A DNA stretch of 37,634 bases from Aliiruegeria lutimaris (GTDB lineage Bacteria > Pseudomonadota > Alphaproteobacteria > Rhodobacterales > Rhodobacteraceae): NCBI RefSeq assembly GCF_900099935.1, contig NZ_FNEK01000051.1:1-37634 (forward strand), written 5' to 3'. Below are positions 1-37,634 of this stretch, in pieces. The translations under genes and the position numbers were made by a program. The notes under the pieces are model-generated. The model did not search any database. It saw only the letters and a list, made by a program, of their open reading frames with translations, and had not been told where the DNA came from. The stretch's first letter is position 1; the number at the start of each line of letters is the position of its first letter.

Positions 1-261
1 CGCCAGTTCCGGCATCGTGATGTCCCCGTCCTGCCCGATGATCTCGGCGAAGAAGGCGCGATGCGGATCGAGCTTTCCCTTGCCTTTGGGACGACCTTGG
101 GGAGCGGCACAGGCACGGCCCGTGCGCCGGATCGAGAGCGCCCATCTGGCCCCTGTTGCTGGCGACAGCTTTAACCGCAACGCTGCCGCGCGCCCGCTTA
201 ACCCTACTTCAACCAACTTCTGAAACCGCAGCCGCAGCACGTCCGGCAAAGGTGCTGACAT
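1..261 (-). CDS. IS630-family transposase, N-terminal part (runs off the window edge)
   Basis: The reading frame starts with ATG at 261 and stays open for 87 codons to the edge. The product begins MSAPLPDVLRLRFQKLVEVG and contains a helix-turn-helix-like stretch with the SGRAAALRLKLSPATGARW pattern, then a basic linker rich in Gly, Lys and Pro. This is the DNA-binding N-terminus of IS630/Tc1-mariner-type DDE transposases. The catalytic domain would lie outside the window. A terminal inverted repeat lies just upstream at 320-345. The frame belongs to the same element type as the C-terminal fragment at 37313-37634, but joining the two window ends would leave out the middle of the protein, so they cannot be one continuous gene. 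Whether the full copy is intact cannot be judged. Confidence 0.85.
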   Translation of the reverse strand, partial: MSAPLPDVLRLRFQKLVEVGLSGRAAALRLKLSPATGARWALSIRRTGRACAAPQGRPKGKGKLDPHRAFFAEIIGQDGDITMPELA

Positions 262-319
262 GATCCATCCTCCCAAACAGGATGAATCACAGATCAGGCT
301 TCAACGGAATCCCAACGAT

Positions 320-345
320 TCAGGTTTTTGGCGGTACGCTTTAAC
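320..345. repeat. Terminal inverted repeat of the left IS630-type element
   Basis: Read on the minus strand, this segment is GTTAAAGCGTACCGCCA followed by AAAACCTGA. It matches the end of the right-hand element at 37297-37320 (GTTAAAGCACCCCGCCA then TTAACCTGA) with a few substitutions. A TA dinucleotide at 342-343 could be the duplicated target site that IS630 elements use. The repeat lies about 60 bases upstream of the transposase start at 261. The exact outer boundary is inferred from the two-copy comparison only. Confidence 0.7.
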
Positions 346-396
346 TCACCCGTTCAGATCTCCCGAGCCACCTCTGGTTTCGATGCCGCGTGGCAA

Positions 397-426
397 AGAA
401 AAAACCCGGCGCGCAAGCACCGGGTT
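397..426 (-). terminator. Rho-independent terminator downstream of the Hint-domain gene
   Basis: On the minus strand a 7-bp stem AACCCGG/CCGGGTT (420-426 with 403-409) is followed by a run of T residues. It lies about 30 bases after the stop codon of the gene ending at 457. The DNA from 346 to 396 shows no gene and is the flank of the IS insertion. Confidence 0.75.
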
Positions 427-456
427 GATCGTTCATTCCGAAGGTTGGGTCCCCAT

Positions 457-1143
457 TCAGGAGAGCGGCGCCCCCCTATGAGCGGGATGGGTGGCATGGG
501 TCACCTCGTCAAGAGATGCCATGCCAGCGACCACGAGCTCGGCATCGTCATGCGACAAGACGCGGTAGCGCTGCGCCGTTTCGGGCCAGATCGCCTCCTC
601 GACCGACAACGGCTCCCCCACCCCGGACGCACGGCAATGCGCCAGCGCCTGACCCTCCACAAAGATCATCTGATCCTCGGCAAAGGACAATGTCACCACG
701 ACCACGCGGTCTTCGGGCAGCACCTTGCGCACGCCCTGCAGACCCAGAAGCTCTGAAGACTCCAGCGCCGCGAAGGGATCGCCCAGATAAGCCTCTGCGA
801 AATCGCTCTCGACCATAACAGCCTGACCTTCAGGCAGAAGCATCTGGCGGCGGTTGCCGATCGTCCCGGCGGGAACGGACAGCAACGGGCGCAGCATCGT
901 CATTTCGTTGGCTTTATGGCAAGGCATCGGATGCAACCGGCGGGTGACCCCCGCGACTTCCTGCAACCCGTCATCGAAGGTCATGACCATGGCACCGACA
1001 CCGATCTTTTCAGCCGGCATCCAGCCAGCCTCGGTTGCCACAAGTGTGCCGGCGACGAGGCCGCCCTGCTGATCGGTCGTACGTGGAACATTCCTGTCCT
1101 GCCGCGCTCCCGTCAGCACACCTCTCTTGGTCCAGTCCAGCAT
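457..1143 (-). CDS. Short Hint-domain protein with degenerate active site
   Basis: This 228-residue product resembles the Hint (hedgehog/intein, Hint_2 type) proteins common in Rhodobacteraceae. The recognisable blocks are LVAGTLVATEAGWMPAEKI, then VMTFDDG, then a GNRRQMLLPEGQAVMVE block and a closing VVTLSFAEDQMIFVEG strand region. In active Hint domains a cysteine lies just before the A-G-T of the first block, and a Pro-Gln-His triad lies in the later block. Neither is present here, so autoprocessing is unlikely. I chose the ATG at 1143 because GAAGGA lies 7 bases upstream. An in-frame ATG at 1185 has no clear ribosome binding site but would add 14 residues. No signal peptide is visible. 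The gene is transcribed away from the plus-strand gene at 1425 and ends in its own terminator. The cellular role is unknown. Confidence 0.75.
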   Translation of the reverse strand: MLDWTKRGVLTGARQDRNVPRTTDQQGGLVAGTLVATEAGWMPAEKIGVGAMVMTFDDGLQEVAGVTRRLHPMPCHKANEMTMLRPLLSVPAGTIGNRRQMLLPEGQAVMVESDFAEAYLGDPFAALESSELLGLQGVRKVLPEDRVVVVTLSFAEDQMIFVEGQALAHCRASGVGEPLSVEEAIWPETAQRYRVLSHDDAELVVAGMASLDEVTHATHPAHRGAPLS

Positions 1144-1424
1144 CGCTTCATCCTTCGACCGCGGAAGCAGAATCCGCCTGTTCATAGTTAACAAGGCCTT
1201 ACCGAAGAGACGGCAATTCGCCGGGAAAAAGACAACATTAAGGCATTGTCCGCCTGTGGCCTCCAATATCGCCTATTTGACCATTTCGTCTCCAAAGCGT
1301 GCGCAATTCACTTTAGGCGAGCCGCAGATCGCCGTACTCCGCTTTCAATGGCTTGCCGAAATCGCGACGTTGTCCCAGTTCCACGGCTCGGCTATCCTTT
1401 CGGGCAAAGAGGCGGAGCAGGCCC

Positions 1425-2444
1425 ATGACAGCGCTCAAACAATTCAGCCGGCTGGAATGCCCTGGCATCTGGCGCCCCGAACCAGAGGCGCAGCGTCAGG
1501 ACGTGATCGTGTCCTTCGGCGACGCCTCCCTCGTGATCGCGGATCGCAACAACAGCGCGCTCAGCCATTGGTCGCTTGCGGCCGTCGTGCGAATGAACCG
1601 CGGCGAGGAGCCGGCGCTCTACACCCCCTCGGCCGATGCAACCGAAACGCTCGAAATCGACGACCCGACGATGATCGAGGCCATCGAGACCGTGCGCGGC
1701 GCCATCCTGAAATCGCGCCCGCGGCAGGGACGGCTGCGGCTCGTCCTGCTCACGACGGCTCTGGTGGCACTGCTTGGAACCGCCGCGTTGTGGCTGCCCG
1801 GAGCGCTCCTTCGGCACACGATGAGCGTTGTCCCGGGCCCGACGCGCACCGAGATCGGCACACAGCTCTTCACCGCTATCGGCCGCGTATCGGGCAGCCC
1901 CTGCCGCAGTCCGCGCGGTGACCAGGCGCTGGCCCGGCTGCATGCTAGGCTGCTCCAACCCGGAAAGGGAGCGTTGCTCGTGGTGCCGGAAGGGGTTCCC
2001 AGCACGGTCTCGCTTCCGGGCGGGGTGATGCTGCTGAACCGCTCCCTCGTGGAGGACCACGAAACCCCGGACGTGGTCGCGGGCTTTGTCCTTGCCGAAG
2101 CCGAACGGCAGGCGCAAACCGACCCGCTGCGCGCAGTTCTGGAAACGGCGGGCCTCGTGCCGACCCTGCGGCTTCTGACGACGGGACACATGACCGACGA
2201 TACCCTGCAGGCCTATGCCGAGAGCCTCACCGCCACACAGCCGCCCGTCGTGAACGAAACGCGGCTGCTGGAACGTTTCGCCGCCGCAGCGGTGCCTTCC
2301 ACGCCCTATGCCTACGCGCTGGACGTCACGGGGGAGAGCACGCTGGGTATGATCGAAGCCGACCCGATGCGCGCGGGAGAGAGTCGCAAACCGGTTCTGG
2401 ATGACAGCGACTGGGTGGCACTCCAAGGGATCTGCGGCAATTGA
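1425..2444 (+). CDS. Membrane-anchored protein with an M48-peptidase-like domain lacking HExxH
   Basis: The product has 339 residues: a cytosolic-looking N-terminus (1-100), a basic stretch and one hydrophobic segment at about 104-130, then a C-terminal domain. The domain carries a VSLPGGVMLLNRSLVE stretch (about 195-210) that resembles the LPGG...V.RGL strand-helix preceding the zinc motif in M48 (HtpX/BepA-like) metalloproteases. Where HExxH is expected the sequence reads A-E-A-E-R (about 224-228), so zinc binding and peptidase activity should be absent. The end of the protein (VPSTPYAYALDVTGEST) resembles the SxHP.T..R region of M48 proteins, also altered. Start: ATG at 1425 with GGAG upstream; earlier in-frame codons give low-complexity Arg/Ser sequence. 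Assignment to M48 is by motif resemblance only. Confidence 0.65.
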   Translation: MTALKQFSRLECPGIWRPEPEAQRQDVIVSFGDASLVIADRNNSALSHWSLAAVVRMNRGEEPALYTPSADATETLEIDDPTMIEAIETVRGAILKSRPRQGRLRLVLLTTALVALLGTAALWLPGALLRHTMSVVPGPTRTEIGTQLFTAIGRVSGSPCRSPRGDQALARLHARLLQPGKGALLVVPEGVPSTVSLPGGVMLLNRSLVEDHETPDVVAGFVLAEAERQAQTDPLRAVLETAGLVPTLRLLTTGHMTDDTLQAYAESLTATQPPVVNETRLLERFAAAAVPSTPYAYALDVTGESTLGMIEADPMRAGESRKPVLDDSDWVALQGICGN

Positions 2445-2459
2445 CCCCCCTGAACGGCG

Positions 2460-2489
2460 GCGCCCCGCCCGTCTAAACGGGCGGGGCGC
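2460..2489. terminator. Strong hairpin between two convergent genes
   Basis: A perfect 13-bp stem (2460-2472 with 2477-2489) encloses a CTAA loop. It lies 15 bases after the stop of the plus-strand gene and 54 bases after the stop of the minus-strand gene. Neither strand shows a good T-run after it, so it may block transcription from both sides imperfectly or protect RNA 3' ends. Confidence 0.5.
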
Positions 2490-2543
2490 TAGCCTGGATG
2501 AGACCTGCTTGGACTCTTTCTTCTTGGTTATTATTCTCTTGCT

Positions 2544-3590
2544 TCAGCGTCGGATAAAGGCATCCGAGTACCCGATGCTGCGTGTCTTGTTCAGTGCCGC
2601 CTGCGTGCGCGCCTGGCTTTCGAACGGCCCTGCGATCACGACATACAGCTTCTTTCCGCCGTTCCGGCCCACGGTGATCCGCACTGGCAACCCCCGCGCT
2701 TGCAGCCGACCGGCAGTTGCCGAGGCATTGGCGGCCTCGCGAAAGCTGGCCACCTGCACATTACGCTGGCTCGGCGCGACCTGTGCCTTGCTCGAAGCGC
2801 GATAGGTCGTCTTGCCGGTCTGCGTCGAGCGGTAGCCCTGGATTTCGAGCCCGATTTGCCCAGCTTCGGGACTCACCAGCTTGCGCGGCACATCCTGCGT
2901 CCAGACGCGGTTCATCTCGGCGGTTCCGGCGAGCGTCCGTTCGCCCCGGTTCGGATTGTGCCGCCCCTCGCCGAACGCGTAGCGGTAACCGCTCGGCGGC
3001 TTGGGCAGCTTGTAGATTGGCTTGGCAACCTCGTTGGCGGCGTCTCCAGATGCCAGAACCAGCGCTGCCTCTGCGGGCGCTCCTGTCCGGTCACAGCGAA
3101 TGAGGTCGCCCGGTTGGGCAATATAGCTGTAGCTGGTGCCGCTGCGCGACGGACAGGTCACACGCACCGTCTGGCTGGCCCGCTGAACAGGCGCACGGGT
3201 CGAGGCCGTGGCATGCGTGCTTGCCGGGCGCGGACGCATCGGGCTGGCTTTCGATGCAGTGACCGGGCTCACCGCCGGGGCTGCAACCTGCTGTTCAGGT
3301 GCGCTTGCTGCGGGTGTTTCCACGATAGCCTTGGCGGTTTTCGCTTCGAGGCTCGGTTCAAGGCCGCAGATATGGGTCCGGTCCGGGTTCAAGCGCGGCA
3401 ACCAGCGGGTTTCGCCGCCGAACTCCGCACGGATGAAGGCACAGCCAGCCGCGTCCACGAATTGCGTTCCGGAAAAGCTGGCCGGCGGGGTTTCCGCCGG
3501 TGCCTGCATCGCCTTGCCTGTATTTGCGAGTCCCGCGCCGGTCAGAGTCGCGACCGACAGCAGGGACAGAAACGTCCCCCGCAAGATCAT
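2544..3590 (-). CDS. Secreted or periplasmic SPOR-domain protein
   Basis: This 348-residue protein starts with a signal-peptide-like segment (MILRGTFLSLLSVATLTGAG, cleavage after Ala near residue 22). A Pro/Ala/Ser/Thr-rich linker at about 80-145 is followed by a central region with several cysteines. A C-terminal SPOR domain spans about the last 75 residues (NVQVASFREAANASATAGRL ... KLYVVIAGPF ... SIGYSDAFIRR). SPOR domains bind peptidoglycan with denuded glycans at division sites, so a cell-envelope location is likely; no catalytic domain is recognisable. The ATG at 3590 has GGGAG 6 bases upstream and gives the clean signal sequence; an upstream in-frame start adds only four residues. It lies 80 bases after upp on the same strand. 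Confidence 0.8.
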   Translation of the reverse strand: MILRGTFLSLLSVATLTGAGLANTGKAMQAPAETPPASFSGTQFVDAAGCAFIRAEFGGETRWLPRLNPDRTHICGLEPSLEAKTAKAIVETPAASAPEQQVAAPAVSPVTASKASPMRPRPASTHATASTRAPVQRASQTVRVTCPSRSGTSYSYIAQPGDLIRCDRTGAPAEAALVLASGDAANEVAKPIYKLPKPPSGYRYAFGEGRHNPNRGERTLAGTAEMNRVWTQDVPRKLVSPEAGQIGLEIQGYRSTQTGKTTYRASSKAQVAPSQRNVQVASFREAANASATAGRLQARGLPVRITVGRNGGKKLYVVIAGPFESQARTQAALNKTRSIGYSDAFIRR

Positions 3591-3670
3591 GGTTGCTCCC
3601 ACAATATGTTGCGGGGGAGGATGCCGGATCGTCCGAATCCTGTAAAGGGAATTCTTGCCGATGGCCTTGT

Positions 3671-4303
3671 CTACTTGGTGCCGAACATCCGGTCGCCCGC
3701 ATCGCCCAGCCCCGGAACGATATAGCCATGCTCGTTGAGGTGGCTGTCCAGCGCCGCGGTGACGATCGGAACATCGGGGTGGGCTTCCTTCATCCGGGCC
3801 ACACCTTCAGGAGCCGCAAGCAGGCACAGGAAGCGGATATTCGTGGCACCGGCCTCCTTCAGCAGGTCGATCGCGGCGGCCGAGGAATTTCCGGTGGCCA
3901 GCATCGGGTCGACGACGATGACGAGGCGGTCCGCCATCTCCGGCGGAACCTTGAAGTAGTATTGCACCGGCTCCAGCGTTTCAGGGTCGCGGTAGAGGCC
4001 GACAAAGCCCACCCGTGCCGCGGGGATCAACTCCAGGATTCCGTCAAGCAGCCCGTTGCCGGCGCGCAGGATCGAAATCAGAGCCATCTTCTTGCCGGAG
4101 AGCTTCGGCGCCTGCATCTCGGTGATCGGCGTCTCGATGGTGACCTGCTCGGTGTCGAGTTCGCGGGTTACCTCGTAGGCGATCAGCTGGGAGATCTCGC
4201 GCAGGAGCTGCCGGAACTTGTGCGTGGACGTGTTCTTGTCGCGCATGATCGTGAGCTTGTGCTGCACCAGCGGGTGTTCGACGACGGTCAGATGGTCATA
4301 CAT
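3671..4303 (-). CDS. upp: Uracil phosphoribosyltransferase
   Basis: The enzyme converts uracil and PRPP to UMP and diphosphate in pyrimidine salvage. The 210-residue length is typical. The PRPP-binding loop is at about 128-141 ([14 protein letters not shown]), the flexible-loop region ([20 protein letters not shown]) at about 74-93, and the uracil-binding C-terminus reads [18 protein letters not shown]. The start codon lies inside the end of add with an 8-base overlap, so the two genes are translationally coupled. Together with cdd, deoA and deoB at 27.8-30.7 kb it forms a nucleoside-salvage set. Confidence 0.97.
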
Positions 4304-5282
4304 CGGCTTCTTCCAGTTTCTTCAGAATGGCGGATCGGGTAGTTTCATCACAGAACGCGGCCTCGGCGGCAACCCGGTTGAGCGCGGCAAAATCTTCCTC
4401 TGTCCAACCGAAGGCGTCCGCGAGCCGCGCGTATTCGTGGCTCATGGTGGTGTGGAAGAAGGGCGGATCGTCGGTCGAGACCGTCACCTTGACGCCCGCA
4501 TCGCGCAGCTTCGCGATCGGGTGGGCGTTCCAGTCGGGATAGACCCCGAGCGCCACGTTCGAGCCGGGGCAGACCTCCAGCACGATACCGGCCGCCGCGA
4601 GATAGTCGACCAGGGCCGGATCCTCGATCGCGCGCACCCCGTGGCCGATCCGTTCCACGCCGAGATCCTCGATACTCTCGCGGATGCTGCTCGGCCCCCG
4701 CCATTCCCCGGCATGGTTCGTCAGCCGCAGACCGGCCTCGCGGGCGCAGTCGAAAGCCCAGGTAAAATCCCGCGGATGGCCGCGATTCTCATCACCCCCC
4801 ATTCCGAAACCGACGATCCAGTCCCCTGCCGTCTCCGCTGCGCACATGGCGGGCGCCTTGGCCCTTTCCGGGCCGAAATGGCGGATCGGGGTGACGATGC
4901 CCTTCAGGATCGGCCCACCCTGCGCCTCGATGGCCGCACTCGCTTCCTGCATGGCGGCGAGGTAGTCGCGCCAAGCCGCAAGATCGCCACCACCGCAGAA
5001 ATCGGGCGAGACGAAGGTTTCGGCATAGATCACGCCATGTTCGGCAAGGCCCTCCAAAACAGAAGTGGTCAAGCGCGCGTAGTCTTCCGGGCTTTCCAGC
5101 ACAGAGGTTGCCGCCTCGTAGACACGCAGGAAATCGACGAAACCGTCATAGGCGTAGGCGCCCCGCTCATCGAATATGCCGGAAAGATCGACATGTTTGT
5201 CTGCTGCCAGCGCCCGGACAAAACCGGGCTGTGCCGCCCCCTCGAGATGGAGATGCAATTCGATCTTGGGAAGTGATTTCAT
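4296..5282 (-). CDS. add: Adenosine deaminase
   Basis: The 328-residue product deaminates adenosine (and deoxyadenosine) to inosine. Family motifs are in order: the zinc-binding ELHLHLEG with H10 and H12, a [10 protein letters not shown]-like strand, NHAGEW, the GHGVRA motif, and STDDPPFF containing the catalytic and zinc Asp residues. I chose the ATG at 5282, which places the HLH motif ten residues from the start as in the family; AGGAA lies upstream. A further 14 upstream residues in frame are not needed. It overlaps upp, downstream on the same strand. Its upstream flank carries a copy of the dispersed G6/C6 repeat. Confidence 0.96.
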
Positions 5283-5420
5283 TCCGGCGTTTCCTGTTCC
5301 TTGTAACAGAGCTTTTACCGGCAAATGCCGCCAAGCAGAAAGCGGGAATGCACGGCCGTTTCAATCGAACATCCTGGCAAGCCGATTCTCACAGTTCGGC
5401 GCCCTTGTCAGAATTCGAAA

Positions 5421-5488
5421 ATGGGGGGCTTTGCCCCCCGCGCTCATTCGAGCGCTCCCCCCAAGGATATTTGGGGAAAGATGAAGTA
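5421..5488 (+). repeat. Dispersed G6/C6 hairpin repeat, copy 1
   Basis: The segment starts with a GGGGGG-CTTTG-CCCCCC hairpin (5423-5439). A second small hairpin GCGCTCATTCGAGCGC follows, then a core reading CCCCCCAAGGATATTTGGGG and AAAGATGAAG. Copies 2 and 3 (27706, 30846) have the same order and orientation; copy 4 (18661) is inverted. On the minus strand the first hairpin is followed by ATTTTCG, so it may back up termination of the fad operon before add. The rest of the 5283-5678 gap holds a weaker inverted relative of the core (about 5500-5540, TTTCGTCAAATATCTCCGCC) and a small GATCCGAAGGATC hairpin, but no gene. Confidence 0.8.
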
Positions 5489-5618
5489 CCGGAACGCGAT
5501 TTCCTCTTTCGTCAAATATCTCCGCCGGAGGCACGATCCGAAGGATCGTTCAACCGTGCGATGCGACCTTTCCGAAAGGTCATGGATTTGGCAAGCCGTG
5601 CCTCAAGGACGCACCGAG

Positions 5619-5647
5619 GAAAAAAGGCGTGCCAATTGGCACGCCTT
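5619..5647 (-). terminator. Rho-independent terminator of the fadJ operon
   Basis: A perfect palindrome AAGGCGTGCCAATTGGCACGCCTT (given here in two halves: AAGGCGTGCCAA at 5624-5635 and TTGGCACGCCTT) is followed on the minus strand by a T-run (the A-run at 5619-5625). It lies about 30 bases after the fadJ stop codon. On the plus strand it is followed by a C/T-rich tract and could also act in that direction. Confidence 0.88.
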
Positions 5648-5678
5648 CTTCTTCTTCCGTATGGTCACTGCTTGTGGA

Positions 5679-7874
5679 TCAGGCGGCGGCGACTTGCTTC
5701 GCGAAGCGAGCATAAAAACTCTGCCCCTTCGCCCCCATTTCCTTAAGCAATTCCGGCGTATCGAAGCGGGCGCCGTATATTTCTGCCAGCGCGGCGGTCC
5801 GTTCGGCGGCATAAGGCGTGCCAAGCATGTCCAACCAGGAGAAAGGACCGCCGGACCAGGGCGCGAAACCCCATCCGAGGATCGCACCGACATCGCCCTC
5901 GCGGATGTCTTCCAGTACGCCTTCTTCCAGTGCGCGGACAGCCTCCAGAACCTGCACGAAGAGCAGGCGGTGCTGGACCTCGGCCACGCTCGGTTGTTCA
6001 TCGGCCAGCGGGTATTTCTCGGCCAGCACCTTCCAAAGCCCGGTGCGCTTGCCCTTCTCGTCGTAGTCGTAGAAGCCGGCACCGGCCTTGCGACCGAGGC
6101 GCCCGGCCTCAAACATCGAGAACAGGATCTCGTCGCAGCTATCGTCATAGGCATCGCCCATCGCGGCCTTGGTCGCCTTGGCGATCTTCACCCCGAGATC
6201 GATGGAGGTCTCGTCGGTCAGTTGGAGCGGTCCCAGCGGCATACCGACGAGCTTGGCCGCGTGTTCGATCAGCGCGGGCGAGATGCCCTCGGTGACCATG
6301 CGGATGCCCTCGTTGATATAGGGAATGATGCAGCGATTGGCGTAGAAGAAGCGCGCATCGTTGACCACGATCGGCGTCTTGCGGATCTGGCGCACATAAT
6401 CGAGCGACTTGGCGACGGCCCGGTCACCGCTTTCGGCACCCTTGATGATCTCCACCAGCAACATCTTCTCGACTGGCGAGAAGAAATGGATGCCGATGAA
6501 CTGCTCCGGCCGCTTGGAGGCCTTGGCCAGTTCGGTGATCGGCAGGGTCGAGGTATTGGTGGCAAAGATGCAGTCCTCGCCCACGACTTCCTCGACCTTC
6601 TTCGTCACCTCGGCTTTTACGCCGACATCCTCGAAGACGGCCTCGATGATCAGGTCGCACCCCGCGAGCGCGTTGTAGTCATTCGTTGCGGTGATCCGGT
6701 CGAGTAGGGCCTGCTTCTTCTCCGGCGTGGTCTTGCCGCGCTTGATGCCCTTGTCGGCGAAGCTCTCGGTATAGGCCTTGCCCTTGTCTGCGGCCTCCTG
6801 GTTCTGGTCGAGCAGCACTACCTCGATACCGGCCTGGGCCGAGACCAACGCAATGCCCGCGCCCATCATGCCCGCGCCAAGAACGCCGACCTTTTTCACC
6901 TTTTCGTCGGCCACGTCGGGGCGGTTGGCGCCTTTCTCCAGCGCTTCCTTGTTGATGAAGAGCGAGCGGATCATGGCAGAGGAGGACGGGTTCATCAGCA
7001 CATTGACGAACCAGCGGCACTCGATGCGGATGGCGGTGTCGAAATCGACCTGCGCGCCCTCATAGACCGCCGAGAGCAGCGCCTTCGCGGCCGGGTAGAC
7101 GCCTTGCGTCTTGCCATTCACCATCGCGGAGGCGCCAACATAGGTCATGAAACCAGCCGGGTTGTAGGGCGCGCCTCCGGGGATCTTTTCCTTCTTTTCG
7201 TCCCAAGGCTTCACGATGTTCGGGTCGGACAAGACCCATTCACGGGCCTTGTCGAGCAGTTCCTCGGGGGCCACGACCTCGTCCACCACCCCGGCCACCT
7301 TGGCCTTTTTCGGGTCGTTCAACCTGCCTTCGAGCAGCAGCGGCGAGGCGCCCATCGCGCCCAGCTTGCGCGAAAGCCGCGTGGTGCCACCCGCACCGGG
7401 GAAGATGCCGACCATGATCTCCGGCAGGCCGATCTTGGCCTTCGGATTGTCGGCGGCAAAGATGCGGTGGCAAGCGAGCGGAATTTCCAGCCCGATGCCG
7501 AGCGCGGTACCCGGAAGCGCCGCCGCAATCGGCTTGCCGCCCTTGTTGGTCTTGGGATCCATCCCAGCGCGCTCGATCTTGCGCAGGATGGCATGCATGC
7601 CCATGATCCCGTCGAACAGCCCCTTGGCGGGGTTGTCGCCGGCCATTTCCTTCATCTTGGCGATGATGTTGAGATCCATCCCCCCGGCGAAGGAGCCTGC
7701 CTTGCCGCTGGTCAGAACCGCGCCCTTGATCTCGTCATTGGCGAGCACCTCGTCGATGAGTTTGTCGAGGTCCTGGAACCCCTGCATGTTCATGACATTC
7801 ATCGACTTGCCCTGGGTGTCCCAGGTGATGATAGCGACGCCGTCGTCGCCTACTTTCATGCTGAAATCGCTCAT
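5679..7874 (-). CDS. fadJ: Multifunctional enoyl-CoA hydratase / 3-hydroxyacyl-CoA dehydrogenase
   Basis: This 731-residue enzyme carries out two steps of fatty-acid beta-oxidation: hydration of 2-enoyl-CoA and NAD-dependent oxidation of the 3-hydroxyacyl-CoA. The crotonase domain (about 5-200) has the oxyanion-hole segment SFAGGMDL and the catalytic Glu pair at E130 and E152 (GIGLE; IGLPEIMVGIFPGAGG). The NAD-binding Rossmann motif is VGVLGAGMMGAG (about 329-340), the dehydrogenase His lies in IHFFSPVEKM, and the C-terminal helical domain contains GRLGRKAGAGFYDYDEKG. The start at 7874 follows AAGGA at 9-base spacing; the frame stays open further upstream but yields Ser/Arg-rich sequence. It lies 52 bases downstream of the thiolase gene. 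Either fadJ or fadB would be a fair name. Confidence 0.95.
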   Translation of the reverse strand: MSDFSMKVGDDGVAIITWDTQGKSMNVMNMQGFQDLDKLIDEVLANDEIKGAVLTSGKAGSFAGGMDLNIIAKMKEMAGDNPAKGLFDGIMGMHAILRKIERAGMDPKTNKGGKPIAAALPGTALGIGLEIPLACHRIFAADNPKAKIGLPEIMVGIFPGAGGTTRLSRKLGAMGASPLLLEGRLNDPKKAKVAGVVDEVVAPEELLDKAREWVLSDPNIVKPWDEKKEKIPGGAPYNPAGFMTYVGASAMVNGKTQGVYPAAKALLSAVYEGAQVDFDTAIRIECRWFVNVLMNPSSSAMIRSLFINKEALEKGANRPDVADEKVKKVGVLGAGMMGAGIALVSAQAGIEVVLLDQNQEAADKGKAYTESFADKGIKRGKTTPEKKQALLDRITATNDYNALAGCDLIIEAVFEDVGVKAEVTKKVEEVVGEDCIFATNTSTLPITELAKASKRPEQFIGIHFFSPVEKMLLVEIIKGAESGDRAVAKSLDYVRQIRKTPIVVNDARFFYANRCIIPYINEGIRMVTEGISPALIEHAAKLVGMPLGPLQLTDETSIDLGVKIAKATKAAMGDAYDDSCDEILFSMFEAGRLGRKAGAGFYDYDEKGKRTGLWKVLAEKYPLADEQPSVAEVQHRLLFVQVLEAVRALEEGVLEDIREGDVGAILGWGFAPWSGGPFSWLDMLGTPYAAERTAALAEIYGARFDTPELLKEMGAKGQSFYARFAKQVAAA

Positions 7875-7926
7875 TTCGCGTAGTCCTTGAAATCTTTGCC
7901 CCGCAGGGCTGTCCCTGTTGGCGGCG

Positions 7927-9138
7927 TCAGACGCGCTCGATGATCGTGGCCGCGCCCATACCGGAGGCGACGCAGAGCGTGGCAAGGCCGGTCTGCTTGC
8001 CCGTTCGTTCCAGCTCGTCGAGCAGGGTGCCGATGATGATCGCGCCGGTGGCGCCAAGCGGGTGTCCCATGGCGATGGAGCCGCCATTCACGTTGACCAG
8101 CGCCGGATCGACTTCGAAGGCCTGCAGGAAGCGCAGCACAACGGAAGCAAAGGCCTCGTTCACTTCGAACAGGTCGATGTCGCTGATGGACATGCCGCTA
8201 TCGGCGAGGATCTTCTCGGTCACTGGGACCGGGCCGGTAAGCATGATCGTCGGGTCGAGGCCGATCTTGGCCGTGGCCTTGATGCGGGCGCGCGGCGTCA
8301 GCCCATTGGCCTCGCCGAATTCCCTGGAGCCGATAAGCACGGCGGCGGAGCCGTCCACGATGCCGGAGGAGTTGCCGGCGTGGTGGATGTGGTTGATCGC
8401 CTCCAGATGCGGGTATTTCATCAGCGCGACCTTGTCGAAGCCGGGCATCACCTTGCCCATCTGCTCGAAGGCGGGGTTGAGCTTCGCGAGGTCATCGACG
8501 CTGGTGCCGGGGCGCATGTACTCGTCACGATCGAGGATGGTCAGGCCATTCTGATCCAGCACCGGCATGACGGATTTCGCAAAGCGGTTGTCGTCCCAGG
8601 CTTCCTTGGCGCGGCGCTGCGACTCGACGGCCAGCGCATCGGCCTGTTCGCGGCTGAAGCCGTATTCAGTGGCGATGATATCGGCCGAGATGCCCTGAGG
8701 GACGAAATACTGGTTCATGGCGATGGAGGGATCGACGGCAATGGCCGCCCCGTCCGAGCCCATGGCCACGCGGGACATCATCTCGACGCCGCCGGCGATA
8801 TAGGCCGCGCCCGCGCCGCCCTTCACCTGGTTGGCAGCGATGTTCACCGCTTCCATGCCAGAGGCGCAGAACCGGTTGATCGACAGGCCTGGAATACGTT
8901 CGTCGAGATCGGAGGCGAGCACAGCGGTGCGGGCAAGGCAACCGCCCTGCTCCATGACCTGCGTGGCGTTTCCCCAGATCACGTCTTCGGCGAAATGGCC
9001 GTCGAGGCCGTTGCGGTCCTTGATCGCGTTCATCATCTGCGCCGAGAGCGCTGCCGCGGTCACTTCGTGCAGCGAGCCGTCCTTGCGACCCTTGCCGCGC
9101 GGGCTGCGCACGGCATCGTAGATATAGGCTTCGGTCAT
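7927..9138 (-). CDS. fadA: Acetyl-CoA C-acyltransferase (3-ketoacyl-CoA thiolase)
   Basis: The product (403 residues) performs the thiolytic step of beta-oxidation, releasing acetyl-CoA. Catalytic residues are visible: the acyl-accepting Cys91 in NRFCASGMEAV, His359 in GGSIAMGHPLGATGA and the base Cys389 in CVASGMG. It lies directly upstream of fadJ (52-base gap) and downstream of the gst gene (25-base gap), so the three are probably one transcript. With fadJ it would form the trifunctional beta-oxidation complex. A GAGGA ribosome binding site precedes the ATG. Confidence 0.95.
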   Translation of the reverse strand: MTEAYIYDAVRSPRGKGRKDGSLHEVTAAALSAQMMNAIKDRNGLDGHFAEDVIWGNATQVMEQGGCLARTAVLASDLDERIPGLSINRFCASGMEAVNIAANQVKGGAGAAYIAGGVEMMSRVAMGSDGAAIAVDPSIAMNQYFVPQGISADIIATEYGFSREQADALAVESQRRAKEAWDDNRFAKSVMPVLDQNGLTILDRDEYMRPGTSVDDLAKLNPAFEQMGKVMPGFDKVALMKYPHLEAINHIHHAGNSSGIVDGSAAVLIGSREFGEANGLTPRARIKATAKIGLDPTIMLTGPVPVTEKILADSGMSISDIDLFEVNEAFASVVLRFLQAFEVDPALVNVNGGSIAMGHPLGATGAIIIGTLLDELERTGKQTGLATLCVASGMGAATIIERV

Positions 9139-9163
9139 AATATGTCCTCTTTCGGTCCGTTGC

Positions 9164-9799
9164 TCACGCGCGATCAGCGGGCGAGCCGGGCATCAGGTCG
9201 TAGGGGTGTTTCCAGCCGGCCAGGTCGGCGATGCGGTCCAGCCAGGCGTCGATATTCGGAAAGGCCGTCCGGTCGAAACCGAAGGGCTCGGGGTAGAACA
9301 GGTATCCGCAATTGGCGATGTCGGCGATTGTCGGGCCCGAACCCACCAGCCAGTCGCGCCCATCAAGGCAGCTGTTCAGCACCTTCATTGCGCCGTTGTG
9401 CCGGGCAACGAGATAGGCGTTCACATCCGTATTGCGCTTGTCTTCGGGCAAGAAGTTCATGTTGAAGCGCACCGGCCCGGCGACGCCGGAGTTCTTGTGG
9501 TTGTCAAACAGGATCCAGCGCAGGATCTCGCGCCGTTCTGCATCCGACGTCCAGCCGAGGCGACCGGATTTCTCCACCACGTAGTCCTGGATCACGCCGG
9601 ACTGAGTGAGGGTGAGATCCCCGTCCACCATTACCGGCACCTCGCCCATGGCGTTGAGCTTGCGATATTCCGGGGTGCGCGTCGCGCCGTGGAAGAAATC
9701 CACATAGACCGGCTCCCAATCGAGCCCGACCAGTTCCAGCGAGAGCGCCGCCTTGTAGGCGTTGCCGGATTCTCCAAAGCAATAGAGTTTGATAGTCAT
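9164..9799 (-). CDS. Glutathione S-transferase family protein
   Basis: The 211-residue protein has a thioredoxin-fold N-terminus (MTIKLYCFGESGNAYKAALS, with NAMGEVPVMVDGDLTLTQSG supplying the cis-Pro and the glutathione gamma-Glu contact), then an all-helical C-terminal domain with the N-capping WLVGSGPTIADIANC motif. The substrate is unknown. The position at the head of the fadA-fadJ genes suggests a role linked to fatty-acid or CoA-ester metabolism, perhaps dealing with reactive products, but this is inference. The ATG at 9799 has a strong GGAGGA ribosome binding site at 5-base spacing. Confidence 0.88.
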   Translation of the reverse strand: MTIKLYCFGESGNAYKAALSLELVGLDWEPVYVDFFHGATRTPEYRKLNAMGEVPVMVDGDLTLTQSGVIQDYVVEKSGRLGWTSDAERREILRWILFDNHKNSGVAGPVRFNMNFLPEDKRNTDVNAYLVARHNGAMKVLNSCLDGRDWLVGSGPTIADIANCGYLFYPEPFGFDRTAFPNIDAWLDRIADLAGWKHPYDLMPGSPADRA

Positions 9800-9829
9800 G
9801 CGTCTCCTCCAAGCCGCCACGTCGGATCT

Positions 9830-9850
9830 GGGTATTTGGACCAACAAGAA
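9830..9850 (-). repeat. Inverted-repeat partner A (TTCTTGTTGGT..AAATACCC)
   Basis: On the minus strand this reads TTCTTGTTGGT, two bases, AAATACCC. The same 19 bases occur on the plus strand at 10004-10024 with only the two spacer bases changed, so the pair faces inward around about 150 bases of gene-free DNA between gst and the RHH gene. It lies within the gst 5' region, between the probable promoter area and the start codon. Confidence 0.6.
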
Positions 9851-10003
9851 GAACAGGAAACGCTTTATTTACCCTGTTCGGCCTAAATCTGTCGCGCGGT
9901 ACAGGCTGGGGAGCCGATGACCGCCCAACGAGAAGCCCTCCCTCGCAGGTCCCCGTTGCGGCCCGGACCCGTGAACCGGCCGGGGGCAGGGTGACTTCCT
10001 GAT

Positions 10004-10024
10004 TTCTTGTTGGTGAAAATACCC
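10004..10024 (+). repeat. Inverted-repeat partner B (TTCTTGTTGGT..AAATACCC)
   Basis: This matches the minus-strand element at 9830-9850 at 19 of 21 positions. It is followed by TCGCCGAAGGCG, a small hairpin. The AAATA-C-C-CGCCG-AGGC core is also seen in weaker form near 5512-5536, so it may be part of a dispersed intergenic family. The 9851-10003 interval shows no gene; it contains GC-rich sequence with no clear signal. Confidence 0.55.
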
Positions 10025-10062
10025 TCGCCGAAGGCGTCCCTCCCTTTCCGATCTCGGTTCGG

Positions 10063-10275
10063 TTACCTTTTCCTGTCCTCCAACTCGGCCTTGAACAGCC
10101 GGAGCCGGTGGGGCAGCGCTTCGTCATCCGTCACACTGCCGAAATTCTCGAAAAGGAAGCACAAGGCCTCGTCCTGCGTGATCCCCGCCTCGTCGCTGAA
10201 TTTCCGGAGCCGCCGATAGGCATCTTCGCTCAGGGCAATATTCAGCCGTCGGGTGAACCGCAGTCTCTTGGTCAT
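10063..10275 (-). CDS. Small ribbon-helix-helix-like protein
   Basis: The 70-residue product reads MTKRLRFTRRLNIALSEDAY at its start. A basic beta-strand-like stretch is followed by two helices (SEDAYRRLRKFSDEAG, then TQDEALCFLFENFG) and a charged C-terminus. This strand-helix-helix layout is that of CopG/Arc-type DNA-binding proteins, although I do not recognise the family. It starts 15 bases after the acyl-CoA dehydrogenase stop codon on the same strand, so it is probably co-transcribed and may be a regulatory or accessory protein of the fatty-acid genes. No toxin-like partner is adjacent. Confidence 0.7.
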   Translation of the reverse strand: MTKRLRFTRRLNIALSEDAYRRLRKFSDEAGITQDEALCFLFENFGSVTDDEALPHRLRLFKAELEDRKR

Positions 10276-10290
10276 GTGCTTCCCCTACTT

Positions 10291-12069
10291 TCAGAACGCC
10301 TCGGCGGGCAGGGTCATGACCGGGTCCGCGCCGCTCTGGATGCGGGCGAGGTGCATGGATGTCGCCGGAAGCTGTCGGGCCATGTAATAGCGGCCGGTTG
10401 CGAGTTTCGTCTCGTAGAAGCTCGCATCGCCCGTGCCGGAAGCCAAGGCCTCGCTGGCCGCTTTCGCCATCTGCGCCCACATCAGGCCAAGGCAGGCATG
10501 CCCGAACAGGTGCATGAAGTCATATGAGCCGGAAAGCGCAGCGTTGGGATTCTTCATCCCGTTCTGCATGAAGAACATGGCCGAGGCCTGAAGATCCTTG
10601 CTGGCCTGCTTGAGCGGGTCGAGGAAGTCCTTTTTCAGCGCCTCGTCAGCTTCGTTCTCCTTTATGAAGTTCTTCACCAGATCGAAGAAGGCCATGACAT
10701 GCTTGCCGCCATCGGCAGCGAGCTTGCGGCCCACGAGGTCCAGCGCCTGCACGCCATTAGCCCCCTCGTAGATCTGGGTGATGCGGGCATCGCGGACGAA
10801 TTGGGACATGCCCCATTCCTCGATATAGCCATGACCACCATAGACCTGCTGCGCCTGGATGGTCATCTCCAGGCCCTTGTCGGTCAGGAAGCCCTTGAGA
10901 ACCGGGGTCAGCAGCGAGATCAGCCCTTCGGCCGCGGCATCGCCGGAGCGGTGCGAACGGTCGAGCATATTGGCACCCCAGAGCATGAAGGCCCGCGCGC
11001 CCTCGATGAAGCTCTTCTGGTCCAGCAGGTTGCGGCGGATATCGGGGTGCACGATCAGCGGATCGGCCGGCCCGTCGGGGTTCTGCGCGCCGGTCACGGC
11101 GCGGCCTTGAAGGCGGTCCTTGGCATAGATCACGGCGTTCTGATAGGCGGCCTCGGCCTGCGCCATGCCCTGCATCGCCACGCCGAGACGCGCTTCGTTC
11201 ATCATCGTGAACATCGCCCGCATGCCCTTGTGCTCGGTCCCGAGCAGGTAGCCCTCGGCCTCGTCAAAGTTCATCACGCAGGTCGAGTTGCCGTGAATGC
11301 CCATCTTCTCTTCGAGCTTGCCGACAGACACACCGTTGGCGGCGCCGACATTGCCGTCCTCGTCGACGAGATACTTGGGCACGATAAAGAGCGAGACGCC
11401 CTTGATGCCTTCGGGGCCGCCCGGGATCCTGGCCAGAACCAGATGGATCACGTTCGCGGACATGTCATGGTCACCGGCGGAGATGAAGATCTTCTGACCG
11501 GTCACCTTGTAGGAGCCGTTCTCCTGCGGCACGGCCTTGGTCCGCATCAGGCCCAGATCCGTGCCGCAATGCGGTTCGGTCAGGTTCATTGTGCCGGTCC
11601 ATTCGCAGGAGACCATCTTGGGCAGCCACTTGGCCTTTTGCGCGTCCGTGCCGTGGGCGTGGATCGCGGAATAGGCGCCATGGGTCAGGCCCTGGTACAT
11701 GGTGAAGGCCTGGTTGGCCGCCGAGAACAGCTCTCCCACCGCGGTTCCGAGCAGAATGGGCATACCCTGCCCGCCATAGTCCGGATCGCAGTCCAGTGCG
11801 GTCCAGCCGCCTTCCTTCATCTGCTCGAAAGCCGCCTTGAAGCCGGTGGGGGTCCGCACCACACCGTTCTCCAGGACGCAGCCTTCCTTGTCGCCCACCT
11901 CGTTGAGCGGGGCAATCACGTTGGAGGCAATCTTGCCGGCTTCTTCGAGCACCGCCGCGGTAATATCGGCTTCAAGCTCTTCGTAGCCCGGAATGTCCTG
12001 CTGGCTGGCCTTGAGCAGCGTGTGCAAAACAAACTGAATGTCGTTCACAGGAGCCGTGTAGCTCGGCAT
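10291..12069 (-). CDS. Acyl-CoA dehydrogenase, DmdC-type with extended C-terminal domain
   Basis: At 592 residues this is longer than ordinary acyl-CoA dehydrogenases (about 380). It has the layout of the large subgroup that includes 3-methylmercaptopropionyl-CoA dehydrogenase (DmdC): an N-terminal extension starting [16 protein letters not shown], a GGQGMP segment, the FAD-binding [12 protein letters not shown] and [10 protein letters not shown] region, the [20 protein letters not shown] / [18 protein letters not shown] motif with the presumed catalytic Glu, and an alpha-helical C-terminal domain. It would catalyse the first, FAD-dependent step of acyl-CoA oxidation. The substrate (fatty acyl, aryl-acyl or sulfur-containing acyl chain) cannot be told from sequence alone. 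It follows merR at 12101 by 31 bases with a GGGAGG ribosome binding site. Confidence 0.92.
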
Positions 12070-12100
12070 GTATGTCCTCCCTGGGGGTTCGGTCGTCGAA

Positions 12101-12502
12101 TTACTCCGCCGCCGACGAGGCATGCAGCTCCGCGAGGCGCTTTTCGCCCCATTCCAACTGCTGCTTGAGTTCCTCGATCGCTTCGTCGAGTTCCTCGCGC
12201 TGATTCACCATGTCGGACAGACGCTGGGTTGCCAGTTCATAGGTCTTTGCAAGCTGTGTCGCCTGCTGGTCGCCTAGATCATAGAGGTCGAGAAGCTGTC
12301 GGATTTCCTCCAGCGAGAAGCCGAAGCGCTTGCCGCGCAGGATCAGCTTCAGCCGGGCACGGTCGCGGCGGGTGTAGAGCCGCTTGGTGCCCTGGCGGAT
12401 CGGAAACAACAGTTCCTTGGCCTCGTAGAAACGCAACGTGCGCGGGGTCGCCTCGTAGGCGTCGCACATCTGGCGAATTGTCATCAGGTTATCGTCGCTC
12501 AT
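12101..12502 (-). CDS. MerR-family transcriptional regulator (first of two)
   Basis: The 133-residue protein has an N-terminal winged HTH ([20 protein letters not shown] ... [30 protein letters not shown]) and a C-terminal coiled coil (about 80-125) for dimerisation. No cysteine cluster for metal binding is visible. It is close in type to the alphaproteobacterial LiuR-like regulators of acyl-CoA catabolism. It is the first gene before the acyl-CoA dehydrogenase, and a 16-bp imperfect palindrome overlaps its probable promoter (12579-12594), so autoregulation and control of the downstream gene are likely. The start ATG is at 12502 with GGAAAAGG upstream. Confidence 0.9.
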
Positions 12503-12578
12503 ATCAGTACCTTTTCCGCCTTCCGCGGATTTCACGCGACCCCGGTCCTAGCGTCTCGAGGTCTTCATATATCATCGC

Positions 12579-12594
12579 TTGACGTGAACGTAAG
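12579..12594. promoter_or_regulatory. Probable MerR operator and promoter upstream of merR/acyl-CoA dehydrogenase
   Basis: The palindrome-like site TTGACGTGAACGTAAG resembles LiuR-type boxes (TTnACGT..ACGTnAA). On the minus strand a possible -35 (CTTACG) lies in the site, and after 17 bases TATATG could serve as -10, about 75 bases before the ATG at 12502. An operator placed over the -35/spacer is the usual MerR arrangement. A second site of the same form lies at 13122-13137. The remaining DNA between the two regulators (12503-12729) shows no gene. Confidence 0.55.
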
Positions 12595-12729
12595 TTAAAC
12601 GCTGCGTCATTGCGCCAGGATCGCCACTTGGCGCGGTTCACCTCGGCGCGGCCAATAAGAATTGGCGTCAAAGCGCTTTGGCAGTTGTGTGGATTTGTCT
12701 TGGTCGAGCCGGCCATTTCGATTTCCACG

Positions 12730-13113
12730 TTACGTCAGAGTTGCGGCGGTATCGTCGCGAACCTTCTGGAGGTCGAGAATCGCTTCCTCCAGTTCCACCT
12801 TCTGGCGGTTGAGCTCGGCGATCTGACGGTCGGCGAGTTCAATCCAGGCATCGAGCTGCGGGCGCGCGCCCTGTTCCTCGTAGATAAGCAGCCATTGCCG
12901 GATCTCCTCGAGGCTGAATCCCCAGCGGCGGCCACGCAGGATCAGGGTCATCCGCGCGACTTCGCGCTGACGATACCACCTTGAACGGCCATCCTTTTCG
13001 GGCTGAAGCAGCTCGATATATTCGTAGTAGCGAAGCGTGCGCGGCGTCACGTCGAATTTCGCGCACATCTCCTTGAAGCTCAGTCGGGTGAGTGACACCG
13101 CCCAACACTCCAT
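12730..13113 (-). CDS. MerR-family transcriptional regulator (second of two)
   Basis: A 127-residue relative of the neighbouring regulator: winged HTH (SFKEMCAKFDVTPRTLRYYE ... [27 protein letters not shown]) and a C-terminal coiled coil (about 85-122). The [16 protein letters not shown] block is nearly shared with the other MerR ([16 protein letters not shown]), so the pair probably arose by duplication. Start choice is uncertain. The ATG at 13113 has no ribosome binding site, while a GTG at 13098 has GGAG 9 bases upstream. If TATGGA at 13109-13114 is the -10 element, only the GTG would be on the transcript. It faces the plus-strand thioesterase operon and could control both directions. Confidence 0.88.
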   Translation of the reverse strand: MECWAVSLTRLSFKEMCAKFDVTPRTLRYYEYIELLQPEKDGRSRWYRQREVARMTLILRGRRWGFSLEEIRQWLLIYEEQGARPQLDAWIELADRQIAELNRQKVELEEAILDLQKVRDDTAATLT

Positions 13114-13121
13114 AGTTGTTG

Positions 13122-13137
13122 TTGACCAAAGGGTAAG
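13122..13137. promoter_or_regulatory. Possible MerR operator between divergent genes
   Basis: TTGACCAAAGGGTAAG shares TTGAC......GTAAG and the 16-bp length with the site at 12579-12594, and is itself an imperfect inverted repeat (TTGACC/TTACCC). On the minus strand CTTACC and TATGGA are 17 bases apart, the same geometry as in the other site. On the plus strand TTGACC could be the -35 of the thioesterase operon. Confidence 0.4.
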
Positions 13138-13253
13138 ACCCCTATCGGCCATGTTCAATGGAGGAATGGAATGCTCTTGCGAAACTCTGGGGGTTGCGCG
13201 GGAATGCGCCGGTGAAGATAAACCAATCGAAGCAATTGGAAGAGAGATTAGCG

Positions 13254-13685
13254 ATGGAAATCGACAGGGTTGCCCGAGAGCTGATCGAGTCCCTGCCCTT
13301 TTCGCGGGCGCTCGGCATGCGGCTGGAGGAAATCGAACCCGGTCGGACGGTACTCTCCATGCCTTATGACGAGAGGTTGGTGGGCGACCCACGCACCGGG
13401 GTCATTCACGGTGGCGCGGTTTCCGCGCTCATGGACACGACGGCGGGCGCAACGGTCATGGCGCGGCCGGACGGGACGGGAATTACCGCGACCATCGACC
13501 TGCGGATCGACTACATGCGTCCGGCACGGCCGGGACAACGGCTGACCTGCGAGGCGCATTGCTATCACGCCACGCGGTCGGTCGCTTTCGTACGCGCAGT
13601 CACACGCGACGAGGAGGACAGCGACGTGCCCGTCGCCACGGCGGTGGGCGCCTTCACCTTCGAGCGCAAGGAGACCGGGGAATGA
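13254..13685 (+). CDS. PaaI-type hotdog thioesterase (first of two)
   Basis: The 143-residue protein is a hotdog-fold acyl-CoA thioesterase of the PaaI family. The catalytic-region motif is TGVIHGGAVSALMDTTAG (HGG followed by the conserved Asp), and the IDLRIDYMRPARPGQRLTC strand is typical. It would hydrolyse an acyl-CoA to the free acid and CoA. I chose the ATG at 13254, preceded by GGAAGAGAG, because the fold starts about ten residues later; the frame is open to 13158 but the extra residues are unlike the family. It overlaps the next thioesterase by ATGA coupling. Confidence 0.85.
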   Translation: MEIDRVARELIESLPFSRALGMRLEEIEPGRTVLSMPYDERLVGDPRTGVIHGGAVSALMDTTAGATVMARPDGTGITATIDLRIDYMRPARPGQRLTCEAHCYHATRSVAFVRAVTRDEEDSDVPVATAVGAFTFERKETGE

Positions 13686-14188
13686 ACGCGCAACGACCGG
13701 AGCCGGTTCAGGTAGTCAAGGAGCGGCGCGACAGGGCGCTTTCGGCGCTGGTGCAAGGCGTTCCCTATATCAGCTTTCTCGGCATCGTGTTCGACCGCAA
13801 GGGCGACGAGCTGACCGCGATCCTGCCCTATCGGGAGGCGCATATCGGCAACCCGGACCTGCCGGCGCTGCACGGCGGGGCGACCGCGTCCTTTCTGGAG
13901 GTGACCGCGATCATCGGGCTCGGATGGGCCATACTTTGGGAGGAGATCGAGTCCGGCAGAATCGATCCCACCACCATTGGGCCGGCGACGCTTCCGCGCC
14001 TGCCCAAGACGATCGACTTCACGGTGGACTACCTGCGGACGGGCCTGCCGCGAGATGCCTATGCGAGAGCGCGGGTCAACCGCTCCGGCCGCCGCTACGC
14101 CAGCGTGCATGTCGAGGCCTGGCAGGACAATCGCGCGCGCCTATTTGCACAGGCGACCGGGCATTTCCTGATGCCGTCGCGTGACTGA
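13682..14188 (+). CDS. PaaI-type hotdog thioesterase (second of two)
   Basis: A 168-residue hotdog thioesterase with the motif LPALHGGATASFLEVTAIIG, where Glu replaces the Asp that follows HGG in the first protein, and the strand PKTIDFTVDYLRTGLPRDAY. It has longer N- and C-terminal segments than its neighbour. The start ATG overlaps the preceding stop codon (ATGA), and the gene's end overlaps the MATE gene by 8 bases. Two hotdog chains from one operon could form a heteromer, but each could also act alone. Confidence 0.85.
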   Translation: MNAQRPEPVQVVKERRDRALSALVQGVPYISFLGIVFDRKGDELTAILPYREAHIGNPDLPALHGGATASFLEVTAIIGLGWAILWEEIESGRIDPTTIGPATLPRLPKTIDFTVDYLRTGLPRDAYARARVNRSGRRYASVHVEAWQDNRARLFAQATGHFLMPSRD

Positions 14189-15539
14189 GAGCGAACCGGC
14201 ATTCGCAGCGGGCACAGGAGCGATCACGCATCGGCGTGTTCTGGCTATCGCGCTGCCCATCGTTCTGTCCAACGCCACTGTGCCGATCCTCGGCATAGTC
14301 GACACGGCGGTGGTGGGACAGATCGGACAGGCCGCACCGATCGGGGCGGTCGGTATCGGTGCAATCATCCTGACGGCGTTCTACTGGGTGTTCGGCTTCC
14401 TGCGCATGGGCACGACCGGCATGGTCGGGCAGGCGCGCGGCGCAGGTAACACGGTCGAGGTTTCGGCGCTGCTTGTACGCGCGCTCATTGTGGCGGGTGC
14501 CGTCGGCGCCGCCGCCATATTGTTGCAGGGCCCGCTCTTTGCCGGCGCCTTTCGCCTCTCGCCCGCCAGTCCGGAGGTAGAGACCCTCGCCCGGCAATAC
14601 CTGTCGATCCGCATCTGGTCCGCCCCTGCGGCGGTGGCGCTTTACGGGCTGACCGGGTGGTTGATCGCGCTGGAACGCACCCGCGCGGTCCTGTTGCTGC
14701 AGGTGGTGATGAACCTGGTGAATATCGGGCTGGATTTCACCTTTGTCCTTGGCATGGGATGGGGCGTGCAGGGTGTCGCGGCGGCGACCTTCATCGCCGA
14801 ATGGTCCGGCGTCGCACTTGGTCTCTGGCTCTGCCGGGATGCGTTCCGGGGCGGGTATTGGCTGGACCGGCAGCGGATCTTCGACCGGGAACGCCTGCTC
14901 CACATGGCCACCGTCAATGGCGACATCTTCATCCGCTCGCTGCTGCTGCAGGGGATCTTCGTTACCTTCCTGTTCCTCGCCGCCGATCTGGGCGATGTGG
15001 CGCTTGCCGCCAACCAGGTGCTCTTGCAGTTTCTCCAAGTGACCGCCTATGCGCTGGACGGCTTCGCATTCTCGGCCGAGGCATTGGTGGCGCAGGCAAT
15101 CGGCCAGGGCAGCCGTCCAACCTTGCGTCGCGCGGCCCTGGCGACGGGCCTCTGGGGCGCGGTGAGCGTGGCAGTGCTCGCGCTCGGCTTCGCGCTGATG
15201 GGCAACACGGTCATCGCGTTGATGACAACCGCCCCCGATGTCCGCGACGAAGCTCGCCTCTACCTGCCCTGGATGGTCGCATTGCCGCTCATCGGCGTGC
15301 TCCCCTGGATGCTTGACGGCATCTTCATCGGGGCCACCCGCACGCGCGACATGCGCAACATGATGATCCTGTCGGCGCTCGTCTATGCGCTTGGCCTGTC
15401 CATCCTGTACCCGATCTATGGCAATCACGGCCTCTGGGCATCGCTGGCGCTGTCCTTCGTCGCGCGTGGGGCGACGCTGGGCCTTCGCTATCCCGCATTG
15501 GAGGCCGCGGTCAGACCGAGGCCGGCAAGCGTCGCCTGA
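14181..15539 (+). CDS. MATE-family efflux transporter (DinF-like)
   Basis: The 452-residue integral membrane protein shows about 12 hydrophobic segments, with family features such as ALPIVLSNATVPILGIVDTA in the first helix, GFLRMGTTGMVGQARGAG after helix 2, and a repeat of the same design in the second half (FSAEALVAQAIGQGSRPTLR). MATE proteins export organic cations or metabolites using H+ or Na+ gradients; DinF-like members are common in alphaproteobacteria and their substrates are mostly unknown. The start is GTG, within the end of the preceding thioesterase gene. The close coupling to two thioesterases suggests export or disposal of a released organic acid, which is inference. Confidence 0.9.
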   Translation: MTESEPAFAAGTGAITHRRVLAIALPIVLSNATVPILGIVDTAVVGQIGQAAPIGAVGIGAIILTAFYWVFGFLRMGTTGMVGQARGAGNTVEVSALLVRALIVAGAVGAAAILLQGPLFAGAFRLSPASPEVETLARQYLSIRIWSAPAAVALYGLTGWLIALERTRAVLLLQVVMNLVNIGLDFTFVLGMGWGVQGVAAATFIAEWSGVALGLWLCRDAFRGGYWLDRQRIFDRERLLHMATVNGDIFIRSLLLQGIFVTFLFLAADLGDVALAANQVLLQFLQVTAYALDGFAFSAEALVAQAIGQGSRPTLRRAALATGLWGAVSVAVLALGFALMGNTVIALMTTAPDVRDEARLYLPWMVALPLIGVLPWMLDGIFIGATRTRDMRNMMILSALVYALGLSILYPIYGNHGLWASLALSFVARGATLGLRYPALEAAVRPRPASVA

Positions 15540-15542
15540 CCT

Positions 15543-16589
15543 CTATTGATCCGCGCCGACCGCCTCGGAGACATTGCCAAAGCCGTCCCGCTCGAGGAGC
15601 GCGTCGAGATCCCGCACGATTTTCCCGACCAGCGAGAGACCGCCGTAAATCAACGCGGAATAGAGCTGAACCGCGGTGGCCCCGGAACGGATCTTGGCAT
15701 AGGCCTGTTCGCCCGAACTCACGCCACCGACGCCGATCAAGGGGATCTTCCCCCCTGTCTCGCGATACAGCCGCGCCAACACGGCGGTGGATTTCTCGAA
15801 AAGGGGTGCACCGGAAAGCCCCCCCGCCTCGCTGGCATAGGGGCTTTTCAACCCATCACGCGACAGCATGGTATTTGTGGCAATGATCGCGTTGATCCCG
15901 ACGGTGCCGCCAACCTCCGCGATATCGGCGATCTCGGCATCGGACAGGTCCGGCGCAATCTTCACGAAGAGCGGGATCTTGTGTTCGAGTCCGTCGCGCA
16001 CTTCAAGAACGCCCCGAAGCAGCGCTTCCAGCGCCGCCTTGCCCTGCAAGTCGCGCAGGTTCTCGGTATTGGGCGAGGAAACATTCACCGTCGCGAAATC
16101 CAGGTGCGGGCTACACCGCTCCAACACGAGCGCAAAATCTGCGGAGCGATCCGCGCTGTCCTTGTTGGCGCCGAGGTTCAGGCCGATCACCGCATCTCGC
16201 GGTCGCTTTTCAAGCTGCGCAGCCATGGCTTCCATACCGTCATTATTGAAGCCGAAGCGGTTGATGATCGCCCGGTCCTCCTTGAGCCGGAAGAGCCGCG
16301 GCCTGGGGTTGCCCGGCTGCGGGCGCGGCGTGGTAGCGCCGGTTTCGAGGAAACCGAAACCACACCGCGAGAGAGGTTCCAGCGCGACGGCGTTCTTGTC
16401 CATGCCGGCGGCCATCCCGACTGGGTTCGGCAACTGCAGCCCGGCAAATTCGGTCTTCAGGCGCGGCGAGGTGATCTGGCCCGGAAGCCGCACGATCCCT
16501 GCGTTCAACGCCTTCAGCGCCAGCCCATGCGCGGTCTCCGGATCGACCTGCCGAAAGGCCGCCATCCCGACCTGCTCGAGCCAGCTCAC
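15543..16589 (-). CDS. pyrD: Dihydroorotate dehydrogenase (quinone), class 2
   Basis: The enzyme oxidises dihydroorotate to orotate in pyrimidine synthesis and passes electrons to the membrane quinone pool. The length (348) and the N-terminal amphipathic helix ([20 protein letters not shown]) are those of class 2. FMN-domain motifs are [36 protein letters not shown], the active-site [15 protein letters not shown] (Ser as base) and [20 protein letters not shown]. It is translationally coupled to the upstream DUF952 gene (ATGA overlap). It converges with the MATE gene with only three bases between stops. Confidence 0.96.
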
Positions 16590-16924
16590 ACCACGCCCTC
16601 CGGAAAGATATGCCCGGCCTCGCCAAGCGGCAGGGACTTGTCCCAGACGACCTCCTCAAGCCGTAGCTTGCGATAGAGATGCGGAAAAAGCTGGTCATTG
16701 CGCGACGGCTCCCACCGCAGCGCGTCGCCCATCGCGTCGCTGTCAAAGGCGACGAGAACGAGGTCGCTTTGCGCGGCGAAATGCTTCGCCGCAGTCTCGT
16801 CCACCTGCGCGGCAGTCGAGAAATGGATGAAACCGTCGGCCAGGTCCACCGGCGCGCCGGCCGTCTCGCCGGCATCACGGAAAGCCTCCCATTCGGGGCG
16901 GCGGAAGATCTTGAATATCAACAT
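16586..16924 (-). CDS. DUF952-family protein
   Basis: This 112-residue product matches the DUF952 layout: [30 protein letters not shown] (the conserved GFIH-S motif), a VLVAFD strand, [15 protein letters not shown], and the C-terminal [10 protein letters not shown]. The function is unknown; the fold is small and acidic. It overlaps pyrD by ATGA, a pairing common in this bacterial group. The ATG at 16924 is the first residue of the conserved fold; the frame is open further upstream but not conserved-looking. Confidence 0.88.
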
Positions 16925-17061
16925 GGCCGCGGTTTGCACCGCCGCGCCTTGGCGGTCAAGCGTTCCGCTTTCGTCTGGCGACCTCGGGTCAAGCAAATCG
17001 GGATTTGACGAAACCCGCTTTGACCGACACTCTGTGGCCAAAGCCAACTGGAGGGTTTCCA

Positions 17062-18636
17062 ATGATCAAACGCCTTTTCACCTCTGCCATTGCCCTAGCA
17101 GCCCTGTCTGGGGCGGCCTCGGCCGATTACACGCTGACGATTCTACACACGAACGACTTTCATGCGCGCTTCGAGCCGATCAGCAAATACGACTCGGGCT
17201 GCAGCACGGAGGACAATGCCGAGGGCAAGTGTTTCGGTGGCTCCGCGCGCCTGCTGACGGCGGTCGAGGAAGCGCGCGCCCGGGCAGAAAACCCCGTGCT
17301 CTTCGATGGCGGCGACCAGTTTCAGGGCACGCTTTTCTACACGTATTACAAGGGCAAGGCCGCGGCCGAGTTCATGAACAAGCTCGGATATGACGCCATG
17401 ACCGTGGGCAACCACGAATTCGACGATGGTCCCGAAGTGCTCCGCGGCTTCATGGACAGCGTCGACTTCCCGGTGCTGATGTCCAATGCCGATGTCGGCG
17501 CCGAACCGCTTCTGGCCGATGTGCTGCAGAAATCCACCGTGATCGAACGCAACGGCGAGAAGATCGGCCTGATCGGCCTGACGCCCGTCGACACGCCGGA
17601 GCTTGCCAGCCCGGGTTCCAATATCGTCTTCACCGAACCGGCCCAGGCCGTGCAGGGCGAGGTCGACAAGCTCACCGCCGAAGGGGTCAACAAGATCATC
17701 GTGCTGAGCCATTCGGGCTATGTCGTGGACAAGGCCGTGGCCGAGGCCACGACCGGCGTCGACGTGATCGTTGGCGGCCATTCCAACACCTACCTGTCGA
17801 ATGTCTCCGAAGATGCAAAGGGCCCCTATCCGACCATGATCGGCGACACCGCGATCGTACAGGCCTATGCCTATGGCAAGTTCCTGGGCGAACTGAAGGT
17901 CGTCTTCAATGACGACGGCAATGTGAAGGAAGCCGTAGGCGAACCGCTGATCATGGATGCTTCCGTCGCAGAGAACCCGGAAGCCGTTGCGCGCATTGCC
18001 GAACTGGCCAAGCCGCTGGTCGAGATCCGCGAAAAAGTCGTGGCCGAGGCAGCCGAGCCGATCATCGGCGACAAGGATGTCTGCCGGGTGCAGGAATGCG
18101 CCATGGGCAACCTCGTGGCCGACGCCATGCTGGACCGGGTGAAGGATCAGGGCGTGACCATCGCGCTGGCCAATTCCGGCGGCTTGCGGGCCTCGATCGA
18201 CGCGGGCGAAGTCACAATGGGCGAAGTGCTAACCGTGCTTCCCTTCCAGAACACGCTCTCCACCTTCGAGGTCTCCGGCCAGACGGTGATCGACGCGCTC
18301 GAAAACGGCGTGAGCCAGGTCGAGGAGATCAAGGGACGCTTCCCGCAGGTCGCCGGCCTCAAGTTCACCTGGGATCCGACGGTTGCACCGAACGAAGGGC
18401 GTATCCAGGAAGTGCTCGTGATGGATGGCGGCAACTGGGCGCCGATCGACCCGGCGGCGACCTACTACATGGTCTCCAACAACTTCATCCGCGGCGGCGG
18501 CGACGGCTACAGCATGTTCACCAATGCCGCCCATGCCTATGATTTCGGCCCCGACCTCGCCGACGTCACGGCCGAATATCTCGCCAAGGAAGCGCCTTAC
18601 AAACCCTATACCGATGGCCGTATCGCGACCAAGTAA
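17062..18636 (+). CDS. Periplasmic 5'-nucleotidase / metallophosphoesterase
   Basis: The 524-residue protein starts with a signal peptide (MIKRLFTSAIALAALSGAAS, cleavage likely after Ala21). The metallophosphoesterase domain has the metal ligands D32 and H34 (HTNDFH), D85 (FDGGDQFQGT), N117-H118 (VGNHEF), LSHSG and GGHSNTY. The 5'-nucleotidase C-terminal domain follows from about residue 345 (MGNLVADAMLDR, ALANSGGLRASIDAG, and the nucleoside-stacking region NNFIRGGGDGYSMF). It would remove phosphate from extracellular nucleotides so the nucleosides can be taken up, which fits the salvage genes in this window. A GGAGGG ribosome binding site precedes the ATG. Transcription probably ends in the repeat hairpin at about 18710. 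Confidence 0.93.
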   Translation: MIKRLFTSAIALAALSGAASADYTLTILHTNDFHARFEPISKYDSGCSTEDNAEGKCFGGSARLLTAVEEARARAENPVLFDGGDQFQGTLFYTYYKGKAAAEFMNKLGYDAMTVGNHEFDDGPEVLRGFMDSVDFPVLMSNADVGAEPLLADVLQKSTVIERNGEKIGLIGLTPVDTPELASPGSNIVFTEPAQAVQGEVDKLTAEGVNKIIVLSHSGYVVDKAVAEATTGVDVIVGGHSNTYLSNVSEDAKGPYPTMIGDTAIVQAYAYGKFLGELKVVFNDDGNVKEAVGEPLIMDASVAENPEAVARIAELAKPLVEIREKVVAEAAEPIIGDKDVCRVQECAMGNLVADAMLDRVKDQGVTIALANSGGLRASIDAGEVTMGEVLTVLPFQNTLSTFEVSGQTVIDALENGVSQVEEIKGRFPQVAGLKFTWDPTVAPNEGRIQEVLVMDGGNWAPIDPAATYYMVSNNFIRGGGDGYSMFTNAAHAYDFGPDLADVTAEYLAKEAPYKPYTDGRIATK

Positions 18637-18660
18637 TCGCCAATTCGGAAGGAGGACGCC

Positions 18661-18735
18661 TTTTCCTCTTTCCTGTAATATCCTCGGGGGGAGCGCCCCC
18701 GAGGCGCGCGGGGGGCAGACAGCCCCCCGTTTTTC
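18661..18735 (-). repeat. Dispersed G6/C6 hairpin repeat, copy 4 (inverted)
   Basis: On the minus strand the segment has the same order as copies 1-3: GGGGGGCTGTCTGCCCCCC, a GC-rich hairpin, then the GGATATTACAGG and AAAGAGGAAAA core. The top hairpin sequence GGGGGGCTGTCTGCCCCCC is identical to that of copy 3 at 30848-30866. It lies 24 bases after the 5'-nucleotidase stop codon. Confidence 0.75.
18710..18735 (+). terminator. Rho-independent terminator formed by the repeat, after the 5'-nucleotidase gene
   Basis: On the plus strand the GGGGGG...CCCCCC stem (18711-18716 with 18723-18728, loop with pairing C/G next to the stem) is followed by GTTTTTCG, the form of an intrinsic terminator. Confidence 0.7.
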
Positions 18736-18801
18736 GTTTCAAGGATTGGAGCGCGAAGCTGCGGCGGACGACCGTCAGGCTGTGAGCAAGGATCACTTCC
18801 G

Positions 18802-19032
18802 TCAATTCCGACAAGGAACCTTGCAGAACGGCCCTCCGAGCGGGCCGTCCTGAGCATAGGCGGCGCTGTAGGACCGCCCTTCATGGATACCGAAATTGGA
18901 AAAATGCTCAGCCGGGTCGACCCCGGCCGCGGCAAAATCCGGGTTGAGCAGAAGATAGGTGCCGGGAACGAAATCGTCGGGAAGCTGCGCCGGTTTCGCC
19001 TGCTGCGGGTTGGGGCGCTTTCTCGGTTTCAT
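18802..19032 (-). CDS. Possible small protein with an NPD...AGVDP.EHF..GI.EGR motif
   Basis: The 76-residue frame reads a basic start (MKPRKRPNPQQAKPAQLPDD), then TYLLLNPDFAAAGVDPAEHF and SNFGIHEGRSY. This resembles a short motif found repeatedly in bacterial cell-surface and glycosyltransferase-associated proteins (YL..NPDV..AG.DP..HY...G..EGR). The frame is complete with its own ATG, an ACAGG sequence just upstream and a stop, but it could also be a leftover of a longer gene. It lies alone between the 5'-nucleotidase terminator and the SRAP gene, on the opposite strand. Function unknown. Confidence 0.45.
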   Translation of the reverse strand: MKPRKRPNPQQAKPAQLPDDFVPGTYLLLNPDFAAAGVDPAEHFSNFGIHEGRSYSAAYAQDGPLGGPFCKVPCRN

Positions 19033-19201
19033 CCTGTTTCAGAACGTTCTCTGCTTTGCTTTTCGGGCATCCGATTTTCACCTCCGCACCGATTTCCGCA
19101 GACTGCACTTGGGAAACGGGAGCGCGACAATCTGCGCCCCGCCCCAAAAGGGCAGATCGACGCGTATTGCCTGGAACACACGCCCGTGTAAGCTCGGCGG
19201 C

Positions 19202-19873
19202 ATGTGTGGACGGCTTGTCAATCTCTTGCCGGTGGAGGCGATGGCACGGCTCTTCGATGCCGTGCCGTCGAACGACCTGCCGGAGGGCGAGCGCTACAAT
19301 GTTTGCCCGACAAACACGCTTGCCGTTGCGGTCTCCGATCAGGGAAACCGGCGGCTCAGGGCGATGCGTTGGGGCTTCCTGCCGCAATGGTACAAGGCGG
19401 TGAACGATGGCCCGCTGATCATCAATGCGCGCGCAGAGACGATCGCGGAAAAGCCCGCTTTTCGGGAAGCCGTCCGGCAGCGGCGCTGCCTGATCCCGGC
19501 CAATGGTTTCTATGAATGGACCAAGGGCGAGGATGGCGCCCGCCTGCCCTGGTATATCCGGCCGACAGGCGACGCGCCGATGGTGATGGCCGGGATCTGG
19601 CAGGATTGGGAGGCCAGTGGCGAGCGGTTGAGCAGCGTAGCCGTCGTCACCTGCGCGGCCGATGGCGGCATGGAAGCGCTGCATGACAGGATGCCCGTCA
19701 TCCTCGCTCCGCAGGACTGGCCGCTCTGGCTGGGCGAGGCCGGCCATGGCGCGGCCGTATTGATGAAACCGGCCCCGGAAGGGAGCTTGCGCTGGTACCG
19801 GGTCGACCCAAAGGTAAACTCGAATCGCGCGGCGGGCTCCGATCTGATCGAACCCTATGCAAGTCACACTTGA
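19202..19873 (+). CDS. SRAP-domain abasic-site processing protein (YedK/HMCES family)
   Basis: SRAP proteins form a covalent thiazolidine link between Cys2 and abasic sites in single-stranded DNA, protecting them from strand breakage. All four key residues are in the expected places in this 224-residue protein: Cys2 (MCGRLVN, exposed after Met removal), Asn75 in NARAET, Glu105 in NGFYEW and His161 in ALHDRMP. The start follows directly from the catalytic Cys2 requirement. It stands alone, 70 bases before the control region of the Nfn-Kor operon. Confidence 0.95.
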   Translation: MCGRLVNLLPVEAMARLFDAVPSNDLPEGERYNVCPTNTLAVAVSDQGNRRLRAMRWGFLPQWYKAVNDGPLIINARAETIAEKPAFREAVRQRRCLIPANGFYEWTKGEDGARLPWYIRPTGDAPMVMAGIWQDWEASGERLSSVAVVTCAADGGMEALHDRMPVILAPQDWPLWLGEAGHGAAVLMKPAPEGSLRWYRVDPKVNSNRAAGSDLIEPYASHT

Positions 19874-19942
19874 CCATATACTATTAATAATATCCGATAT
19901 TCTGCGACCAATTGTGCAACAGCCGCGAAAACGATTGTCAAT

Positions 19943-19956
19943 TTGATCCGGATCAA
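19943..19956. promoter_or_regulatory. FNR/FnrL-type binding site upstream of the Nfn-Kor operon
   Basis: TTGATCCGGATCAA is a perfect match to the FNR consensus TTGAT-N4-ATCAA. Its centre is about 39 bases before the expected start of transcription from a TGCATAGC extended -10-like element at 19974-19981, the geometry of a class II FNR-activated promoter. The first gene starts at 20070, leaving a leader of about 80 bases. The flanking 19874-19942 DNA is AT-rich compared with the surroundings. Confidence 0.82.
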
Positions 19957-20069
19957 GGCATAGAACCCCCGCCTGCATAGCGTCAGGCACGTCGAGTCCG
20001 GGTCTGGGCCGCACGCCGAAAGGCGCCCGACCCCGGCCTGGACCGCGCGAGCCAAGGAGGAGCACGCGC

Positions 20070-21017
20070 ATGTCCAGTAGCGACACGCATAAAAGCGCCG
20101 CGGCAGGTCTGCCGGGGCAAGAAGAAGCCACGCCAGGTGCGGAGACCGCCGCAGCGACGGGATTTCCCATCGTTGCGCGAACCGATTTTTCCAGGACCAC
20201 ATTCCTGCTGGAAGTCGAGCACCCACAGATGGCCAGGGCGGCCCGACCGGGGCAGTTCGTCATCGTCATGCTCGACGATCACGGCGAACGAATACCGCTG
20301 ACAATCGCCGATTTCGACCGTGAGAAGGGCACCATAACGCTGGTGATCCAGGCGGTCGGCAAGTCCAGCCGCGAGATGCAGTCCCGCTGCCAGGTGGGCG
20401 GCGCGCTGTTCGGCCTTGTCGGTCCGATGGGCATTCCGAGCGAAGTCTCGGACGCGAAGAAGGTGATCTGCGTTGGAGGCGGCCTCGGTGTCGCGCCGAT
20501 TTTCCCACAGGCCCGCGCCTTCAAGGAAGCGGGTGCGCATGTGATTGGCGTTGTGGGGTTCCGCAGCGCCAATTTGGTCTTTTGGGAAGAGAAATTCCGC
20601 TCTGTCTGCGACGAGTTCATCATCTGCACCGATGACGGCTCCGCCGGGATCAAGGGCTTGGTGACCCAGGGTATCGAGCAGGCGATTGCCGAGCATGGCG
20701 ACATTGACGAGGTGGTGGCCATCGGCCCGCCGATCATGATGCGCGCCTGTGCGGAAGCCACCCGCCCGCACAAGATCAAGACCATGGTGAGCCTCAACCC
20801 GATCATGGTGGATGGCACCGGAATGTGCGGCGGCTGCCGTGTCCGCGTTGGCGGAAAGGTGAAATTCGCCTGCGTGGATGGTCCGGATTTCGATGGTCAC
20901 GAAGTGGATTTCGACGACCTGATGGCGCGGCTGCAACGCTACCGGCCGCAGGAAGCCGAGGCGATGGAACAGTGGCTTGAGAACTGTCGGCGGTTGCAGG
21001 TCGAGGAGGTACGCTGA
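20070..21017 (+). CDS. NfnA-like FAD/[2Fe-2S] oxidoreductase subunit (dihydroorotate dehydrogenase electron-transfer-like)
   Basis: The 315-residue protein belongs to the ferredoxin-NADP reductase-like flavoproteins that form the small subunit of NfnAB/SudAB complexes. It has a FAD-binding segment (RIPLTIADFD, about 74-83), the NAD(P)-binding motif CVGGGLGVAPIFP (about 134-146) and a C-terminal iron-sulfur region with spacing D248-x4-C253-x2-C256-x11-C268. An Asp in the first ligand position is known for the [2Fe-2S] centre of Nfn small subunits. The N-terminus has about 30 extra Ala/Gly/Glu-rich residues. A GGAGGAG ribosome binding site supports the start. The stop overlaps the next start (TGATG). 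Confidence 0.9.
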   Translation: MSSSDTHKSAAAGLPGQEEATPGAETAAATGFPIVARTDFSRTTFLLEVEHPQMARAARPGQFVIVMLDDHGERIPLTIADFDREKGTITLVIQAVGKSSREMQSRCQVGGALFGLVGPMGIPSEVSDAKKVICVGGGLGVAPIFPQARAFKEAGAHVIGVVGFRSANLVFWEEKFRSVCDEFIICTDDGSAGIKGLVTQGIEQAIAEHGDIDEVVAIGPPIMMRACAEATRPHKIKTMVSLNPIMVDGTGMCGGCRVRVGGKVKFACVDGPDFDGHEVDFDDLMARLQRYRPQEAEAMEQWLENCRRLQVEEVR

Positions 21018-22525
21018 TGGCACGCAAGACAATCCGCTCCATTCCGCAGGAGCGCGCATTCATGCCTGTGCTCGATGCGCAGGAACGGGCGACGAATTTC
21101 GAAGAGGTCTCGCTCGGTTTCGACGAGGCAAATGCGCTGGTGGAATGCGAGCGCTGCCTGATCTGCCCCGAGCCGGCCTGCATTCCGGGCTGCCCGGTGG
21201 AGATCGACATCCCCGGCTTCATCTCCAAGATGCTGAAGAAGGATTATCACGGGGCCTGGGACACACTGACCGACTCGACCTTCCTGCCGGCCGTGTGCGG
21301 GCGGGTCTGTCCGCAGGAGGACCAGTGCGAGGGCGTTTGTGCGGTTGCCGTAAGCGGCGGTCTGGAGCCGGTCGCCATCGGCCGTCTGGAGCGCTGGCTC
21401 GGCGACATGGCAATCGAGAAGGGCTGGAAGAACGAAAGCCATATCGAACCCAACGAATACCGGATCGGCATTGTCGGCTCGGGCCCGGCGAGCATGGCCT
21501 GCGCGGCCGACCTCGCCAAGGCGGGCTGCAAGGTGACGGTATTCGAGGCGCTGCATGCGCCCGGAGGTGTGCTGCGCTACGGTATTCCAGAGTTCCGCCT
21601 GCCGAATTCGGTGGTGGACGCGGAGATTGGCAACCTTGAGAAACTTGGTGTCGAGATCCGCTGCAACACGCTGGTCGGGCGACTCTTTACCGTCGAGCAG
21701 ATGCTGGACGAGATGGGCTATGACGCTGTCTTCATCGGCACGGGCGCCGGGTATCCGTCCTTCATGGATATCCCGGGCGAGAACTTCAACGGGGTACTTT
21801 CCGCCAACGAGTTGCTGACGCGCTGCAACCTGATGCAGGCCGGCAAGTTCCCGAATTTCGACACGCCGCTGGAGATCGGCCGCAAAGTTGCCGTCATCGG
21901 CGCGGGGAACACGGCGATGGACGCCATGCGCGTTTCGAAACGTCTTGGCGCTGAAGAGGTCACCTGCGTCTACCGCCGGACCGAGGCAGAGTGCCCCGCA
22001 CGCCTGGAGGAACTTCACCACGCAATGGAAGAAGGGATCAACTTCCAGTGGCTGACGGCCCCGGTCGAGATCCTGGGCGACAGCAACAAAAACGTGCGCG
22101 CCATCCGGTGCCAGCGTATGGAACTGGGTGAGCCTGACGATTCCGGTCGCCGGCGTCCGGTTCCGATCCCGGGCAGCGAGTTCGAGTTCGAGGCCGACAC
22201 GGTGGTCTATGCCATCGGCACCGCGCCGAACCCGATCCTCGGCCAGACCTCGGATATCAAGCTCAACAAGTGGGGCTATATCGACACGGACGAAACCCTC
22301 GCCACCTCGTTGGCCGGTGTCTATGCCGGCGGCGATATCGTGACAGGCGCAGCGACCGTGATCCTGGCCATGGGTGCGGGCCGGCGCGCGGCGGCGAGCA
22401 TCCGCGACTACCTTGGCATCCGCGATTCCATGGTGGTGTACGAACCTGAGAACATGGGCTTCGAGAACACGCTTTTCGGCATTGATGCGGCCGAGAAGAA
22501 CTTCGTCCATGTGCGGCAGATCTGA
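21017..22525 (+). CDS. NfnB/GltD-like NADPH-dependent flavoprotein with two iron-sulfur clusters
   Basis: The 502-residue protein has the layout of glutamate synthase small chains and of the large subunit of NfnAB. N-terminal cysteines (C44, C47, C50, C55, C59 and C94, C98, C104, C108; CERCLICPEPACIPGCP and CGRVCPQEDQCEGVC) can hold two [4Fe-4S] clusters. FAD-binding motif: RIGIVGSGPASMACAADLAK (about 148). NADPH-binding motif: KVAVIGAGNTAMDAMR (about 288). C-terminal FAD motif: GVYAGGDIVTGAATVILAMG. There is no GltB partner in the window, and the gene is joined to an NfnA-like gene, so an Nfn-type NADH/NADPH/ferredoxin complex is the better reading than glutamate synthase. Confidence 0.9.
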   Translation: MARKTIRSIPQERAFMPVLDAQERATNFEEVSLGFDEANALVECERCLICPEPACIPGCPVEIDIPGFISKMLKKDYHGAWDTLTDSTFLPAVCGRVCPQEDQCEGVCAVAVSGGLEPVAIGRLERWLGDMAIEKGWKNESHIEPNEYRIGIVGSGPASMACAADLAKAGCKVTVFEALHAPGGVLRYGIPEFRLPNSVVDAEIGNLEKLGVEIRCNTLVGRLFTVEQMLDEMGYDAVFIGTGAGYPSFMDIPGENFNGVLSANELLTRCNLMQAGKFPNFDTPLEIGRKVAVIGAGNTAMDAMRVSKRLGAEEVTCVYRRTEAECPARLEELHHAMEEGINFQWLTAPVEILGDSNKNVRAIRCQRMELGEPDDSGRRRPVPIPGSEFEFEADTVVYAIGTAPNPILGQTSDIKLNKWGYIDTDETLATSLAGVYAGGDIVTGAATVILAMGAGRRAAASIRDYLGIRDSMVVYEPENMGFENTLFGIDAAEKNFVHVRQI

Positions 22526-22541
22526 AAGGCAGAGCAGGGCA

Positions 22542-24473
22542 ATGACAACGGAAGGCACACAGGTTTTTGCCGAGATCGCCGATCCAATGGACCGGGTTCC
22601 ACCGAAAGCCGGAAGACCGGCTGAGGTGATCGAGGAACATATCGTCGAGATCGTTTCGGACTCCGGTGAAGGCGCGCAGCGCTGCGGGCAGTCGCTGGCG
22701 TCGATCGCGGCGCGGATGGGCATGGGGATCTGGACGGTGGAGATCATCCCCGCCGAGATCCAGCCGCCGCACCGCTCCATCGCGGGTGCGTCGGGCAACC
22801 GGGTCCGCATGGCGGCCAAACCCGTCACCAATATCGGCGACGAAGCCGATCTGGTGGTGGCGTTCAACGAGCAGGTTCTGCTGAGCCGCCTGCGGGCAGG
22901 CGAAGTGAAGCCGGGCGCGACGATCCTGATGGAGAACGCCTGGGAGAATGATCTCAACCCCTCCATCGCGACGGCCTATGTGAAGGTCTGCGCCGAGGTG
23001 CGGGAAGCGGGCTACAATCTCATCGAAGTTCCGATGGAGAAGGAGTGTCAGAAATACGTGCCCGATCCGCGCAAGGGCAAGAACATGTTCGTGCTCGGCA
23101 TGCTCTGCGCGATCTATTCGCTCGATGCGGAAAAGGCGCGGGCACAGGTGCGCTATATCTTCGCCAAGAAGGACCAGCGCATCATCAATGCCAATATCGA
23201 GCTTCTCGATGCGGGCCGCGCATGGGCCGAGGCCAATCTCGACATCGCGTACACAATCCCCGCGCCGCCCGTGGCCGAAGAACAGGTAGTGATGAACGGC
23301 AACGCCGCGCTGGCGCTCGGCACCGTGGCTTCCGGCATGGAAGTCTGCGCGATGTATCCCATCACGCCGGCAACCTCGGCCAGCCATTACCTGTCGAGCA
23401 TCTTCGAAAAGGTCGGCTGCGTCGTACACCAGGCGGAAGACGAGATCTCGGCCTGTGCCTTTGCGATCGGCGCCTCCTATGCCGGCAAATGCGCGGTGAC
23501 GATCACCTCCGGGCCGGGCCTCTCGCTCAAGCAGGAGGCCATCGGGCTGGCCGTGATGTCCGAAATCCCGCTCGTCGTGATCGACGTGCAGCGCGGAGGG
23601 CCCTCGACCGGCCTGCCGACCAAGGTCGAGCAGGGGGACCTGATGTCCGCCATGTTCGGTACCCATGGCGACGCGCCAAAGGTGATCATGGCGGTTTCCT
23701 CCATCGAGGATTGCTTCCACTCTGTCATCACCGCCCGCAAGATCGCCGAGACCTTCAACATGGTCGTGGTGATCCTGTCGGACGCGGCGCTCGCAACCGC
23801 GCAGCAGCCCTACAAGCGGCCGAAATTCCGCGCCGACTGGCTCGCCCCGCCGGTGAACCAGAGCGCGGTGCCCGAGCATGCCCATCCTTATGACTGGGAC
23901 GAGCGCACCGGCATTGCCACGCGCTTCATCCCCGGCCAGCCGAACGGGATGCACTGCCTCACCGGACTTGCGCATGACCGCGACAGCCATGTCGCCTATG
24001 ACCCGCAGATCAACGAGGAAGGGTTGCTCAACCGCTCCCGCAAGCTCGCGGCCTTCCAGAAGACGCTGCGGCTGGAGCCGGTTCATGGAGGAGACGAGGG
24101 CGAATTGCTTCTTCTCGGCTGGGGTTCGACCCGCGGCGCGATCCAGGAAGCCGTCGACCGGCTGCGCGCCGAGGGGCACAAGGTCTCCTCGTTGCACCTG
24201 AAGTTCCTGCAGCCCATGGCCTCGGGCATCGACAAGGTGATGAAGCGGTTCGACCGCGTCATGACCATCGAGAACAACTGGAACGACCCGGTTTCGGACC
24301 CGCTGATCGACGAGAACAACCGTCGCTATTCGCATCTGGCGATGCTGCTCCGGTCGCGCTGGCTGGTCGATGTGGATTGCTGGGGCAACGCGCGCGGACA
24401 ACCGCTCAAACCCGGCGCAATCCATGACGCCGCCCTTGCCAAACTGGTTCAGGCACGAGGAGAAGAGCAATGA
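22542..24473 (+). CDS. korA: 2-oxoacid:ferredoxin oxidoreductase, fused gamma-alpha subunit (KorA-type)
   Basis: The 643-residue product joins a gamma domain (about 30-230) to an alpha domain (about 250-643), as in actinobacterial and denitrifier KorA. The alpha domain shows CAMYPITPATSASHYL (about 269-284), CAVTITSGPGLSLKQEAIGL and QRGGPSTGLPTKVEQGDL. Together with the beta subunit it oxidises a 2-oxoacid with CoA to the acyl-CoA and CO2, reducing ferredoxin. The C-terminal transketolase-like domain includes WGSTRGAIQEAVDRLRAEGH. 2-Oxoglutarate is the likely substrate from family membership, but residues do not prove it. The ATG at 22542 follows GAGCAGGG; the end overlaps korB by four bases. 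Confidence 0.92.
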   Translation: MTTEGTQVFAEIADPMDRVPPKAGRPAEVIEEHIVEIVSDSGEGAQRCGQSLASIAARMGMGIWTVEIIPAEIQPPHRSIAGASGNRVRMAAKPVTNIGDEADLVVAFNEQVLLSRLRAGEVKPGATILMENAWENDLNPSIATAYVKVCAEVREAGYNLIEVPMEKECQKYVPDPRKGKNMFVLGMLCAIYSLDAEKARAQVRYIFAKKDQRIINANIELLDAGRAWAEANLDIAYTIPAPPVAEEQVVMNGNAALALGTVASGMEVCAMYPITPATSASHYLSSIFEKVGCVVHQAEDEISACAFAIGASYAGKCAVTITSGPGLSLKQEAIGLAVMSEIPLVVIDVQRGGPSTGLPTKVEQGDLMSAMFGTHGDAPKVIMAVSSIEDCFHSVITARKIAETFNMVVVILSDAALATAQQPYKRPKFRADWLAPPVNQSAVPEHAHPYDWDERTGIATRFIPGQPNGMHCLTGLAHDRDSHVAYDPQINEEGLLNRSRKLAAFQKTLRLEPVHGGDEGELLLLGWGSTRGAIQEAVDRLRAEGHKVSSLHLKFLQPMASGIDKVMKRFDRVMTIENNWNDPVSDPLIDENNRRYSHLAMLLRSRWLVDVDCWGNARGQPLKPGAIHDAALAKLVQARGEEQ

Positions 24474-25456
24474 CTGCCACGATGAGCCAGTGCCTGGCCC
24501 AGATGGTACAGACCGACTACGCCATGAAGGACTACCAGAGCGAGATTGCCCCGCGCTGGTGCACGGGCTGCGGCGATACCGCGATCCTGACGGCGATGCA
24601 GCGGCTCTGCCGCGACGAGCAGCTTCCCCCGGAAAAGACGGTCTGCGTCTCCGGGATCGGCTGCGCCTCGCGACTGCCGCATTACATGAACGCCTACGGT
24701 TTCCACGGCATCCATGGCCGCGCATTGCCGATTGCCGAGGGGATCAAGATCCGCCGGCCGGACCTGAATGTCTTCGTCACCACCGGCGATGGCGACAACT
24801 GCTCCATTGGTGCGGCGCACTGGCTGCACGCGGTGCGCTACAACATGAACATGGTCGTCATGCTGCATGACAACCAGGTTTACGGGCTGACCAAGAAACA
24901 AGCCTCGCCGACCTCGCCCAAGGGGCTTTCGACCAACACGACGCCTGGCGGGGCGATGCTGAACCCGCTCAACCCGCTGACGGTGACGCTGGGTATCTCC
25001 AACGTCTCCTTCGTGGCCCAATGCGTCGACTGGATCCCGGACCTGCTCTACGAGACCCTGCAAATGGCCTATCGGCACAAGGGGTTCTCCTTTATCCGCA
25101 TCCTGCAACGGTGCCCGAACTTCATGGACCACCATTTCGACAACTGGATGCAGGACCCGGCGCGCACGCGGCTTCTGACCCATTCCAACGGGTTGCGCCT
25201 CAAGCCGGAAATCTCGCGCGTCTACAAGAACCAGGAAACGCACGACCCCCGCGACATGCCGCGGGCGCTGGCGCTGGCCGCGCTCAGTGACGAGGTGCCG
25301 GTGGGCGTGCTGTACCGAAACCCGGATGTGCCCTGCTATGACGAGCTGCGCGCAGGCGAGCGGCCGAGCACGCCGGCGCTGGTCGAAACCGTGCTCAACG
25401 AGGAATTCGACAAGGTCGGCATCTGGCCTGCCGAATCCGAGCAGGCCGAAAGGTAA
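24470..25456 (+). CDS. korB: 2-oxoacid:ferredoxin oxidoreductase, beta subunit (KorB-type)
   Basis: The 328-residue subunit binds thiamine diphosphate and one [4Fe-4S] cluster. Cluster ligands are probably C31 and C34 (RWCTGCGD), C65 (SGIGCASR) and C215 (LQRCPNF). The TPP motif is GDGDNCSIGAAHWLHAVRYN (about 106-125) ending at DNQVYGLTKKQASPTSPKG (134-152). The start overlaps korA by ATGA with AGGAG 7 bases upstream. Six bases separate it from the following gene. Confidence 0.93.
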   Translation: MTATMSQCLAQMVQTDYAMKDYQSEIAPRWCTGCGDTAILTAMQRLCRDEQLPPEKTVCVSGIGCASRLPHYMNAYGFHGIHGRALPIAEGIKIRRPDLNVFVTTGDGDNCSIGAAHWLHAVRYNMNMVVMLHDNQVYGLTKKQASPTSPKGLSTNTTPGGAMLNPLNPLTVTLGISNVSFVAQCVDWIPDLLYETLQMAYRHKGFSFIRILQRCPNFMDHHFDNWMQDPARTRLLTHSNGLRLKPEISRVYKNQETHDPRDMPRALALAALSDEVPVGVLYRNPDVPCYDELRAGERPSTPALVETVLNEEFDKVGIWPAESEQAER

Positions 25457-25462
25457 CGAGCC

Positions 25463-27652
25463 ATGAAACACGGAAAAATCGTTGCGAACCCTGCCGCACA
25501 TGCGCCCGTCACCAAGACGCTGCGCCCGGCACTTTTCGCCCGCTATGCGGATCTGGCGAATCTGCGCCATGACTACCCGCTGGTGCTGGTCGATTTCGGC
25601 GAGGGGCGGCCGCTGGTGCGCCCGCTCAGCCGCATCATCGACGGAACGCTGCGGCTGGTGGCGCCGAAGGACCTCACAGGCGAGGCCATGCGCCAGCAGT
25701 TGTTGCAGCTGGAGGCGGATATTCGCCGCCGGGTGCTCGCCGGCGAGGAAGCCCGCCTGTCGGATTTCTGGCGCGATTGCACGGCCGAGATGATCCGCGC
25801 GAAGGGAGAAGGCCCGTTCGGCGGGCTGGACAACAATTTCGAGATCGCCCGCAAGCGCCTGCCCTATGACGGGCTGGTGATCGGCTGCAATGGCGAGACG
25901 CCGGCCAAGGTGCTGCGCCACGCCTGGAGCGCCAAGCAGGCTGCCAAGGCGCGGCGCTTCCGCCGGGTGGTGGACAGCCTGATCCTGCGTCTGTCGGATA
26001 TCCTGAAATCCGACCACATGAAGTCGGACGAAGCGCATGGTGCCGAGGCGCTGGAAGCCGCCATGGGCGCCACCGCCGATGGTTCGATCGATTTCGGTGC
26101 GCTCTCGGCCGTGCTGGAACGCGCGCGGCCGGAGGACCGGCTGCCGGTCGACCGGGTTGCCCGAATCCGCGACGCGTTGCAGGTGCTCAAGGGTCAGCCC
26201 TTCTACGGGCCGGGGCGGGCCTCAGACACCACGCCCTGCAAGCGCGACCCCTATAACTACACGTTCGATACCTGTTCGGCGGCGCTTGATGCCTATCGGG
26301 ACCGGTTGCCGGATGTTCTCGCCTTCACCAAGGCGCTGACGGTGGCGGAGCTGGAGGTCGAGAACAAGTACCGTCCGGAGTTGCATGACCAGATCCTTGC
26401 GCGGTTCGACGAAAGCGACATGTCGGCCGAGCAGATCAACATGCTGCCTTCGGCGCTGGTCTGTCTGCGGGACGGCGAGACGGTTTCGGCCGAGACCGCC
26501 CGCAGCTTCGAGGCGCTGGCCTGCGGGCTGCCGATCACGGTGCTTGTTCAGGTCGACGACCTGCTTGGGCCGACCTCGCCCGAGCCGCCGGTCAACAGCT
26601 TCGGTGCAGGCACCGCGCGGCTTGCGGCAATGGCGATGGGGCTGAACAACGCCTTCGTCTGCCAGACCTCAAGCGCGCATATCAACCGCATGATCGACGG
26701 GCTGGAACGCGGGATGCGCTACGAGGGGCCGGCGCTCTTCAGCATCTATTCCGGCGCCACTCCGAACGTTCCCGATGTCGAGCCCTATATCCTCTCGGCG
26801 GCGGCAACCGAGGCGCGGGCCTTCCCCAGCTTCACCTACGATCCCTCCGCGGGATCGGACTGGGCATCGCGTTTCAGCCTCGCGGGCAACCCGGAGGCGG
26901 AGAAGGACTGGCCGGTTCACGAGGTGGTCTACGAGAATGCGAAAGGGGAGCGGCAGACGGAGACGCTCGCATTCACCTTTGCCGATTTCGCGATCTGCGA
27001 CTCGCGCTACACCCGCTTCTGCCATCTCTCGGATGCCTGCGAAGACGCGTTGGACCGGGTCTCGGCGGCGGAATGGCTCACCTGCGTGCCGGACACGGAC
27101 CCGACGCGGAGCCCCTGCGTTCGGGTGATCGACCCGGAGAACCAGCTCTTCAGCGTGGTGGTCGACACCAAGATCGCCGAAGCTGCGAGCCGCTGCATCG
27201 ATGCATGGCGGCGGCTGCAGGAACTGGCCGGGATCAACAACTCGCATTCGCGCAGGGCGCTGGCCGAAGAACGCCTGAAGCGCGAAGCGACTTCCACGCA
27301 GCAGGCGGCGGCACCGGCGGCGAAGGCTGTCGAGGCGGATGCGAAACCGGTCGAAAAACCCGCGGTTCCGGAACCGGCAGCGCCGGTCGAAAGCGCGACC
27401 TCCGATGGCGCGGCCTGGATCGAGACGCCGCGCTGCACGACCTGCAATGAATGCGTTCAGACGAATGACAAGCTCTTCGCCTATAACGAGAACATGCAGG
27501 CCTATGTGGCGGACCCCGATGGCGGGACTTATCGCCAACTCGTGGAAGCGGCCGAGAGCTGCCAGGTTTCGATTATCCATCCGGGCCTGCCGCGGAACCC
27601 GGACGAGCCGGACTTGCCGGAGTTGATCGAGCGGGCGGCCGCGTTCAACTGA
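25463..27652 (+). CDS. Large PFOR-like protein with C-terminal single-cluster ferredoxin domain
   Basis: This 729-residue protein is the last gene of the Nfn-Kor operon. Residues 1-250 are helical and not recognised. Residues about 270-600 (including LQTSSAHINRM-like CQTSSAHINRMIDGLERGMR, then EGPALFSIYSGATPNVPDVE, and FAICDSRYTRFCHL) recall the C-terminal TPP-binding part of long pyruvate:ferredoxin oxidoreductases, but a clear GDG..N TPP motif is missing, so it is unlikely to be a second complete catalytic unit. An Ala/Pro/Glu linker (about 610-650) leads to a ferredoxin domain with C658, C661, C664 and C700 (RCTTCNECVQ ... ESCQVSIIHPGLP), fit for one [4Fe-4S] cluster. It could be the dedicated electron carrier or a scaffold joining KorAB with NfnAB. 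The fusion and its place in the operon are seen; the role is inferred. Confidence 0.8.
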   Translation: MKHGKIVANPAAHAPVTKTLRPALFARYADLANLRHDYPLVLVDFGEGRPLVRPLSRIIDGTLRLVAPKDLTGEAMRQQLLQLEADIRRRVLAGEEARLSDFWRDCTAEMIRAKGEGPFGGLDNNFEIARKRLPYDGLVIGCNGETPAKVLRHAWSAKQAAKARRFRRVVDSLILRLSDILKSDHMKSDEAHGAEALEAAMGATADGSIDFGALSAVLERARPEDRLPVDRVARIRDALQVLKGQPFYGPGRASDTTPCKRDPYNYTFDTCSAALDAYRDRLPDVLAFTKALTVAELEVENKYRPELHDQILARFDESDMSAEQINMLPSALVCLRDGETVSAETARSFEALACGLPITVLVQVDDLLGPTSPEPPVNSFGAGTARLAAMAMGLNNAFVCQTSSAHINRMIDGLERGMRYEGPALFSIYSGATPNVPDVEPYILSAAATEARAFPSFTYDPSAGSDWASRFSLAGNPEAEKDWPVHEVVYENAKGERQTETLAFTFADFAICDSRYTRFCHLSDACEDALDRVSAAEWLTCVPDTDPTRSPCVRVIDPENQLFSVVVDTKIAEAASRCIDAWRRLQELAGINNSHSRRALAEERLKREATSTQQAAAPAAKAVEADAKPVEKPAVPEPAAPVESATSDGAAWIETPRCTTCNECVQTNDKLFAYNENMQAYVADPDGGTYRQLVEAAESCQVSIIHPGLPRNPDEPDLPELIERAAAFN

Positions 27653-27705
27653 GCCGAGACGCCACGGTCGCGCGGCCATAGCCGCGCGGCATTCCCTGAT
27701 CTGGT

Positions 27706-27774
27706 GACGGGGGGCTTTGCCCCCCACGCACTTGCGGGCGTTTCCCCCAGGATATTTTGGGAAAGAGGAAGGAT
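27706..27774 (+). repeat. Dispersed G6/C6 hairpin repeat, copy 2
   Basis: GGGGGG-CTTTG-CCCCCC (27709-27725) with the same loop as copy 1, followed by a GC-rich part, TTTCCCCCAGGATATTTTGG and GAAAGAGGAAGG. It has the same orientation as copies 1 and 3. It lies between the convergent ends of the Nfn-Kor operon and deoB, and no T-run follows the hairpin on either strand. Confidence 0.8.
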
Positions 27775-27799
27775 GCCGTGTCGTTCCCGTACGCGCGCG

Positions 27800-29029
27800 T
27801 TACGCGGTTGACCGGGGAGGCAGGAAATTCCTGCCCGGTCCACGGGCGGCGATGCCGAGATGGGCGGCGATGGAGGCCGCGACATCCGCGAAGGCGACAT
27901 TGCCCAAGCTCCCCTGCCCTGCCCCGTGCACCAGAACCGGAACCCGTTCCCTCGTGTGATCAGTGCCGTGCCAGGTCGGGTCGTTTCCGTGATCGGCGGT
28001 CAGCACCATCAGGTCGCCCGGCTGTAGGCCTACGAGGATCTTGCCGATTTCCGCGTCGAACCATTCGAGCGCGCGGGCGTAGCCGGAAACGTTCCGCCGG
28101 TGGCCGTAAAGGCTGTCGAATTCAACGAAATTGGCGAAAGTCAGACTGCCTTCCGGCGCTTCGGACAGGTAATAGTCGAGATGCGTCATGAGTTGCGCGT
28201 CCGGCCCCGTGCGGACCTCGTCGATGCCTTTCATGGAGAAGATGTCCCCGATCTTGCCCACGGCAAGCACCTTGCCGCCGGCCTCCTGCACCCAGTCGCA
28301 AAGCGTCGGTTCCGGTGGGGAGATAGCGTAGTCGTGCCGGTTCGAGGTGCGGGTGAAGCCCGCCTCGGGCGAGCCGACGAAGGGGCGCGAGATGACGCGG
28401 CCGACCTTCATCTCGTGCAGCATCGGTGCGAGGCGCTTGCAGAGGTCCTGCAGCCGCTGCTCGCCGAAGGTTTCCTCATGGGCAGCGATCTGGAACACGC
28501 TGTCGGCGGAGGTGTAGCAGATCGGCCAGCCGGTCTTCATATGTTCCGCGCCCAACCGCGAGATGATCTCCGTGCCGCTGGCGTGGCAATTGCCGAGGGT
28601 CGCGGGCGTTTCGGCCAGCTCGCAGACGGCGCGGGTTATCGCCTCGGGAAAAGTCGGTTCCTGCTTGGGGAAATAGTGCCAATCCCACGGCACCGGCACG
28701 CCGGCCAGTTCCCAATGGCCCGAAGGCGTGTCCTTTCCGGGGGAGGTTTCCTCGGCTGCACCATAGCGGCCCTGTGGCATGGCTCCGAGGTTGGGCGCGG
28801 CCTCGCCACCGCCGAGCTTGACGGCTTCGCCCAGCCCAAGCGCATCGAGATTGGGCAGTTTCAGCGGCCCGCTGCGCCCCTCCTCGGCCCGGCCCTCGGC
28901 ACAGGCCTGCGCGATATGGAGGAGCGTGTTGGCGCCGGTATCGGGCACACCGTCGTTGAAGAAACGATCCGCATCCGGCGCGCCGCCGCAGCCGACCGAG
29001 TCCATCACCACCAGGAATGCACGAGTCAT
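27800..29029 (-). CDS. deoB: Phosphopentomutase
   Basis: The 409-residue enzyme interconverts (deoxy)ribose 1-phosphate and 5-phosphate, joining nucleoside breakdown to the pentose pathway. It shows the alkaline-phosphatase-superfamily start AFLVVMDSVGCGGAPDA with the metal-binding Asp, DTGANTLLHIA with the acceptor Thr, SGHWELAG, GKIGDIFSMKGI, FVEFDSLYGHRR and the closing metal motif LTADHGNDPTWHGTDHTRE. It overlaps deoA by ATGA. Confidence 0.96.
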   Translation of the reverse strand: MTRAFLVVMDSVGCGGAPDADRFFNDGVPDTGANTLLHIAQACAEGRAEEGRSGPLKLPNLDALGLGEAVKLGGGEAAPNLGAMPQGRYGAAEETSPGKDTPSGHWELAGVPVPWDWHYFPKQEPTFPEAITRAVCELAETPATLGNCHASGTEIISRLGAEHMKTGWPICYTSADSVFQIAAHEETFGEQRLQDLCKRLAPMLHEMKVGRVISRPFVGSPEAGFTRTSNRHDYAISPPEPTLCDWVQEAGGKVLAVGKIGDIFSMKGIDEVRTGPDAQLMTHLDYYLSEAPEGSLTFANFVEFDSLYGHRRNVSGYARALEWFDAEIGKILVGLQPGDLMVLTADHGNDPTWHGTDHTRERVPVLVHGAGQGSLGNVAFADVAASIAAHLGIAARGPGRNFLPPRSTA

Positions 29030-30336
29030 GAGGTAATCCTTTCATGGATAAGCTCGGGGGCCGGGGCGCCATCCCGCGTGATCCGGTAGGCAGCGCGGAT
29101 TGCCTTGGCCGCAGCTTCCGCGGCCCCTTCGGTGGCGGCATGGACCTGCGCCAGCGGTTGCTTGCTAGAGACCGCCGTGCCGATCCCCGCCAGCCGGTCG
29201 AAGCCGACCGAGGGGTCGAGCCGATCGCCTTCCCTGAGCCGTCCGCCGCCGAGCAGGACAACCGCCATGCCCACGGCCTCGGTATCGACCGTTTCCACCA
29301 CGCCGTCGGTGTCGGGGAAGATGTCGCGCACCACCGGGGCCACTGGGAGATGCCGGCGCCAGGCGCCGACGAAATCGGCCGGCCCGCCAAGCGCGTGGAT
29401 CATGCGCTCGAAGGTTTCCGCCGCCTCACCCGAGCGCAGCACAGCTTCGATGCGTCCGCGCCCGTCTGCTTCGTCGGGCGCGATGCCGCAAAGCGCCAGG
29501 AGCTCGCCGCCAAGCGCCACGGTCAGATCCCAGAGAGGGGTGGCCACGGCCTCGCCGGTCAGCGTTTTCATCGACTCGGCCACTTCCAGCGCGTTGCCGG
29601 CGGTTTCGACCAGCGGCTCGCCCATTTCGGTGATCAGGGCCGAGGCGCGGCAGCCCGCGCCCTCTGCCGTGTCGACGAGCGAGTGCGCCAGGGCCCGCGC
29701 TTCGACAATATCCTTCATGAAGGCGCCCGAGCCCATCTTGACGTCGAGCACCAGCGCGTCGAGCCCGGCGGCGAGCTTCTTGGACAGGATCGAGGCGGTG
29801 ATCAGATCGATGCTCTCCACCGTGCCGGTCACGTCTCGGATCGCGTAGAGCCGCTTGTCGGCCGGGGCGATATTGGCCGAAGCGCCGACGATGGCGCAGC
29901 CGACCGATCCCACGATCTCGCGCAGCCGAACCTCGGAGACCTCCGCCGTATAGCCGGGGATCGCCTCCAGCTTGTCCAAAGTGCCCCCCGTATGGCCAAG
30001 CCCGCGCCCCGAGATCATCGGAACATAGGCGCCGCAGGCCGCGAGCGCCGGGGCGAGCGGCAGCGACACGCAGTCCCCCACGCCGCCGGTGGAATGCTTG
30101 TCGACGACGGGGCCGTGCATCGCCCAGTCCAGCACCTTGCCGCTGTCGCGCATCGCCAGTGTCAGCGCCACCCGCGCCTCCTCGCCGAGCGGATCGCGGC
30201 AGACTCCCATGGCGAAGGCGCCAGCCTGGGCATCTGTCACCTCGCCCGAACCGATGGCCGCCCCGAACCACGCCATTTCCTCGGCCGTCGGCTGCTCGCC
30301 GAGGCGCAGCGTCGCCAGAATGCGTTTTGCTTCCAT
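29026..30336 (-). CDS. deoA: Thymidine phosphorylase
   Basis: The 436-residue enzyme splits thymidine (and deoxyuridine) to the base and deoxyribose 1-phosphate, the substrate of DeoB. Motifs: the phosphate-binding KHSTGGVGDCVSLPLAPALA, the family signature MISGRGLGHTGGTLDKLEAI, and the base-binding YAIRDVTGTVESIDLITASI with KMGSGAFMKD. Three bases separate it from cdd upstream, and it overlaps deoB downstream. Confidence 0.97.
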   Translation of the reverse strand: MEAKRILATLRLGEQPTAEEMAWFGAAIGSGEVTDAQAGAFAMGVCRDPLGEEARVALTLAMRDSGKVLDWAMHGPVVDKHSTGGVGDCVSLPLAPALAACGAYVPMISGRGLGHTGGTLDKLEAIPGYTAEVSEVRLREIVGSVGCAIVGASANIAPADKRLYAIRDVTGTVESIDLITASILSKKLAAGLDALVLDVKMGSGAFMKDIVEARALAHSLVDTAEGAGCRASALITEMGEPLVETAGNALEVAESMKTLTGEAVATPLWDLTVALGGELLALCGIAPDEADGRGRIEAVLRSGEAAETFERMIHALGGPADFVGAWRRHLPVAPVVRDIFPDTDGVVETVDTEAVGMAVVLLGGGRLREGDRLDPSVGFDRLAGIGTAVSSKQPLAQVHAATEGAAEAAAKAIRAAYRITRDGAPAPELIHERITS

Positions 30337-30339
30337 GGG

Positions 30340-30744
30340 TTATGCCTTTTCCATATGTTCGGCGCCAAAGGCTCCGGGCAGCAGTTCGGAGACGGTCATG
30401 GTCAGCGTCGCGCCATCCGTCGTGGCCATGGTGACCCTGACGTCGCCATTCACCGCGAATTCCCGCAGCTTCTGGCGGCAGCCGCCGCAGGGGGGGACCG
30501 GCGCCGGGCTGTCAGCGATCACCGCCACTTCCGCGATGGCATATTCGCCCGCCGCGGCCATCGCCGCGATGGCTCCGGCCTCGGCGCAGGTTCCTTCGGG
30601 ATAGGCGATGTTCTCGACATTGACGCCGGCATAGACCGTGCCGGATGGGGTACGCATGGCCGCGCCGACCTTGAAATTCGAGTAGGGGGCATAAGCGTTT
30701 TCGCGGATGGCCCGCGCGGCCGCAATCAGGGGGGTATCAGACAT
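30340..30744 (-). CDS. cdd: Cytidine deaminase
   Basis: The 134-residue enzyme deaminates cytidine and deoxycytidine to uridine forms. Zinc ligands and proton shuttle are C53-A-E55 (GTCAEAGA) and C86/C89 (PPCGGCRQ); the substrate contact NVENIAYPEGT precedes. The short form is the tetrameric type. Start at 30744 with GGAGG 5 bases upstream. It is the first gene of cdd-deoA-deoB and lies back-to-back with prpE. Confidence 0.96.
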   Translation of the reverse strand: MSDTPLIAAARAIRENAYAPYSNFKVGAAMRTPSGTVYAGVNVENIAYPEGTCAEAGAIAAMAAAGEYAIAEVAVIADSPAPVPPCGGCRQKLREFAVNGDVRVTMATTDGATLTMTVSELLPGAFGAEHMEKA

Positions 30745-30845
30745 GGGGACCTCCGTTTGCGCCAGTGTGTTCGGCAAGGGCCGATGATGCAAGAAAGGAA
30801 CGGCCCGCATGCGCGCGCAGGGTCGCACAGGCTGTTACCGGTAGG

Positions 30846-30917
30846 ACGGGGGGCTGTCTGCCCCCCGGCGCCCGCCGGGCACTACCCCCGAGGATATTTC
30901 GGGAAAGAGGAAGTATG
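30846..30917 (+). repeat. Dispersed G6/C6 hairpin repeat, copy 3
   Basis: GGGGGGCTGTCTGCCCCCC (30848-30866), then a GGCGCCCGCCGGGC part, ACTACCCCCGAGGATATTTC and GGGAAAGAGGAAGTATGG. It has the same orientation as copies 1 and 2. It lies in the 332-base gap between the divergent cdd and prpE genes; apart from this and the possible operator near prpE the gap shows no gene. Confidence 0.8.
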
Positions 30918-31037
30918 GAACGGGCTTCGCGCCGCCCTGACGCTGCACTGCGGCATCATGCCTCGGCACTGCAGCATCCGTTAGCGCCGAAAACGCGACG
31001 AAGTGCCCGCGCAACAGACTTGCGCGAAACCGCCCCA

Positions 31038-31064
31038 TTTGCGTAACTCTCGCAAAGTTTTGCA
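31038..31064. promoter_or_regulatory. Possible ScfR/PccR-type operator in front of prpE
   Basis: TTTGCG, seven bases, CGCAAA, GT and TTTGCA follow each other directly before the ribosome binding site of prpE. TTTGCAAA-like elements are the known targets of the short-chain-acyl-CoA regulators (RamB, PccR) that control acetate and propionate genes. The match here is partial, and no regulator gene of this kind is in the window. Confidence 0.35.
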
Positions 31065-31076
31065 GGGAGAGAACTC

Positions 31077-32969
31077 ATGGGATATTCCGACATCTATGGC
31101 GCCTGGAAAGAGGATCCGGAGGCGTTCTGGATGAAGGCGGCCGAGGCGGTGGACTGGTTCCAGCCGCCGTCGAAGGCGCTCTTCGATGACAAGGCCCCGA
31201 TGTATGAGTGGTTCTCGGATGCGCTGGTCAACACCTGCTACAACGCGGTGGACCGCCATGTGGAAGCCGGGCGCGGCGACAATCTTGCGATCATGCATGA
31301 GAGCCCGATCACCCATTCGACCAAGGGCATCACCTATTCCGAGCTGCGCGACCGCGTGGCCACGCTCGCCGGTGCGCTCAAGATGCGCGGCGTTGAGAAG
31401 GGCGACCGGGTGATCATCTACATGCCGATGGTGCCCGAGGCGCTGGAGGCGATGCTGGCCTGTGCCCGGATCGGCGCGGTGCATTCCGTGGTTTTCGGTG
31501 GCTTCGCGGCCCATGAGTTGGCGGTGCGGATCGACGACGCCAAGCCCAAGGCGATCATCGCGGCCTCCTGTGGTCTGGAGCCGGGCCGGGTTGTCCACTA
31601 CAAGCCGCTGCTGGACAACGCCATCGAGGCGGCCGAGCACAAGCCGGAATTCTGCGTCGTCTTCCAGCGCGAGCAGGAAGTGGCGAAGTTGATCGACGGG
31701 CGCGATTTCGACTGGCATGCCTTCCAGTATGGCGTGAAGCCGGTGGATTGCCTGCCCGTCGAGGGCAACCACCCGGCCTATGTCCTCTATACCTCCGGCA
31801 CCACCGGCCAGCCCAAGGGGGTCGTGCGCTCCACGGCCGGCCATATCGTGGCGCTGCAATGGTCGATGGAGAACATCTACAATGTCGGACCGGGCGAGCG
31901 TTTCTGGGCGGCCTCCGATGTCGGCTGGGTCGTGGGCCATTCCTATATCTGCTACGGCCCGCTGCTCGCAGGCGCCGAGACGCTGGTTTTCGAAGGCAAG
32001 CCGATCGGCACGCCGCATGCCGGCGTCTTCTGGAAGATCATCCAGAACCACCGCGTGAAGAGCTTCTTTACCGCGCCGACCGCGCTGCGCGCCATCAAGC
32101 GCGAGGACCCGAATGGTGAATGGGTCAAGCGCTACAAGCTGCATGACCTGCAGGCACTGTTCCTGGCCGGCGAACGGGCCGATCCGGACACGGTGAAATG
32201 GGCACAGGAGCATCTCGGCGTGCCGGTGGTCGACCACTGGTGGCAGACCGAGACCGGCTGGGCGATTGCCGCCAACCCGATCGGGATCGAGGAGCTTCCG
32301 ACCAAGCTTGGCTCGCCGTCGGTGCCGATGCCGGGTTACGAGGTGCATATCCTCGACGAGGGGGGCCACGAGGTGGAAGGCGCCGGCACGATGGGCGCCA
32401 TCGCCATCAAACTGCCGCTGCCGCCGGGCACATTGCAAACGCTGTGGAATGCCGAGGAACGCTACAAGAAATCCTACCTGGAGCATTTCCCCGGCTACTA
32501 CGAGACGGGCGATGCCGGCTACAAGGACGAGGACGGGTACCTCTATATCATGTCGCGCACCGATGACGTCATCAACGTCGCCGGTCACCGCCTTTCGACG
32601 GGCGCCATGGAAGAGGTGCTGGCCGAGCATCCCGATGTCGCCGAATGCGCCGTCATCGGCGTGGCCGATGCACTCAAGGGCCAGCTTCCCTTCGGCTTCC
32701 TCTGCCTCAACGCTTCGCATGAGCGTTCGCCCGAAGAGGTGATCGCCGAATGTGTTGGCATGGTTCGCCACGAGATCGGGCCGGTTGCCGCCTTCAAGCT
32801 CGCCGTTGTCGTCGACCGTTTGCCGAAGACTCGTTCGGGCAAGATCCTGCGCGGAACGATGCAGAAGATCGCCGATAGCGAGGAGTACAAGATGCCCGCC
32901 ACGATCGACGATCCGGCAATTCTCGACGAGATAACCGAGGCGCTGAAAGCGGCAGGTTACGCTAAGTAA
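31077..32969 (+). CDS. prpE: Propionate--CoA ligase
   Basis: This 630-residue acyl-CoA synthetase activates propionate to propionyl-CoA through an AMP intermediate. The AMP-binding loop is VLYTSGTTGQPKGVV (about 236-250), the adenylate motif DHWWQTETGWAI follows, then YETGDAGYKDEDGYLYIMSRTDDVINVAGHRLS (given in parts: YETGDAGYKDEDGY and RTDDVINVAGHRLS), and the catalytic, acetylation-prone Lys589 in KTRSGKILRG. The N-terminal ACAS segment (DIYGAWKEDPEAFWMKAAE) places it in the acetyl/propionyl-CoA synthetase group, and WWQTE with its neighbourhood fits PrpE better than Acs. GGGAGAG precedes the ATG. Confidence 0.93.
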   Translation: MGYSDIYGAWKEDPEAFWMKAAEAVDWFQPPSKALFDDKAPMYEWFSDALVNTCYNAVDRHVEAGRGDNLAIMHESPITHSTKGITYSELRDRVATLAGALKMRGVEKGDRVIIYMPMVPEALEAMLACARIGAVHSVVFGGFAAHELAVRIDDAKPKAIIAASCGLEPGRVVHYKPLLDNAIEAAEHKPEFCVVFQREQEVAKLIDGRDFDWHAFQYGVKPVDCLPVEGNHPAYVLYTSGTTGQPKGVVRSTAGHIVALQWSMENIYNVGPGERFWAASDVGWVVGHSYICYGPLLAGAETLVFEGKPIGTPHAGVFWKIIQNHRVKSFFTAPTALRAIKREDPNGEWVKRYKLHDLQALFLAGERADPDTVKWAQEHLGVPVVDHWWQTETGWAIAANPIGIEELPTKLGSPSVPMPGYEVHILDEGGHEVEGAGTMGAIAIKLPLPPGTLQTLWNAEERYKKSYLEHFPGYYETGDAGYKDEDGYLYIMSRTDDVINVAGHRLSTGAMEEVLAEHPDVAECAVIGVADALKGQLPFGFLCLNASHERSPEEVIAECVGMVRHEIGPVAAFKLAVVVDRLPKTRSGKILRGTMQKIADSEEYKMPATIDDPAILDEITEALKAAGYAK

Positions 32970-32997
32970 CTCTCTCCCTTGAAATCAGAAAACACAT

Positions 32998-33022
32998 TCC
33001 GTCCGACCTCGCGCCGGACGGA
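32998..33022 (+). terminator. Probable terminator of prpE
   Basis: An 8-bp stem TCCGTCCG/CGGACGGA with a 9-base loop is followed by TTGTCT, about 28 bases after the prpE stop. The T-run is weak. Confidence 0.45.
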
Positions 33023-33111
33023 TTGTCTCAACTGCTTCGATACGACTTGTTTCAAAGGCATGCAGGGTGCAAGGCGCTAGCCGAGCCTTGTAAAATGTTG
33101 AGACCTGTGAC

Positions 33112-33958
33112 GTGCCGACACTCCCGGCGCCATCTGGAGATGGATCGAGCCAAGGCAGGGATCCGGATCTCGCTGGTCCCGGGTGCATAGCGGGCGCCAG
33201 GCTGCTTGTCTTTTCGAGGAATGCGCACGCAACCCTGACGCTCGTGCAGATTCTCAACCATCTTGGTGCGTCGGTCGAGATGGCGACTAGGCAAGGACCC
33301 ACGCCCGATCCGCGGGCAGTTCGAAACCACGACGTTATCCTGATCGACGTGGATAACGAAGCCGGGCTCGAAACCCTTTCCGAATACGCCGCCTGCCCCG
33401 GTTTGCCGCCGATCCTGGCGCTCTGCTCCAACATGACAAAGCGGGACGAACGGCACCTGCGGGATCTGGGTGCAGACGCGGTACAGTCGAAACCGATCAT
33501 GGCGATCGAAACCCTTGCCGCTCCCCTAGCGCAGTTGTTGGCCTCCCGGGAGCACGATAGCGTTGCACCAGCGTCGAAAGCCGCGGGTAAAGCGCGGGAG
33601 GCTTCCGGGTCTGGCTGCAGGTTGCAATCACTCATCCGCATCGCCGGGTCGGACCAGGCGGTTTGCCTGCTCGACGAGATGCATTCAGATCTCCAGCGTG
33701 CCTTGAAGGCCGTCCAGGTCTCCGTAAAGGCGTTCGACCTTGCCCGTGTTCGGGCGGAGACCCACATCCTGATCGCGCTGACAGGTGCCGCGGGGGCAGA
33801 CCGCCTCCAGCTGCTCTCGGAGGCTTTGAACCGCGGCCCGGGATGCCGACAAGGATCGGATCGGCGCTCTTGCCGCGCAACTGGAAACCGGCCTTTCAGA
33901 GCTTCTCTCGGAAATCCTGCGCGAAAGGAGCCAGCTGACGGGCAAGAGCGGCACATGA
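33112..33958 (+). pseudogene. Receiver-like/HPt phosphorelay protein gene with a frameshift
   Basis: A GTG-started frame codes for a receiver-like domain (about residues 28-145: ARLLVFSRNA, DVILIDVDN, ADAVQSKPI, with the strand-1 acidic pair missing) and an HPt-like helical domain (LQSLIRIAGSDQAVCLLDEM ... RAETHILIALTGAAGADRLQ with a His in the HPt position). Near 33830 the frame breaks: dropping one C from AACCGCGG restores ARDADKDRIGALAAQLETGL and a natural end (LRERSQLTGKSGT) with TGA at 33956-33958. This end overlaps the ATG of the following LuxO-type remnant, as expected for a coupled phosphorelay pair. The existing frame instead runs on to 34032 with unrelated sequence. The gene start upstream of residue 28 is uncertain, and a sequencing error cannot be excluded for this single base. 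Confidence 0.65.
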
Positions 33959-34892
33959 ACGAATCCTCCTCATCGAAGATACCGCGGCGCTCCGCAGCAT
34001 CTACGAAGCCGTTCTGCACAATGCCGGCCTGAAGACGATTCCGGCGGAGACCGCAGCCGACGGACTGGCCCTGTTCCGCGAGTTGCTGCCCGACATCCTC
34101 GTGTTGGACCTCGGGTTGCCGGACGGGGACGGATCGGCGCTGATGGCCAATTGCCTGCGTCTTGCCCCACGCTGCAGGGTGAGTGTCGTGACGGCGAACC
34201 GGTCCGTCCCCATCGCGGTCGAGGCCATGCGCAAGGGGGCGTTCAACTTCCTCCTTAAACCGTTCGGTGCCGAGCAATTTCTCGAAGCCATCCGCAACGC
34301 GCAGGCGGATATCGGCGCACCGCCAACGCCATTTCCGGAAGACGCGAACGATCCGGGTGGGGTCTGTGGCTTCATCGGCAATTCTCGGGCGATGCAAAAG
34401 GTCTATGAACGCATCCGTTCGGCCGCGCGCCGAGACGCCTTTCATCCGGTTTCGCTGCGGCGCCATCGCGCCCAAGCGGCGGGAAGCGGAACTGTTTGGC
34501 TTTCGGCAAGGTGCCTGTGTCGGCGCCCTGAGCAGCCAAGTCGGCGCGGCAAGTGCGGCAGGTCGTCAGCGCGATCCAGAACATCGCAGTGTTGCAGGAT
34601 GGCGAGTTGGTGACGCCCGATATGCTACCGCAGGAACAGGGTTTCGGCCCCCTTTCCGACCGCCCGACGGAAGCGGCGAATGCGCGGGCCGTCAGCGTCG
34701 CCGGTCGGTTGGAGGATCTCGTGGGCCTGACCTTTGCCGAAATCGAGCGCCGGGTTCTGACGGCGTGCGTCGCCCGTCATGGCGGTTCCTTCGCGCAGGC
34801 CGCCAGCGAACTCGCTATCTCTCCTTCGACGATCTATCGCAAGCGCGCGGGCTGGGAGCCCGACAGGCAGGACGGATCCGGCCCGCGCCCCC
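33955..34892 (+). pseudogene. Remnant of a LuxO-type sigma-54-dependent response regulator
   Basis: Three frames together give a LuxO-like protein in the right order. A receiver domain starts two bases out of frame with the ATG at 33955 (RILLIEDTAALRSIYEAVLH, DILVLDLGLPDGDG with the phospho-acceptor Asp, NFLLKPFG) and runs to GFIGNSRAMQKVYERIRSAA. Next, in another frame, a piece of the AAA+ domain (FRCGAIAPKRREAELFGFRQ then GACVGALSSQVGAASAAG) follows directly, with the Walker A region missing. Last, in the third frame, RQVVSAIQNIAVLQDGELVT then PDMLPQE and the Fis-type HTH (AQAASELAISPSTIYRKRAG, about 34790-34850) follow, with about 170 residues including Walker B missing. Two deletions (near 34440 and 34555) and frame changes make it non-functional. 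The remnant runs into the end of nadK on the other strand. Confidence 0.8.
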
Positions 34893-35654
34893 TCAGACGA
34901 ACTGTTCCCGGATCAACCGCTCTTCCAGCCCGTGCCCGGGATCGAACAGGATCCGGTGGCGCAACCCCGGCTCGCTACGGATCAGGACCGTGACAACATT
35001 CCGGACCGCGGAACGGCTGTCGGCTTCGGCCATTACCGGGCGTTTCTCGGGCTGCAATACGTCGAAACGCACTTCGGAGGTTGAAGGCAGCAAGGCCCCG
35101 CGCCAGCGCCGGGGGCGAAAGGCCGACATCGCCGTCAGCGCAAGGACCTCCGAGCCGATGGGGACGATCGGGCCGTGCGCGGAATAGTTGTAAGCGGTCG
35201 AGCCCGCCGGGGTGGACACCAGCGCGCCATCTGCCACGAGTTCCTCCATCCGCACCCGGCCATCGACCGAGATGCGCAGCTTGGCCACCTGCGGACCGGC
35301 GCGGATGAGCGACACTTCGTTGATCGCCAGAGCGTCGTGCATTTCACCATCAGCGGTGATCGCACGCATGGCCAGGGGGGTGATGACCTCTTCTTCGGCG
35401 GTCTCCAGCCGGTCGGTCAGCCCCTCGGGCTGGTACTCGTTCATCAGGAAGCCGACCGTACCCCGGTTCATCCCGTAGACCGGCGTGTCGAGATGCTGCG
35501 TGTCATGCAGCGTGTGCAGCATGAACCCATCCCCCCCGAGAGCGACGATGTAATCCGCCTCTTCCGGCGGCACCTGCCCATAGATGTCGACCAGTTCCGC
35601 CAGCGCCTCCTCGGCCACATCGGCCCGGCTGGCCGTGAAAGCAATTCTGCTCAT
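34893..35654 (-). CDS. nadK: NAD kinase
   Basis: The 253-residue enzyme phosphorylates NAD to NADP. The family motifs are ALGGDGFMLHTLHD (GGDG, about 39-52), GMNRGTVGFLMN (about 61-72), ALAINEVSL with the conserved NE, and VSTPAGSTAYNYSAHGPIVP (about 147-166). The ATG at 35654 starts the known N-terminus (MSRIAFTASRADVAEEALAE); upstream in-frame sequence is long but unlike the family. It lies back-to-back with glyA, with about 200 bases between the starts. Confidence 0.95.
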   Translation of the reverse strand: MSRIAFTASRADVAEEALAELVDIYGQVPPEEADYIVALGGDGFMLHTLHDTQHLDTPVYGMNRGTVGFLMNEYQPEGLTDRLETAEEEVITPLAMRAITADGEMHDALAINEVSLIRAGPQVAKLRISVDGRVRMEELVADGALVSTPAGSTAYNYSAHGPIVPIGSEVLALTAMSAFRPRRWRGALLPSTSEVRFDVLQPEKRPVMAEADSRSAVRNVVTVLIRSEPGLRHRILFDPGHGLEERLIREQFV

Positions 35655-35855
35655 CCTTTTCCGGGCCCTCCCGCGGCGCGACGATGGTTTCGCAAACGTC
35701 ATCCCCCGCCGCCATAGGAAACGCAAGCCTCGCATATTGACGCGCAAGCGGGCAAAGAGGCGGGATCTCGGCTTTTGTCTTTTGCAATGTTGAGCTACAT
35801 CCCCGGCAAAGCAATCATGCGGCCCGCTCCGGGCCCGCGCCACAAGGGAACCGCC

Positions 35856-37142
35856 ATGACACAGGATACCGGCTTTTTCACCGAGGCCCTCGCCTCCCGC
35901 GACCCCGAGATCGCGGAAACCATCCGCCTCGAACTCGGCCGCCAGCGGGACGAGATCGAACTGATCGCGTCGGAGAACATCGTCAGCCGCGCCGTCCTTG
36001 AGGCGCAGGGCTCGGTCATGACCAACAAATACGCCGAAGGGTATCCGGGCCGGCGTTACTATGGCGGCTGCCATTTCGTCGATATCGCCGAGAACCTCGC
36101 CATCGAACGCGCCAAGCAGCTTTTCGACTGTGAATTCGCCAATGTGCAGCCGAACTCGGGTAGCCAGATGAACCAGGCCGTGTTCCTGGCGCTGCTTGAG
36201 CCGGGCGACACCTTCATGGGGCTGGACCTCAATTCCGGCGGGCACCTGACCCACGGTTCGCCCGTGAACATGTCCGGCAAGTGGTTCAATGTCGTCTCCT
36301 ACGGCGTGCGCAAGCAAGACAGCCTGCTCGACATGGAAGACATCCGCGCCAAGGCGCTGGAGCACAAGCCGAAGCTGATCGTCGCCGGCGGTACCGCCTA
36401 TTCCCGCGTCTGGGACTGGGCCGCCTTCCGCGCCATCGCCGACGAGGTCGGTGCCTACCTGATGGTCGACATGGCCCATATCGCCGGTCTCGTGGCGGGC
36501 GGCGCCCACCCCTCGCCCCTGCCCCATTCCCATGTCGTGACCACCACGACGCATAAATCCCTGCGCGGTCCGCGCGGCGGCATGATCCTGACCAATCACG
36601 CCGATATCGCCAAGAAGGTGAACTCGGCCGTCTTCCCCGGCCTGCAGGGTGGCCCACTCATGCATGTGATCGCGGCCAAGGCCGTCGCTTTCGGCGAGGC
36701 GCTGCGCCCCGAGTTCAAGGATTACGCAGCCCGGGTCGTGGCCAATGCCCGCGCCATGGCGGACGAGCTTCTGAAGGGCGGCATCAACGTGGTTTCGGGC
36801 GGCACCGACAACCACTTGATGCTGGCGGACCTGCGTCCGAAGGGCGTCACCGGCAAGGCCACCGAGAAGGCGCTCGGCCGGGCCTTCATCACCTGCAACA
36901 AGAACGGCATCCCGTTCGACCCGGAAAAGCCCTTCGTCACCTCGGGCATCCGTCTCGGCACCCCGGCCGGCACCACCCGCGGCTTCGCCGAGGAAGAGTT
37001 CCGCGCCATCGCCCGGATGATCGTCGAGGTCGTTGATGGCCTGGCCGCCAATGGCGAAGAGGGCAACGGCGAGGTCGAAGAAAAGGTCAAGGCCGAGGCC
37101 AAGGCGCTCTGCGCCCGCTTCCCGCTCTACGAAGGCATGTGA
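35856..37142 (+). CDS. glyA: Serine hydroxymethyltransferase
   Basis: The 428-residue PLP enzyme converts serine and tetrahydrofolate to glycine and methylene-tetrahydrofolate. Motifs: [36 protein letters not shown], the Asp of [13 protein letters not shown], and the PLP-binding Lys234 in [17 protein letters not shown] at 35856 has AAGGGA upstream and matches the family start; an in-frame upstream ATG would add 27 residues. No glycine riboswitch is apparent in the short 5' region. A strong terminator follows. Confidence 0.97.
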
Positions 37143-37164
37143 TCGGCCGCTCCATCATGGAAAG

Positions 37165-37194
37165 CAGGGCGCCCGGATCGGGCGCCCTGTTTTC
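37165..37194 (+). terminator. Rho-independent terminator of glyA
   Basis: A perfect 11-bp stem CAGGGCGCCCG/CGGGCGCCCTG with a GAT loop is followed by TTTTCGTTC, 22 bases after the stop codon. Confidence 0.93.
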
Positions 37195-37296
37195 GTTCAG
37201 ACCGACAGCGATCAAACACGGGAAGCCGTTGGCCCGTTCCATATCCACCACAGGTCCCTCTGTTTTCAACCTCATTAACCTTAACCATTATTAAGG

Positions 37297-37320
37297 TTAA
37301 AGCACCCCGCCATTAACCTG
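37297..37320. repeat. Terminal inverted repeat of the right IS630-type element
   Basis: TTAAAGCACCCCGCCA followed by TTAACCTG matches the left element's repeat at 320-345 in inverse orientation. A TA at 37298-37299 could be the target dinucleotide. Directly outside lies an 8-bp dyad AACCTTAA (37277-37284) / TTAAGGTT (37291-37298), an AT-rich palindrome that may have been the target. The transposase stop codon (37313-37315) is inside the repeat. Confidence 0.7.
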
Positions 37321-37634
37321 AGACATATCCGGCAGCCTTGAAGTAGCTCCAGCATTCTTGCGGAGAATAGAGATCGCAGACCTGGGCGATGGCGCCGAAC
37401 AATTCGGTGAAGGTGCGAGCGCCGATCCTGCGGAGGTGAGCCTTGAGCTTCGAGAACGCCATTTCGATGGGGTTGAGGTCGGGGCTATAGGGCGGCAGGA
37501 ACAGGAACCAGCATCCGGCGTCTCGCATGGCCTTGGCCGCGGCGGCGCTCTTGTGTGTAGCGAGGTTGTCCAGAATGACCACCGTTCCCGGCGCAAGTTC
37601 CGGAACCAATACTCTTTCCACGTAGGCGGTGAAT
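37313..37634 (-). CDS. IS630-family transposase, C-terminal part (runs off the window edge)
   Basis: The frame is open from the edge to the TAA at 37313 and codes for the end of a DDE transposase: FTAYVERVLVPELAPG, then VVILDNLATHKS with the second catalytic Asp, and FLFLPPYSPDLNPIEMAFSK with the third acidic residue (Glu in NPIE). The end reads ECWSYFKAAGYVSG. This is the DDE superfamily-endonuclease signature of IS630. It has the same orientation as the N-terminal part at 1-261. The first catalytic Asp lies outside the window. Confidence 0.93.
   Translation of the reverse strand, partial: FTAYVERVLVPELAPGTVVILDNLATHKSAAAAKAMRDAGCWFLFLPPYSPDLNPIEMAFSKLKAHLRRIGARTFTELFGAIAQVCDLYSPQECWSYFKAAGYVSG

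Follow-up and report, generated by a model that had tools for sequence, protein, structure and literature searches.

A putative oxygen-controlled operon joining Nfn, KorAB and a degenerate PFOR/ferredoxin protein in Aliiruegeria lutimaris

The nearest described systems each share a part with the locus analysed here. The NfnAB (NfnI) transhydrogenase (4ylf, 5jca) has both subunits and the same cofactor motifs, encoded by separate genes (pattern A), and the two-subunit KorAB/OGOR enzymes (6n2n/6n2o; Sulfolobus 5b46-5b48) combine a fused gamma-alpha chain with a beta chain, using TPP and one [4Fe-4S] cluster. 6n2n/6n2o come from Magnetococcus marinus, where the enzyme serves the reductive TCA cycle. 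In the facultative anaerobe Azoarcus evansii, KorABC is reportedly a 2-oxoglutarate:NADP+ oxidoreductase in which KorAB is coupled to a flavoprotein reducing NADP+. Some PFORs of full length end in a single-cluster extension; their genes lie next to fused Nfn in L031 and L060 and within a group of rnf genes in L036 and L037. AadN of Rhodopseudomonas palustris is an Nfn homologue that replaces KorAB in an alphaproteobacterial anaerobic electron path (PMC9973337).

The A. lutimaris locus departs from each of these. In the window (the whole 37,634-nucleotide stretch of DNA that was analysed), five genes in the order nfnA-nfnB-korA-korB-P5 are close-packed at 20070-27652, 3' of a perfect FNR box (19943-19956), with successive intergenic gaps of -1, +16, -4 and +6 bases. 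Here the Nfn genes share their cluster with those for a 2-oxoacid oxidoreductase and for a ferredoxin on a tether, and KorA belongs to a separate clade with Nfn and P5 as fixed partners. AadN differs in that it is fused, comes from strains without korAB and is tied to benzoyl-CoA reductase (PMC9973337). The features are as follows.

19943..19956, + strand: perfect FNR-type palindrome TTGATCCGGATCAA; 11 of the 12 loci examined have a box with at most two mismatches 5' of nfnA
19978..19983, + strand: TAGCGT, a -10-like hexamer at the class II distance of 21 bases 3' of the box
20070..21017, + strand: NfnA (NfnS), with FAD/NAD domains and a domain for [2Fe-2S]; 5jca_S (NfnI), E 2.8e-93
21017..22525, + strand: NfnB (NfnL) subunit, two [4Fe-4S] clusters, FAD and NADP(H) site; 4ylf_B, E 1.2e-160
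22415..22522, + strand: NfnB C-terminal tail FG[IM]xxxExNF...R, 36 aa past the matched end; 14/14 rows
22542..24473, + strand: KorA, a 2-oxoacid:ferredoxin oxidoreductase subunit with gamma and alpha fused; 6n2n_A is the nearest relative of solved structure (E 3.7e-84)
24470..25456, + strand: KorB, the beta subunit, which binds TPP and [4Fe-4S]; all 14 rows have GDGD and the cluster Cys
25463..27652, + strand: P5, pseudo-PFOR/ferredoxin subunit, 729 aa
25868..27232, + strand: core of P5, residues 136-590, a PFOR beta (TPP) domain that has lost the TPP motif and all but one of the four cluster Cys
27248..27415, + strand: P5 Ala/Pro/Glu-rich linker, 56 aa; 50-86 aa with A+P+E 0.41-0.75 in 12 rows
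27416..27649, + strand: C-terminal domain of P5, a ferredoxin with a single cluster and the motif CxxCxxC...C; 27 bits with Pfam Fer4_13, whose cut-off is 24.5

The window also holds a propionate--CoA ligase-like gene, which scores below the cut-off of that family.

The same five-gene order is complete in 11 other loci, and in two further loci that end at contig edges the visible part agrees with it. The order is kept across distant genera, and relatives found to carry the set by a pattern scan include Aliiruegeria sabulilitoris, Tropicimonas sp. and Cohaesibacter celericrescens. The 11 loci returned by the P5 pattern scan are a lower bound, because divergent P5 sequences escape the pattern (L094-L096 were found only by genome search). 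The KorA clade of the window and P5 occur in an identical set of five of the 385 genomes of the class, neither being seen without the other. The gene set is rare in alphaproteobacteria and apparently induced at low oxygen.

Within the window alone the box is weak evidence: it is the only match to TTGATCCGGATCAA at one mismatch or fewer, and shuffled sequences would be expected to give 0.60 such matches. The whole 5.81 Mb genome contains six perfect boxes, and none for the reversed control pattern. An FnrL equivalog is encoded (454.7 bits, cut-off 300); one genomic box lies at the head of the FnrL gene, also 36 bases before hemN, and a second precedes the ccoG ORF by 371 bases. Comparison across loci adds most to the evidence. 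Among 12 upstream regions of 200 bases each, six have a perfect box, three a box with one mismatch and two a box with two mismatches; the exception is L096, a full locus with no FNR box in this region. The two-mismatch box of L053 is weak taken alone, as 17% of random stretches of its locus match equally well. In 10 loci, all 11 boxes are followed at 21-22 bases by a -10-like TA---T motif, for which the chance is 1.4% per site; in L093 the distance is 23 bases. This spacing was picked after the data had been seen, in a set that includes closely related loci and some manually assigned gene starts. L096 apart, the arrangement is that of an FNR class II promoter, with a -10 at about 22 bases. The sequence-only reading had proposed that Nfn, KorAB and a PFOR/ferredoxin-related protein form one operon behind a perfect FNR palindrome at class II spacing; the window bears this out, and the search across genomes that it called for, covering both gene order and box, extends it to the relatives.

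NfnA and NfnB carry the expected cofactor sites, FAD/NAD and [2Fe-2S] ligands in the former and two [4Fe-4S] clusters, FAD and the NADP(H) domain in the latter. The NfnA motif DGTGMCGGC...C is found in 12/12 rows and the NfnB cluster Cys are intact in all 13 rows spanning the region. NfnA scores 316 and 256 bits against NfnI and 172 bits against 5vj7 (NfnII), and is thus closer to NfnI; for NfnB the scores discriminate poorly (539 and 482 for NfnI versus 468 bits for 5vj7). The NfnB tail is about 30 aa longer than in solved NfnL, the 4ylf_B alignment stopping at query residue 466 (chain residue 459 of 468). Bifurcation is not readable from Nfn sequence (PMC6405883, PMC9973337).

KorAB has the alpha and beta motifs of its family, including YPITP and the equivalent of Arg344 in the KorA of the window, and the TPP GDG motif with all four cluster Cys in KorB. 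KorA forms its own deep clade with 100/100 support in a tree of 25 class loci plus one, which carries a long-branch warning. KorA scores 513 bits with the OAFO family and 66 bits with the PorA-type (pyruvate) families, and its pocket residues (T349, D468 to L, K49 to R, L123) agree with 6n2n, although it stands in a separate clade. The substrate is probably 2-oxoglutarate, but is not secured, because KorA is at most 38% identical to any other KorA found. A K49R change in StOFOR1 favoured pyruvate (PMC5020499). A Pfam-type domain search of the gene products found no ferredoxin domain in KorAB. The C-terminal extension of KorB was dismissed as a special feature, since solved beta chains extend nearly as far past the aligned part.

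P5 is the new element of the five-gene set. Its core shares descent with the PFOR beta domain (hhalign 100%, E 1.1e-48; blastp 27.5% identity over 640 columns, 6e-69). The TPP motif GDGxxxDIG is present in none of 13 P5 rows versus 7/7 PFORs, with RDG retained in 10 of the 13, and only the second Cys of the proximal [4Fe-4S] cluster is kept in 13/13 P5 rows, against four of four in 7/7 PFORs (the row L057_PFOR was excluded from the hhalign and motif comparisons). The core looks catalytically dead, though conserved. The ferredoxin domain, which matches Desulfovibrio ferredoxin I, has an intact motif with four Cys in 13/13 rows. It follows an Ala/Pro/Glu-rich linker whose length was not measured for L094 (partial sequence) and L095 (no boundary found). 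The C-terminal half of the extended PFORs (L031, L060, L036, L037) is homologous to the core plus ferredoxin tail of P5. Their N-terminal half is missing from P5, as are the TPP motif and all but one of the four cluster Cys, and P5 therefore cannot be a PFOR. Of the sequence-only view of the fifth protein as PFOR/ferredoxin, the kinship and the ferredoxin motif thus stand, and a working PFOR is rejected. A chance or decayed ORF was also rejected, since the frame stays open and the gene order is retained in relatives. Residues 18-135 gave no relative, residues 1-135 are of no recognised kind, and hhalign found no internal duplication (0.1% probability). The predicted structure is weak (pLDDT 62.1, pTM 0.48), and a fold search gave credible matches for the ferredoxin domain only, none with E < 0.001. 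Six of the ~550-aa phylum proteins matched by P5 (L056, L057, L058, L059, L061, L062) were read and set aside as PFOR beta chains carrying GDG and CxGCGE.

Seven P5-bearing genomes were searched for related functions. 2-Oxoglutarate dehydrogenase E1 is above the family cut-off in all seven, and Nfn-Kor-P5 is therefore an additional enzyme, at most a conditional alternative; the suggested bypass of the dehydrogenase is not supported in that form, and its replacement is rejected. HGD-D, to which the B and C subunits of class I benzoyl-CoA reductase belong, was found in none of the seven by a search covering the class I type, NifH is above cut-off in one, and NosZ gave full-length matches in three, all below the cut-off of the model. 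The parallel drawn earlier with anaerobic aromatic degraders is accordingly not mirrored in these genomes. Compared with the reported Azoarcus KorABC, the set here has both Nfn subunits and P5 and stands behind a promoter of FNR class II type, in genomes of which the seven searched lack HGD-D.

We lean towards a five-subunit oxidoreductase, controlled by FnrL, in which electrons would pass from KorAB through the P5 ferredoxin to NfnB and NADP+. FnrL would sense low oxygen and cause the enzyme to be made; KorAB would carry out CoA-dependent oxidative decarboxylation of a 2-oxoacid, most likely 2-oxoglutarate; and electrons of low potential would pass from the single [4Fe-4S] cluster of KorB to the P5 ferredoxin domain. 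This domain may swing on its flexible Ala/Pro-rich linker, anchored by the dead PFOR-type domain, and hand the electrons to NfnB, where NADP+ would be reduced; a linker by itself is no proof of such an arm. If NfnAB confurcates like NfnI, the reaction would be 2-oxoglutarate + CoA + NADH + 2 NADP+ -> succinyl-CoA + CO2 + NAD+ + 2 NADPH, the transhydrogenation being powered by the energy of the step from 2-oxoacid to NADP+, which would otherwise go to waste. The order kept in 11 relatives, the co-occurrence of KorA and P5 and the NfnB tail in 14/14 rows argue for a single complex, and P5 is a plausible electron carrier since it has the four-Cys domain that KorAB lacks. The scores placing NfnA nearer NfnI, the extended PFORs adjoining fused Nfn or rnf, the box with its -10 at nearly constant distance, the intact Kor and Nfn motifs and the pocket residues shared with 6n2n also count for such a machine; the missing box in L096, the low identity of KorA to others, the weak P5 model, the undiscriminating NfnB and the pyruvate preference of StOFOR1 K49R count against it. 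The fuller proposal, that a dead PFOR scaffold with a swinging ferredoxin arm hard-wires KorAB to Nfn, so that 2-oxoglutarate oxidation drives NADH-to-NADPH confurcation or NADPH drives CO2 fixation in reverse, is tentative and on balance doubtful.

KorAB might act on another 2-oxoacid (pyruvate, 2-oxobutyrate or a branched-chain acid), making the unit a different NADP-linked 2-oxoacid oxidoreductase. The deep clade and low identity of KorA, the propionate--CoA ligase-like gene and the effect of K49R in one enzyme (PMC5020499) fit this, but the best solved match, the agreement of all four pocket positions with 6n2n and the low PorA-type scores make it rather unlikely. The unit could also run backwards, using NADPH to carboxylate succinyl-CoA reductively to 2-oxoglutarate while NAD+ serves as high-potential acceptor, a bifurcating CO2 fixation. 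The closest solved relative of KorAB, 6n2n, is a reductive TCA enzyme, and with 2-oxoglutarate dehydrogenase present there is no strict need for another oxidative one. Both Nfn (PMC6085437) and a 2-oxoglutarate:ferredoxin oxidoreductase (PMC9855186) are described as reversible. KorA is, however, no nearer to phylum KorA (33-37% identity) than to those of its own class, and we think reversal unlikely, as we do its possible role in providing glutamate or balancing redox when oxygen is low.

The genes may instead encode three separate enzymes under one promoter, with KorAB using soluble ferredoxins, Nfn as an independent transhydrogenase and P5 as a large soluble ferredoxin, forming no stable complex. 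Elsewhere NfnAB (PMC6405883) and two-subunit KorAB (PMC5020499) are complete enzymes working with free ferredoxin. Against this, the KorA clade and P5 co-occur exactly, the order is kept in distant genera, the extra NfnB tail is conserved and a dead PFOR domain, needless for a mere ferredoxin, has been retained; we regard independence as improbable. Electrons drawn from a 2-oxoacid or from NADPH bifurcation might otherwise supply a ferredoxin-dependent reductase, either nitrogenase or benzoyl-CoA reductase, to which KorAB in Thauera or AadN in Rhodopseudomonas forms the donor path (PMC9973337). The HGD-D and NifH counts argue against such an outside low-potential acceptor, and this explanation seems very remote.

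The gene set is small and found in named relatives. If the five-subunit reading is true, the energy of a TCA-cycle decarboxylation would make NADPH directly at low oxygen, in bacteria that retain the normal dehydrogenase. An inactive enzyme domain would have found new use in carrying an electron shuttle on a tether. On the fuller, doubtful proposal, a flavin-based bifurcating complex would have a 2-oxoacid, not free ferredoxin, as its low-potential partner.

All five genes that the sequence-only reading had described as overlapping or nearly touching are present on one strand, with gaps of -1, +16, -4 and +6 bases from nfnA to the gene for the fifth protein (P5), and the perfect FNR palindrome it had placed ahead of them is there without mismatch:

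19943-19956, FNR-type box, perfect match
20070-21017, + strand, NfnA-like; NCBIfam sulfide/dihydroorotate dehydrogenase-like FAD/NAD-binding protein, over cut-off
21017-22525, + strand, NfnB-like; NCBIfam gltA, over cut-off
22542-24473, + strand, KorA; NCBIfam OAFO_sf, over cut-off
24470-25456, + strand, KorB; NCBIfam PorB_KorB, 244.6 bits, below the cut-off of 261.9
25463-27652, + strand, P5; Pfam C-terminal Fer4_13 only, no NCBIfam family match

P5 and KorA are 97% and 98.6% identical to their counterparts in Aliiruegeria sabulilitoris, which places the window in a genome closely related to that species. The parts of the operon belong to known families, and in concept the closest known counterpart is the Azoarcus evansii 2-oxoglutarate:NADP+ oxidoreductase. 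The combination of KorAB, NfnAB and a pseudo-PFOR ferredoxin subunit as a fixed set may be new, as no description was found in the accessible parts of the openly licensed literature searched, nor in those of PMC9973337, PMC6405883, PMC5020499, PMC6085437, PMC2773412, PMC4518329 and PMC9855186.

Residues 136-729 of P5 align, at 27.5% and 25.8%, with the C-terminal half of PFORs of 1642-1643 aa that two other genomes encode among rnf genes, and a profile comparison of the P5 core with seven PFOR sequences gave 100% probability (E 1.1e-48). In the joint alignment, GDGxxxDIG is found in 7/7 PFORs and 0/13 P5 rows. All seven PFORs have the full set of four proximal-cluster cysteines; P5 keeps only the second (C142, 13/13 rows), and a cysteine near the third position in some rows, the window's included, is not conserved. 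An Ala/Pro/Glu-rich linker of 50-86 residues (12 rows measured) leads to the ferredoxin domain, which has CxxCxxC...C in 13/13 rows and resembles Desulfovibrio ferredoxin I. Residues 18-135 (window 25514-25867) are conserved, yet have no relative in Pfam, PDB sequences or PFOR. The AlphaFold model is modest (pLDDT 62.1, pTM 0.48), backs the ferredoxin part only and had no PDB match with E < 0.001.

PFORs with a C-terminal single-cluster extension occur in several loci. The two of 1642-1643 aa named above (L036, 4237-9165; L037, 5494-10425) lie directly behind an rnfB-like gene and are built into an rnf gene set; that of L037 stands before rnfC with rnfA further on, and rnfD was tested in L036. 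A second cluster in the window's own genome (L031, C89:66000-82000; 5063-12813, - strand) encodes a 1664-aa full PFOR with this extension and, behind it, a fused NfnB-NfnA protein of 919 aa, 44% identical to the window's NfnB and 40% to its NfnA. The same pair (1679 + 980 aa) occurs in another genome of the phylum (L060), the 980-aa protein being 63% identical to its L031 counterpart. Because extended PFORs adjoin rnf genes or a fused NfnB-NfnA, these arms seem to serve a dedicated partner.

NfnA scored 316 bits against Pyrococcus furiosus NfnI, 256 against 4ylf_A and 172 against 5vj7_B, 5vj7 presumably being NfnII; NfnB separates less (539 and 482 bits versus 468 for 5vj7). Cluster motifs are kept in NfnA (12/12 rows) and NfnB (13/13 rows spanning the region), as are the conserved NfnB tail (14/14) and the TPP motif and cluster cysteines of KorB (14/14). 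At four pocket positions of Sulfolobus StOFOR1 (T349a, D468a, K49b and L123b, with S41a left out) the window has Thr, Leu, Arg and Leu, as does 6n2n, the 2-oxoglutarate enzyme from Magnetococcus marinus. According to the accessible part of PMC5020499, which defines this 2-oxoacid pocket, the 2-oxoglutarate-specific KorAB of Hydrogenobacter also has Leu at D468a; as evidence against 2-oxoglutarate, K49bR in StOFOR1 favoured pyruvate.

A box with at most one mismatch is not rare in the window alone (0.60 expected), and the 5.81 Mb genome holds six perfect boxes against none for a reversed control pattern. One is at the head of a gene for an FnrL equivalog, with hemN 36 bases further on, and another 371 bases ahead of the ccoG ORF, consistent with a motif in use. 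A further perfect box (L033 5140; C125:19139) stands 62 bases before a 128-aa ORF, itself with no NCBIfam match, that heads genes resembling by eye those of ATP synthase F0.

The five-gene order was compared with the box across genomes in 12 upstream regions of 200 bases, the window included, and 11 have a box with at most two mismatches: perfect in six (window, L045, L046, L050, L051, L052), one mismatch in three (L047, L048, L095) and two in L053 and L093, sites equalled by 17% and 2.7% of random stretches of their respective loci. The L096 region has no box, its best match having four mismatches. The motif TA---T follows 21-22 bases behind 11/11 boxes from 10 loci, two of these boxes being in L051, against a chance of 1.4% per site for a spacing chosen post hoc in loci that are partly kin (window/L045, L050-L052), and 23 bases behind in L093. 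The spacing holds with the box ~107-122, ~62 or 162 (second L051 box) bases from start codons, some set by hand, and recurs in 1/10 cases among the genome's five other perfect boxes, both directions. This near-fixed spacing among relatives supports class II FNR promoter geometry at a putative FnrL site, in agreement with the spacing originally proposed. Next to the operon, L095 (10714-14501) and L054 (1019-5396) each carry a second set of genes for a 2-oxoacid oxidoreductase, and a perfect FNR-type box is located at 10714 and 1019, respectively; a PorA-type alpha was tested in L095 and an NAD(P)-binding protein with a PorD-like end in L054.

P5 occurs in 3/394 genomes of the family and 5/385 of the class, and at full length in the phylum sample (n=398) only in the window's own genome. 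Some part of it is matched in 49/398 phylum genomes, over ~590 residues within the 1642-1643-aa PFORs of two others and over shorter stretches in the remainder. Across 84,980 species scanned there are at least 11 P5 loci, a lower bound because two short patterns were used, all alphaproteobacterial by title (L048/L042 and L051/L043, being of equal length, treated as same contigs). The genome search for the five-gene order found it complete in 11 relatives (L045-L048, L050-L053, L093, L095, L096); L049 and L094, cut by contig ends, are consistent with it, and L054 and L055 hold only the P5 end. KorA matches in the class (n=385) comprise five genomes at 64-100% identity, exactly those with P5, then a gap down to ≤38%; other matches in the 398 phylum genomes (E up to 1e-80) are ≤37% identical. 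In the KorA tree, 14 cluster and 26 ordinary sequences are fully apart (100/100) across a very long branch. Flanking ORFs differ by eye between most genera; the operon thus has the appearance of a cassette, and little weight attaches to the aerobic-looking genes around it. In the Phaeovulum-like group, genes for a putative YjjI-family glycine radical enzyme and YjjW activase directly follow P5 (~12300-14700 in L050-L052, 437-2807 in L055; families tested in L051 only).

Nfn requires ferredoxin as partner and the window's KorAB has no ferredoxin domain (Pfam), so the simplest reading of the sequences is that P5 would be the private ferredoxin of a putative KorAB-Nfn complex. If PFOR arms are dedicated to partners, P5 would be one of them, recruited by KorAB once P5 had lost its own active site. 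As an unlikely alternative, the unit might donate electrons to reductases, as KorAB or AadN are known to do (PMC9973337, accessible part). Against this role, HGD-D proteins, the family of class I benzoyl-CoA reductase B/C subunits, were found in 0/7 P5 genomes, one of them only 87% complete, and NifH exceeded its cut-off in 1/7. For a KorAB-Nfn complex, the established Nfn reaction (PMC6405883, accessible part) would give, by derivation, 2-oxoglutarate + CoA + NADH + 2 NADP+ -> succinyl-CoA + CO2 + NAD+ + 2 NADPH. The sequence-only reading saw here a possible bypass of 2-oxoglutarate dehydrogenase, a view not supported in that form since E1 of that enzyme is kept in 7/7 P5 genomes tested; the unit would thus be conditional at most.
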